Assembly (NCBI GenBank): GCA_021018995.1
Contig: CM037587.1
Span: 60,362,104-60,426,103 of the forward strand
Direction of reading: 5' to 3'
Source: Chloranthus sessilifolius
Lineage: Eukaryota > Streptophyta > Magnoliopsida > Chloranthales > Chloranthaceae
Length of the DNA: 64,000 nt
Part shown: piece by piece, positions 1 through 64,000 of the stretch
Layout of the letters: every line of letters begins with the position of its first letter
Numbering within the stretch: the first letter of the stretch is position 1
Program-made: the position numbers and the translations under genes
The notes under the pieces: generated by a model
Databases searched by the model: none
What the model was told of the DNA's origin: nothing
Seen by the model: the letters and a program-made list of their open reading frames with translations, nothing else

Positions 1-3000
1 CACAAGATCTAGAAGAAAGTAGGCATTCACAGGTTTTGAGGACCTAGGAAACCATAAAAGACAAGTCAAATGAGAGTGTGTGGTGGAAAAAGGGGAAGTC
101 AATGGGCGCATGGGAGCTTGTAGTAAAGAGAGAGAGAAGGAATACTTTGGAAATGTGGAGAGATGGCATGGGAAGTGAGGGTGTGCCACTTGGCACAATA
201 TTAAAGCCCATGTCTCCCCATCCCCTTGCAAAAACCGGTTTCCATAGGGAACCCTTCATTTCAAACCCTCTTCATCTTCTTCCTCTCTCCTAATCTCCAT
301 TAGAACTCCCTTAGAACCCTAAAATTCTAGAAATTCACATCAATCCAGCCATTGGATCTCAAATCCAACACCACCACCCCACTCCCCATACCTTCTAGTT
401 CCACATATATATTTTTGGGCTTCATCTCAGCCCTTTCAACCATAAGAACTGAGGCAAACCAGCAAGGAAGAAAAGCTTAGCTAAGGTCTAGCCTTTGTCC
501 GGCTTCCTAGTCTTGTTGTATCTAAATTTTTTCATAGTTTTTATGGTCTTTTCTTTATTTTGGATGGCTGAAATTCTGGGATGACTATGTCCACACATGG
601 GACCAGCATATGAGAGCTTTGGTTGTGATCTATAGGATCACCTAGAGCCATCCAATGGTCCATGATGGCCATGAAGGCCTAGACCATTAGATTATGACAT
701 GTTTATGATTTCTCTTATAATTTTTATGGTTAAAATGGAGTTTATTTTTAAGATATCTAAACATTATGGAATAGTGTATGGACCTGAGAAAAGGGTGACC
801 ATGCATGTGATCTTTACATCCATGCAAGGCCATCCAATGGTCCCAATTGACCTAAAAGGTCAAACTAGGTTATTTTTGCAAATTTGCTTGAAATTCTTGT
901 ACTTTTGGCAAAATAAAATAAGATTTGAGATATGACTTTTAGAAATTTTTTATTGAGTTATGGACATGAGCAAGATGATTCCATGCATGTGATCTTTTAG
1001 TACATGCATGGCCATCTATTGGTCTAGATTGACCAAGAAGGGCAAATCTTAGAAAATTGGTATTTTCTTGGATTTTCTATGGTTTTGATAAAAATAAATA
1101 GTTTTAAAATATAGAATGCCAAAATTTTTGGTCACACAATGGACCAGTGACCTGGGATGTTAATCTTGTGATCTGGGTGATCATACAAGACCATCCTATG
1201 GCCATGATATGGTCATCCTTGGCCACTATGCTCCAAAGTGTAGAAAAATTTGTATTCTTGGATTTTCTTGATCATGCCATCTGTTTTGTGACAAATAATC
1301 CTTATAGATGAATAATATAGGCATAGTAGGTTATGTTTATGAGTTTTTTTATCTCTGTGATTCATCATTATATTCACGGATTTCTAGGTCAAATGTTGGT
1401 CAAGGATGCATCTCTACACTATGTATTGCATAGTATTGATAGCTGATATTTTATTGCATAGACTATCCATAGAAATTATGATTTGATACTTGCTGCTTAT
1501 TGATAAATTATTCATGTGAGATCTCTAATTTTATTCATCATGAATTGGTTTAATCATGATTGATATGAATGACTCTAGATGGCTTAATTTCTAGAATAGT
1601 TATAAGTGATCTAGTATAGAATTTTTGCCCTATTTCTATGAGATTTAGAATAAGCTTTTAACATGATTAAGTGGCTGGAATATAGTAAGATTTATATGGT
1701 TAAATCTCAGAAAATGTTAGTTCATTATTAATCTTGATGGATGCCTATTCGGATGGTCTCAATTGATTGTTTGGAAAACTTACTTGATTGGATAGGATTT
1801 CTTGATAAAGATACCTAGAACTTGCTTGATTTAATCATATAATGTTGATTTCTTGATGAACTTAAATAAGTTTGAAAATTGTAGAAATTTTCATGTTTGA
1901 CCATTGACTTTGATCATGAGAATTTTGATGGTATTAGATGCATGGATAGGATTAGATGCATGGGTAGGCTATATACGCGATACATAGAAATGAAATTAAG
2001 GATTTTTAGAAGGGATTTTGTATAAAATATTTTCGAAAAGAAAATTGGGTTTGAAATTCTACACGTGCCCAATTAATTGGCCTGATCGGATGGCTCCGAA
2101 AGCCCAATCCAATATTTATAAGTAAATTGATACCGATGAATAAGAAATTACCGGCAAGTAATTTGAGTTGCGTAATTAGTAAAATAAACCCGAAATAGGT
2201 CCCTATAAAACTTGAGATTTAACTTAGGAATGTCCTGGACCGAGACACAAGAAAATATGGCATTGGATGGACCACTATGTCGACCCCATCGAAGGCCCAA
2301 ATCCGTGGACCTTGCAGCCACAACAATCTATCCCGGAACAACGAACATAATAAATATAAACAAATTTCAAAAGCATCCCAAAAAATTCTTGAAATACTTT
2401 AATGGTTTCCCGATGCCCGATAAAAATTGCAGACCCGAACCCCACACGGGTTGAAAGTTACGACACCCAGAACATAATGCGGCAAAGCTGCCTTGTTGCA
2501 CCTGAAAACAGAGCTGTAATAAGCTATATTTTCCGTGCCCGAACACTTGTTGGAAAAATCTGGGATTAATTGAATATAGAACTTAATATGTCTTTAAAGC
2601 TTGAGAAAAATTTTACTCCTTGATTTGATCAGAATTGATGGCGAGAAAATCGGCAAATTATCAACACAAAATTTTAGCAAATGGCACCCAACATGAAACA
2701 GACCCAACCTTCGATCATATGGACCAGATTACATCCTGATATGTTGTTTGACCTATAAAATATGAATGAAAAACTTGGGTAACTCACAGATCTTTCCAAC
2801 GAGTTGCTAAGTGCTCGATTCCAATAAGAGTTACGAACCCGACACTGAGGCCCAATATATCTGCCCCAAAACCCTGATAAAACAGAACAAATCTCGGTGA
2901 TCTATCTACCATGATCATCCCTGATCATATTTTTGATTGCCACCACTTGATAAAGATGCTATTATCAGTGCTCTTACCGTTAGTTTTGGAAGAACTCAAC

Positions 3001-3469
3001 AATTCGATGAGAATCGAATATGGTGGATAATTTACTGTAAGTTGTCTGCCATCCTTCAAGAAAAATCTGAATATATAAAGAATAAGAGCCTAGTACTTAG
3101 ACCTTAACCCAAGACCAGTGACTAATTGGGAAGTCCCAATCACATGGTCATCTGAATCTAACCTGTGATAAAACCCATGTGAAAATTGGTCAACAAAGTC
3201 AAAGGCTCAACTTTAATGACCCGAAGGCTCGACTTTAATGACTCCATAAGGCCCAAAATCCTAACCCTTAGTGAATAAGATTTGTAAAGAAGATAAGAGA
3301 TTTGCTAAAAGGCCCGGTCCATGGATTGAAAAATCTAAACAAGTTTATCGAGATACGAGCCTGACCCAAGACATATTGATTAAGGCCCATGGTGACTAAA
3401 CACACATGACCTAGACCTTGGAAAGGCCTCCACCCCTAGTTTTAGATCTAGTAAGGGCCCGAATCACCT
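1..3469. other. Unassigned AT-rich repeat-derived DNA
   Basis: I find no convincing gene here; reading frames are short and broken. Positions 170-310 resemble a promoter and leader of a retroelement, with an AT-rich TATA-like stretch near 205 followed by a C/T-rich segment. From about 580 to 1250 there is a degenerate repeat (listed separately). The rest, 1250-3469, shows no recognisable motif. It may be old LTR or untranslated retroelement sequence, but I cannot assign a family. Confidence 0.4.
580..1250. repeat. Degenerate ~180-bp direct repeat, about four copies
   Basis: A block with the order 'TGTGATCT ... GGCCATCCAATGGTC ... TTGACC' recurs near 618-672, 799-856, 977-1035 and 1165-1220. 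The copies have diverged strongly, so the duplication is old. No coding capacity is preserved. Confidence 0.55.
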
Positions 3470-3680
3470 AGGAAATGGCCTATTGGATCCATTGGGCCTA
3501 TAATCCATTGGACCCACAACCTATTGGACCTGCTGGATCCATTGGACCTATAATCCATCTGACCCATGACCTATTGGACCCTTTGGACTTATATTCCATT
3601 GGACCCATAACTAATTGAACTTATTAGACCTATAGTTCATAACACAACAAACCCATTGGATCCATAATCCCTTAGACCTA
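3470..3680. repeat. Short direct repeats of CCYATTGGACC type
   Basis: The words 'CCATTGGACC', 'CCTATTGGACC' and 'CTATAATCCATTGGACC' alternate about ten times over 210 bases with a loose 15-18 base spacing. It is simple tandem amplification in non-coding sequence. Confidence 0.6.
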
Positions 3681-3784
3681 GAATATATTGAACCTAAGGT
3701 TTATGCAAGAACCATAAGAAAAAGTAATGAATAGTCCATTAGTTGAACTGACTTGAAATATAGCATTCTTAGAAACAAGCACTT

Positions 3785-3940
3785 GGATGCCTTGAACCTC
3801 GTTAGAGATGACCGAGTTTTTATCAACAATGATAAACATAAGTCACCTTTGGACTTTAAACTAAGGTAACACTTTATATAAGTGTAAGCCGAAAAGATCC
3901 TCCCTTAGGATCAAGTCACTTGAAACTCATACTTGACTTA
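3785..3940. repeat. Ancestral duplicated block, copy A
   Basis: This block (Cys/Leu-free, non-coding; key words GTTAGAGATGACC, TTGGACTTTAAACTA, GATCCTCCCTTAGGATC) is repeated at 17555-17689. The second copy continues at 20550-20610 after the solo LTR that interrupts it. Both copies are followed by AT-rich tandem repeats. It shows that the surrounding host sequence was already a large tandem repeat before the retrotransposons inserted. Confidence 0.65.
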
Positions 3941-3949
3941 TGAATATGA

Positions 3950-4352
3950 TAGAATATTAAAATATATAATAGATAGTGCATGATTAGACATAATAGAATA
4001 CTGAAATATATGACAGACAGTGACGTGATCGGATATGATACAATACTTAAATGTATGATAGATAGTGATATGATCAGACATGATAAAATACTAAAATGTA
4101 TGATAGGCAGTGACATGATCGGACATGATAGAATATTGAAATATATGATAGATAGTGAAATGATTAGACATGATAGAATACTGAAATGTATGATAGACAG
4201 TGGCATGATTAGATATGATAAAATTCTGAAATGTATTATAGACAGTGACATGATTAGATATGATAGAATACTGGAATGTAAGATAGTTAGTGACATGATA
4301 GGACATAATAGAATATTGAAATATATGATAAATGGTGACATGATTGGACATG
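3950..4352. repeat. 45-bp tandem repeat array (about 9 units)
   Basis: The word AGTGACATGATTAGACATGA and its variants recur at about 3975, 4019, 4064, 4109, 4154, 4199, 4244, 4289 and 4334, a 45-base period. Because 45 is a multiple of three and stops are absent, spurious open frames appear on both strands; they are not genes. The Tekay element is inserted in this array: the repeat phase breaks at 4357 and resumes at 17444 (ATACTGAATG...). Confidence 0.85.
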
Positions 4353-4357
4353 CTAGA
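4353..4357. repeat. Target site duplication CTAGA (left)
   Basis: CTAGA lies directly before the left LTR and again directly after the right LTR at 17444-17448. A perfect 5-bp duplication is what gypsy integrase leaves, so the element boundaries are firm. Confidence 0.9.
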
Positions 4358-5819
4358 TGTGACAGCCTGGATTTTAGCACCCCGAAACCCGTGCCATCAG
4401 CATGATCATCTTGACCATGCCCCCTGGCTAAGCACGGAACACTGGTATATCAAGCAATATAAATAAACTGAAAATGATAACAATAATTGCAAAAATAATT
4501 CACTATTTAAATGCTGATCAAAAGACGATTCTACCTTCATGCCCCTGCATGAATGGAGAACCGATCCGAACCATCGATGATTGCCAATCATCACAAATGG
4601 TTCACCCCAAAAGAATAATCCCAACATTTAATTACATTATTTAACGAAAACTAGGCTTGACATACCAAGCCGCACCAATTACGCTCATAAAAACTCTCAA
4701 AGATGCACAACGGAGTCCTCTAGAAGAAGTCCTTAGGAGGTGGCTCGAACTCGTCACCAAGCGCAAGGTCCGACCCACCAGGGTCAACATCCCCTGAAGC
4801 CTCAGCAGCTGCTAATAGTGGACCTGCGACATATAGTCTAATGGGTGAGCTACATCCTAGCTCAATAGGGAACAAACATAGTGAACATATAGATTAAAAC
4901 CTCACATATATTCCATGATATTCTAAGCATGATGTAACTATGCAGATATTGATAAAACAGTTGAAAAGCTAGCAATTTATGATCACATTTTTCTGATAGT
5001 TTACATATGTCTTTTAATTACTCATGAATGATACTGACTAGGCCTAAAGCAAAACTTAAGCTTTCAACTTAAGTAATCCCCGAGCAATATAGCATCGAGC
5101 CCCGATGAGATACCCTTCATCGTCATCTATATAGACAGTTTTAAACGTATTCCCTGGGAATACAATTAGTACCCAAGCCCCTTTCCCCTGGGGATCGATA
5201 GTAGGGTATCAAACATATCACAACATCCCTGGGATGTCCTTACTGTGTACGGATACGCCTCCGCACTGGCCTACGGTTTCGCCAACAGATTTTATCCCCA
5301 CATTGATGGGGTATCCTATCAAACCTCAAATAATAAAAATATCAGGTACTTTACATATAGTTATTCACCGTGTAAGTGTGGTATCTTATATCAGTTATGC
5401 CCTATCAGACATTATTCAATCTTAGATACATCCCTGGGATGTATCTATTCACCTGCATCACACCTGATGCTCTTATTACTTCACTTCCTCATCCCCTGGG
5501 GATGGCTCATTATTAGATGCTCTTATTGATGTCACTCACACACACTTTTCACAAAACTTTAAGCAATAAAATAGTTTTCAATTTGATTCTATATCACTAC
5601 ATACATGCTCTTGCAAATTAAAGTACATGTTCAAGGTGTTCCCTACCTCAAGTCTCTGATAATCACGCATCAAGGTCCCACGTGGCTCCTTATGCCCACG
5701 TTCACACGTACCACCTATGGTACAACATAACACATGCAATACATCAATAGAAATGTAACAAAGAAGGTCCAAGACCCTCTGAGAATCTCGAAGTCAAACT
5801 AAAAGTCAACCAAAACTAA

Positions 5820-6310
5820 CTCAGTCGATTAATCGAACTCCAAGGTCGATTAATCGAATCTGATTCGATTAATCGATTCCCAAAATCGATTAATCAAAAT
5901 TCAAAATCGATTAATCGGCTCCCAAAATCGATTAATCGAGGTCCCCATTCGATTAATTGAATCCCACATCGATTAATCGAAATTCTCTACTCTATCAATT
6001 CGATTCTCAGTTCGAGTAATCGAATTCCCAAAATCGATTAATCAATCCCAAATCGATTAATCAAAATTCGAAATCAATTAATCGAAATCCCATTTCGACT
6101 AGTCGATTTCCCCCGGTCATTTTCCTCCAGCCATTGGAGTTCACTGGAGGTTCTCAGTCGATTAATCGACACCAAAATTGATTAATCGAAATTCAAAGTC
6201 GATTAATCGAAACTCAGTTCGATTAATCGAATTCGGGTTCTTTGACTTTTCAACTTCTTGGCGAAAATCGATTAATCGAATCTCAATTTCGATTAATCGA
6301 TTTGGCCAGA
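5820..6310. repeat. Palindrome island: ~19 copies of TCGATTAATCGA
   Basis: About nineteen exact or near-exact copies of the perfect 12-bp palindrome TCGATTAATCGA sit in 490 bp. Centre-to-centre spacing is mostly 19-25 bp, about two helical turns. Spacers are short and A/T/C-rich. One longer spacer (6100-6155) carries a second dyad, CACTGG...CAGT. Variants with one changed half-site occur (e.g. CGATTAATTGA). Confidence 0.9.
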
Positions 6311-6674
6311 TTCAGCTCCCTTTTGGACCGTTCTTCCAAATATTTTCCTACTCTTTTTCCTTCATTTTTCTAAGCACTTAATCTATCATTTTAAACATTC
6401 TTGACTGAATTTAAACCTCTATAACCTATGCATTTAATTTACAAAATTTTACCTTCAATCAATCTCAAATTGATTAGATCAAGGGGTTGGAAAGGCTAGG
6501 GTTCCAGCTTTGGCTTGAACGGATCCTTCGTGTCGAATCGGCCTTTTAAATGCTTGAATCCCCTTCCAACCAACCACAATAACTCCTCGCTCAACACTCT
6601 TCTTTACTCCTCTCTCTCTCTCTCTCTTCTTAACTCTCTTTCACTACTCTACATTGATTTTAGGGTTATTGAAC

Positions 6675-6688
6675 CCTTATATACCCCT
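6675..6688 (-). promoter_or_regulatory. TATA box of the left LTR
   Basis: Minus-strand GGGGTATATAAGGG about 205 bases from the LTR start. The same box is kept in the right LTR at 17226-17239, where it would drive the genomic RNA. Confidence 0.7.
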
Positions 6689-6891
6689 TCTCTATGTGTT
6701 GAGCACACACCCAAGATAGGTGTATGTGGCTCCAGATCTCATGTCACATTCCACACACTCACTCTGTTTTCTCATCACATTCGTTCATCACACCCCGAGT
6801 TGGTTTCTGAACTCTTACTCGGTCAAACCTATGACCACTCGGGCACGGATCTGGAGGTCACTGCTTAACGTAAAATTTTTGAGATATTACA

Positions 6892-6903
6892 TCCTCCCTA
6901 CCT
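6892..6903 (-). promoter_or_regulatory. Polypurine tract
   Basis: Minus-strand AGGTAGGGAGGA directly abuts the 3' LTR start. This is where plus-strand DNA synthesis begins in LTR elements. Confidence 0.75.
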
Positions 6904-7266
6904 TGGGAATTTTTGTCCCCGAAAATAACCCAAGGGCGTCGGTCTGGTCCCCCCCCCCCCCACACTCTTGGGTGAGGTGGACTAGTTGATTAACACAACA
7001 TAGCGCAGACACACACATAGCATAAAAATATAATTGCACTAGAAAATTTACAAATCATTTTATTAATTAACAGAAAATTTACAAAATATTTACATCAATG
7101 TAACCCACAGTACAACCAGAATTTTGCCATGCAACGAAAATACAATGCAAAGTATGGCAGTCCAAGGCTCATGTCGTCCCCTCGCCAGACTGGTCGAGTG
7201 GTGGAGCAGTCGCCCGTCTGAAATGTCGTGAGCTATGGGGGTGGTTGAAAGTGGTGGGCGGTGTGG

Positions 7267-8808
7267 TCATTGTGGTATCTTGGCTCTCCGGGGTGGATGG
7301 CTGGTCGTAGTCGACGGTGGTGGCTGTGGCGTCTCGGTCGGCGGAAGTGGTGCAGAAGTGGAAGTACTAGCGTCGGTGGCACGCGGGCGGAATGCGGTAC
7401 CGGTGTGGAAGGCAGTATGTCCGGCGGTCCACGCCGCCTCCTCAGCTAACCGTCGCTGGTAATCATGTGGGTAGATATGCCTCATGGTGTGGTACATGAG
7501 GAAATCCATCCGGCGGTTCATGCGTGCGTTGTTGGCCTCCATACGTGCCAATACGTCCTCGATAGTAGGGCCGGAAAGAGCTGCGGGTCGGCGACGGAAT
7601 GAAGTCGACGTCACCAAGGTAGATCGAGGTGGTGGTGTAGCTGCTGTGGTGGGAGGTGGGATAATAGGCTGGCTCGCAGCTGGTGGAATAACAGGTGGAG
7701 CCTCCTCCACTGGTGGTGCTCCATCGGCGGGTGGTGCTCCGTCAGCGGGTAGGTCCAGCTGTGGTGGTGGGGGTGGTGGTGGTGATACAGCTGCGTCCTC
7801 AGCTGCGCTCGCTACTGGTAAGACCTTCTTCAGAAGGTTGTAACTACGGTTCCACAAGGAGTGTGAGAACCGTTTGATCTTGTCGGTCGCCCGCACCTCG
7901 TGGGGCGATATCATGTACGCCGGAGCGTCAGAATAGCTCTCCAATATGCTCGAGATGAGCCGAGCATAGGGCATCTTTTCTTTGGGCCTTAGGTTGCCCT
8001 TCATTAATTTACCCTTCATGTACCTCATCCCCTCAAGGATGATGATGGTGGCATCGAACCAACGACCCTTGTAGGCCGCGTATAGTGCTTGTTGAACCAA
8101 CTCTACCCGTTCGGTATCGTGTCGCATCGGGTAGAGGTTGCACTTGATGATGGAGTCGAGCATCCACATATACGGGGGTAAGTCTACCCTCCGAATTGAG
8201 GTGCCCGAACCCCTCTTCCCCTTGGTCATGTCGCGGATGATCTCCTCGACATCCACCTCCACTGGGAACGGTGCGAATAGGGTGGTCTCAGGTACAAAGT
8301 CCAAATAGCACTCAAGTGCTTCATGGACGTGGCGACGTGTAATGGTGTAGTCTCGACCCTCTATCTTGGTCAAGACCACGTCGTCAGTAGGGCCATCGGT
8401 AAGGCCCTGGTAAAACAGTCGAACCAACCGAGGGTAGTAGGACCCACGGGTCGGTTTCAAAAGATTGCTGAGTCCGGCATTTTCAAGGTACTTACGAGCG
8501 CAATTGGTCTCGCCTTGCACATTAGGGTTTGTGAATAGGGTTGGGTAGATAATGTAATCGATCCCAATGGTTTTAGCCGCCCACCACTCGTTGGGTTGAA
8601 CCACATTAGTGGGTGGTGGTGGCATAGGTGTGGATTCACGTGAAGGCTCACACGAAGATGCGCCCGTCGACCCGGGCGTGGTGTCCAATGCCGATGGCGA
8701 TGGGGTCCTCACGGGTGATGGGGTCGGTGGTGGCGGTGCGGCGTTCTTTTGCCAGACCGGCAGTTTGGTGGTTGCCTTCTTTGAAGACAATCGGGTTTTC
8801 GGCGGCAT
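7267..8808 (-). CDS. Extra ORF downstream of pol; resembles plant transposon-protein domain
   Basis: An intact 513-aa frame in the same orientation as pol, placed between the chromodomain and the 3' LTR. The N-terminus (1-80) is basic then Pro/Ser-rich (MPPKTRLSSKK). Residues ~75-325 form a folded-looking region with words such as RLVRLFYQGL, RRHVHEALE and DLPPYMWMLDSI, which recall the 'putative plant transposon protein' domain found in many plant retroelements. Residues ~340-400 are Pro-rich with an ADGAPP repeat; ~415-465 is helical (MEANNARMNRRMDFLMYHTMRH); the tail is Ser/Thr/Pro-rich. No catalytic motif is visible. While pol is full of stops this frame is intact, so it may be younger or under longer constraint. 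A TATA box lies about 230 bases upstream. The function is unknown; the domain match is from memory and moderate. Confidence 0.65.
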   Translation of the reverse strand: MPPKTRLSSKKATTKLPVWQKNAAPPPPTPSPVRTPSPSALDTTPGSTGASSCEPSRESTPMPPPPTNVVQPNEWWAAKTIGIDYIIYPTLFTNPNVQGETNCARKYLENAGLSNLLKPTRGSYYPRLVRLFYQGLTDGPTDDVVLTKIEGRDYTITRRHVHEALECYLDFVPETTLFAPFPVEVDVEEIIRDMTKGKRGSGTSIRRVDLPPYMWMLDSIIKCNLYPMRHDTERVELVQQALYAAYKGRWFDATIIILEGMRYMKGKLMKGNLRPKEKMPYARLISSILESYSDAPAYMISPHEVRATDKIKRFSHSLWNRSYNLLKKVLPVASAAEDAAVSPPPPPPPQLDLPADGAPPADGAPPVEEAPPVIPPAASQPIIPPPTTAATPPPRSTLVTSTSFRRRPAALSGPTIEDVLARMEANNARMNRRMDFLMYHTMRHIYPHDYQRRLAEEAAWTAGHTAFHTGTAFRPRATDASTSTSAPLPPTETPQPPPSTTTSHPPRRAKIPQ

Positions 8809-9033
8809 TATGGTAAAAAATTGAAGAAAAGCTAAGGTTTCGCTAACTCAAATTGAAGAAAAGTTCAAATTTAGGGTTTACCGTAGGTTTAGGATGCGAT
8901 GTTACTCGAATCCGATCCAAAATCGATCGGAATGTGCAAACCCTAGATGGTCACGGTCGGTTGGAGAAGGAAGAAGAATGGCGCCCAAATGCAAAAAGCC
9001 CAAATGATTCGAATGGGGAACAAAATCCCCAAA

Positions 9034-9047
9034 TTTATATATATAGG
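9034..9047 (-). promoter_or_regulatory. Internal TATA box upstream of the extra ORF
   Basis: Minus-strand CCTATATATATAAA, 226 bases before the ATG at 8808. It lies between the internal palindrome island and the ORF, so the ORF may be transcribed on its own. This is inferred from position only. Confidence 0.5.
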
Positions 9048-9049
9048 CT

Positions 9050-9785
9050 CAGATTCGATTAATCGATTTCTCAAAGTCGATTAATCGAGTTGCAAAACTA
9101 GCTAAGGCGCTCGAAATCGATTAATCGATTTCCAAAATCGATTAGTCGAAATACAAATTCGATTAATCGACATCCATTTTGATTAATCAAAATCGTAGCC
9201 GTTTAAAATTTCAAAATTTTGAGCTCACTGGTGTTAGCCAGTCTATTAATCGAAATCCATTTCGATTAATCAAAATTTTAAAATCGATTAATCGAATTTT
9301 ACTTCAATTAGTCGAAATCGCACGGTCCTTCAATTTTTTTTCCCAATTCCTTAAATGACTCGATTAGTCGAATTTTCTAGTTCGATTAATCGAATTACCA
9401 ATCGATTAATCGAAATCGTCATCGATTAATCGAAATTTCATATAACTCAAATTTTCATTGAAGATCCCTTAAGTTATTCGATTAATCGAATCTCAAGATC
9501 GATTAATTGAAATCCAAATTCGATTAATCGAAACTTAGATCGATTAGTCGAATTCACTATTACTTTAAATCTTTCAATTATCAGGCCCACTGGCCTCTGC
9601 CAGTCAATTAATCGAATCCACTATCGATTAATCGAAATTTTCAAAATTTTCATCTATCAATATTTTTCCTCACTGGCTGATGCCAGTCGATTAGTCGAAC
9701 AAAACTCGATTAATCGAATCCTCAAATCGATTAATCGATTTGAAAATCGATTAATCGGTTTTACCCGACTTCTCGAATTCTGTTG
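9050..9785. repeat. Internal palindrome island: ~24 copies of TCGATTAATCGA
   Basis: The same 12-bp palindrome as in both LTRs recurs about 24 times over 735 bp between the end of pol and the internal TATA box. Three copies of a second dyad, CACTGG-N(6-7)-CCAGTC, lie at about 9228, 9589 and 9669. Flanks of the words (AAATTTC, AAATCC) also recur. Nothing here codes. Confidence 0.9.
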
Positions 9786-9911
9786 TTTCCTTTTTATCCT
9801 TTATTTCCATGGTGATATTTATCTCAAAAAATTTCAAATTCTCATTGAATATATTGAATTGCATGGAAGATAAGAAGCCGCAAACATTCTTGCGGTGTTA
9901 CAATTTGGTAC

Positions 9912-10337
9912 TCAGCTCGTTGTAAACAACTCAGGGTACTGTTCTTTTACATCTGCCTCTCGTTCCCACGTGGCCTCTTCGGTCGAATGATTTTTCCATC
10001 GAACAAGCACTAAGGGAATCACTTTAGTACGTAGTACTTGTTCCTTTCGATCCAAGATCTCCGCCGGTTCTTTTATCATGCTCATGTCCTCATGCATCTC
10101 CAAAGGTTAACTTCCTAACACATGAGATGGATCATTCACGTACTTCCTGAGCATCGATACGTGGAAAACATTATCTACCCGATCGAATAATGGTGGTAAT
10201 CCAATGCGGTAAGCAACTTCACCTACACGACCCAAAATTTCAAATGGTCCAAGATAACGGGGACTTAACTTCCCTCTCTTGCCAAACCTCATCACGCCTT
10301 TCATAGGCGACACTTTCACAAACACGTGTTCACCCAC
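9912..10337 (-). pseudogene. Integrase C-terminus and chromodomain
   Basis: Two in-frame pieces separated by a stop near 10104. The upper piece has the GPY/F-type integrase tail (KLSPRYLGPFEI ... VDNVFHVSMLRKY). The lower piece is the chromodomain (LVRWKNHSTEEATWERE), which targets chromovirus integration to chromatin. The stop after VLGS splits them. Upstream, further in-frame stops (near 10378 and 10515) separate this part from the integrase core. It belongs to the same polyprotein as the neighbouring RT and integrase frames. Confidence 0.88.
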
Positions 10338-10514
10338 TTTATAGTCGACACTAGTCCGCTTGATGTCAGCGTAACTTTTCTATCTGCTCTGAGCTGCTTT
10401 GAGTTTGGCCCTTATCATACGAACATAGGTGGCATTGTCTTCAAGTAACTCGGGTCCTAACACAAATTTCTCCCCGGTTTCTTCCCAATTGATGGGCGAT
10501 TTACATCGCCGTCC

Positions 10515-12062
10515 TTATAAAGCTTCATATGGTGCCATCCCAATGCTCGTCTGAAAACTGTTGTTATACGCAAACTCAATCAACGGTAGGTGCTGATCCC
10601 ATGACCCTTGAAGTTCTACCATACACGCTCTCAGCATGTCTTCAATCACCTGGTTCACTCGCTCTGTTTGCCCATCAGTTTGAGGATGGAAAGCTGAACT
10701 AAAATTTAGTCGCGTTCCCATTCCTTCTTGAAATTTCTTCCAAAACTTGGATGTATAAAGTGAATCACGATCTGAAACTATGCTGCTCGGAATCCCGTGT
10801 AATCTTACGATCTCCTTCATATATAAGTCTGCCAGTCTTCCTGCCTTATACATCATATTGTAAGGTAAAAAGTGCGCTGATTTGGTCAATCGATCCACGA
10901 CTACCCAAATGGCATTATGTCTCTTGGCAGTACGCGGTAATCCAATAATGAAATCCATAGAGATCGATTCCCACTTCCATTCTGGTATTGGTAAAGGCTG
11001 CAATAGTCCAGCAGGATGCCTATGGTCAATCTTCACCTGCTGACAGGTCAAACACCGTGACACGTATTCGGCCACGTCTTGCTTCAACCCTCTCCACCAA
11101 TAGTTCTTTTTCAAGTCTTGGTACATTTTGGTGCTACAAGGGTGGATAGCATAATTTGACTTGTGGGCTTCATCAAGAATCGTTCGTCTTAGATCGGCAT
11201 TGTCCGGAATGCAGAGATGGCCCTTGAACAATAAAGAACCATCTTCTTTCAATGAGAAGTCCGGCCTGATGCCTTCAATCACATCTTGATGAATCTTTAT
11301 TAACGTCGGATCTTTCATTTGTAGATCACGGATATCCTCAAATATTACCAGTCTCACTGATATGTTAGCCAAAAAGGATCCTGTAGCTTTCGACTCAATG
11401 TTTACATCATAGAGTGCCAGGTTTTCCAATAATTTCCACCGATGCATACCCAAAATCAAACAAGCTAACTGAGCTAAACTCTTCCGACTCAACGCATCGG
11501 CCACTACGTTAGCCTTGCCTGGATGGTACTGTATAGAACAATCATAGTCCTTGAGGAACTCCATCCATCTGCGTTGTCTCATGTTGAGCTCCTTCTGTGT
11601 AAACAGGTATTTGAGGCTCTTATGATCAGTGAAAATTTCAAACGTCTCACCATACAAGTAATGTCTCCAAATCTTCAGCGTAAAAATGACTGCTGCTAAC
11701 TCCAAGTCATGAGTCGGATAATTTTTCTCGTGTTCTTTCAGCTGTCTTGATCCATAAGCTATCACATTCTTGTGTTGGTTGAGCACGCAACCCAACTCAT
11801 TGTATGACGCATCGCTGTACACTGCGTATCCTCCACTGCCTGAAGGAATTGCTAGCACTGGAGCTGAAGTGAGTCTCGTCTTGAGTTCTTGAAAACTCTT
11901 CTCGCATGCGAGAAGAGCTCTTGAAAACTCTTCTCGGATGCCTTTCGTGTCAGCTTCGTGAGAGGTCTCGATATCTTTGAAAACCCCTCGACGAAACGTC
12001 GATAGTAGCCTGCTAACCCAAGAAAACTTTGGACATCGGTCACTGTCTTTGGTTGCTCCCAT
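10515..12062 (-). pseudogene. RNase H and integrase core of pol
   Basis: The genuine homology starts near residue 50 of this frame. RNase [25 protein letters not shown] and ADALSRKS. Integrase: an HHCC zinc region ending in CLTCQQVK, then the catalytic triad in [20 protein letters not shown] and [15 protein letters not shown] (D, D, E all present). The N-terminal 50 residues are out of the true frame: a 32-bp imperfect duplication at 11880-11943 shifts the frame relative to the RT piece. The frame ends with a stop in the usual YEALYGRRC region. Confidence 0.9.
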
Positions 12063-12700
12063 TTAACCACTGCTTCTATCTTTGCTGGATCTACATTGAC
12101 ACCGTGCTTTGAGACAACATGTCCCAAAAAGCTAACCTCTTCCAACCAAAACTCACATTTGCTTAGTTTGGCATACAATTGGTGTTCACGTAGTGTCTGT
12201 AGAGCAATCCTCAAATGTTCTTCATGTTCCATCTTGGATTTGGAGTATATCAAAATATCATCAACGAATACTACGACGCAGGAGTCCAGGTGTGGTTTAA
12301 ACACCCAATTCATCAGATCCATAAATGATGTCGGAGCATTCGTCAACCCAAACGGCATCACAAGGAATTCATAGTGTCCATACCGTATCCTGAAAGCTGT
12401 CTTCTGGATCTCCTCTGCCTTGACTCTCAACTGATGGTATCCAGATCTCAGGTCGATCTTGAAAAAATACCTCACTCCTTGCAGTTGATCAAACAGATCG
12501 TCAATTCTAGGCAAAGGGTAGCAGTTCTTCACAATGAGTTTGTTTAGTTGTCGATAATCAATGCATAGACGCATTGACCCATCTTTCTTCTTAACAAACA
12601 AGACCGATGCTCCCCACGGAGGCACGCTCGGTCTGACAAACCCCTTGTCCATGAGCTCTTGTAGTTGCTCTTTCAACTCCTTCAACTCAGCAAGAGCCAT
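11852..12700 (-). pseudogene. Reverse transcriptase of pol
   Basis: Gypsy-type RT. Visible motifs are [66 protein letters not shown] and the catalytic [10 protein letters not shown] (the YVDD box as FVDD). It ends in [15 protein letters not shown] and the tether to RNase H. It is separated from the protease by one in-frame nonsense codon at about 12725, and from RNase H by the frameshift near 11900. The conserved residues are intact. Confidence 0.93.
11880..11943 (-). repeat. 32-bp tandem duplication that shifts the pol frame
   Basis: The minus-strand word CGAGAAGAGTTTTCAAGA occurs twice, 32 bases apart. Thirty-two is not a multiple of three, so the RT frame and the RNase H frame no longer join. 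Confidence 0.75.
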
Positions 12701-12724
12701 TCTATATGGTGCTTTTGAAACAGG

Positions 12725-13335
12725 CTACGTTCCCGGTGCTAAGTCAATGGCGAATTCTACTTCTCTCTCTAGAGGTAATCTAGGCAACTCTTCTGGAAAG
12801 ACGTCGGCGAAGTCTCGCACAACTGCTATCTCAGAGATGACGTTCTTTTCTTCCTTGTCCTCCTTTAAGAAAGCCAAGTATCCACTGCAACCCTTCATGA
12901 TCATTCGCTCGGCCCTTATTGCTGAGATCAGTGGCATATGTGATGACCTCACTCCTTGAAATCGAAATGATCTTCTTATGTTGGGTCTGAAGATGACAAC
13001 CTTGTTCTTGCAATCGACCGTGACACAATGCTGCGCCAACCAGTCCATGCCAAGGATCACATCAAACCCTTGCATGTCCAGCAGTATCAACTTTACCTCC
13101 AATTCATGCACATCCAGGTCTCGAATTGCTACGATGACGGATTTGCAAGCTAGCTCTGTGTCCACTAACTCTCCAGTCGGAATAGACACAGATAAGACAA
13201 AATCCAACGCCTCTAGAATAATCTTCATCCTCTTGGCAAATCCTGGAGTGACGAATGAGTGGGTAGACCCTGGGTCTATCAACACTCTAGCATCATATCC
13301 AACGAAGCATCCTTTCTCATATACAGTTAGCGTAC
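12725..13335 (-). pseudogene. Aspartic protease of the Tekay pol
   Basis: Retropepsin domain with the active-site word VLIDPGSTHSFV (DPG, common in this clade) and the second-half words VILGMDWLAQH and VTVDCKNK. The region after it (ELPRLPLEREVEFAIDLAPGT) is the usual linker before RT. The natural reading begins at 13335, just after a predicted splice acceptor; the Met-started frame at 13375 reads through intron sequence. A TAG ends the frame before RT. Confidence 0.9.
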
Positions 13336-13503
13336 CTATAGTATACATACATACATACAATAATTTACATATCAATTTACACCCCTAATTCACATATAAA
13401 TTTAGTGTTTGGAAAATAATCTACACTATTTCCTAATGAATGCACCTTCTCTATCTAAAATTTTCAGGGAATTGACAACTCTTTATTTAAATGAAAATCT
13501 CAC
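13336..13503 (-). other. Probable 168-bp spliceosomal intron between gag and protease
   Basis: On the minus strand the gag frame runs to ...CATCCAAG and meets GTGAGATTTTC; the protease frame resumes after ...TACTATAG with GTACGCTAAC. Joining the two gives an uninterrupted frame through the join (Q-G-T-L-T-V). The intervening 168 bases are AT-rich, contain several in-frame stops and a TATG microsatellite, and encode nothing. Splice sites are canonical GT-AG. Confidence 0.7.
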
Positions 13504-14695
13504 CTTGGATGACGTCATGCATGTTCCCTGCTTCCTGAGCAGTGACTGCATAGGCTCTTCCATGAACGACCAACTTCCGTGCTTGAATGGGTCTTGGCGC
13601 TGAAACTGAAGCCGTCTTCCCTTTATCAACCTCGGGGCAATCCTTGATCAGGTGGCCCACCTTGCCAAATCGGAAACAACCCCTGGATCCCACTCTGCAA
13701 TCCACGGTCCTATCAGGCTTGCCACACTTGGCACAAGTCTCTCGAGGTGCATAAGAAACTGTACGAGAACCCTGTGTGACGGTAGCGCCAGTAGACATGG
13801 CAGGGCTCTCATAGCGTAAAGGTCTCCCCGACGCAAGTAGCGGAAATCTCTGTTGGTTGCTCTGTTGCGCCGGTCTTTCGAAACTCCCTTGGAACTGTGG
13901 TCTCTGATTTTAGGCCACGAACCTCGGCTTTTTATTCACCGGTTCGTAGTTCTCCATTCTTCCTTGATCTGTGTTTCCCCTTTGTTGTTCTCTCTGCCTA
14001 TATCTGTTATTATTCTCCTCTTCCACAACTAGTGCCTTGCTCATGACCTCTTCATAGGTCCTCAACTGAAATGGAGCTACTCCTCCCCTAACCTCAGGCT
14101 TCATGCCTTGCTGAAACCTCTTTGCCTTCATCACGTCGATGGCGACATAATCAGGAGCAAAATGGGCGAGTCGTAGAAACTCCACTCCATACTCTCTCAC
14201 GCTCATCCTCCCTTGCACTAATTGTAGAAACTGAATCTCCATTTGGTTTCTTACCACCTCTGGAAAATATTGTTTGTTGAACTCCTCAACAAACTCCTCC
14301 CAAGTCCACGGCAACTCTGGGGTCTCTTGAGCCCTATTTCGTATCACGGACTTCCACCAAGGCCCAGCCTCCCCATCTAGCATGTAGGCTGCCCATCTAA
14401 CACTCTCATCCTCTATGCATGTCAGCACGCTGAACACCTTCTCCATTTCCATTAACCAATTCTCTGTTGCCATCGTGTCTGCCTGCCCAGAAAACGTAGG
14501 AGGTCTCATCCTCCGGAACTCAGTAAAAGACAAAGGCACAGGCAATGTAGGTCCTACAGGTGGTGTAGGTGGCTGCTGCTCTCTTGCTGCATGAGCTGCA
14601 AAGGATGCGGCTTGTTGTGCCATGGCAGCTGCCATGGTCTCCATGGTGTGCATCATCCTTTGGCGCACCTCTCTATCTTCCTGTCTTTCTCTCAC
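13504..14695 (-). pseudogene. gag polyprotein (capsid and nucleocapsid)
   Basis: The frame is open from about 14872 to 13913, with the first Met at 14695; it continues after one TAA to the intron donor at 13504. The N-terminus is rich in Arg/Asp/Gln repeats (DRDRQDRDQ). The capsid domain shows FRRMRPPTFSG, ENWLMEMEKVF, AAYMLDGEAGPWW, FVEEFNKQYFP and SVREYGVEFLRLA, typical of plant gypsy gag. The nucleocapsid has two Cys clusters; in CFRFGKVGHLIKDC the second Cys of the CCHC knuckle is Phe, so this knuckle is damaged. Confidence 0.9.
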
Positions 14696-14970
14696 CCTCT
14701 CCTGTTCTCGTTGATCTCGATCCTGACGATCTCGATCCTCATCCTCTTGTTGTCTACTACTGCTGCCCCCTGGGGCCTCACTACCTCCTAAGGGTACTCG
14801 ATTGGTAGGAGAGATGTAACCATCTCCACTACGGAAACTTCTCTGCTGGCCTCCTCTCGGTCGGCCTCTTCCCTAGATGACATTGACGGCTGCATTTGAA
14901 ACTAAAGTTTCGTTAGCAGAAGTCCCTATGTTCTGACAAAAAGAATGATTGTCAGAATTGCTAAAAGAAA

Positions 14971-14984
14971 TGGCTCTGATACCA
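14971..14984 (-). promoter_or_regulatory. Primer binding site (Met-initiator tRNA)
   Basis: Minus-strand TGGTATCAGAGCCA begins two bases after the 5' LTR end. It is complementary to the 3' end of plant initiator-Met tRNA, the usual primer of this clade. It fixes the element's orientation. Confidence 0.92.
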
Positions 14985-14986
14985 AC

Positions 14987-17443
14987 TGGGACAACCCGAA
15001 TTTCGATACCTCGAACCCGTGCCATCAGCATGATCATCTTGACCATGCCCCCTGGTTAAGCACGGAACACTGGTATATCAAGCAATAGAAATAAACTGAA
15101 AATGATAACAATAATTGCAAAAATAATTCACTATTTAAATGCTGATCAAAAGACGGTTCTACCTTCATGCCCCTGCATGAATGGAGAACCGATCTGAACC
15201 ATCGATGATTGCCAATCATCACAAATGGTTCGCCCCAAAAAAATAATCCCAACAATTAATTACATTGTTTAACGAAAACTAGGCTTAACAGACCAAGCCA
15301 CACCAATTAAGCTCACAAAAACTCTCAAAGATGCACAATGGAGTCCTCTAGAAGAAGTACTCAGGAGGTGGCTCGAACTCGTCACCAGGCGCAAGGTCCG
15401 ACCCACCAGGGTCAACGTCCCCTGAAGCCTCAGCAGCTGCTAATAGTGGACCTGCGACATATAGTCTAAGGGGTGAGCTACATCCTAGCTCAATAGGGAA
15501 CAAACATAGTGAACATATAGATTAAAACCTCACATATATTCCATGATATTCTAAGCATGATGTAACTATGCAGATATTGAGAAAACAGTTGAAAAGCTAG
15601 CAATTTATGATCACATTTTTCTGGTAGTTTACACATGTCTTTTAATTACTCATGAATGATACTGACTAGGCCTAAAGCAAAACTTAACCTTTCAACTTAA
15701 GTAATCCCCGAGCAATATAGCATCGAGCCCCGATGAGATACCCTTCATCGTCATCTATATAGACAGTTTTAAACATATTCCCTGGGAATACAAACATATC
15801 ACAACATCCCTGGGATGTCCTTTATGTCGGATCGCCTTCGGCCTCTACGATTTCGCCGCCATATCGGGTCACCGGATATCCCCTGCGTGTGGGTATCCCG
15901 CCACGTCGGTGGGGTATCCTATCAAACCTCAAATAACAAAAATATCAGGTGCTTTACATATAATTATTCACCGTGTAAGTATGGTATCTTATATCAGTTA
16001 AGCCCTATCAGACATTATTCAATCTTAGATACATCCCTGGGATGTATCTATTCACTTGCATCACACCTGATGCTCTTATTACTTCACTTCCTCATCTCCT
16101 GGGGATGGCTCATTATTAGATGCTCTTATTGATGTCACTCACACACACTTTTCACAAAACTTTAAGCAATAAAATAGTTTTCAATTTGATTCTATATCAC
16201 TACATACATGCTCTTGCAAATTAAAATATATGTTCAAGGTGTTCCCTACCTCAAGTCTCTGATAATCACGCATCAAGGTCCCACGTGGCTCCTTGTGCCC
16301 AAGTTTACACGTACCACCTATGGTACAATATAACACATGAAATACATCAATAGAGATGTAACAAAGAAGGTCCAAGACCCTCCAAGAATCTCGAAGTCAA
16401 ACTAAAAGTCAACTAAAACGAAGCCAGTCGATTAATCGAACTCCAAGGTCGATTAATCGAATCTGATTCGATTAATCGATTCCCAAAATCGAATAATCGA
16501 GGTCCCCATTCGATTAATCAAATCCCACATCGATTAATTGAAATTCTCTACTCTATCAATTCGATTCTCAATTCGAGTAATCGAATTTCCAAAATCGATT
16601 AATCGATCCCAAATCGATTAATCGAAATTCGAAATCGATTAATCGAAATCCCATTTCGACTAGTCGATTTCCCCCGGTCATTTTCCTGCAGCCACTGGAG
16701 TTCACTGGAGGTTCTCAGTCGATTAATCGACACCAAAATCGATTAATCGAAATTCAAAGTCAATTAATCGAAACTCAGTTTGATTAATCAAATTCGGGTT
16801 CTTTGACTTTTCAACTTCTTGGCAAAAATCGATTAATCGAATCTCAATTTCGATTAATCGATTTGGCTGATTCAAATTTCTTTGTTTCTTCCAAATCTTT
16901 TCCTACTCTTTTTCCTTCATTTTTTTAAGCACTTAATCTATCATTTTAAATATTCTTGACCAAATTTAAACCTCTATAACCTATGCATTTAATTTACAAA
17001 TTTTACCTTCAATCAATCTCAAATTGATTAGGTCAAGGGGTTGGAAAGGCTAGGGTTCCAGCTTTGGCTTGAACGGATCCTTCGTGTCGAATCGACCTTT
17101 TAAATGCTTGAATCCCCTTCCAACCACCCACAATAACTCCTTGCTCAACACTCTTATTTACTCCTCTCTCTCTCTCTCTTCTTAACTCTCTTTTACTACT
17201 CTACATTGATTTTAGGGTTATTGCACCCTTATATACCCCTTCTCTATGTGTTGAGCACACACCCAAGATAGGTGTATGTGGCTCCAGATCTCATGTCACA
17301 TTCCACACACTCACTCTGTTTTCTCATCACATTCGTTCATCACACCCCGAGTTGGTTTCTGAACTCTTACTCGGTCAAACCTATAACCAGTCGGGCACAG
17401 ATCTGGAGGTCACTGTTTAACGCAAAATTTTCAGGATATTACA
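14987..17443 (-). repeat. 5' LTR of the Tekay element (2457 bp)
   Basis: It matches 4358-6891 over nearly its whole length. Its TATA box is at 17226-17239 (minus) and the CT microsatellite near 17165. Two clear differences from the other LTR: block 15820-15913 is unrelated to the corresponding block 5236-5310, and the palindrome island has lost about 50 bp. A segment present at 5166-5220 in the left LTR is also missing here. Confidence 0.9.
16425..16870. repeat. Palindrome island of the 5' LTR: ~17 copies
   Basis: Same TCGATTAATCGA array as in the left LTR, with about seventeen copies. Two motif copies are missing compared with the left LTR through a deletion between two CCCAAAATCGA words. 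The CACTGG dyad is kept near 16698. Confidence 0.9.
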
Positions 17444-17448
17444 CTAGA
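17444..17448. repeat. Target site duplication CTAGA (right)
   Basis: Perfect partner of the CTAGA at 4353-4357. Confidence 0.9.
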
Positions 17449-17684
17449 ATACTGAATGTTTAATAGATAGCGATATGTCTAGATTTAAAAAGATACAGAA
17501 GTGTACAAGATTGATAGATAGTGATATGCTTGAACAAGAATTTTTGAATGAAATGCTTAAATTTCGTTAGAGATAACAGAGTTTTATTATCAATAATGAT
17601 AAACATAAGTCCTCCATTGGACTTTAAACTAGGATAATACTTGATATAAGTGTAGGCTGACGAGATCCTCCCTTAGGATCGAGT
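17449..17684. repeat. Continuation of the 45-bp array and duplicated block, copy B
   Basis: 17449-17550 is the remaining, degenerate part of the 45-bp array (ATACTGAATG, GATAGCGATATG). 17555-17684 matches copy A at 3785-3920, including GATCCTCCCTTAGGATC. No gene. Confidence 0.7.
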
Positions 17685-18429
17685 CATACTGTGACAGCCC
17701 GGATTTTCCCAACCTAAACTTCCTGATATTTTTTTTTTTTATCCTATACCCAATGGGAAAACCCAAACCGCCAGATCGTAAACCACAATCTGATACAGAA
17801 TGCTTGGTACATCCATAAATAAACAGAAATCAAAGCAATTATTACATATAGCATAATTAAAACCACCATATCAAAAATCCAACAAGAACAAAACTAAATA
17901 AACACCAGTGATGACCAACCATCACCTAACAATGGTGTACACTAGTACGAATGTACCAAAACTTAACTCACCAAATCCACAAAGCACAATTCTACGATCC
18001 CTGAACAAAGTACAAATTCTTGTTCGAAAGCTCCCTTCTTTTAGTATGTAATTTGGGCCCTCCCAAACCTACACATGTGACGTATAGTCGGGGTGAGCTA
18101 ACAACTAAGCTCAGTAGAGGATAAAACAACATAAATTTACATTTAACATTCGAAAACATAGCTTCAACCAAGAGTCAAAACCATCATTTAATTCTGCTTC
18201 CAAAAACTTAATCATTTCCCTTCTTTTCAAACACATTATTTTTCAAAGCATTCATCAATTTCTTCTATTTCAAAACTCAACCTTAAACATTTAACTTTAC
18301 CATGATATTCCATCCAAAAGCACACATAACAAAAAGAATCTTAAAACAATTAGACTTATCCAGGAATATCCAAGATTTCACACACATTCCAAATAACGTC
18401 GAATTTGCAAATACAAACTCAAATAGCAC

Positions 18430-18850
18430 AAGGGTGTCAAAGGGTGTTCAATGTTTCCAAAGTGTCCAAGGGATGCAACGATGTCCAATGGTGTCCAAAG
18501 GTGTCCAATGATTCCAAAGTGTCTAAGGGATGCAATGATGTCCAAGGGTGTCCAAAGGTATCCAATGATTCCAAAGTGTCCAAGGGATGCAATGATGTCC
18601 AAGGGTGTCCAAAGTGTGTTCAATATTTCCAAAGTGTCCAAGGGATGCAATGATGTCCAAAGGTGTCTAATGATTCCAAAGTGTCCAAGGGATGCAATGA
18701 TGTCCAAAGGTGTCCAATGATTCTAAGGTGTCCAAGGGATGCAATGATGTCCAAGGGATGCAATGATATTCCAAGGGATGCATATGCAGCGTATGTATGA
18801 ATGCGTGTACGGATAGGCCGCCGTACTGGCCCAAGGGATGCAGTCAAAGA
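18430..18850. repeat. GTCCAAGGGATGCAATGAT-type minisatellite
   Basis: Words GTCCAAGGG, ATGCAATGAT and CCAATGATTCCAAA alternate many times in an irregular higher order of roughly 60 bases. It gives false open frames in three frames; none is a gene. A GTGTACGGATAGGCC segment at its right end matches the variable block of the left Tekay LTR. Confidence 0.8.
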
Positions 18851-19534
18851 ATCCAAAGGATTCATAATGCAAATGAAAATGTCAAAAGTCCAAGCGTCGT
18901 TGAGTAAATCATAGTTCCAAGGGTGTCAAAATGATTTACGAGTGTCACTAGCGATCTCAAGATCTTACTTTCAAAACACGAGTCGAGTTCAACAAAATCA
19001 AAGGTTATCTAGAATCGAACATTATCACATGCATAATCACAATTTCACGAGTTCATATTCCAAATCATAAGACTCCAATTCTAACATATCCAACTCCGAT
19101 CAACTCATCATATTCATGCAAACACATCTAATACTATGAATCAAGTCAAATATATAAATTTAGGTCGAGTTTCCCCTACCTTTATCTTGAGGTTGCGTGA
19201 AGCCAAGCAAAGTCCTTTCAATGGCCTTCCACCTCAATCTATATCACAAGCACACAATGATGCATCAAAGATCAACTCTACTCACTAATAACTTATATAC
19301 ATTTAAGTATTTTCTCAAAACCAAGGTTGAAACGGGCAAATTCATGTTATTATAGAATTTGACGCAACATTCCTCCTAAAGTTTGACCTTTAAAACTTTA
19401 GATTCATGAGTTTGTCAAAACACAAAAGTTGTAGATATCGTCATCCTCTTTCTAACGCCATAACAATTGTGTCAATTGGAGTTCGAGGTAAAACATTACG
19501 GCCAAAATACTGAAGTAGTATCAGCGAGCCCAGT

Positions 19535-19805
19535 CAAAATTGTTCGAACGATTTAAAATCGATCGAACGGTTTCTAATTTTGTTCGAACGATTTTCAAAA
19601 TTGTTCGAATGGTTTCTAATTTTGTTCGAATGGTTTTCAAAATCGATCGAACGAATTTCAAACAGACCAGAACCTTCAGATTTCATGCTTGACGAAATCG
19701 TTCGATCGATTTCTAATTTCGATCGAACGGTTTCGTCAGATTTCACCCTCAACTAATTTCTTTCGAACGGTTTTCAAAACCGATCGAACGGTTTCGTCAG
19801 ATTTC
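19535..19805. repeat. Dyad island of AAACCGATCGAACGGTTT type
   Basis: About ten copies of a dyad word centred on TTCGAA or ATCGAT with flanking AACG/CGTT arms (e.g. AAATCGATCGAACGGTTT, ATTGTTCGAACGATT). It lies about 740-1010 bases from the minus-strand start of the LTR, downstream of the TATA box, the same place as the TCGATTAATCGA island of the Tekay LTRs. Confidence 0.8.
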
Positions 19806-20320
19806 ACCCAAAATTAGATTCAAGCATCTCTAACTCATTTTTCTTTAAATCTTAACCCATTTTCTTCAAATCTCTCACTCATAATCTAACTAAGGATTAA
19901 TCTACATACAAATCACAACTTAAATAAAAAATTTTACCTTTAATCCAACGATTTTCTCCCCGATCGGTTCGTCTTCTTCCTAGCAAGCAAATGAGTTTCC
20001 AAACCCCTTTTGATCTTTCCAAGCCCCACGATTTTCACAATTTCGACGCGATCATTAGGTGATCATCCACACACGCTTCGTACAAACCTCTTATATGCAT
20101 CGATTCTTCGATCCGAGCTTTCACACAACAAGCTAGATCTTATTAGCTTGGAGTTCCGGATTTCACACAGATTAGAACACCTTCTTTAATCCTTCGCACA
20201 CAACGCATCCAAAGCCCATCTCTTCCTCTTGCTCTTTCTCTTCTCTCCTCTCCCTCTCTATCTCTAGAAACCTAAAGCCTCAACCTTTTAACCAAATGGC
20301 TTCTAAAAGAAGCCCCTCCC

Positions 20321-20336
20321 TCTCTTATACTTAAAA
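20321..20336 (-). promoter_or_regulatory. TATA box of the solo LTR
   Basis: Minus-strand CTTTTAAGTATAAGAG about 210 bases inside the LTR, the same distance as in the intact Tekay LTRs. Confidence 0.5.
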
Positions 20337-20549
20337 GCCCGGTTCACGTGTAAAATGCATACACGCCACAATAGGTGTATAAGACCCTATAAAATGATCT
20401 AACACCATACAGGTGTGCACTTTTCACACCAAAATTAATCAAATCTAAATCATCAAGTTGACTTTCACCCGCTCAAAATTAGTGACCTGACGGGCACATA
20501 TCTCGAGGCACACTATTCAAAGTCCAAATCTTTGGAATGTTACACATAC

Positions 20550-21409
20550 CATTTGAAACTCAGATTTGGCTTATGCTTGGATATAATAGAACATGAGTTT
20601 GAACTGATAGAACACTGAATGTAGGATACAGATACTGGTTTTTGAATGTATAGTTTGAATGAAGTGCTTGAACATGATAGTTACATGATTGAACATGATA
20701 GTAATGTAATTGATCATGAAATGGAATGAAATGCTTGATATGAAAATAGAAAGAATAGTGACATGCTCGAACATGATAGTGAAATGCAAAAGATGATAGA
20801 ATACTGACATGCTTGGAATTGAATTGATAGCAATCCGAAATGAAATGACAATAAAATGAAATGATATGATAGTAATATGATAGAATGCTGAAATGCTTGA
20901 AAAGAAATGATTAATAGTAACATGTTTGAACATAAGTTGGAATCTTGTCAAAATAAGTACATGACAGATACTCTTAAAAGTGTATAGAACATGAAGTCCT
21001 GAATACAGTACATGAAAGATAGAAAGGTAAATAAAGACAGAAAAATATAAATACAGTACATGAAAGATAGAAATATAAATAAATACAGAAACATGTGAAT
21101 ATAGAAATATGAATATTGAAATATATGATACAGAACCTCCAAAGTGAGGATATATGATACGGAACCTCATAAATGAGGATATATGATACATAACCTCAAA
21201 ATTGACGATATATGACACATAATACGGAACCTCAGAAATGAGGATACAAAATACAGAACTTCATAAATTAGGGTATAGAATACAAAATTTGCATACAGAA
21301 TATGAAAGATAGAATTGGAAAGACATGTATTGAATAATAAATTTGAATACAGAAAGATGAATAATAAAACGAAAACTAAAAATTTGAAAGTGAAAAGACG
21401 ATACTATTA
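20550..21409. repeat. AT-rich host repeat with 35-bp sub-array
   Basis: 20550-20610 continues the duplicated block interrupted by the solo LTR. 20650-20940 is degenerate ATGATAGTGACATGCTTGAA repeat. 21125-21290 holds about five ~35-bp units (GGAACCTCANAAATGAGGAT...ATATGATAC), whose CCTCA/TGAGG arms form small hairpins. No gene. Confidence 0.7.
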
Positions 21410-22805
21410 TGATCGACTCTTTATATGTGTATCTAATTAAATCTTAACTTATTACAAGCGCACAATGAAAATTATAATGCTAGTATAGGATCGCACCCAT
21501 GAGGAAGTATTTTATCTTTATATTTCTCTTTTAAAAACTTATATTTACCTTTAAGGTTCTAAACTACTTGAGAAATATGAATAAAAGAATGGTTCTTTTA
21601 AACTAAGTATAGAAAAATAAATCTAAATCCTCCTTCAGATTGTGGTCGTCAATCACAATCTTCAGCTATTGAATGTTCACAAATTTAAAATTCTGTTACA
21701 CTATATCTTAATCCTCTAGGATTTGGGCGTCAATAAAAAACTAGAATCATTCAATATAGATTTATACTAATATTTAATTTACCAAAAATTTGAGCATCAA
21801 TCAAACTCCAGAAAATCAAAGATGGAAAAATAAAACTGTTACACTAATATGCAAATCTCAACCTGAGTCGTCAATTCAAATTAAAATTTGGAGATGTTTA
21901 TAAAGTAGTAAATTGTAATATAAATAAATCTAAACTAGAAAGCAAAAGTAGAATCATTCAAAGGATTGATCTTTCAGCTTTCTCAACCTTGGTTGTCAGG
22001 TAAGACCTTAGAGAACTGTGACTGATGTTACTTGATAAACCTAAACTACTTTGATCGGAAGAAGACACAAACCTTAGTCATCAATTGATGCTGCGAAATT
22101 ATTTAATAAATTATTCCTATACCAAGCTCTCTTATTTATAGATCATAAGGGATCTATTTATAGTGATCTAATTCTAATAAAAGAAACTAGTAAAAATAAA
22201 ATATTCCTAATATAACTCTAATTCCTAATTTTATTCTTCCTTGCTTTCAATGGTTGATGTGCTTTTGGACTTTCTCCTTAATTTCAGCAATCGAGATCTT
22301 TAGGAGTCTTTCTTCATCAATCTTCTCAGATCCGTGATTCACCAAACTTCTAATTTAAGAGTTCTTATATTTTTGTTCATGACAGTGTAAATTTCTTCAC
22401 ATGACCAGTAGCAATGAGAAGCTTTATTTGTAAAATCGTAAATCACAATTTCTTTTCTCTAGACAATTTTATATTACGATCGATCGTATTCCTTTCTTTG
22501 TTGTATCGTGTTTCACTTTTGAATGTCTTCTCTGAAGAATCATAAATTACAATTTCTTATTTCTTTTTTTGTTTCGTTCAATCGTAAAACACGGTTTCTC
22601 GACTTTAAACACACGTCGAATCGTCTCTTGCATTTAATTGTCTTTCTGATTGCTTTTTGAGTTTATTTTGACAAAGATTAACACTTTAATTATCTTTTAC
22701 TAATTTTTCTTAATATTTGTACATCATTAACTTGTTAGTAGTAAATTGAGGGTCTAACATCACTAAGTTAAGGGTGATAAATTGATAAATTATGTGACTC
22801 ATCAC
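21410..22805 (-). repeat. Left (3') LTR of the Athila-like element
   Basis: Matches 27541-28921 with many point changes and indels. Adjacent on the interior side is the minus-strand purine-rich AAGTTTGAGGG, a likely polypurine tract. Confidence 0.82.
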
Positions 22806-23165
22806 ACCCTCAAACTTAAGTCTTGCTAGTCCCTAGTAAACAAGGAAAGAAATATTAATCTGAAATTTAAATCTCACTTTCGTACGGAGCACGATTGTAT
22901 TTAGTAGATGTAACAAGCCTTTACACCCCTAGGTGATCCATAGTCGAGGAGTTATAGTCTCCTGAAGATTTTCAGTGAAGTTACCTATAAACTTTAAATA
23001 TTATTTATTTATTTATTTTAAATTCAAAAAAAAAAAAAAAAGCAAAAGATTAAAAATCTAAACTAATTTTGTACACTAACTAGCTTAATCATTACATGGT
23101 GGTTATGATTTTTTAAAACTTACAAATTTTTTATACCCTTACTTTCTATTATAGTAGTTATCCTT
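22806..23165 (-). other. Interior 3' region of the Athila-like element
   Basis: Non-coding. It includes the polypurine tract and a poly-A run near 23030. The sequence TCCTT at 23161-23165 is the left flank of the nested LTR. Confidence 0.5.
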
Positions 23166-24691
23166 TGTGCAACCGTGAGATTTTTGAGACGATCCCGTCA
23201 CGATGATGCACTCACTAATGAAAATATAGAGTCGCCACCCGGAGCTTTTGGTGTCTCGAGAAATCTAGATCATTTTTACAAGCACCGAAGTACCATAAAT
23301 ATGACTCTAAATCTGTTCCACGCTAAAGGCTCTTGAGTAGAGGCTTCGGTTATTGATTAGGAAGGTGTTAGGTACCCAATCAACCCGCTAAATGCGGTCT
23401 CTACTTATGGCCAAAACAAGAATGATAAAAAAGAAATGAAAAAGGCTTCTTCTTGCCCAAATTGATCTTAAAATCCTATTTGTGCCTCTTTGTTCCTATC
23501 AAAAATTCGACAGCGTAACGGCACAAATGGGAGGATAGAGGAGAAACCAAGAAGGTAGAGTAATAGATGGGAGAGCCGGAGCTCTCGGGCCCTTGTTGCA
23601 CCGTTGTGGAGCCTTGCGTTCACTTGCTTCGGTGAGCTTTTGAAGGCTTGTATGATGAGAAACGAGATTCTAACAACTATGGCTTGATAGCTAAGGGGTA
23701 GAGAGGGAGGGCTAGGGGGTAACACACCTCTAACCAAGAGCTTTTGGTGAAATGCTACAGTCTAAAGGAGTTTTTTAAGTTCTGAAATTTATATGGGAAT
23801 GGTGCACTAGAGAGAGAAGGAATTCCTTAATCTCTTTAATACAATTTTTTCAAGCCTTTGTAAAGGGAGGGGTGCCTCTCTATTTATAAGAAAAATAAAG
23901 GTTAGGAGGGTGATTAGAGGCTAATTGGGATTAATAATTAGGTAATAGGCCATCTAAGGTTTCCTAGGGTTTTTGGAGCTTTAAAAAATGTAAGAAGGTG
24001 CGCCAATGGCGGATGATAGGATGAGGCTTTAAACCACTTAAGGAGTTGCACATAGGTAGTAAATGGGTGCAATTGAACTAGCAAAATACACTGCAAAGGT
24101 CAAGGTGGTTAACAAGTCAAACCCCAATCATGAAATTCGAGACAAAAACCCAGGTTTACAGTTCATATGTCTGGCGCAACTACACAGTAAAACAGTTGTA
24201 TATAGTAGCTTTGGGAAGTCGACTGCCCGCGGGGGGACCCACTTATAACTAGCGTAACTATTAGTTGCGCCAAATCTCTAGTGGGCTCCACATTATTTAC
24301 CACTTTGCCCTTCCTCTTCAGAATACGATAACTTCTCACACACAGCTTCGATTGGGGTAATTCTTGGCTCGTTGGAAAGATGAGGACATCTACTTTTCAA
24401 TGGTATGAGATTCGATTATAATAAAAGGTTACAGCTAGTCCCAATACACTACTCTTCATCCATTACTCGGGAAAGCTAGGTTTAGGTCCAGAATGGGTTC
24501 TAAGGGTCAGGATAGGTTTCTAAGGGTTCGGGAAGGTTCCTAAGGGATCTAGGATGATTTAAGGATTGGGAATGGTTCCTAAGGTTTTGAAAAGGTTCCT
24601 AAGGGTTCCATACATGCCATCAAAAGCTCGGAGGTGTGCCTCTCTCGAAATATGTTTCGATTGGGCCTTGAGCAAAATTTGGGTGTCTACA
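23166..24691 (-). mobile_element. Nested solo LTR, Tat lineage (1526 bp)
   Basis: It begins TGTGCAACC and ends GGGTGTCTACA on the plus strand, and its body matches the LTR at 57008-58629 (shared AGAGTCGCCACCCGGAGCTT near 23231 and GGGTTC/CCTAAGG repeats near the end). Flanks are TCCTT and GCCTT, a 4-of-5 match for a target duplication. A minus-strand TATA box lies at 23878-23890. There is no interior, so it is a solo LTR inside the Athila-like element. Confidence 0.8.
24173..24272. repeat. Dyad words GGCGCAACTA in the Tat-type LTR
   Basis: GGCGCAACTA at 24173 and an imperfect palindrome AGCGTAACTATTAGTTGCGC at 24251-24270 lie upstream of the TATA box. The related LTR at 57008 has different dyad words at the same distance. 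Confidence 0.55.
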
Positions 24692-26441
24692 GCCTTGATC
24701 AGAACTAAGCAATTTCAACTTTATAAAGCGAGTGTGTGCGTACCAGTGGATAGTTTATTCTTCATAAAATTTTCTAAACTGTAGATTTAGAAAATATTTT
24801 AATCCAAACTCTCACTATTGACATATCCTCAAAAAGATATAAATTTTTTTTGGGTTCTTTCAATGTGATGTATATGATAAATTTGAAGGATAATTGACTG
24901 AAAGGATAAATCTCATGGAATGGATAATTATTTCTATTTATATGATTTTTCCTTTATTCATAGTATCTATAGCATATGTCTCTACTAGACTCATGCTTTT
25001 GCAAATCGTAAATCAAAAACGTCTTCCTTCGGCTTGTAATGAGGCTTTTGGTTAAGAGGTTTCAAAGAAAGGTAGATTGAATTCAAAGGTTTATGAGAAT
25101 TTAATTCTTCCTTCTCTATCTTCTTCACTTCTTTTCTACTTCAGTAGGTATCCAAAAAGTTGGATAACTTCTTCCTATTTTTTTTTTCTTTTGTTTATCT
25201 TACGTAAATCCCATTTCTTGCTTTCTTTTCTTTCTTTGGCTATCCTTTTGATTTTTAGCTTGGAATCTTTTTGCTTCTTTTTTTTTTTCTTTTTTTAGAA
25301 TTGTAGTTACAATTTTTGACTCTTTTCCCATATATATATAAATATTTTTTTTTCACTTGTACCCTTTTGTTGGCATGTCCCTTATCTATTTTTATATACT
25401 CCTTTCACTTCCTCGTCTTCCCTTCTTTTGCATTCTAAACCCTCAGAAATTGTAAGGGTTAAAGGTTGAAAGCTTTAGGTAGTTCATATGGTTAAGGGTT
25501 TATAAAATTATGGTACAAAGAAATTTGGTTTAAGCTTGGATAAATTCTTTTATGGGATTTTGGCTTTTTATTTTTGACTAACAAAAGATGGCCTTTGATC
25601 ATTTTTACGATTCACTAGTATAGATGTCATATTGTTTTGATACATTTAATAGATAGTTCTAAAAGAAATAAATCATCATAATCACATAATATTTGATTCA
25701 ATTTTTTCAGCGATATGAGATTTCATTAAAAACAAGTTAAGAAGTTCAATAGAATTTAAGCTTGAATAGATAATAGTCTCTCTCTGAATAGAAGAGGAAT
25801 TATGGCTCAAAAGTTCACCGATTTATAAAATTTTAAAACTATATTCTAAATATTGTAATTTAAATCAACTTATAGTTTCAAACATTCGATTCTAATACAG
25901 TGTTCAAAAGAGCAAAGACATGAATTGTAACTACTCTATTGTTATGATTGCTGAATTTTTACTACAATGGATCGTGAAGTTTTCAAGATTCATAATTTTT
26001 CTATCATATTTCATATGTAATGGTTAACTGATCTAAATATTTACAGATTTTTTTTTTTATATGCAAGGAAGATAAAATAAAATAAATATAAACAAACTAA
26101 TATACATAGAAGTTGTGTATCCCCCAAACTTAAATAGGACAATGTCCTTATTGTGTAAAAATAGGGGACATCATGATTTAATCATAACATACTTGCTGGG
26201 AAAAAAAAATTTCTAACTAAAAGAAAATAAAAGAGTTAGTTTATATATTTTATAGGATTTTGCTACGGATGAGTCGAAAGCTCGACGGTGCTCATGAGTA
26301 TATCAAACATGCTCAGGGTTTGCCAGTGATATAGTGATCACCGGTCCTTTGGCTGGAAAGAAAAAATTCAGGGTTCCATATCCTCGTTTGAGAATTAAGT
26401 GGGGAGACATGAACAAAATATGTGCTCTCCTCTAATTTTTT
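24692..26441 (-). other. Interior of the Athila-like element without coding sequence
   Basis: AT-rich, with poly-T tracts near 25165-25300 and a CCCCCAAACTTAAATAGGACAATGTCC-like segment near 26120 that is common downstream of gag in such elements. No RT or integrase motif is found on either strand. Confidence 0.55.
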
Positions 26442-27200
26442 TTAGATTTTTATAAAAATTGATGGTGTGCCACAAGCATTAGGAAAGGGTAACCTTGGTA
26501 TATATGGTACTTTAGTCACAATATTCAGCACACTATCTTTATTACTTTTTTGGGGTCTATTTTCAATTTCTATTATTTTTAGGTTTTCTGGTAGGGAGAC
26601 ATCTTTAATTTTAGGCTTACTATTCTTGGTCTCGGGGATGATTTCTAACGTAGACATCTCCACCTTGTTGTCAACAGTCTTACAACCTCTTAAAAGTTGA
26701 ACTTGGATCTATTCGGCGGGAATTAATGTATCTCCCACAAAAACTTGTCCTCCCGAGTCACTCACAGGTCGTGATTGTAATTGGTTGCTCTCTCATTCCG
26801 CCAATTGAGGAGCTAGCTGCCCAACTTGGGCTTCTAATTTCGTAATGGACTGGGTATGTGAATGTAATAAAAGAGAGAGTTTAACAAACTAGGATAAATC
26901 CTTGGAACGCTGATGCCACTATTGCTGTAAATCCCTAAAGATTTCAATAACTGTGTAATCAAATCCGCTACTCGGAGGACTGAACTACTACTACTCATAT
27001 GATTGATATGATCTCATGGGTGGAAGGTAGGTCTGTTGAAAATTCTGTGCAGGAGGATAGTTTGGCTCAACAACAGATGACCTCTATTGTTAGCCACTAG
27101 TGGAGCCATAATTAAAATAAGGATGGTTACTCCGCTGCGAGTTATACTTGTTACCGTATTCACTCTGCTGGAATGCATACGCCCATTCCCAGTCTATTTT
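26442..27200 (-). pseudogene. Decayed gag C-terminus / protease linker, Athila type
   Basis: Reading from 27200 down, a frame with several stops gives the gag tail: EYGNKYNSQRSNHPYFNYG, LEAQVGQLAPQLAE (the usual heptad-like segment), then TVDNKVEM and the acidic/basic linker ending YIPRLPFP, which precedes protease in this lineage. The last 73 residues (26442-26663) are stop-free. It cannot make protein. Confidence 0.72.
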
Positions 27201-27517
27201 CTTTAGGTATAATGGGGCAACAGGGCATTCAAACACTCAAAAAGATTTAAATTTTGAGATCGAGTGTGATGCATACACCAGAAAAATATATTTTTATGTT
27301 TTTTATTTTATTTAATTTTTATTTTAGAAAGCAGGGAGAGAAACAAATCTGAGCCTCTAGCTTCTTTGATTAGGAGAAGTTGAAACTTTGATTCGCTGGC
27401 TTTAAATAAACCTGTAAAAGCTTAAGAAGCGATCAAGAAAAATAAAATATAAAGAAAAATAAAAAGAGAAAGACAAATATTTATTTTCTGAAATAAAAAT
27501 ATAAATTAAAATCCGCT

Positions 27518-27535
27518 TCCCAGGCAATGGCGCCA
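27518..27535 (-). promoter_or_regulatory. Primer binding site (Asp tRNA type)
   Basis: Minus-strand TGGCGCCATTGCCTGGGA lies 5 bases inside the right LTR. Apart from two changed bases it is complementary to the 3' end of plant Asp tRNA. Confidence 0.8.
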
Positions 27536-27540
27536 AAACT

Positions 27541-28921
27541 TGATCGGCTCTTTATATGTGTATCTAATTAAGTCTTAACCTATTGCAAGCACACAATGAA
27601 AATTGTAATGTTAGTATAAGATCGCTCCCACGAGGAAGTGTTTTATCTTTATATTTCACTTTTAAAAACTTATATTTATCTTTAAAGTTCTAAACTACTT
27701 GAGAAATATGAATAAAAGAATAGTTTTCTTAAACAAAGTGCAGAAAACTAAATTTAAATCTTCCTTCAGATTGTGGTCATCAATTACAATCTTCAGCTAT
27801 CGGATGTTTACAAATTTAAAATACTGTAACACTATATCTCAATTCTCTAAGATTTGGGTGTTAATAAAAAACTAGAATCATTCAATATAGATTTATACTA
27901 ATCTTTAATCTATCAGAAATTTGGGTGTCAATCAAACTCCAAAAAATAAAAAATGGAAAAATAAAACCGTTACACTAATCTACAAATTTCAACCTGAGTC
28001 ATCAATTCAATTCAAAATTTGGAGATATTTACAAAGCAATAAATTGCAATAAAAATAAATCTAAACTAGAAGGCAAAACTAGAACCATCCAAAGGGTTGA
28101 TCTTTCAGCTTCCTCAGCCTTGATTGCCAGGCAAGACCTTAGAGAACTGTGGATGATGTTACTTGATAAACCTAAACTACTTTAATCGAAAAAAGACACA
28201 GACCTCAGTCATCAATTGATGCTGTCAAATTCTTCGATAAATTATTCCTATACCAAGCCCTCTTATTTATAAATCATAAGGGGTTGATATATAGTGATCT
28301 AATTCTTATAAAAGAAACTACTAAAAATAAAAGATTCCTAATATAACTATAATTCCTAATTTTATTTTTCATTGCTTTCAATGGTTGATGTGCTTCAGCA
28401 ATCGAAATCTTTAGGAGTCATTCTTCATCAATCTTTTCAAATCTGTGATTCACCAAACTTCTAATTCAAGAGTTCTTCTATTTTGGTTCGTGGCCGTATA
28501 GATTTCTTCACATGATCAGCAACAATGAGAAGCTTTATTTGTAAAATTGTAAATCACGATTTCTTTTCTCTACAACTTTTCTTTGGACGATTTTATATTA
28601 CGATCGATCGTATTCTTTTCTTTGTTGTATCGCCTTTCACTTTTGAATGTCTTCTCTAAAGAATCATAAATTACGATTTCTCATTTCTTTCTTTGTTTCA
28701 TTCAATCCAATTTTTCGGCTTTCAATACATGTCGAATCATCTCTTGCGCTCAATCTTCTTTCTTATTACTTTTTGAGTTCATTTTAACGAAGATTAACAC
28801 TTTAGTTCTCTTTTACTGATTTTTCTTAATATCTGCACATTATTAACTTGTTAGTAGCAAACTGGGGTCTAGCATCACTAAATTAAGGGTGATAAATTGG
28901 TAAATTATGTGACTAATCACA
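27541..28921 (-). repeat. Right (5') LTR of the Athila-like element
   Basis: Partner of 21410-22805. It ends ...GACTAATCACA on the plus strand. Confidence 0.82.
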
Positions 28922-30491
28922 TACAGACAGTATAGAACCTCACATAGTCGATCGTTGTTCTCATGAACAGACTCGTATGAGCACCTCGTATATGAATGGG
29001 CGCCTCATATATGTAGGGTTATTGAAATATCAGCTAAGGATTGAGTCTAGTGAGACTAATAGAGTCATTGATCCTTGCCTTGAATGGCTAAACGATAAAG
29101 AGTGTCGGCCTTTGTTCACACAAATATTGGCATACAGAATATATATAGGACTATGGTTGGTGTTTGGTATTAACACTGAATTAATTAAAAGATATTGATA
29201 ATTAACCCATAAATCATAAACTTAATGAAAGCACATAATATCTAGATAACCTAACTTTCATTTGATAATTTTAGAAGAATTATAATGAATCTTATAACTT
29301 GTGATTGTTAATATCATGATTGTAAATCTTTGTTTCTAGCCAATGTTGTTGCATGTAACCTGTAGAATATCATTCTATGTTTAAATTATGAACCTCTTTA
29401 TTTCCTTCTTTAGTTGTGAATTGAGTACTACGAGTTGTTATTATTCTCGTTGATGTTACCATCATGATTAAATGGAATATGCTTATGTTATAAGTATCTA
29501 GAACTTCCATCTAATGCTTAGTTATATTATCACAACTGTTGGAAACCTCACTTGCAATTGCACCTATGGAATGTTTTCATACTACTAGTATTAGAAACCT
29601 ATTACAATGCTAACTAAGACTTTATTGAGCTTCATCGCTTACAATTGTTTTATGACCCAAAAATTTTAGAGGCCAGTCAGCAACCACCTAGTCAGGAATA
29701 GAAGAGCTGAAAAAGGAAGGATCATGATGTGATCAAAGAGCTTAAAGTTAAGCTCATTTTGTTCATGGAGCTACCAACAGTACTTGTTTTTAATAGGAAC
29801 TTTCCTTTACTTTGGTTTTATTTTAAGTCCAATATTTTTGAAAAATGATAATGTATCTTTGTATTGAAACTTAAATGACAAGGATCTTTTAATGTTTTAT
29901 TCGATAAAAGTCTTTTACGTTATATTTTCGTTAACGATTGAAACTGTTACGATCAAGTCATAAGCCTGAATATGCCCGATCAGGTTAACGAAAATGAAAA
30001 ATTAAACCGATAGTGTTTAATTAAAGTTTTCGCGACTACTTTGATAAATGAAATTTAATCGTTTCTGCAATTAAAGCATTTTCCGTGAGATTTTATAAAA
30101 AAAAATGTGATAATTTACCTGAAAAGAGATACGAAGTAAGAAGTTGAACTCAAAAGATATACAAATATGAATATGGATATGAATACAAATGGAGTGTGCT
30201 TGTCGTGCTAGCTCGCATTGGCGCCGCTGACGGACTGTGAGGCAGGGTGCGAGGGGCGTGACAGCTTTTATATACGGTTTTGAAGGTGAGAATTTTGGAG
30301 GAAAGAAAAGAAAAGAAAAAAAATGCCCACCATAAGTATGTGACTGGCAAAACTTGAGAATGCTATGAAACTCACTCTCGGATACACAACTTCGGATAAT
30401 TTGATCCAAACAAACCTTGAACAACTCTGGATCCTCCCAAAAATAGGATTTAATCTTAGAAAAAAAAGGTCCTTAGCTTTGATATCCCTTT
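28922..30491. other. Unassigned AT-rich DNA
   Basis: 28922-29000 appears to continue the host repeat cut by the Athila-like element (GAACCTCACATAG). After that I see short frames and AT-rich stretches but no domain, terminal repeat or tRNA. Confidence 0.4.
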
Positions 30492-30715
30492 CACTACGTG
30501 AAAAAGCCAAAAAAACTACTGCCTTAAACAGTGATTTTTTCCAAAAATCACTGTCTTTGACAGTGGCTGTTTTAAAAAAAATCACTGCTCTAACCAATTG
30601 TAAAAAATATAGTGGTTTTTTTTTACCACTACACATGGCAGTGGTTTATGAGCTTCAACAACGACTGCTCTTAACAGTCATAGAAAAAATACCACTGCTT
30701 TTGGCAGTGATTTTT
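30492..30715 (+). mobile_element. CACTA-like terminus with inverted subterminal repeats
   Basis: CACTACGTGAAAAAG at 30492 has the CACTA end form. It is followed by at least five small inverted repeats of CACTG(N8-10)CAGTG type (e.g. CACTGTCTTTGACAGTG, CACTGCTTTTGGCAGTG). Subterminal repeats are the binding sites of TNPA in En/Spm elements. The opposite end is not found, so this is a fragment or a foldback derivative. Confidence 0.55.
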
Positions 30716-31800
30716 TATGCAAATAAAAATAAAAATAAAAATTACGTCGACGATTTTTTATGCAATTTTTTAAAAATTAATATTATTTTTATACTTTTTT
30801 TAATGTTTTTTTTTTTAATGCAATTTTTTTTTATGCTTTTTTCAATACAATTTTTTTTAATGCTTTTTTTTTAATGTAATTTTTTTAATGCTTATTTTTT
30901 AATGTAATTTTTTTAATACTTTTTTTTAATGCTTTAAAAAAAAATTATATAAAGAAAAAAAACTATTAATCTCATATTTTAACACATCCATTCAACTCAA
31001 ATGCAAATCATTCAATGCCATTAATAAAAAAAATAGATGTCCAATTCTTTTATTCAAACAAAAGTTACATCTCAATCGATGATCCAACCTTTCAAATCAG
31101 CCAAACATTTTAAACTCTACATGCCCAATACTTTTATTGAAATAAAAAGAAGAAGAAAAGAAAGAGAGATAACAATTTAAGGACCCCATAGCTAATTTTT
31201 AAAATAAAAGAAAAGAAAAAATTAAATTTGCTTCACTTCTCCTGTCAAGTGTCTCCGACCCCTAATGATCCGTTTTCGGTGAGCTTCATATCGGAAAGCT
31301 TCGCCTGAAATCAAAGGAAGAAATCATTAAATTGAGATATTGATGACTTCCATCTAAGGAGCCTCCATCTAATAGACCGGGTTGAAAATGTTGACCAGCT
31401 ATATAAATAGGTTGTATGCAAGTTAGGCCAAACCTGACCTGAACCCAACCTGGTACCTGTTTGCTACACAATATATAGATATATCATTTTTTTAACAAAT
31501 CCAGGTCAGGTCCAAAAGTGGATAATAGGTCGGGTCCAAAAGTGGATAACAGATTAGGTCCAAAAGTTGACAGCCATAAATAAGGGAGTAGTTGGTAAGT
31601 AGGATCTTGTGGTTGTACTTGGTTATGCTTAATCAAAATTAAAATTTTCTGATTGGCGAACCCACTTCAATGTTGCCTTCTTACTGTTTGAACTTGCAAA
31701 AAATGGTTTCCCCCATGTTATATAAACCAGTATATCAGAAATGGGAGAAAATCACACTCAAGAAAAACGCTAGGAGATGTAGAGATAGGAATAAAAATCA
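30716..31800. other. AT-rich low-complexity and unassigned DNA
   Basis: 30780-30960 is poly-A/poly-T low complexity with TTTTTTAATG repeats. 31250-31310 could be a short 3' exon on the minus strand (acceptor TTTCAG near 31300), but no family is recognisable. Confidence 0.35.
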
Positions 31801-31820
31801 ATTTGTATACTGAAGCCTAC

Positions 31821-31965
31821 CATAAAGATTATCTGCTAAGGATCCACCAGCTAAACACTCATAAATCAGGATTTGTTGCTTTGAATCATGACAAAATCCT
31901 TCCAATGTCACAAGATTTTGATGGCGAACTTGAGATAAAAGATGCACCCGCGGGTCGGAATCAAC
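31821..31965 (-). pseudogene. Receptor-like kinase exon fragment (N-lobe)
   Basis: The minus strand encodes RVHLLSQVRHQNLVTLEGF followed by CHDSKQQILIYECLAGGSL and ADNLYG. This is the alphaC-to-hinge part of a plant receptor-like Ser/Thr kinase: HxNLV, then the IYE hinge. The exon ends at a good donor (ATG|GTAGGC at 31821/31820). No neighbouring kinase exon (VAIK lysine, HRD, DFG) is found nearby. It is an isolated fragment, probably carried by a transposon or the relic of a destroyed gene. Confidence 0.65.
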
Positions 31966-32601
31966 ATAGATAGAATAATTGAGTAATCTCTAAAAGCAAC
32001 TCCATAGGTTCAAGAGCAGATTAAAAAATGGAAGCATAGAGCCAAGCTAGTATCGAGCAAGAAGACGCTACAAAACTCTTTAGAAAGGCGTTTCTCTTTT
32101 ATAAACCATTGCAAATAACTATATAGACAAACTAAATGGAAATTCTATGCAGCAAGAAACATGCAAAAAGCTTCTAGAATAATTTTTTCTTCTAGTAATC
32201 CATGTGTGAAATCCAGATAGAAGATGTGATTTAGAACCTTTCATTCTAAAATTGAGCTCCGCAAATACCCTCCATAAAAATCCAATTATTTTCCATCAAA
32301 TATTCCTCTGACAGCAAGAACAAAAACCAGTAAGAAGTCTCCCAATGGTTAATAGATCCTCAAAAATTAGATGACATGAACGTAGCTTGCATTTTGCATG
32401 ATACATTTTTGATATGCATATAATTGATTACTCCGAAAAGGTTCAGCTTTTGTTATTTTCATTTAACCCTTACTTTCTGTCAAATATTTCTTTGACAGAA
32501 AGCAAGAACCAGCAAGACCCTCCTAATGTTAGTATCATAGACTCTAAAAAAATTTCGATTCCATGAACTTGGTTTACATTTTGAAGATACATAACATTCA
32601 G
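31966..32601. other. Unassigned DNA
   Basis: No domain, terminal repeat or stable frame seen. It ends where an LTR appears to begin. Confidence 0.35.
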
Positions 32602-34947
32602 TGCAGCACCTCGAGTTTTTCCTCTAGTGTTGAATCGTTGACTTTCGACGATGATGCGATTTGCTTGGATCGGTTTGGCCTGAGTCAGGCTTTTCACGAT
32701 TATGATGTGCCCTTGAACCACTTATCTCATCCAAGTGAGAACACCCAAGCGCAAGCCTAGGACCAATCCTTGACTCGGAACACTGAATTGAAACCCAAAA
32801 CCTTGTGAGAAGTCAATCCTAGGAGTCAATCCTTGACTCGAATCTCAAGAGCAGACCAGGTCCGTGCCCGTACCCCCACAAGCGTTATAACTAAGAATTT
32901 AATACCATTAATTTATTTAATGATTTAAGAATGAGAAGGATGGCGTACGCGTGATCTAGTGTGATCATGTACAACCTGAGCCCAATAGGCCGCATTAATA
33001 AAACATAAATATATGTGACCAAGGCCATTAGATAAGAGCTGCACACCGAGTTCAGTGTACCCGCCACACATCAGACCCACTCTCACATATTATAAAATCC
33101 AAAACCCAACCACACCTGAAATCACATTGTGATTTCCGCTTACAAGAGAAAGAGCCGAGAGGGTGAGAGAAACGGAGAAACCCCCTTCTCCCAGCCTCCT
33201 TTCCTTGCTTTGTGAAGCCCCGATTCGCCTAGATCTTTCCCTCAAATTTTCCTCCCAAGAACAAGAAGATCTCTGGTCCAAATCGTTCTCAAGAGAAGCG
33301 ATCTTCAACGCTGAGAATCTAGGACTTCTCTCGTTCTCCTTGGTCTTTTAATTGAAGAAAACCACTTCCGCCTCCGTTCCAGCCATCCGAACCCACCCAA
33401 ACCTCGTGCAAGGACCACTGATCTGGTTCTGTATGACACCATCGACGCCGTCGCGACCGTGGCGAGAGATCGAATCATCGAGTGGTCGAGCGCGGAGCTC
33501 CGCATCAAATTCTGCCGCAATCTATCTCTACCATTCCAAACCCCGCATGCTTGGATCTAGAAGGTAAGCATCATAACGTGATGGAATAAATCACAATTTA
33601 TGAGATTTAAATTTAGATAAATGGATGTTTGGATCGCGTGCAAAGAATCCGAGTATCGGGCATTTGAAGGGCACAAACGCCGACGTTCCGTTACTTGATC
33701 CTCAAAATCACCGCATAGTAATCCTTGTATGCGTGAAATTAGGGGTTAAAACTTCGATTAAAATCATGTAGAATATGTTTGGTATAGATTATATGTGAAT
33801 TGGTACCTTAGATTTCGTGTTTTGATGTTGGAAAGAAGAAAAAATATGAATTCTGGACGTTTCTCAGGTCTGCAACAGTTGTCGCGGCGACCCTGGAACT
33901 CGCTGTGGCGAGCTATTTTCTGAACACCTCGCTGTGGCGAGCTACAGTAACTCGCCTCGGCGAGTTACTATTCACAGGCCGACACCTGTGCAGTATTTTC
34001 GTTGTAAGTTTTGATCCCGAGCTCCGATTGACGCGATTCTTGCGGCATTGGAAAGGGGATGAATAAATAGTTTCATGAATCAAAAGTCTTAAAAGCCAAA
34101 TTTTGCTGGAAGTGGGGTCAAGTTCGTAGTTAACACGAATTTACCTGTTTCCGCCTCGAGGTTGAAAAGACACTTATGGGCATGGATGTCAGTAATACTT
34201 AGAGTAAAAAACTTGCGTTAAATCGTGGGATTAGGTTAAGTTGTTATATTGGCATGAATATTTTCTGTGAGAGTTAAAGATTGAAAGCTAGAAGAACGAA
34301 ATAAAAAGGGGCGAGTTCTGTTAGGCTCTCCGTGGCGACATTGAGTCTCGCTGCGGTGAGGTATGTTCTGAAGCGCTCGCCACGGCGAGTGCTGCCTTGA
34401 AAAATAGCTTACTGTAGCCTTTGGAAAATCTCGCCGCGGCGAGATGGTTTGAGGTTTGTAATACCTAAAGAGCTCGCCGTGGCGACATGTAAGCTCGCCG
34501 TGGCAAGGTAGGTTCAGTTGTGTACTTTGAAGAATTTTGTGTTCTATGCCACGAGATACATTGTTTCGGCCGCACATGATTCCTTAACCAATAGTTTATA
34601 TGCTATACATGATTTAGGGTAGATGCGAGGACCCATTGACTAGAGCATTGACCTTGATTCGTGCGCTTTGACTGTCAAAATTTTGATACTTGAGGTAGAG
34701 AAATTCAACACACAAGTTTCTTCTTGGTGATGATTCATGGACTTGATTATGTTTTATACTTGAATAGTTGATAGCTTTGAAATGCTTGAAATCTTTGAAT
34801 TTCGTTTGAATTAATTATGTTTGGAACCTAAATATTTTGAAGTCCTTGAAACTGTGATTTTTGCCTTGATGATTTCGAACTGTTAGGTTAGTATATGATT
34901 TTGAAACATGCCTTGAATCGAATTCCGTGATTTAAACTCCGTATATG
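32602..34947 (+). mobile_element. Truncated Tekay-related LTR in plus orientation
   Basis: It begins TGCAGCACCTCGAGTTTTTC, the start form of this LTR group, and shows the same landmarks in reverse order: 'GGTCCGTGCCCG' near 32850, a TATA-like ATTATAAAATCC near 33088, a C/T-rich leader with a possible splice donor (AAGGTAAGC near 33562), dyad clusters at 33880-34515, then GAGGTAG near 34692 (CTACCTC in the minus-oriented LTRs). It stops where a CACTA element begins at 34948; the remainder is not in the window. Confidence 0.6.
33880..34515. repeat. Dyad island of CTCGCCGTGGCGAG type
   Basis: Two clusters (33880-33968 and 34310-34513) hold about eight to ten words such as CTCGCTGTGGCGAG, CTCGCCTCGGCGAG, CTCGCCACGGCGAG and CTCGCCGCGGCGAG: arms CTCGC/GCGAG around a 4-base centre. 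The position matches the islands of the other Tekay-type LTRs. Confidence 0.8.
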
Positions 34948-34964
34948 CACTACAAAAAAAATGA

Positions 34965-35395
34965 CTATTGGCGGCGTTTATAAAACGCCGCCAAATCCTA
35001 ATAAAGCGCCGCAAATTCAATAGTGGCATTTTCCACAAACGCCTACAATTGAGATGTCGGGGAAAGTATTGGGGGGGTTTCTAGCAGCTTTTCTGAAACG
35101 CCGCTCATAGTTTCTCAATCGCGGCGCTTCCAAAACGCCGCGAATATTTTCGTAATTGCGGCACTAAACAAACGGCGGCATTGCTTCTGATAAACGCCGC
35201 GATAAGTTCGTGGCCTAACATTTCATAAACGCCGCTAATAGTCCTACCCGCATCACTTCCAAAACACCGGCATTGATTCTGATACACGCCGCGATAGGTA
35301 TGTAGGGTGGCATTTCATAAACGCCGCTAATAGGTTCATAAACGCCGCTAATAGTCCTACAATCGGGGCACTTTCAAAACGCCGCGAAAACTGAA
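34965..35395. repeat. CACTA subterminal repeats GGCGGCGTTT / AAACGCCGCC
   Basis: More than a dozen words AAACGCCGC or GCGGCGTTT in both orientations, several paired as hairpins (GGCGGCGTTTATAAAACGCC). In En/Spm elements such clusters near the ends are the TNPA-binding sites needed for transposition. Confidence 0.85.
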
Positions 35396-36820
35396 ATTTG
35401 CTCCTTGCCCCATTTGGTAATGTAGCTCTTTTACTCTTTGGCTCCAACAGAGAGTTGTTTCATATTTGGTAACACAACTCCTCACCCCATTTGCTCTAAC
35501 GGAGAGCTGTTTTAAGTGATAAAACTGCTCTATGTTTGTTATCTACGAGCTGCTTCTGCGCTTATAAGAGCTAACTCAAACACAACCAACGTTTTTCTTC
35601 GTAAGAAATTTAGATGATGACTTTCAATCAAATCAGATAGCAAAGATGGTGTTTCCATACAGACATAAGTCTCAAAAAAATACAAAGCCTACTTTGTGAG
35701 TGCAAAGCTCAAAAGTTTCAAACGATCCCTACAATTTAAAGTAATTCTTAAAAGTAATTAAATCTTACACACCCATCTACCAAAAAAATGCTTTAGTTGC
35801 AACAGAAATTAAGATCCTAAAAACAAATAAAACTGTTTTAAAACTTCAACCAGAGGGAATCCACAATTCAAAATTGAACAATGGCATTCGCTACACATCT
35901 GCACATTCCTTCCCAATTGATCCTGCAACCAAACACACAAAATTATAAATATTATCAAAGCTAATTGCAATTAAACGAGGCGATTACTAGCCTAATCACT
36001 GGCTCAGATAGACCCGAGGTTCTCGCAGCCAGGCTTCTAAAAGCCATAACTTATAATTATTATTATTATTTATGGCTTTCAAAACTATGCCCCAAATAGA
36101 GGGGCATACCTTTCATTTCTCCCTTGGGATTTACCATTGACACTTGCATTATCTGTAAAGAAGAAAATATAAAACAAAAGAAAAAGGAATATTAGTATTT
36201 TTAGCGTAACTTGTATATAATGTAAATAATACCCCAAATGATTCGAACAACCTGCAAGCCATATGCCTGAGTGCATTGCCTCAAGATTTAAGGGGATAAA
36301 AGGAAACTTACCTCTAGGTTCTCGATGCAAGGCCCGAAACCGAAAGCCACCTATTGTGGTCGTCGCCAAGAATGAATGGTGCTCAGCTTCAGTTCAAATG
36401 CTCGTGAGACGACGGCCATTCAATGAACGCCATCCAACACATTTTGAGGTTGAAGGCGATGAGTTCATAGCTGGCGTGTGGCCTTAGAGAGGTGAACTGT
36501 GAAAGAACTCGTAGAGATTGGGTTTAACGGGTTGCACTAAGCTTTGATGGTGGTGAGAAGTTGCAATGATTCATTTGGATGGATTGCAGGATTTGGGCGA
36601 TGACCGGCAGTTGAGCTTTATAGGGGTTGCAATGGGATCGGCTATCGTTGGAGATGAAAGGAGTTCCTTCTTATAGCTGTTGGGTTTGGATATTGGTGCC
36701 ATGTGGCATCTAAATGCATTGAACACGTTTTGATCTCTAAGCTTCTTATTTGCTATGCGAGCTCCTAACCACGATATAAATATATACATAAATATAAATA
36801 CTCCTGTGCCTCGGCTTGTA

Positions 36821-36822
<2 letters not shown>
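35396..36822. other. Interior of the CACTA element, non-coding or unresolved
   Basis: No firm gene. Short minus-strand stretches with possible splice sites (36108-36155 encoding DNASVNGKSQGRNER, and 36310-36369 encoding GGFRFRALHREPRG) could be 3' exons of the tnpA-like gene, but I cannot confirm this. Confidence 0.4.

Positions 36823-36883
<61 letters not shown>
36823..36883. repeat. (AT)n microsatellite
   Basis: About thirty uninterrupted AT units. Such tracts are highly variable and often form cruciforms. Confidence 0.97.
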
Positions 36884-36884
<1 letters not shown>

Positions 36885-36982
36885 CTTACAAGTTATAAGT
36901 CACTCATAAAGTTATAACGTCCTTGTATATATTCGCTAAAGAGTTATAAACTGTATTAGCTTATAAGTTATTACATTAACAT

Positions 36983-37162
36983 AAGAGTTAGTCTACAATG
37001 AGTGTCCACCTATCATAGGTGGGCACAACACCACACATCTGTGTTACTACACAACATGCACGGACTTTTAATGCATGAAAGTTCGTGCACGTCATGCAGT
37101 CACATAGATGTGTGGACTGCTTTAATGCACATGATCGGTAGACACCCATTGTAGACTAACTT
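36983..37162. mobile_element. 180-bp MITE (hAT- or Mutator-like)
   Basis: The ends are inverted repeats: AGTTAGTCTACAATGAGTGT on the left and the complement of ACACCCATTGTAGACTAACT on the right. The flanks TTAACAT (36976-36982 and 37163-37169) are identical, a 7-bp (possibly 8-bp) target duplication. The interior is non-coding and itself has GCACGGAC/GTTCGTGCAC dyads. Confidence 0.75.
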
Positions 37163-37169
37163 TTAACAT

Positions 37170-37900
37170 AAATGTTTTTGTAGGTCGACAAGAACAAAAA
37201 GAGAGATAAAGAGACTCAGCTCTTTTAGCAAGTATGGGCAACTAAAATGATATATATCCAAGGTAAATACCACCAGCAGGGATTTAAAGACCCATTCATA
37301 TCGACTTATCGATTGGTTCCCAAACCAATATATAGAGTATATTGGATACATATTGACCGATATGACTCGGTATGGACCAATATTTGACCACTTTTAAAAT
37401 TAGGTGAGCATTTATCATATCATATGGGACCCTAAATTGATACATATACATATAGGCTCAGTGTACAGGATACGACCAATATTTAAAATCATGACCTCAT
37501 ATATTTAAGCTTAATTTCAAGGGTTATAAGCGTCTGTATGGGCAGAACAAATTATATGTGCTAGTACAAATGGTACATTTCCTTACTAGTCATGACTGCT
37601 ATGATTCAAAACTTAATTTTTACCGGATCAATGTTATGGAAGGATAATTTCCATAGAACAAATGCTACTAGAAATTTGACTGAAAGTCTTTATCGTAAAT
37701 TTGATAAAAAATTTACCGAAATTTTAACTATTAGCTTTGTTTATACATGGTCTCTATTGCTGCTAACCTGCAAAATTAAAAAAATAAGAACTTCATCTAC
37801 TTAACAATTAACTATAAAAATCATGCAAATTAAAAGAAGATAGCTGCTTTATTTACAAAATGAATGAATAAATATAAAAATAAATAAATAAATAATAGTT
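37170..37900. other. Unassigned DNA in the CACTA interior
   Basis: AT-rich, with repeated GACCGATATG/ACCAATAT words at 37340-37480. No gene seen. Confidence 0.35.
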
Positions 37901-38401
37901 ACATATACTTGTGTTAAACTTTGCATCATCTTCATAAATTCTTGCATCTTAGCCTCCATTGCAGCAGTTTTTTCTGCCAACTTTTTTTCCATTTGGGCCT
38001 CCAATATGACCGTTCTTTCTGCTACTTTTTTCTCTATTTGAGCGTCCATCATGGCTGTTTTTTCAGCTAGTTGGGTTTGGATTTCTTGCACTTGCCCCTT
38101 CATTGTAGTGAGCTCACTCGGTAACCCACAATAGCTAGAGCTTGATCGAAAATAACTCGATGGGGTAGGCCCTAAGCCAAGGCCCCGGACACGACCAGGT
38201 TTCTCATCTCCTATCGCGTAAGTATACGCATCCATTTGGGATGTTGAGCCATCAGAGATCGCAGGTGGGTTCTGTATAAAGTCCTGCATCATTGCCTACA
38301 TAGTAGCTTCTATTTAAATTTTGGCCCACTTATAATTATCAAAAGTTTATAATTTAAACACACAATATTAGCAAGAAGATTGGTAAATTTACCATCTTGG
38401 T

Positions 38402-38406
38402 CTTAG
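38402..38406. repeat. Target site duplication CTTAG (left)
   Basis: Matches CTTAG at 40561-40565. The five bases are part of a tnpA-like exon. Confidence 0.9.
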
Positions 38407-39819
38407 TGTGACAGCCCGAATTTCGGCATCCCGAAATCCGTGCCATCTGCACGACCTTCAAGGCCGTGCCTTAAATTCATATCATAACTCGCCGATATAT
38501 ACAGCCAAACTGTAATTGAAGCACATGCGAATACTCTAAATAAAAATAAAAAGTTATAGGATAGTTGATCCTACAAGGCTGTCCCTGTTCCATGCCAATT
38601 CATGGACATAAGGACACACCCAAAAGTTTAATGACAATTATTCTTCTTAAATAGTTTACCAAGAGACAGTATTTAGACCTTCCAAATAATGAGGTTCGAC
38701 ATATCACGTCATACATAGTACTCTCTCAACTCACTCTTAGGGTATGCAGCGGGTTTCCTAGAAGAATTCCTCAGGAGGAGTTGTCTCTTCGGTGGAGTAC
38801 GAACTCCGATGCCCTTGGATTAACTTCACACAAGTCCTGCCAGCGCTAGTCCATGACCCGTGACGTATAGTCTAAGGGTGAGCTACATCCTAGTCTGTAG
38901 GGAAAACAAAAGAGCATATAGATCATCCTTCACACATATGTCAGTAACTTAATAAAACATAAATTTTCAAGAAAACATTTATGTACAACAATTTGGATAA
39001 CAGAAATAACTCAAAGGTTCCAATCACTACTTATCATAGCTTTGTTTAATCTCTTTATAAGCTTGTTCGTGAACTTGGCCTAATCACTTAAATCTTAACT
39101 TAATTAATCCTCGAGCAATATAGCATCGAGCCCCGATGGAATACCCGCCATCGTCGTCTAACTAGACAGTTGTTATGTGTATTCCCTGGGAATACTGCCC
39201 AAGCCCCTTCCTCATAGGCGTGGGTCTATTCTCAATCTACATCCACAGGATGTTATAATTGATTGGATTGGCGTCGGTCACGGATATCCTGCCGAAGTCA
39301 TTCGTGGGTATCCATGCGTCGGTGGGGTATTCTAATCAACCTTAAATAACAAAAGTATCAATGTGCTTTACATGTAGTTATTCACCGTGATTGTGTTAAA
39401 TATATTACATTAGGCCTTATCACGTTATCTTTGTTTCTCTGTTTGTTTTCTTACTCATCCCTGGGATGCCCCATGCTTCTATTTCACCTTTCTTTGATTT
39501 AATCACATTATCTTTCGTCCCCTGGGGACCTCAGGATTTTCCACATTGGAACACGCACACACCCTTATCATGAGGATTTATAAAATATACACTATTTAAA
39601 TGGACTATACTACACATATGAATTCACAGAATAATGCACATGTTCGAGAGAATTCCCTACCTCGACGAATCTCAAAGCACGCTTGTCCTTAGAGGGTTAA
39701 AATGCACCAACCTACATTTAAAAAGAATTTTACTTTAGGATGCTCTAAGGTCTTTGGGGTGTAAGACACCCGAGTTTCTTATATTAGGAAACCAATATTT
39801 GAGTGATCACGGACCTGCA

Positions 39820-40100
39820 TTCAGGCGGTCATTAGCCCTCGCTCGGCGGTCACTTGACCTCGCTCGGCGGTCACTTGACCTCGCCGGCGGTCTCTTGATC
39901 TCGCTCGGCGGTCAAATCAGAGATCGCTCGGCGGTTAAATCGAGCTTGAATTTTTACGTGGACCCTCGCTCGGCGAGCTCCCCTTTAGTTTTAGGGACCG
40001 CTCGGCGAGCCCGAGCCACATTTTTCTATATTCATCCTCGCTCGGCGAGCCTCTTTAGATCGCTCGGCGAGGAACAATGATTTTGTCCTCGATCGGATCG
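39820..40100. repeat. Dyad island of CTCGCTCGGCGAG type
   Basis: About eleven words with core CGCTCGGCG, half extended to the dyad CTCGCTCGGCGAG and half to CTCGCTCGGCGGTCA, spaced about 20-25 bp. It lies 460-740 bases from the minus-strand LTR start, downstream of the TATA box. A false plus-strand frame across the array (repeats of ARRSLDL) is a by-product of the period. Confidence 0.85.
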
Positions 40101-40408
40101 AGAATATGCTTCCACTCATCATTTACCCTTTATCTTATACAAGGAAACATTTAGCCAACCTCTTTCCTACTATTTAAAACCTTCCTAGGCATCTATCATG
40201 TGAAACCTTCGATTTATGATTTGAATATCTACTCGGTTATCCGGCCTCCCTGGTTCGTCCTCCCGTCGTTTCCTCTGATCTCCTTTACCGACCTAAGTCT
40301 TAACGAACCCTAGTTCTCTACCAGACTCTTTTCTTCTTTCTCTCTATATTCTCCTTCTCTCTATTTAGGTTAGAATAGATTTACGTAAGGGCTCCTCTCT
40401 CTCCTTTT

Positions 40409-40424
40409 CACTTTTATATCTAAA
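40409..40424 (-). promoter_or_regulatory. TATA box of the solo LTR
   Basis: Minus-strand TTTAGATATAAAAGTG, about 140 bases inside the LTR. Confidence 0.55.
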
Positions 40425-41510
40425 ATTTTTGGGATATACTAGTGTGTTTCCCACGTACACACTTAAAGTATTTGGGTCGTTTTGGTCTCCTTGTGAAACA
40501 CATATACCTATGTGTGTATGCGTGCCGTGCACAAATTGTGAAAAAATCTGGGTTGTGACACTTAGCCTCAGCATTGACAGGCTTGCCATCTCTACGGGAA
40601 TGTGTCTTTATAAACACATCTATTCGGCTAGGCGTAGTCTGTGTCTCACTCTTCATTCGCTCTGTCAAAAAAAGAGTCAATCACTTTGGTGCACACTTAA
40701 ATAATATAATAAACGACATGCAACTAATTAAAAGTGAATACATTAAATAAAATGCATACCTCCTCATAGCGAACTCTAGCAAAGCTTTTTGAGCCAGATG
40801 TATGAGGTAGAATTTGGCGTTTCCGAATATCCTTATTTCTTCTGCTTATTTGCTATATTACAAAGTTGCCCGATAATGAGATTGTAATACTTATTTTTTC
40901 TAGTTAAAATATTACATAATTAAAATTTACCTTTCCATCTTCTGATCGTCAATAGTGAACGAGGGTTTCCCATTGCTTCTGATGTACATTAGGAGGGCAA
41001 GGTGACATTCGAATACCATCATTTGCATGTTTGTTGTAGTACTTGGTCTTCAAACGAGACTTATGGTCTCTCCATTTTTTTCCGACTGACTTCATTATAT
41101 AGCCTCGTAGGCTCTTATCAATTTCAAATCTGGTCTGCATAGAGATAGGGTAAAACTTATATTATAATTATTTTACTCCCTTATGTGTTGAAAAAGTAAA
41201 TATTAAATTACACATCTTACCAAAATTGTGTCTCATACATGTGCTTTCGACTTTTTATCCACCGTACGCCAAGACTTTTTATCAATACACAATACGCATC
41301 CATCCCTTGCTGATGTACCACAAAAATTTGCTAATAAAGTAGCATTTTTTGTTGGTTGACAAAAATTGATATCGATGCCAACATCTATTTTAACACCGTC
41401 TTCCAAACCATTCAGATACTTGCATATAGTTAGACCTCGTCTTGTCCGCTCTCCCAAATTATCCATGGGCAAGTTGTCAAATAAGGAAGCACTCTACTTT
41501 ATCAGCTTCA

Positions 41511-42030
41511 CCTGTCAGAAGACAGCACTCTACTTTATCAGTACTAAGAATTCATTAATGGAAAAATGAAACATAAATAGTTAGAAGGCAGCACGATTGT
41601 ACCTGCTTAATTACTTGCAGTCATAGAAAGCACCCTTCTTATAATAATAGTCATCGTCGCTCTAAAAGGCCCAGACACCCAGGTTATGGAACATGCGGCC
41701 AATCTTTGTTAGCTTCTCGCATAAATACTGATAACATAGGCAAAAATCTCTAGACTTAATATACCACTAGTTACTCTATAGGTTCAACTAAAAGGCATTA
41801 TTCCTATATAGAAACTCACTTGCCAAAAAACATGAGACAACTGAAGAATACATGGTCACTTAAAACAAGTTTGTTCTCTTACAAGCAATATTAGCATAAA
41901 GCAGAATATCATTTGATGCATTTGCTCAAGGTAAGGATGGAGATTGTCAGTCCAACTCTTGAATGAGAGATAACCCAAAAATCAGTCCAACCAGATTATC
42001 TTTCCTCTCCATTTAGTAGAAACTGAGTAC
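41511..42030. other. Unassigned CACTA interior
   Basis: It contains a short direct repeat CTCTACTTTATCAG (41492 and 41529), otherwise nothing recognisable. Confidence 0.35.
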
Positions 42031-42036
42031 CTGTAT

Positions 42037-42387
42037 TTGCAAATAGAGATTCTTGCATCACCACAAGGGTATTCATGTTCGAAAACCATTAACCGCTTTG
42101 AATCAGATGACGGTCATTTTTCATCCCAATCTTCCACAGTGGATCTGGAGATCATGGGCATACCATTGTACGATCAGATGTTGATTCCATGTGGTACACA
42201 TCCCTACAATGACCTGACAAAATACCTTGGTGGTGACCCAAGAATCCCTCATTGCAAACACAATACCCATAGAACTTTTGGATTATCTGAATGGTGCGAC
42301 TCCATGCTGTGGCCCTTCAAACGCGTCCATCAAGGTCGTGCGCCAATAAAGAACGTGGATGGATTAAAGCAAAGGCTCATAATGTGA
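42037..42387 (+). pseudogene. Unrecognised coding-like fragment
   Basis: A 116-aa open frame with balanced composition and few low-complexity stretches (IMGIPLYDQMLIPCGTHPYN, HRTFGLSEWCDSMLWPFKRV). I do not recognise the family. It lies on the plus strand between the two transposase genes, next to the CBSCBSPB-like exons, so it may be another captured host exon. It could also be chance. Confidence 0.35.
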
Positions 42388-43447
42388 TGCATTATGCAAT
42401 CACTCCTCTTTATTGATTTCAAAATTAAGGATTATGGCCAACACAGTTTTCAACATATTGCTATCAATGCTATGTTGTATTTTACTGAGTTTTTGTCCTA
42501 ATGGGTAGGGGGGGGACCAGCAGCCACAGTTCATTTGCACATGGCACCCAATGATCACAATTCACAGCATGGAGGAAATCACAAATTCAGCTTTCAATGG
42601 ACCAATTAAATGGAGATATCTGAGTTTTGTGAATAGTCAGCCAAATCACCATTTTATTTATGATATATATTTCACTTACAGGACATATCCAAGCCGTCCA
42701 TCAGGTAAAAGCATTGGCACCATCGTCATGCCAACAGGAGTTGGCCCTCTGCCATAGATCATAGGCTACAAGAGGAATATCATAGATCTACATGTCAGAA
42801 CTGATAATAATAAAAAAACTGAGATAAAAACACACGTAATGTAAATATATATCTCTGGTTAGTAAGAATCAAAACACATGTAATGTTTTGGCATCATTGA
42901 AAATTAATATTGATATTTGTAGATTCACTGTGTTAGTGTCACTAACTAGTAGTATGATCGATGATGAATGGTGGGTTCAGCCAGCTTATAGATGCCTCGG
43001 GGAATTGAATGCCACTGGACGTAAGTAGCTTTCAAATTTCTGTTATTGGTGGTTACTTAATTTGTTCAATAATTTGGTTTCTTTGTTTTTCTCAATGTAC
43101 TTTTTGATTTTTTAGTTGAAGATTATAAATAATGTACTGAGTATTTGATCAGTAGTTATTGAAGATTATACATTTGAATATGCGAGCAGAAAGATAAGCC
43201 TTTATTACTCCACGCTATGTGTCCGACATCCATGGCAGCCCACTCTATGGCGGCTTTCACTCGGGTACCTTTTTTGTGAACTCCCAGGAACCCGTTTCCC
43301 TAAGTCTCTCCTTTTAGGACTTGGACCCAATACATGGTGCTGGTTCTGATACCCTTTTTTAAGGACTCAAAAAACCGATTAGGACTCAAAAGTTGCATTT
43401 ATTGTTTCTTTAGCATATCATTTTACCTTACTGGTGTTGTATTTCAG
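42388..43447. other. Unassigned DNA with poly-G tract
   Basis: A short G-run is at 42508-42516. A plus-strand frame at 42551-42757 is open but has no recognisable domain. Nothing else is supported. Confidence 0.35.
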
Positions 43448-44588
43448 CGAAGGTTTCATAAAACTGGCATCAGAAGGAACAGAAATAGGAAGGTCTGCTG
43501 CTTACCCGTCTTCAGTCCAGGCCAATTCCTTTGCCTTTAAGCTTCAAGATAAGAAGGGCCTGATGCATAGATTTAACTGTGGTATGCTGGTGGTTGTCAC
43601 TCTTTTGATTGAGACATTATACCATGATATTTGATAACATCTTTATATGGTGTTATTGACATTTTGACCATCTTGGGCTGGATACAAGTTCTGATGCAAC
43701 ACAGCTTTCATTGTTGAAAGTTGCGGCAGTGATGGGCCTGACTGTATAGAGAATAGTCAGAGCACCATTAGATGGAATTGTCAATATTAAGCCATGCTAC
43801 ATTGTCTGGGGAGATATTGAAGTAATATTTTGTTCTGCTTCTGAGTTCAGATACAAGGAGTTTGACAGAGCTTATAACTTGCATTCTCCAGAGGGTGGGA
43901 GATGACATCGATCGGAACCATCTGCCCCAAATTTTGGTATTCCAAAATTCTTCAACATATATGTTTAAACAGCTCGACTCTCCTGACCGTCATTTAAGCA
44001 CTAAAATGGTGCTTAAATGATCCTATGCCATTGATGGGCTTGCGGTGTAGGTAATCCACACCGTCAAAGTGATGGATCCAAAGTTGAATGGTAGTGGCCC
44101 ACCCAAAAATCAATTTGAGAAGTTTTAACCATCCGCGATCTGTGCACTCTAATACCAACCATTGTGTTTAATTTTAATGTCTGATATTTAAACTCACCAA
44201 TCAATGGTTCACATTCACTTATGGACATGATTCTTTGGCTAAAACAATTTCCAATGATGAATTGCCGCCTGAATCATTTAGATTGATCATAAATTGATGC
44301 CACATAGTATTGTAGGAGACCACACTTCAATGGTGTGAGATAAAAAATTCTAACTTAGTGGTGGTAGATCAGTTAAACACCATTTAGTGTTTAACGTCGG
44401 TCATGAGCCATTATCCCTTCCTTAAAAATCTGATCTTTGTTCTTTCTGTCACATGAAAATGTTAATCCCGTGCACTTGTTTACAATCATGTTTTGTAGTA
44501 TGAAGATGAAGAGCATGATAAAGTCGTCCTTGCATCAGATGGTGACCTTGTAGCAGCTGTGGACCATGCTAGGCTAGCTGGTTGGAAG
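43448..44588 (+). pseudogene. PB1-domain exons of a CBSCBSPB-type protein
   Basis: Three exons with canonical splice sites and consistent phase. 43448-43581 encodes EGFIKLASEGTEIGRSAAYP, then NSFAFKLQDKKGLMHRFNC. 43851-43936 encodes SLTELITCILQRVGDDIDRN and HLPQIL. 44499-44588 encodes YEDEEHDKVVLASDGDLVAA and VDHARLAGWK. Together they form the C-terminal PB1 domain (conserved Lys, then the acidic D/E cluster) of plant CBS-CBS-PB1 proteins, of unknown but probably regulatory role. The two CBS-pair regions and the tail are absent. A MITE sits in the second intron. The exons are stop-free, but the gene is only a fragment, within a CACTA element and opposite to its transposases. Confidence 0.75.
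43984..44403. mobile_element. 420-bp foldback MITE in an intron
   Basis: The ends are imperfect inverted repeats, TGACCGTCATTTAAGCAC on the left and the complement of GTGTTTAACGTCGGTCA on the right. Each end is itself a small hairpin (ttaagcac...gtgcttaa and taaacacc...gtgttta). The interior has no coding capacity. It resembles hAT-type MITEs; the target duplication is not clear. Confidence 0.65.
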
Positions 44589-46087
44589 GTATGCTGTTTC
44601 TTTTGAGATTTTTTTTAACAAATCACCTCCTCAATACAAATTCTTCACCATCACCTTCTCAGTTTTTTCTTTTAATCTTACTCAAGTTAAGCACATAACA
44701 CATAGCATAGATTTTTTGGGACATTTGCAAATTTAGTAATGTTATGGAAAAGTAGAAGCATAACTGGCCATAAGGATTCTACTGGATTTTATAGCAGGAT
44801 GTTAACGTCACAGTAACCCTCCCTTTTTCATCTGGGCTTGAGACCAACATATTAGTGAAGGAATTTGATAGGATCTTTATTGCAGGCTTCCAGCTAGATG
44901 TTAGCTCTCCTTTCCATTCAGGCTTGATATTGACAACTGGAAATGATTTGGTCAAAGTAGAAAATCGTTTAGTTTCACAATGTCTTATTATTTCTGTCCA
45001 TGGGCTCTTTGATACAACTCGACAGTAGGTTTGAGGGCATCTGTAACAAGACAGGTGACTGTTGTGTTGTGAAGGGTGTTCTGTAAAGCAGTGGTAATGC
45101 TTGCATATATTATATGGTTCACAGATTTGGGGTATAAAAAAGAGAAAAAAATAGAGTACATATGGCTGAAATGCGAATGCTAAATTGTATCCATGGAGTA
45201 ACAAGAAAAGATAGAATTAGGAATGAGTACATAAGAGGAACTCAATTTGGATAAATGTAGATTAGATGGTGTGTAAATGTAATGGCGGGTGGGTGAGTTT
45301 TAAGGATGTAGTGGTTTTTTCTATTGCTAATATAATTGCTAGTAGGGATCTCAAACCCTAACTTAGCCCTTTTCGCTATCTTTTTCTCTTTCACTCTCCC
45401 TCCCTCCTCTCACTCTGTCTCTCTTCCCCCTTTCCTCTCTTCTCTGGCAATCCTAACTTCTAACATCTCTAGCTTCCTCTCTCAAACCCTGATGATCACA
45501 TCATTGGAGTCTTGCTGGTTTCAGAGCTAAACCAATCAGGTTGACCTATCACACCATGCCATCATTGTTGACATCAGACGTCATGCTAGTCAATGCTGAC
45601 TTTAGACTGCAACAATAAGCCCACCAAATGAATCAAAAAAGAAAAAAATGAATTGTTTTTGTTCTCAAAAGTTGAAACAATCGATCTGAGGAGGATTTAT
45701 GGAGAATCGGAAAATTTTCCGAGTCTTTTTCTTCATCGCCAGTTTCAGAGATTTTGATGCTCTCAGACTTTGTACTCCTCAAAGCTGCAAATTTCTACAT
45801 TCTTTTGGGTCAATTTTCCTACTGGGATTGTTTGCATATGTTTTTGGAGGCTATTGAGTTGATTTCATGGAGACGGAAAGAGATTTCTTAGGCTATTGAT
45901 AGATAGATAGTGATCTATCTATCATACCCATAGTGAAACTCTCGAAAGAGCTGATATTAGGTGCCCGACCCGATTTCCAGAAGTGGCACTTGGATCAATC
46001 TCCTTTTCTCCAAATGCTTGAGCCTTGGGACACCTCTATTTATGAGATCATAAATCAGTGCAAGCCACCGCTGACACTTCGGTCTGC
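44589..46087. other. Unassigned, partly coding-like DNA
   Basis: 44798-44970 is open in both directions and has no recognisable domain. 45330-45480 is a C/T-rich stretch like a 5' leader. The remaining CBSCBSPB exons that should follow 44588 are not found. Confidence 0.35.
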
Positions 46088-46240
46088 TACCTTATACTAT
46101 GATTTTTAGAAAATGGGTAAATAATCTGACTTGCTTAATTCTACAGTTTCAAAGGAAACTGTGGGTTACCTTATACTATTATTTTTAGAAAATGGGTAAA
46201 TAATCTGGCTTGCTTAATTCTACAGTTTCAAAGGAAAGTG
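46088..46240. repeat. 79-bp tandem duplication including a splice acceptor
   Basis: TACCTTATACTATNATTTTT ... TTCTACAGTTTCAAAGGAAA occurs at 46088-46166 and again from 46167. The second copy carries the acceptor used by the kinase exon that follows. Confidence 0.85.
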
Positions 46241-46333
46241 TGGATACTGGCTGTCAGAAAATCCCAATTAAGGAGATCTATGCTGCAACCACATTTCTAG
46301 GCGCGTCGAACTTCATCCGACAAGGCATAGCTG
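46226..46333 (+). pseudogene. Receptor-like kinase exon (start of kinase domain)
   Basis: Between an acceptor (TCTACAG) and a donor (GCTG|GTGAG) the plus strand encodes KIPIKEIYAATTFLGASNFI and RQGIAG. This is the juxtamembrane-to-glycine-loop start of a plant receptor-like kinase (usual form ...NFIGQGIAGKVYKG); the first loop Gly is Arg here (CGA). No following exon with the VA-K lysine is seen. It is an isolated captured exon, in the same orientation as the CBSCBSPB fragment. Confidence 0.6.
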
Positions 46334-47276
46334 GTGAGAACCTATTTCTAAAAGTGCCTCATTCATGAATAGATAATTATGTGGTATTGGAACAGGCAAC
46401 CGTTTTTTCTTTTGCATTTCAGAATTTTCTTTAATGGACGAATGGTTTTTACCTTGAGCACGTTGAAGCCAACCTTGAAAACAGCAATATATAGTTTAGG
46501 TGCCTGCGGAATAAGGGGGACGCACAGAGATCCAGTTAAAAGATAAAATAAAATAAAAATAAATCTCTACCATCTAATTTTCAGCGTTGGAAAATGGATG
46601 GTGCCAACAAAATTATTTGGACAGTTCATTTTCTGACACGAAAAATCACAGGATGGAGATCCGTTTTTGACAAGAGGAATATCATAGTTTCTTACTAACT
46701 AGTAGATTCCGACCAAAGCCCACGTAGGGTTTGCTCCTGTTGAGGTCTGAAACCTTGAGATCCGCAAAAAGTGAGGCTCCAACAGATCTGAGATGAAACC
46801 CTTTGAAACTCTCAAATGGTTGGTCAAACCTCCATAGACAAATAATTGAAGAGGTAGAGAATAAAACCTTGATTTTAGATGGTAGTGTTTTCGGTCAATC
46901 CTGAGGTCAAAACTTTGACCCTGCTAACATCAGCATGAAGTGTGCAAGTCAGCTGATGATGTCAGCAGCCCTTTTGTGTAGGTTCTCTAGATCCTTGCTC
47001 TGATACTTAGTAAATAGTGAAGCAATTATGGTTAGGTTTAGATGAGGAAGAAGAAGAATGCTGAAATTAGGGTTGAGTTGTTATATCTCAAACCCTTCTC
47101 TTATTAGTATTTATATCACTTCTCAGGCCAATCTTAGTCCATTAGCAGATTTCATGAAACTTAACCCAACATAAGCTGTAAGCTCTGACATACCTAAAAA
47201 ACCCAACATAATCCTGGTGGGCAGTTACTGCACATTCTCTGTTGATAAATTATATAATATGGTCTTGCTGCGAATG
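46334..47276. other. Unassigned DNA
   Basis: No domain or terminal repeat recognised. AG-rich words near 47045 and a CTGAT/ATCAG dyad near 46950 are the only notable features. Confidence 0.35.
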
Positions 47277-48079
47277 CAGTTACAACAAGCAATTAGAAGT
47301 ATGGAATGAACAAAAAATTGGCAAAATTGTAATATTATAGGGGAAGGCAACCCTCTTCATTGTGAGATTCATCGGTTTTAATAAATCCAACCTAATTTAT
47401 TAAATGTGTCATAAACAGACTAGGCACCTAATAAAAAAGTACCTTCAAGCTGCCACAACAAGAACAAGACTTTTCCAGATGAAGATGCATACATGAATAA
47501 AACCTAAAGCACATTGAATTTATCTAAAAGCAACAACATTTGAATTAAGATTAGAGAACTTCAACCAAAATTTGTTGGCAAGGTGTGTGCTTAAAGAAAT
47601 TTAAAAATCACTCACTCAATTGCATTTAATGTAAAATTATGAACTATTCGCATCACTAATGGAATCATTGGAATGAGTTCAGTTACAACAAGCAATTAGA
47701 AGTATGGAATGAACAAAAAATTGGCAAAATTGTAATATTATAGGGGAAGGCAACCTTCTTCATTGTGAGATTCATCGATTTTAATAAATCCAACCTCATT
47801 TATTAAATGTGTCATAAACAGACTAGGCACCTAATAAAAAAGTACCTTCAAGTTGTCACAACAAGAACAAGACTTTTCCAAATGAAGATACATACATGAA
47901 TAAAACCTAAAGCACATTTGAATTTATCTAAAAGCAACAACATTTGAATTAAGATTAGAGAACTTCAACCAAAATTTGTTGGCAAGGTGTGTGCCCAAAG
48001 AAATTTAAAAATCACTCACTCAATTGCATCTAATATAAAATTATGAACTATCCGCATCGCTAATGGAATCATTGGAATG
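47277..48079. repeat. 403-bp tandem duplication at the 3' end of tnp2
   Basis: 47277-47679 and 47680-48079 are nearly identical. The second copy contains the last codons of the tnp2-like gene (minus), and the first copy repeats them with the 3' flank. Confidence 0.9.
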
Positions 48080-51000
48080 AGTTTGTTCAAAACGTGATCG
48101 GAAAGGAACATCAACGGTGGCTCCAACCACATCTTCCCTCACCCAATTAACAACATTATTATCATCTTCTATAGTGTCATTTGTCCGGTGGTTTTCGTAT
48201 ACCTCACTATCCAATAGCTCATCATTTTCACTACTCATATCAAATAAGTCCCTAGGCTTATTCTTTTTGACAATATGCCAATCAGGTTATGTTGGATCCT
48301 CCACATAGAAAACCTGTTTAGCTTGAGATGCCAACACGTACAGTTCATCAGTAATTTGCTTAGATTGAAATAACAATCTTTTGAAATTTACAAGAGTAAA
48401 CTCCAACTCATCAATTTTAATTCCTCTTCCTTGACTAATCACATCAAACCAGTCACATTTGAACAACATAAACTTGTGGTCTTGAGAATATGTCAACTCA
48501 ATTATGTCCGTTAACTGTCCATAATAAGTTATCTCCCCTGTAACAGGTCGTCTATCCTTTACACTTGCGTAGCTTATAATCATAGCTGTGACAGCAACAC
48601 TACTATTTTGTGTTTTAGCTCTCTTCTCTTAATCAACGGTTCGAAATTTATATCCGTTAATATTATAGCTAGTGAACCTACGAGCTACAGCGTGTGGACC
48701 TTTTGCAAGCAAATGAAGACCTTCAGGTAATGGTGTATTAGATTCTTGCAACATTTCAACCTGTTTCACGTGCACAAGAAGGTTAAAGACACTTCTAAAT
48801 TCTTAAAATAAGGACTATAATCTTATGTGAGTTGTTCGAACTTACATGTTCTTCAAACCAATCAATGAACTGTTCGTTGTGCATTTTTTGTCTATCATGT
48901 GGGCGCGCATTTGAGAAACTTAGTACCTGCATGTGTTGTCTGCGTGTAAAGATCTCAAATAAGTAGCAGGCATAATAATGAAAAAAAAAATTCATGAAGT
49001 TTGAAGATATTTACTCTAAATAACTCGTCACCATTTCATGGTTGAAAAGGATGTATCGACGTGGTTGCATCCATTCTACCTCCCTTAGTATGAATGTTGA
49101 GGCACCCCTGAGCACAATTGCATCACGAATCTTTGGGGGTCGATTTAACCTTGTTTCAACATTTTGTAAATACCTCGAGCAGAATGTGAGACATTCTTCT
49201 GCAATTTATCCTTCTGCAATGGACCTTTCAGGTTAAGCCCTATTGCGCACATATGACTTTAGCGTGAACAAATATCTGAATGAAAAAAATATTCTTAAAT
49301 GAGTGAAATATCGGATGATTTCATAATAAAAAAATAATTTCATATTTATAGGGTTATACCTTTCGATTGGATACATCCATCGGTACTAGACTGGACCACC
49401 CAACAGTGCTTCAGATGTCAAATGAATGGGTAAGTGAACCATAACATAAAAAAATGCTGGTGGAAAGATTCGCTCCATGTGGTAGAGGACTACTGCAATA
49501 CGCTTCTCGAGACTTTTTAAATCATCAACCCTACACACTTTGGAGCACAATTCTCGAAAGAATGTGCTCAATTCTATCAAAGTAGCTGTTAAATGTTTGG
49601 GCAATAATTTTCAAATTGCTAGGGAAAGAAATTGTTGTAGTATGAAATGAGAATCGTGACTTTTCAGACCAGATATCGTGTGTTGTTTAACTTTCACGCA
49701 CCTTGAAATATTAGAGGAATAACCATTTGGAATCTTTAAATTCTTCAATATACTACAGAACTTCTCTTTCTCATTTTTATCTAAGAAGTAACATGCGGAT
49801 GGTAGATAAGCTCGGATATTGCCTTCATGCCAATTAGGGTGGAGTTCATGTCTCAATCCCATTTTCTCCAAGTCGAGATGTGCGTTTAAACCATCTTTTA
49901 TTTTTCCTTCAATATTTAGTAAAGTTCCAAGAATATTATCACATTCATTTTTCTCAATATGCATCACATCTAAATTATGCCTAAGTAAATTATGCTCCCA
50001 ATATGACAATTCAAAGAATATACTCTTCTTCTTCCAATTGTATGATATTTGACCAATTTCCACATTTCTAGATTTTTTTCGTGTTTGTTGCTTTCCATAA
50101 ATATGTGTAATATTCGCTAATTCGTCCAACACATCAGTCCCAGAAAGTGGGTTTGGAGCTTTTCTTATCTCTACAGTACCATCGAAAGATTGTTTCTGTT
50201 TTTGAAATCCATGATTCGAAGGTAAGAATCGACGATGACCCATATAACAATTCTTTCTACCATTAGATAAGTATTGGCTACACATATCTTTATAACATGA
50301 AGGACATGCCAACTTCCCTTTTGTACTCTAGCCTAAAAGTATTGCATATCCCGGGAAGTCACTAATGGTTTAAAGCAAGGATGCATGCAATTGAAATAAA
50401 GTTTTCCTTAAAGCATCATAAGTATCAACCCCAAATTCCCACAACTCTTTTAATTCATCAATCAAGGGCCTTAAGTAAACATCAATATCATTTTCGGGGC
50501 TAGATGGACCTGGTATAAGCAACGACAAAATCATATTTAGTTGCTTCATATACAACCATGGTGGTAAGTTATAGGGAATAAGTATCACAGGCCATGTGCT
50601 ATGTGTAGTACTCATTGTCTTGGAAGGGTTGAATCTGTCACTTGCCAACCCAAGTCTAACATTATGGGAATCAGCTGCAAAAGTAGGGTTGATGAGGTCA
50701 AAATGTTTCCAGGCTTGAGAATCTACAGGATGTCTTGATATATCATCTTTGGTACGACCCTCATCGTGCCATCTCATGTCAGATGCAATTTTTGATGACA
50801 TATACAACCTTTGAAGCCGTGGTTTCAAAGGAAGTGACGTAGAATCTTTGCTGGACTCTTCTTCTTACTATCTTTTGAATAATCTTCTTGAGTCTTCCAT
50901 CGTGAAGTGCCACAAATGTCACATGATTGTTTGTCAACTGACTCTTTCCAATATAACATACAATCATTTGACAGACATCAATTTTATTATAATTTAGACC

Positions 51001-51671
51001 CAAGTCCGAAATAATTTTCTTGCTTTGTGAAAACGTCTCTGGCAACGTAGAACCCTCTGGAAGTGTCTCTCTTAACAAGTCAAACAACATACTAAATGAA
51101 GCATTGCTCCATCCACCCATGCATTTAATATGCCATAACCTAATAACAAAAGACAGAGTTGTGTGCGATTTACAACCTGGATACAAATCATTTTCGACAT
51201 CTTGTGTCAATTTATAGAATTTAGCAGCACTTGCATTGGGTATATCATTTATTCGCTCAGTCGAAGAATCCAAATCTTCTCTTGGAAATGAGACTCCAAA
51301 CGTATCATGCAATATAGTCCTCATATCGTCACCAGTATCGTCCTCATCAAATCCATCGTCTATCATATCATCTTCTTAGCACTCGTCTGAAGAATGTCCT
51401 CTCCATGTAAATACCATGTGGTGTAATTTCGGATGAACCCGTTGCATACCGAATGGGCATATATTGTACTCTCATCTTGGTATACTATATTACCACATTT
51501 AATGCACGGACACTTGAACTTACCTTGGACACTAGTTCCATGGGCTACAACAAAAGCAATAAATTCTTTTACTCCTTTCACGAACTCTTCAGTATTCCTA
51601 TGCTTTTGGATCCAACTCTTATCTATAATGTCCAATATTGAATCGATAATCGGTTTTGCTTCTTTCGTCAA
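48041..51671 (-). pseudogene. tnp2-like CACTA transposase, broken
   Basis: Reading right to left. 51671-51363: transposase-associated domain (KFKCPCIKCGN, WYLHGED). 51366-50970: YPGCKSHTTLSFVIRLWHIK, GWSNASFSMLFDLL, NYNKIDVCQ. Then a 1-base loss shifts the frame. 50960-50370: MRWHDEGRTKDDISRHPVDS, RLGLASDRFNP, WPVILIPYNLPPWLYMKQ, LLIPGPSSPENDIDVYLRPL. 50312-49386: YMGHRRFLPSNH, DVMHIEKNECDNILGTLLNI, and the DUF4218-like VLYHMERIFPPAFF. 49236-49042: further C-terminal part (AEECLTFCSRYL). 48583-48287: DUF4216-like (ITYYGQLTDIIELTY, LFKCDWFDV, ASQAKQVFYVEDP). Nonsense codons lie near 51375, 50370, 50329, 49611 and 49386. In intact elements this enzyme cuts the CACTA ends. Confidence 0.88.
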
Positions 51672-52615
51672 TATTCAAAACCCTAAAACAAATGAAGAAT
51701 AGAGAGATGATATCATCAAATTCTTTAAACAAACTTATAAATCATGTGTGAACAAGTAATGAAGTTATTAATCTCAAACTATCCATTTGATATTTCATGG
51801 ACAGTTCTAAATTCAATGATAATCTTTTTCTAAATTCTTAAAATAAAGACTAATCCAGTGATAAATTAAGTTATATGTGATAGCCCATCTGCTATAAGTC
51901 GGTTCGGTAAATTAAGTTCCCTATTTAAAAACTAAATTTCAAGAGTGACAATACTGCTTTTTAATAACCAAATTACTTGAATTACTTAAATTAACACCTG
52001 TATTAACACCTGGATTGAGCATTTGGTATTTATGCTCGCAACTAGATAGTGGCAAAGGCATATGTAATAAACAAACTGCTATAAACCAGTTAGGCATGTT
52101 AGTAGCATTTCCATTCTAACGAAAGACAAAAAGTAAGATCTTAGATATCTAACATCCTTGTAATCTAATGCTCAAGATTCATAAGAAAGGCATCAACATC
52201 TTACTTCTGAGCGTAGACATTCTTTTGAGTGACGGGTATCATGTGAATCCACAGCTTGTCCTTCCCGTTACAAATTAATTTATGAAACAATAGAGATTGC
52301 ACATCTGTGTCAGTGCATTAAAATGAAAAAAATGCAATGAAAAATCACACCTTCAACATTCAAACAAAGTATAAAAGTAACATAAGCATAGTCAGCCTTG
52401 CCTCATACGAAAATTATGTATCTAATAATGTTAAATAACAGTACCTTCTAAGCTACGTTTCTTTGTAAGGAAACTTCAACTGATACTGAAATAATTTTTA
52501 ATTCATGAAACACAATGCCATTTCAAACCCCACTATTAAGTGAACGCCCTAATTTTGGTCAAAGCACACTCTGAAAATCTTTGACATCTTCTTTTCATTT
52601 TACAAAAGGAGCCAT
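51672..52615. other. Upstream flank of tnp2, no terminus found
   Basis: The right CACTA end is expected here, but neither TTTTGTAGTG nor GCGGCGTTT repeats occur. AT-rich, no gene. Confidence 0.4.
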
Positions 52616-52988
52616 TACTCGCACACACAAAGCTGGCCCTTGCACGTAATTTAACTGTTGATATTTTGGGGACTTATGCCAAGTGGAAACACCATCTAAG
52701 TCTAATTTGAAGGCCATCATCTAAAGATCTTTGTTGCAAAAGATTGGCACAAAACATGGTCTCTATCATATGATTCGATGCAGTCAACTGTTGAATCATA
52801 TGATAGGCTTTGACTGCTTTGAATCATATGATTGAAATCGTGTTTGGTGTCAATCTTTTGTACCAAAGATCTTTAGATCATGACCTTCAAATTAGATGGC
52901 TTAGATGGTGTTTCACATGGTACAGGTCCTTAAAATACCAAGTCTTCTTTTAAGTTGTGCTCTTGGGCCAACTTTGTGTGTGCAAGTA
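52616..52988. mobile_element. Foldback MITE, ~373 bp
   Basis: The two halves are long inverted repeats. Left: TACTCGCACACACAAAGCTG, AAACACCATCTAAG, AAGATCTTTG. Right, as complement: TACTTGCACACACAAAGTTG, AAACACCATCTAAG, AAGATCTTTGG. The centre has three copies of AATCATATGAT, itself palindromic around CATATG. No coding capacity. Confidence 0.8.
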
Positions 52989-54410
52989 TTTTATTCCGCT
53001 ATGTGTATTTTCTCTCCTTTTCATCCAAGAAAATTTAGTTATAAAAAAAATTATTTTCTAACATAAAGATAATAAAGCTTTAAAGCTTTGTATCTATACC
53101 ACCACAAATATAAAAGTAATAATGGGATATGAGAAGCATTTATAGATATTTCTCATGACAACTACTCATTTGAGGTAATGTGGAATATTTTTTTAATCAA
53201 TCCAAGTGGTTCAACTAGCAGCCCATATTGACGCATATCTCGTCCAAAGAATCACGCCTATGACAAGATTGGAATCATTCGATAGAGTGCACTTTAATAT
53301 GGACTATTAAAAATATGCATATTCATCGATATTAGAGTGCATAGATCAAAAGGCTCAAATCCTCCAATGAGTTTGATTTTTGGGTCTACGGTACCTCCCA
53401 ATTGGAGTACCACTTTGATTCCTTGGACCTAAGGAATCAAGTATTAATACTGATACGTATCGCCAATACATATTGGCATGTGGACTGACCGATACCTTTA
53501 CCTGTATTGGCATCGATTGTACCGAGTGGTATCCGGCAATACTATCCTTTCTTTAAAAAAATTATACAAAAAAAAAAAAAAATTAAATTAAAAATCCCGC
53601 ATCAACCAATACCATATTGGTTCAAAGAGTGACCGATACTGGATCAGATACCAATTTCACCGCCATTGTTCTACGTAGGTGACTACAAGGGTCCGGTCAA
53701 AAGAAGATACTTTTTCAAGTCAAACTCGAAGTCGAGTTTCTCCCAACCCGGAGAGAATGATGCGATCGGGAAAGTTATGAAGAGGAATGAAAGGATGGAG
53801 GGCTGCAATGAGAAGAGAGATTATTATGAATGTTGAGGAAGAGGTACATGACTTCAAGAGGAGCCTACAGGCTGCCACTAGGGGCTGGTTGTTAGGACAG
53901 AAAGGGGTAGGAGAAGGAGCTGGTGCAGACATTTATAGGTTCAAAAACATGGCCCAGAAAATCAGAGTTGAGGAACAAAAAAGCCCTCTAATGATGGTCC
54001 AATTAAGATTGACTTAAAGAGGGCATGATTTTAAAATATTTAGGGTGGGCTTGTTTCAGATTTTTAGAAATCTCTCCATAAAAAAATGATAGAGTTCAGA
54101 GAATCTGAAAATGATGCCATTGGCAGGGATAATAACAGGGACACGGAGAAATTATAAGTGTTCTTTCTTTGTTTATTTATTTAAATTTCTTTTAATCTCT
54201 TTCCCAAAGCTACAAGTCACTATTTAATAAGATTTTTTGTTTAGTTAGGAAACTGCTATTTTAGTTTAGAGGGCTGTTTTAGTTTTATTTACCAGGAGAG
54301 ATGAAAGAGCAGATTTAATAATTGAGAGCCACGTGAACTCATAGAAGTTGAGAAATCAAAGTTGCACTAAGAGTTTGACCTCTTTATTGATTATTATTTT
54401 AAGTTTAGAA
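52989..54410. other. Unassigned DNA
   Basis: 53440-53660 holds words with CGATAC/GTATCG and ACCGATAC, like those near 37340-37480. The plus frame at 53787-54017 is open but has no recognisable domain. Confidence 0.35.
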
Positions 54411-54420
54411 GGTTAGGCGT

Positions 54421-54578
54421 CCTAGAGGTCGGACCTTGGTGCAATGGCAAGTGCTGTCCACCCAAAGCTATAGGTCTAATTCGAGTCCGGGAATCAGCCT
54501 CTCCAAAATGGGTAAGGGTGCGATGTCATACCCACAAGACTCCTGCTGAATAAACTGGATATGACATTTTTAAAAAAA
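54421..54578 (+). mobile_element. tRNA-derived SINE (~160 bp)
   Basis: It has a Pol III A box TGGTGCAATGG (54437-54447) and B box AATTCGAGTCC (54478-54488) at tRNA spacing, then a SINE body with ATGGGTAAGGGTGCG, ending in T5A7 at 54568-54578. Flanks GGTTAGGCGTC and GGTTCGGTGTC agree in 9 of 11 bases, a likely target duplication. The body resembles plant Au-type SINEs. Confidence 0.75.
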
Positions 54579-54707
54579 GGTTCGGTGTCTTAAATGAAAT
54601 AGGAGATTGAATAGAAGTTAGTATTTTTTTTTACCCTTTATATGTAAAGATTAGGACGAAAAATGATGTCCATCATCCGATTCAAATGCGGTCAAAACAC
54701 AAACATA

Positions 54708-54950
54708 TGAAAATTGTACATGCATCCTCTCACCAATGCAAGCAAACTTGATTGGGTAAAATTAAGAGAGATTTACCAGAACATAAATCATTTGGAATAT
54801 TTCCAAAACAGGGATCCGGCCATCGGCATGAAAATTGTACATGCATCCTCTTACCAATGCAAACAAACTTGAGTGGGTAGTAAAATTAAGAGATTTACCA
54901 GAACATGAATCATTTGGAAAATATTTCCAAAAAAGGGATCCGGCCTTCGG
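54708..54950. repeat. 120-bp tandem duplication
   Basis: ATGAAAATTGTACATGCATC ... GGGATCCGGCC occurs at 54708-54827 and again at 54828-54950 with a few changes. Non-coding. Confidence 0.85.
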
Positions 54951-56549
54951 CCTACCTGACTTTGTAAATATTTACAATTGAAACCTGTCTTGGTAATATT
55001 TTCCAAACAGATACCTATTTTGGTAATGTTTTCTAAAATTAATGGGTTTAAGTGTAGCATGTCACCATGGCATGGGAAACTCCACATTTTTTTTCAGCTA
55101 TCCAGTGTTGGAAGATCACCTCTCTGATCAATCAGCATCTTCAATCATAAACGGTTCAATATTCCCTAAAGAGGGTAAGATTCAAAAATAAAAAAAATCA
55201 AACAGCTACAGATTTAACTACAAAGCTTTTAATGCATAGGTTTCACTACAGAGCTTTAATGCGTCTTTCTATATGAGTAACTTTTACAAAGTAGTTAAAC
55301 ATTTTGACCACAGAATTAATTTAAGAAACCGTGATAGTTAAATTTCTTATTCGGCTAGTTCGAGCCACTTACATGAACATATACACTAACACGCCGACAC
55401 CTGAATCGTAATCGTAATCACATAAAAGATGTAAGCTTATTTACTTTTCTCCCCATCAGTAGTTGATTAGCTAATCAGAAGATCTACAGTGAGCTAAACA
55501 AATGTTGTGGCATAGTTGCTCAGTAAACAATGCAGAAGAGTTTAAGCTTATGTGTGTCATGTGATGTGCCAGAGTTCATGTAAGGATTGCCAAGCCATAT
55601 AATGATATCATGTTAAAGCAGGGCATAACTGAGTTGACTCAGTTGCGACAAACCAAATCACCTGATACTAATCACTTGCACCAAATGGACTCAACCGATA
55701 CAAATGAGTCATTTCAGTTTCTCTGGTTTAGAAACTCGATTGAGTCAACTCAATGCCGACGAGTCGAGTTGGTCTGTGACGGCAGAATCGGATTACTGAA
55801 CCTTAGTTCAAGACATTATACAAAACTTAGAAAGCGATTCAACGAGAACGAATCAAACTAAAAAAGTTTTAAAGAGACCAACAGATTTACTTTTAAACTA
55901 AATTTTACAAAAATTGCAAACGACATTGAAGAAATAATAAAAATAAACCTAATTTAAGAATAAAATCCTAGATCTAAGAGAAAAAAACAGAACCTAGATC
56001 AATTCTTAGAGCAAAACTATAAATTCACGGTACAAATCACATGAATGGCAACAATAAACTACAATAAGTATAAAGCTATCAAGTTTCAAACCACATGGTT
56101 TCCTGTGAGGGATGCTCCTGGGGATTGCTGTGTATGATATCGTGTCACTCCTTTCCGCTTCCTAGGGATACACGGTTGAATTCGGGCTGTCTACGCTCTC
56201 ACCATTGTAGGTTTTACGGCTTGATCGGAATTGACAACTCAACTGATATACCTCCTGCGCAAGCGCCTTCTCAGGTACTGGAAGGGGTGGTTCTTTTCAG
56301 GATCATTACCACTAGGGTTGCCGCTTTACTGGGAACCATGTAAGTTATATTTGTGCCTAAACCCCCCGAAAACTATCCAAAATACACAAAAATAGATTTG
56401 ATTATGTCCCCACACTGCTGGTTCACTTTTAATTACAGATTTTAAAGGGGAGTGAATTTAAGTCCAAGGTCGGGTCGGGGATGACATGCCTGTGCCACCT
56501 CAACGGGCCGACATCCACTGTTAGGATATGACAAGAAGTAAGAAAAAAT
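54951..56549. other. Unassigned DNA
   Basis: The plus frames at 55610-55861 and 56095-56343 are open but give no recognisable domain. 56440-56549 may be the start of the Tat-type 5' untranslated region. Confidence 0.35.
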
Positions 56550-56900
56550 GACGGGGCCAGTCAAACGACTAGGCGAAAAACATAAAGTGCTGAAATTTAA
56601 AATCGAATCGTAAAGGTAAGTAAGAAAGGTGTCAGTCAAGTGACTAGGTAAAAATTGCTGAAATTTAAAGCCGAAATGTAGGGGTAAGTAAAAAAGGTGT
56701 CAATCAAATGACTAGGCAAAAATTGCTGAAATTTAAAGCCAAAACATAGGGATAAGTAAAAAAGGTGCCAGTCAAGTGACTAGGCAAAAATTGCTGAAAT
56801 TTAAAGCCGAAACGTATGGGTAAGTAAAAAAGGGTGCCAGTCAAGTGACTAGGCAAAAATTACTGAAATTTAAAGCTGAAACGTAGGGGTAAGTATGTTA
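56550..56900 (-). repeat. ~68-bp tandem repeats in a Tat-type 5' untranslated region
   Basis: Five units with CAGTCAAGTGACTAGGCAAA and TGCTGAAATTTAAAGCCGAA start near 56555, 56630, 56697, 56765 and 56834. AGTCAAGTGACT is itself a dyad. The array lies just inside the primer site of the adjacent LTR, where Tat elements have a long non-coding leader. Confidence 0.75.
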
Positions 56901-56990
56901 GTAAAAACAACAGAAAATTAGAAAAAATAGCAATGATTAGTAAAGATTAAAAAAAAAGCCAACAAGAGGGGAAGCGCTAGGGTGATATCT

Positions 56991-57005
56991 CCACCAAAGT
57001 CGCCA
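56991..57005 (-). promoter_or_regulatory. Probable primer binding site (Tat type)
   Basis: Minus-strand TGGCGACTTTGGTGG lies two bases inside the LTR and resembles the TGGCGACTC.GCTGGGGA primer sites of Tat/Ogre elements, with some decay. It makes the adjacent LTR a 5' LTR in minus orientation. Confidence 0.5.
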
Positions 57006-57007
57006 TC

Positions 57008-58629
57008 TGTGCGACCATGTATTCTCTCGAACCCGTCGCGGCGATGCGCAAATGATGGAATGAATGTAGAGTCGCCACCCGGAGCTTTTGGTGACTAGGG
57101 AAACCTTTAAATCAATATTTTAAGCACCGAAGTGCTAAATATGACTTTGATTTACCGATTTTTGCCAAAGGCTCTAGGGTAGGGGCTCCGGTTATCGATC
57201 AGGAAGGGTTTAGGCACCCGATCAACCCGCACATAGAGGTCTCAATCTATGGCCAAAATGAAAATAAATGGGTGGAGCTTCCTCTTGCCCGAAGGTAATA
57301 CGGTCCTATCAAGCTTTGAGCCAAACCAAAATTTCGGCGGCGTAACGGCTTGAATCCTTGGACGGAGGAGACACCAAGAAGGTAGAGGAAGAGAGGGGTG
57401 AGCTGGAGCTCACGGGCCCTTGTTGCACCGTTGAAGACCTTTGCTTTGGCGTGCTTCCGATGACTTTAAATGACTTAATCGGTAGGAGAATGGATTCTAA
57501 TGCTAGGATTTGGTAGATGGGAAGTATAGGATGAAACTAGAGACTAAGCTTGACTAAAAAAAGAGTGATCTAATGGTTGAAAGGGGTTGAAAGGGATGAA
57601 CTAAGCATGCTGGAATTCAGGTTGAAGAATGCAAAATAAAATAGAATTTTCTCTTACTAGGGCTCTCTCTCTTAAGCTTAACTTTTCACCTTAATTTTTC
57701 AACCCTTTGGGGAGAGGGGGTGCCTCTCTATTTATAGAGAAGAGGTGGGTTAGAAGGTTACTTAAAAGCTAATTGGTTTAGCAATTAGGTAATCCTCCAT
57801 CTAAGGTTTTTAGGGTCCTAGGGGTTTGGGAAACCAATTTCAATGGTAGATGATGGGGTGAGACCATAGGTGACTTAAGGGTTGAAAATAAGCTCAAAGG
57901 GGGTGCAACCGATCTTATGACACCCACCTCAACCAAGGGGATGGTCAAAAGGTCAAACATGATGAAGGAATTTCGAGCATTTGATGACAGTTACTGTAGC
58001 TAAGTTGGGCGTATATATTACATACGCCTAGTTTATGTACAATGATTTCTATGAAAAACAGAGGAGATTTGAGAAGGTAGGTGTCCGCAGTGGGCCCTAC
58101 CTATCCTGGGCGTATGTATTATATACGCCCGGCCAAATTTGGCCCAAAAATGCCAGGCGTATATAATATATACGCCTGACCAAAATGGGGCCAAATTTGC
58201 TAGGCGTATCTAATGCATACGCTTGGGCTAAAGTTATGATTTTATGTGAAACTTCAATCGGCCATAACTTTCGAATCACAACTCCAAATTAGGTGATCTT
58301 TGGTCCCCTGGAAAGCTGGAGAAGTCCTCCTTCCAATGGTATATAGCTTATCCTTGGCAGTGATCTGTGTAAAATTTTGTAGCTCTCCTCCCATCAAATG
58401 CTCAGAAGGGTTTAAGTTAAATCTGGGAAGGGATCCTAGGGTTTAGGGGTGATCTCTAAGGGTTGGGGGAATGGTTCTAAAGGGTTCAAGGTGATTCTGA
58501 AAGGTCTGGGTAGGTTCTTAAGGGTTCAGGGCGATTCCTAAGGGTTCAGGGGTGCCATCGGAAGCACAGGGGTACATCTCTCTCGGAGTATAGATTAATC
58601 AGGCCTTGGGCCGAATTTGGGTGTCTACA
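57008..58629 (-). mobile_element. Tat-lineage LTR (1622 bp)
   Basis: On the minus strand it starts TGTAGACACCCAAATTCGG and ends ...GGTCGCACA. It matches the nested solo LTR at 23166-24691 (AGAGTCGCCACCCGGAGCTT, AGGGTTC repeats). A TATA box (minus CTATAAATAGAG) is at 57727-57738. The interior to the left is reduced to the repeat leader, so the element is truncated. Flanks (CCATC / CTACT) do not form a target duplication. Confidence 0.75.
58006..58225. repeat. Dyad words GGCGTATATAATATATACGCC
   Basis: Four dyads with arms GGCGTAT/ATACGCC at 58008-58030, 58108-58130, 58156-58177 and 58202-58223, about 270-490 bases upstream of the TATA box. The sister LTR at 23166 has GGCGCAACTA words at the same relative place. 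Confidence 0.85.
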
Positions 58630-60049
58630 CTACTATGCTCAGATTTGTAATCTGTGCAACATACAATCCATTTACAAAGCCTCTGAAACTCTCAATTTAT
58701 AGCTCTCAACCTCACTCTAGCTACTGAAGGGATTTAGCCAACCATAATTGGCTTAGCAGAAAATGGGTGAAGAAGGAAGAGAGGGAATTTTTAGAGGGAA
58801 AATAAAAATCGAATTAGGCTCTAGTTCTCTCAATTTTTGGATGAATTTTTAGTGCGATTTCTGCTCTATTTATACTCTTCCCTCAGATTTGTTTCAGCCA
58901 ATCAGAGCTCAAGGGAATATTTTAGTTATTCCCAGCTGCTGATTTCTCTTCTAGAAGCTCTTCACTGATTGGTCAGAAACTGGTAAGTACATGTGAAGTG
59001 GTTAGAGTTCCCATTCGTGCTCAGTTGTGTTCCAAAAATACCCCTAAGGGTCGCTGACATGCTTTGGAATGTGTGCACAAAGCACTTGAGTTGGCAGTAG
59101 CTGTGAAAGGAACTAAAAAATTTTAAATTCGAGTGTTGAGAGGTTCAGGGAACCACTCGACAAGTTCTGAGTTCTCTTTGTATTCACGTCGATAGGTTGC
59201 TGAAGGCTTTCGATAGGTGCTTGTGGCTTTCGACAGGATTGGGGACTTCTCGACAGAATTGGTAACAATTCTTGATAATTTGACGTGAATTTTCTTCTTC
59301 TGTCCAGGCTCCTTCAATCCTCTCAACAAGTTATAAACAACATGTCGACTTGTTATACGGTCTTCAGTTGAGTGCTCGATATGTTGCTTCAATCCTCACG
59401 AGAATGAGTGTAGCTTCAGGTATGTCATCGACGGGATGGTGTTGACTGCTCGTTAGGTTCTGGGGAACCTCTCGACAGGTATCTGGAACCTTGCGATCTC
59501 CCCTGCATCTATAGGTATCCTCTCGATTGGATGCACTATACAACTCGACAGGTTTTGTGAACCTCTCGAATTCTTCACTCTTTCACCTCAATACCTCTTG
59601 ACATGTTATAAACCATCTTCAGAACCTCTCGACAGATAAGCATGCACTTCTAGAACTTCTCTAGAACTTCTCAACGGGTATGGGAAGTTCTTGACAGCTT
59701 CTTATGTAAACACCCAACCTCTAGACAGCTTCTTTCTAAGCATCCATACCTGTCGACAGGTCGAATTAACCTCTCGATAGGTTATATCCTTTGTTTCCAC
59801 ACCTAGCACACATCCTTTGGGGTGTTGTCCTTCATCTGTCAGCACACAATAGCCTCTTAGTAGGTTCAATCCTCAGCAGATGCAGCTGGTCTTGCTCCCA
59901 TGTGTGCCCATGTGGACACATGTCATTGCCATGGAGCTCTGAGGCTTTATCGACTGCTTGATTGGCTGGCCTTTGGGCTATATGAGCACATGTTGAGCAG
60001 CAAATTGCTTCTTTGGCCTTTTTAGATGGATGTCTATACTAAGACTACA
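58630..60049 (-). mobile_element. LTR-like region with AACCTCTCGACAGGTT words
   Basis: On the minus strand it starts TGTAGTCTTAGTATAGAC at 60049 and has a TATA box (GAGTATAAATAGAGC) at 58865-58876. 59120-59870 holds the dyad island. I cannot find a partner LTR or target duplication, and its left limit is set only by the end of the adjacent LTR. It may be the 3' LTR of the Tat element to its right. Confidence 0.5.
59120..59870. repeat. Dyad island of AACCTSTCGASAGGTT type
   Basis: About twenty variants of CTCTCGACAGGT / ACCTCTCGA / CTCGATAGGT over 750 bp. The near-perfect dyad ACCTGTCGACAGGT occurs near 59746. It is located upstream of the TATA box of the LTR-like region. Confidence 0.75.
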
Positions 60050-60108
60050 ATTTATTGCTTATCTACAAAAAGCACTCAAAAGACATTATTAGTCAACTCA
60101 AAGGTCCA

Positions 60109-60705
60109 TCAAAGGTCAAGTTTGGAGGTGAAAAAATGATATTTTTCACTGCTTAACAATACATTCAACGCCGATCCATTATCAATTAATACCAAGGAGG
60201 TTATCATGGTTTCGAATTCTACAGTGATATTGAGGAATTTGGAATGACTATTCCCCTCCTTTGGTAAATCGGCGTCTAAAAACGATATGGCATTGGGAGT
60301 CATTACTTGTCCAATTATCTGGCCGACTTCATCTGGGCTCACCTGAAGAGATACATGCACATTTTTTAATGCCCCCATCAGAGCTTGAAAGTAAAGTGGG
60401 GACGTCATCAATAGATCCCGGACTGTGATATGAGCCAACATTCTTCTCAATTGTGTTTCAAGTATATGTTCTCGGCTCATTTTCTCAAATCGGTTAACTG
60501 CACTTTCTTTCTTCCCCTCTGATTGGGCTTGTGCTGCTACTGGTGCTTCTGGCTGCTTAGAAAATTTTCCAGATTTGGTAACAAAGTCTACTGCTCCCTC
60601 CGTGCTATTGCCGACATTGGCATCTGTCTGTTTGTAACTAAGCGAGATGAGGATTGTAAGTTGGTCCCAAAATCTGAAACGGAGTGACTGTCGGTATTGA
60701 TGCAC
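60109..60705 (-). pseudogene. Tat-lineage protease region, truncated
   Basis: The frame has MSREHILETQLRRML, then MTPNAISFLDADLPKEGNSH and the active-site word VLIDNGSALNVL, with DNG in place of DTG/DSG as is usual in Tat elements. It breaks off shortly after, at SSEKYHFFTSKLDL, so the second half of the protease and all of RT, RNase H and integrase are missing. The N-terminal part (residues 1-60) is linker. It continues from the gag pieces to the right. Confidence 0.75.
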
Positions 60706-61233
60706 TTATTCTGATGGCTCAGGAAGGATGGGAAATACATGGTTTACCTCGGTGATGGATGGGTGGTTGGAAAAAGTGGGCCATGTTGGGGTGATGAGGT
60801 TTGTAGGTGGTTGTGTCGGGGGTAATGGGGTAGGAGTGGACCACTACTAATTAACATGTGATGGTGGGGGTTGAGGGACCTGATGGGCCATTAGGTAATT
60901 GGTGGGGGTGGCGGTGTATGCTTGATAGGCATTTATTTGTACATAATTGATGGGAGTGGGTAATTGAAAGTATGCCCTAAGATCTAAGGGCTCGATTTAG
61001 GGTGCAAGATTGGGGAAATAATCAGATAAATTCAAGGGTTCAATCACCCCAATACTTCTCTCTTGATGGTTCATCTGCAAAGGCGCCACAAAAATTTCTC
61101 GATCACTAATATAATCTGACGGGTCAAATTCAAATTCTCCATCATCTTCTTCCTTTATCATCCTGATGGTGTGTCTCGAACCTGTTATGCTGGTAGGGTG
61201 TGGGGGCAACAGGACCTAGTGAATGTTCGCATG
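60706..61233 (-). pseudogene. Tat gag-protease linker
   Basis: A decayed frame including IKEEDDGEFEFDPSDYISDR and PLNLSDYFPNLAP, separated from its neighbours by stops. It corresponds to the poorly conserved acidic linker between nucleocapsid and protease. Confidence 0.5.
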
Positions 61234-62535
61234 CTAGTTTACTTGAGAAGGTGTCGAGGGAATAATTTTTTTGGCCTCAATTAAATCTTGTATTGCGTCC
61301 TTTAATGGGAAGCAGCGATCGGTTGGATGACCCGAACCCTGATGAAAACTATAGTGGGTATTGGGGTCATAGTTCCTCGGGATGGGATTCAGAGGAGGTT
61401 GTGGTTGAAGGGCCATGACTAATCCCTTTTCTATTAATAAAAGTAAAAGTACATTCAAAGATTGCTCTAGGGGTGTAAAAACTCGGTCATAGTAGGCCCT
61501 CTTCTGCTCTGGAGTCATCTGCATCTCCTGCCCATTCCCGATTCTAACTAGAGCTGGCTATGCAATTTTGAATTTGAACTGGCTTACATTGGTGTTGGGC
61601 TGGGTGTTGGCAATATTTTGCACATCTGCCCCTGCTCTTTTCTCATTCCTCTACTCTGAAAACCTTCTGACCCCGCTGGCTCCACCAGGCACATTCTTGC
61701 TTAAAAGCTCCTCTCTGATAGGAACCTCGCAATGTTGGCGTTCCTCACCAAAGTTGGATTGCTATTGGTAAACGAGAAAGTCTAAGATCACTGACAGGGT
61801 ATTCTTTGAAATCATCTCTATCTGCTTGTCATCTGGTATTTTATTTCTAACTTGAGTTGCCAGTGCTCTCCAACACCCTAAATAATCGCTGAAGGTTTCG
61901 TTAGAGTTCTGCTTTAAGTAGGCCAAGTCTGACTTGCATAGTTCAATGTCTCTATTATAGACATACTGCTCTTAGAACAGATGAATCAGATCTTTCCACA
62001 TCTTTATCATAGATGATTTTTGGGATGTGAACCACCTCAAGGCCGGACCAGTTAAACTTTTCTGAAAGACTTTGATGAGCAGTCTTTTTTCCCTCCCATA
62101 TTGGCACATGTCCCCACAATAGGACTTAAGGTATGCAATGGGATTGTCTGTGCCATTATATTTATCAAGCACCGGCATTTAAAATTTTTGGGGTAAGGAG
62201 ACCTCAGCAAATAAGCACAAGTTCGAAAAATCAGTGGCATGAATTTCAGCTCCACCCATCTTCAATAGCTGCTTCTAAATTTTGTCTAGCTGCTCTTTCA
62301 ACTGCTCTTATTCCTTAGACATGGGGGCCATCTTTTCAACAGTAGGTCTTGCTTCACTCCGTGCTACTAGGGGGTTGGTGATCATGGGTGGAGGATTAAT
62401 GTTGGCCAATGCCCCGGTATGAACCTCATTGTTCCTAATATTGTTCTCTTCATATTGCTGGTCTACATATGGTGCAGTTAGGATGAGTTTTCCTGCTGGT
62501 GTTGCAGGGACTAGATGGGGGTCAGGTGTGATCAT
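61234..62535 (-). pseudogene. Tat-lineage gag, decayed
   Basis: In one frame with several stops: MPVLDKYNGTDNPIAYLKSY, CGDMCQYGREKRLL and LTGPALRWFTSQKSSMIKMW (capsid domain), then LKQNSNETFSDYLGCWRALA and, at 61524-61234, TPLEQSLNVL and THYSFHQGSGHPTDRCFPLK, the CxxHxxxGH-like tail of Tat gag. The N-terminal segment is 62535-62308. The element lies on the minus strand, with its 5' side toward the right window edge. Confidence 0.78.
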
Positions 62536-62597
62536 TGCATGTGAGGAAAATTATGCGGAGTGATGGGATGAGTGGAAGTTGGATTTTGGGGTGGGAT

Positions 62598-63981
62598 CTA
62601 ATGGGGCCATTGTGTATGGGGGAAAGCTTGGAGATGGTTTTGGAGTGTAGGGACATGAGTGAGTTGGGGTTGATATAGTGTATGGGTTTGAGCTGGGCAT
62701 GAGGGTTGTAGGTGAGTAAAATTTTGGAGGAATTGTGAAGGGTATGGGTGTGAGGCTTCAAGGTTTGGGCCCTGCTGGGCTTGGGTGTGGGGTGAAGAGC
62801 ATTGATGGGTTTGAGCCATAAAGCCTTGGGAAGGTTGGGCCATGAGGGTTTGGGTTATGAGTCCTTGGTGGGTCTGGCCCATTAGTCCTTGTGATATATG
62901 GGTCTAGCCCATTGGGCCTTGATGGGTCTAGCCCATTGGCCCTTGATGGGTCTAGTCCATTGGGCCTTGTGGTATATGAGTCATGGGCCCCTAGTGGCTC
63001 TGGGCCATGAGACCTTGGTGGGTCTGAGTCATGGGGGAATGGTGGGCTTGGGTCATGGGGCCTTGGATGGTATGGATGGGGGGTTGATGGGGGTCATAGG
63101 TGATTGAAGCATGGAGGTTTGATAGGGTATGGGATGGATTTAGGGATCTGTTGTGTGGGTGAGAGGGGTTGTTTTGGAAGGCCTTCCATCTAGTGTAGGC
63201 CTAGACCATCTCCTCCATCATAGCCATTAGAGAGGGATCGGATGGAGATGGTGTATTTAAGGGATAGTGGGGTATAGATGGTATGGATGTGGTAGGAAAA
63301 TTGGGCATGGCTCCGGTAAATTGTGGGATGGTGGGTTGGAGAAATTAGGTGGGGCATTAGTGAAAGCGGGTGGATCGGGTCTATACTGAGATGATTAAAG
63401 ATGTGGTAAGGAAGTGGGGGATGTGAGAGAAAAATTGGTCATGGCCTCGATAAAAATGGGCATGACCTAGGTAGATGGAGGGATGTGTGGGGGATTGGGC
63501 AAATTGGGTGCGGCATGGGTGGATGTGGCGGATCGGGTATGTGTTGGGAAAATGGGAAATGGGGCATGATAGTGAAGGCAGAAATTTGGGTCGGGTTTTG
63601 AATGGGTATGGATGGAATATGTGATGGGTTGGGAATGGCCATGGATGAGGGCATGTTTTGGGAAAATGATGTGGGATGGGGGGTTAGATTTTGGATATTT
63701 TGGGAGGTGGTAGATGGGAAAATGGGGGCGCCAAATGGGCCAGTAACGGTAAAGGGTGATTGGGTGAGGGGGACAGAAGTAAACATTTCTTCCGTATGGG
63801 AGTGAGTCGGGGAATGTGGCGGGGATGAGTTGGGATTGGCGTATGTAGGATCTACAGCCCACGACATGGCTCGGTATCGGGTAGGGTACGGGTGCCTCGG
63901 GTGGGGCCTGTAAAGCTTCCTCCTTTCCCTACGGGATGACGGAGGGCAAGATGGTGGCGTTGTGCCAGCACCACAAATCAC
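62598..63981 (-). pseudogene. Tat gag N-terminal low-complexity region
   Basis: Pro/His/Thr/Gln-rich frames (62598-62882 and 63439-63981), beginning with a basic stretch (SRRERRKLYRPHPRHPY). There are no catalytic motifs. Frames are broken between 62890 and 63440. It continues the gag of this element upstream; the 5' LTR is outside the window. Confidence 0.5.
62860..63085 (-). repeat. ~30-bp coding repeat (QGPMxxTHQ)
   Basis: Plus-strand words TGATGGGTCTAGCCCATTGG recur about eight times with a 20-30 base period. On the minus strand they read as degenerate GPM-x2-THQ units, now with stops. Confidence 0.7.
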
Positions 63982-64000
63982 TATTTTTCTTGGTTTTTTT

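Follow-up and report, generated by a model that had tools for sequence, protein, structure and literature searches.

Known motif arrays in plant transposable elements

In the Sireviruses, a group of Ty1/copia retrotransposons, the LTRs contain 8–32 copies of a palindromic word, and the words differ between elements (Bousios et al. 2010, PMC2829016). Sireviruses with an ENV-like gene at the 3′ end have a second cluster just upstream of that gene, and the clusters form CpG islands (PMC2829016). Sirevirus palindromes and siRNA are the subject of Bousios et al. 2016 (via PMC10760457). Among the papers returned by searches for LTR arrays of this kind, only the Sirevirus work is comparable, judged by titles and abstracts. 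For the VANC/VANDAL system of Arabidopsis, which belongs to the Mu-like DNA transposons, motif binding and demethylation have been proven (Hosaka et al. 2017, PMC5735166). Athila elements of sunflower possess a 3′ extra ORF of unknown function with partial similarity to Transposase_32 (PF20167) (PMC11728184).

The window analysed here is a stretch of 64,000 nt from Chloranthus sessilifolius (assembly GCA_021018995.1, contig CM037587.1, positions 60,362,104–60,426,103, forward strand). Its array-bearing element is oriented on the minus strand, which makes the LTR on the left the 3′ LTR and puts the internal array on the upstream side of the extra ORF (Table 1). As expected of the Tekay clade, the element has a Ty3-type pol with a terminal chromodomain (E 6.6e-8, above the cut-off), in which RT, RNase H and integrase are present as pieces in interrupted frames, and two LTRs flanked on both sides by the same 5-bp target-site duplication. 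By these sequence features, the element is a Ty3 chromovirus.

Compared with the Sireviruses, as far as the available sections of PMC2829016 describe them, the element likewise has a high-copy palindromic LTR motif, a second cluster upstream of a 3′ extra gene, and arrays that form CpG islands, with an observed/expected CpG ratio of 2.5–2.8 in the arrays versus 0.62 in the remainder of the 5′ LTR. It differs in being a Ty3 chromovirus rather than a Ty1/copia element, in its word, TCGATTAATCGA, the signatures here being TCG...CGA or CTCGC...GCGAG whereas all but one of the Sirevirus words have a CGG-CCG core, and in the position of the LTR cluster. In Sireviruses this cluster is upstream of the TATA box; here the TATA-like box comes first and the array lies ~380 bp (about 375–385 bp) downstream. 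Covariation between the word and the 3′ protein, as well as rates of change in word versus spacer, are given below and are absent from those sections of the Sirevirus account.

With VANDAL, as portrayed in the available parts of PMC5735166, the element shares short non-coding motif arrays that differ between related families, grow by tandem repeats and go together with a diverging element-encoded protein. In contrast, VANDAL is a DNA transposon, its VANC protein carries DUF1985 and DUF287, and its motif is non-palindromic and in a single orientation, whereas the word here is palindromic; binding and demethylation are proven for VANDAL and putative here. Sunflower Athila has in common with the present element a 3′ extra ORF that is partially similar to Transposase_32, but the present element, unlike Athila, has a chromodomain; word arrays are not mentioned for Athila in the accessible portion of PMC11728184.

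Table 1. Features of the array-bearing element and of two solo LTRs, in positions of the window
Feature	Position	Strand	Remarks
3′ LTR	4358..6891	(-)	target-site duplication CTAGA at 4353-4357
3′ LTR word array	5825..6300	(-)	19 sites with <=2 mismatches, 10 exact; CpG obs/exp 2.6
Extra ORF, 513 aa	7267..8808	(-)	ATG at 8808; weak PF20167 Transposase_32 match
Internal TATA-like sequence	9034..9046	(-)	~10 bp beyond last word, ~240 bp before extra-ORF ATG
Internal word array, upstream of extra ORF	9055..9758	(-)	24 sites with <=2 mismatches, 13 exact; CpG obs/exp 2.8
Second box ACTGG-N6-CAGT	within 9227..9687	(-)	three times in internal array: 9227, 9589, 9672
gag, protease, RT, RNase H, integrase, chromodomain	9915..14872	(-)	several interrupted frames; chromodomain 9915-10106
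5′ LTR	14987..17443	(-)	TATA-like box at 17236, ~375 bp ahead of the array in sense direction; target-site duplication CTAGA at 17444-17448
5′ LTR word array	16428..16861	(-)	17 sites with <=2 mismatches, 10 exact; CpG obs/exp 2.5
Solo LTR, duplication CATAC	17690..20544	(-)	CGWTCGAWCG-type array at 19540-19791, the family-2 word
Solo LTR, duplication CTTAG	38407..40560	(-)	CTCGCTCGGCGAG-type array at about 39838-40071, resembling the family-3 word

Arrangement of the word arrays

All 33 exact copies of TCGATTAATCGA in the window are located inside the three arrays (10 + 13 + 10), while first-order Markov simulations, run 300 times per array region, yielded at most one exact copy. When up to two mismatches are allowed, the arrays contain 19 + 24 + 17 = 60 sites, and only 3 further matches, each with two mismatches, occur elsewhere in the window. 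The counts of 19, 24 and 17 reported in the earlier note are thus reproduced at this threshold; its description of the copies as perfect palindromes applies to 33 of the 60 sites, the others carrying one or two mismatches. Adjacent sites in the left-LTR and internal arrays are 20.6 bp apart on average, with 32 of 41 spacings falling in the range of 19–22 bp, which agrees with the spacing of nearly two helical turns noticed earlier. No 10.5-bp phase was detected in the long inter-cluster gaps of the window element (3 and 6 spacings; R 0.45 and 0.43).

The LTR arrays are located downstream of the LTR TATA-like box, not upstream of it, and therefore in the presumed leader. The internal array ends ~10 bp upstream of a TATA-like sequence which, from its position, could be the promoter of the extra ORF. 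The second box, ACTGG-N6-CAGT, is also found once per LTR (6143 and 16704); it directly precedes a word, and all five matches of the pattern in the window adjoin one.

Conservation of the word across copies

Across the genome, TCGATTAATCGA occurs in 241,617 exact copies, versus 55 copies of the reversed word. Upstream of the extra ORF, 20–26 sites were found in every one of 20 sampled extra-ORF copies (taken from 84 listed, 72–89% protein identity). Each copy was compared with the window copy over the internal array, with CpG excluded. In the 15 closer copies, the word differs at 42/2676 positions (1.6%) and the spacer at 688/5714 (12.0%); in the 5 distant copies, the corresponding values are 33/925 (3.6%) and 578/1842 (31%). 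The assertion that the word itself is what is kept is therefore borne out. The earlier note had also made a functional role depend on the word being better conserved than its spacers and present in most full-length family members, and in the internal array the word both outlasts the spacers and is present in all 20 sampled copies. One family-1-type copy (L012/L013) is without the internal array, probably owing to a deletion. Whatever its function, a 12-bp word so strongly conserved at about 240,000 copies in one genome is unusual.

Could the arrays simply be a minisatellite, spread by neutral duplication? The internal array consists mainly of four-word clusters, and these clusters, together with modules of roughly 120 bp, do show growth by tandem duplication. 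Between modules, spacer identity is 0.44 at the same rank and 0.41 at different ranks, so the ancestry of the modules has been nearly erased in the spacers. A neutral array would have to decay uniformly, however, and uniform decay cannot leave the words, from copy to copy, with a conservation about 8-fold that of the spacers. Neutral arrays simulated at the observed flank identity retained at most 7/22 and 9/33 units, and even at a pairwise identity of 0.6 at most 18 and 23, versus 19 and 24 observed. In view of the copy-to-copy rates of word and spacer and of the simulation, we reject the neutral repeat as extremely improbable; to save it, some additional process would have to homogenise the word and nothing else.

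Covariation of the word with the extra ORF

Three families of extra ORF, 30–48% identical to one another, use three different CpG-rich dyad words, the third family being represented by one element only. Each family uses one word at both places, in its presumed LTRs and ahead of its extra ORF. As in VANC/VANDAL, the motif arrays in non-coding DNA differ from family to family along with the protein that the element encodes. Among 20 sampled second-family relatives, 19 carry word 2; L064, a family-2 relative, has none of the tested words. The sub-variants of the family-2 word follow the protein tree, one of them being present in 8/9 members of one protein subclade versus 1/11 of the others. Co-inheritance alone would make word and protein track each other to some degree.

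The binder of the words might also be a transcription or chromatin factor of the host, with the extra ORF unrelated to binding and the families using different factors or variants of one. Conservation of the word and its placement at two presumed promoters would fit any DNA-binding factor, and host stress factors were proposed by the Sirevirus authors for the Sirevirus motifs, according to the available part of their account. Against a host factor, word turnover accompanies extra-ORF divergence down to the family-2 sub-variants, and it is at the extra ORF itself that the second array is found. Since both the covariation and the placement also follow from co-inheritance, they are indecisive here, and we consider a host factor rather unlikely.

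As to the extra-ORF protein, its match to PF20167 Transposase_32 (E 2.4e-7, 31.3 bits) is below the curated cut-off of 45. Pfam searches up to E 1 gave only weak PF20167 and DinB_2 matches, with no recognised DNA-binding domain and neither the DUF1985 nor the DUF287 of VANC. There was no PDB relative by sequence at E<=1, and no relative at E<=0.001 in a general protein database, where plants seem thinly covered, since a gag search of the same database returned a single match.

Predicted folding of the arrays as RNA

The earlier note had suggested, besides a dimeric protein, that the palindromes pair in RNA. Any two of the words can pair, which would allow dimerisation of genomic RNA, packaging or hairpins, and the LTR arrays are in the presumed leader. 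Predicted RNA folding of the arrays of the main element is indeed far stronger than that of shuffled sequences (z -9.7 to -14.2). Nevertheless, the folding is strong on both strands, as it must be for any array of DNA palindromes, and nothing singles out RNA: among 28 word transitions on the sense strand, the two LTRs not being independent, 13 would keep a G-U pair and 15 would break the pair, giving no bias towards keeping G-U. In addition, the words of family 2 are partly asymmetric, and a role in RNA would give no reason for the helical pitch. Since any palindrome in DNA is also one in RNA and the arrays fold strongly, a role in RNA retains a small probability, well below that of a host factor.

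Proposed function of the arrays

We propose that the arrays are binding sites at the level of DNA. This reading is highly probable, given that the words are conserved far above their spacers, are present in 20/20 sampled copies, are about two turns apart and differ among three families in step with the extra ORF. These observations favour the dimeric protein suggested in the earlier note, while the lack of a recognised DNA-binding domain in the extra ORF weighs against its product as that protein. Whether the extra-ORF protein binds the words is, in our estimate, an even question, and we give the same weight to the explanation as a whole, namely that the arrays bind a dimeric, most likely extra-ORF, protein and that word and protein have diversified together. 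This explanation has parallels in VANC/VANDAL and in the Sirevirus motifs. Counting against it, besides the effect of co-inheritance, are the CpG decay in the window copy, the missing helical phase of its long gaps, the copy L012/L013 without an internal array, and L064 without any tested word.

In such a mechanism, the arrays would be bound by a dimeric protein that the element family needs, in all likelihood the product of the extra ORF, and in each family this protein would have diversified alongside its own word. The two-helical-turn spacing would let many dimers load on one face, at sites in both LTRs and beside the presumed extra-ORF promoter. Much as VANC acts on VANDAL elements, the bound protein might protect the regulatory DNA of the element from silencing and keep it open, and this would permit expression of gag-pol and the extra ORF. 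Of the possible purposes of the arrays, anti-silencing is the likeliest, by analogy, but we hold it only tentatively. With similar reserve, the extra-ORF protein may be a counterpart of VANC, one that recognises the palindrome of its own family, arrayed both in the LTR leader and at the gene encoding it, and that releases this family alone from silencing. If so, one genome may hold at least three mutually distinct word–protein pairs, one of the words at about 240,000 exact copies, a possibility that we put slightly below even.

Occurrence of the word elsewhere and changes since insertion

In the literature, the letters TCGATTAATCGA were found in one unrelated paper only. The exact double word has no match in viral contigs and occurs in three MAG contigs among prokaryote genome contigs.

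In the window copy, CpG decay in the array (9/37) does not differ from that in the rest of the LTR (15/47, p 0.48), so lasting methylation protection is not seen there, and the idea that the array has stayed hypomethylated in this copy is unsupported. The two LTRs differ at 11/204 word positions, 5/230 array spacer positions and 118/2000 other positions; the word is without protection after insertion. Outside CpG, LTR-LTR differences amount to 7/358 in the array versus 95/1889 in the rest, which contains a poorly homologous patch (p 0.008).

Organization of the main element and its word arrays

The main element is a Ty3 chromovirus, flanked at both ends by the target-site duplication CTAGA and inserted in a 45-bp tandem repeat (about nine copies, 3935-4384) that seems to belong to an older nested element. 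Between the LTRs, several interrupted frames encode gag, protease, RT, RNase H, integrase and a chromodomain, and an extra ORF of 513 aa is positioned before the 3′ LTR; its match to PF20167 is weak, under the curated cut-off.

All 33 exact copies of TCGATTAATCGA (word 1) in the window are inside three arrays, which together hold 60 sites with up to two mismatches; outside them the window holds three more two-mismatch matches. In a Markov simulation (300 runs per array region) at most one exact copy was obtained. The site counts of the earlier note agree with those in the table, and its description of the palindrome as perfect holds for 33 of the 60 sites, the rest having mismatches. In the left-LTR and internal arrays the spacing is 19-22 bp in 32 of 41 cases (mean 20.6), and the long gaps between sites of the main element show no helical phase. 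The CpG observed/expected ratio of the internal array is 2.8. A second inverted-repeat box, ACTGG-N6-CAGT, adjoins a word at 6143, 9227, 9589, 9672 and 16704; all five matches to this pattern in the window directly abut a word.

Coordinates of the LTRs and word arrays (L025 and L017, fetched genome stretches with family-2 and family-3 elements)
Feature	Position	Strand	Details
5′ LTR, main element	about 14987-17443	minus	target-site duplication CTAGA
3′ LTR, main element	about 4358-6891	minus	target-site duplication CTAGA
TCGATTAATCGA array, 3′ LTR	5825-6300		19 sites, ≤2 mismatches
TCGATTAATCGA array, internal, upstream of extra ORF	9055-9758		24 sites, ≤2 mismatches
TCGATTAATCGA array, 5′ LTR	16428-16861		17 sites, ≤2 mismatches
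Solo LTR	17690-20544		duplication CATAC; array of CGWTCGAWCG type
Solo LTR	38407-40560		duplication CTTAG; array of CTCGCTCGGCGAG type
Word-2 array, family 2, upstream of extra ORF	L025 4375-4586
Word-2 arrays, family 2, presumed LTRs	L025 1372-1585, 11492-11913
Word array, family 3, upstream of extra ORF	L017 18369-18487
Word arrays, family 3, flanks (presumed LTRs)	L017 8854-9019, 21146-21333

The internal array ends ~10 bp upstream of a TATA-like box and ~250 bp upstream of the extra-ORF ATG. In the LTRs, the TATA-like box precedes the array by ~380 bp, which would place the LTR arrays in the leader of the transcript. Both main LTRs and both solo LTRs carry, after the array, one splice-donor-like AGGTAGGG and, further downstream, one GCTCACC box, which suggests a leader intron.

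Conservation of the word

At the left-LTR and internal sites of the main element, agreement is 0.917 at word positions and 0.39-0.40 in the flanks, with chance at about 0.27-0.28. Because the sites had been chosen by likeness to the word, uniformly decaying 21-bp arrays were simulated (300 runs each, best phase, sites with up to two mismatches counted). At the identity of the flanks no run kept more than 7 of 22 or 9 of 33 units, and at a pairwise identity of 0.6 none kept more than 18 or 23, versus 19 and 24 observed.

Genome-wide, TCGATTAATCGA occurs exactly 241,617 times in 2.17 Gb and its reversed form 55 times. Three prokaryote MAG contigs (L001-L003) each carry one exact-word pair, 7-11 bases apart, possibly through chance or contamination. 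Screening the genome with the extra ORF yielded 54,077 first-look candidates, 84 of which were scored (72-100% identical), and 801 bases upstream were taken from 20 of these 84 (match from residue 1, 72-89% identical, window copy omitted). The internal array is present in all 20, with 20-26 sites at up to two mismatches and 7-16 exact ones; a control word has no match in these upstream stretches. Among the 15 closer copies, the non-CpG word columns depart from the window copy at 42 of 2676 positions (1.6%) and the spacers at 688 of 5714 (12.0%); for the five more distant copies the counts are 33 of 925 (3.6%) and 578 of 1842 (31.4%). Redefining the word columns from the other copies gave the same figures in both comparisons. 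The earlier note had made a functional role depend on the word being better conserved than its spacers and present across copies, and for the internal array it is both.

At CpG columns within the word the difference is 14-17% whatever the distance of the copy, which fits decay after insertion. CpG decay since insertion does not differ between the array of the main LTR (9 of 37 sites) and the remainder of that LTR (15 of 47; p 0.48), so there is no sign of a long escape from methylation by the array of the main element.

Different words in solo LTRs and related families

The arrays of the two solo LTRs occupy a similar mid-LTR position and consist of CpG-rich dyad words unlike TCGATTAATCGA, mostly ~21 bp apart. 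Outside the array, the CTTAG-flanked solo LTR shares three stretches of 79-86% likeness with the main LTR, each of them downstream of the arrays, and the two arrays have no detectable mutual likeness; the CATAC-flanked one aligns with the main LTR only in the first 85 columns and in one 26-base patch. The arrays of the main, CATAC-flanked and CTTAG-flanked LTRs have CpG observed/expected ratios of 2.5, 3.0 and 1.5, versus 0.62, 0.66 and 0.78 in the remainder of the respective LTR.

Two more distant extra ORFs were found in C1 stretches fetched around word matches. That of family 2 is 38-48% identical to the one of the main element, in two pieces, and CGWTCGAWCG-type sites (word 2) are located upstream of it and at both presumed LTR places. 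That of family 3, a family known from one element, is 30-43% identical, with CTCGCTCGCGCGAG-type sites upstream and at both flanks. When each word was counted at ten places, almost no matches to another family's word were obtained, the exceptions being a single word-1 site upstream of the extra ORF of family 2 and, at the 5′ side of family 3, one word-2 site and one solo-LTR-type site.

Among 20 of 150 listed family-2 relatives (59-85% identical, first matched residue 1 to 2, mostly open frames), 19 have word 2 upstream, with 4-12 sites each, no more than one word-1 site and no site of word 3 or 4; in the remaining one, L064, all the tested words are absent. Overall there are 138 word-2 sites versus 4 of a control word. 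In a tree built on a 144-residue protein piece, 8 of the 9 members of one subclade have the fully palindromic CGTTCGAACG, versus 1 of the 11 relatives outside it (Fisher p 0.0009, relatedness ignored and the subclade picked from the tree after the counts were known), and four members of the subclade carry solely this variant. Together with the family-specific words, this pattern argues that the word moves with the extra-ORF protein: it shifts with the protein inside family 2, differs outright between families, and is the same at both ends of an element.

One family-1-type copy (L012/L013, 69%) has no exact word in the ~1.65 kb upstream of its extra ORF and no array there; its internal region is probably deleted, given that the interval from RT to the extra ORF is only ~1.2 kb. 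In two other stretches, arrays mixing word-1-like and word-2-like sites (L018 5439-5509, L019 6580-6811) lie close to two weak word-1 arrays that are themselves far apart, and are possibly intermediates between the words.

Proposed function and relation to known systems

Conserved dyad words between unconserved spacers, the two-turn pitch, the placement in the LTRs and before the extra ORF, and the turnover of the word with the extra ORF all point to sites that a dimeric DNA-binding protein would occupy, and the arrays are probably DNA-level binding sites of some kind. The simplest candidate binder would be the extra-ORF protein, working on the family that encodes it, for which we see roughly even chances. 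Co-inheritance would bring about part of the agreement between word and protein trees, and this agreement does not by itself show the extra-ORF protein to be the binder; the main rival is that a host factor binds the arrays, and a role of the words in RNA is a possible but unlikely reading that nothing specifically favours. An anti-silencing effect could be envisaged by analogy with VANC, a suggestion we make more tentatively; by analogy with the Sirevirus motifs, the two clusters might mark the two promoters.

VANDAL transposons already offer an example of element-encoded proteins that co-evolve with motif arrays: the non-coding arrays recognised by VANC vary from one family to another, and binding to them occurs both in vivo and in vitro (PMC5735166). 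Likewise, palindromic motifs at the LTR and the 3′ gene, with CpG islands, are already known in Sireviruses; their authors named the motifs Sirevirus-specific among the copia elements studied (PMC2829016). Recent work notes a PF20167 similarity of a sunflower Athila extra ORF (PMC11728184), and a later paper raises the question of whether retrotransposon extra ORFs shape methylation in a VANC-like manner (PMC12844716). In the portions of the literature covered by our search, no Ty3 chromovirus precedent was found that joins both traits with measured word conservation and extra-ORF-linked word switching.

Further arrays and LTRs in the window

A fourth array, at 59156-59773, has 17 sites of a CTCGACAGGT-type dyad word with up to two mismatches, and its spacings (31, 32, 42, 53, 73, 74 and ~21) fall close to multiples of 10.5 bp. 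At this threshold the 10.5-bp phase is strong (R 0.96 for the ten spacings that are not within 17-25 bp; scan p ≤ 0.001); with three mismatches allowed it is not significant (R 0.62, scan p 0.25). The minus-strand frames at 60109-60705 and 61234-61557 nearby look like pieces of Ty3 gag and protease. A further LTR pair, 21410-22751 and 27541-28867, 6.1 kb apart, has a CpG peak, and a single TACGATCGATCGTA palindrome is present in each copy.
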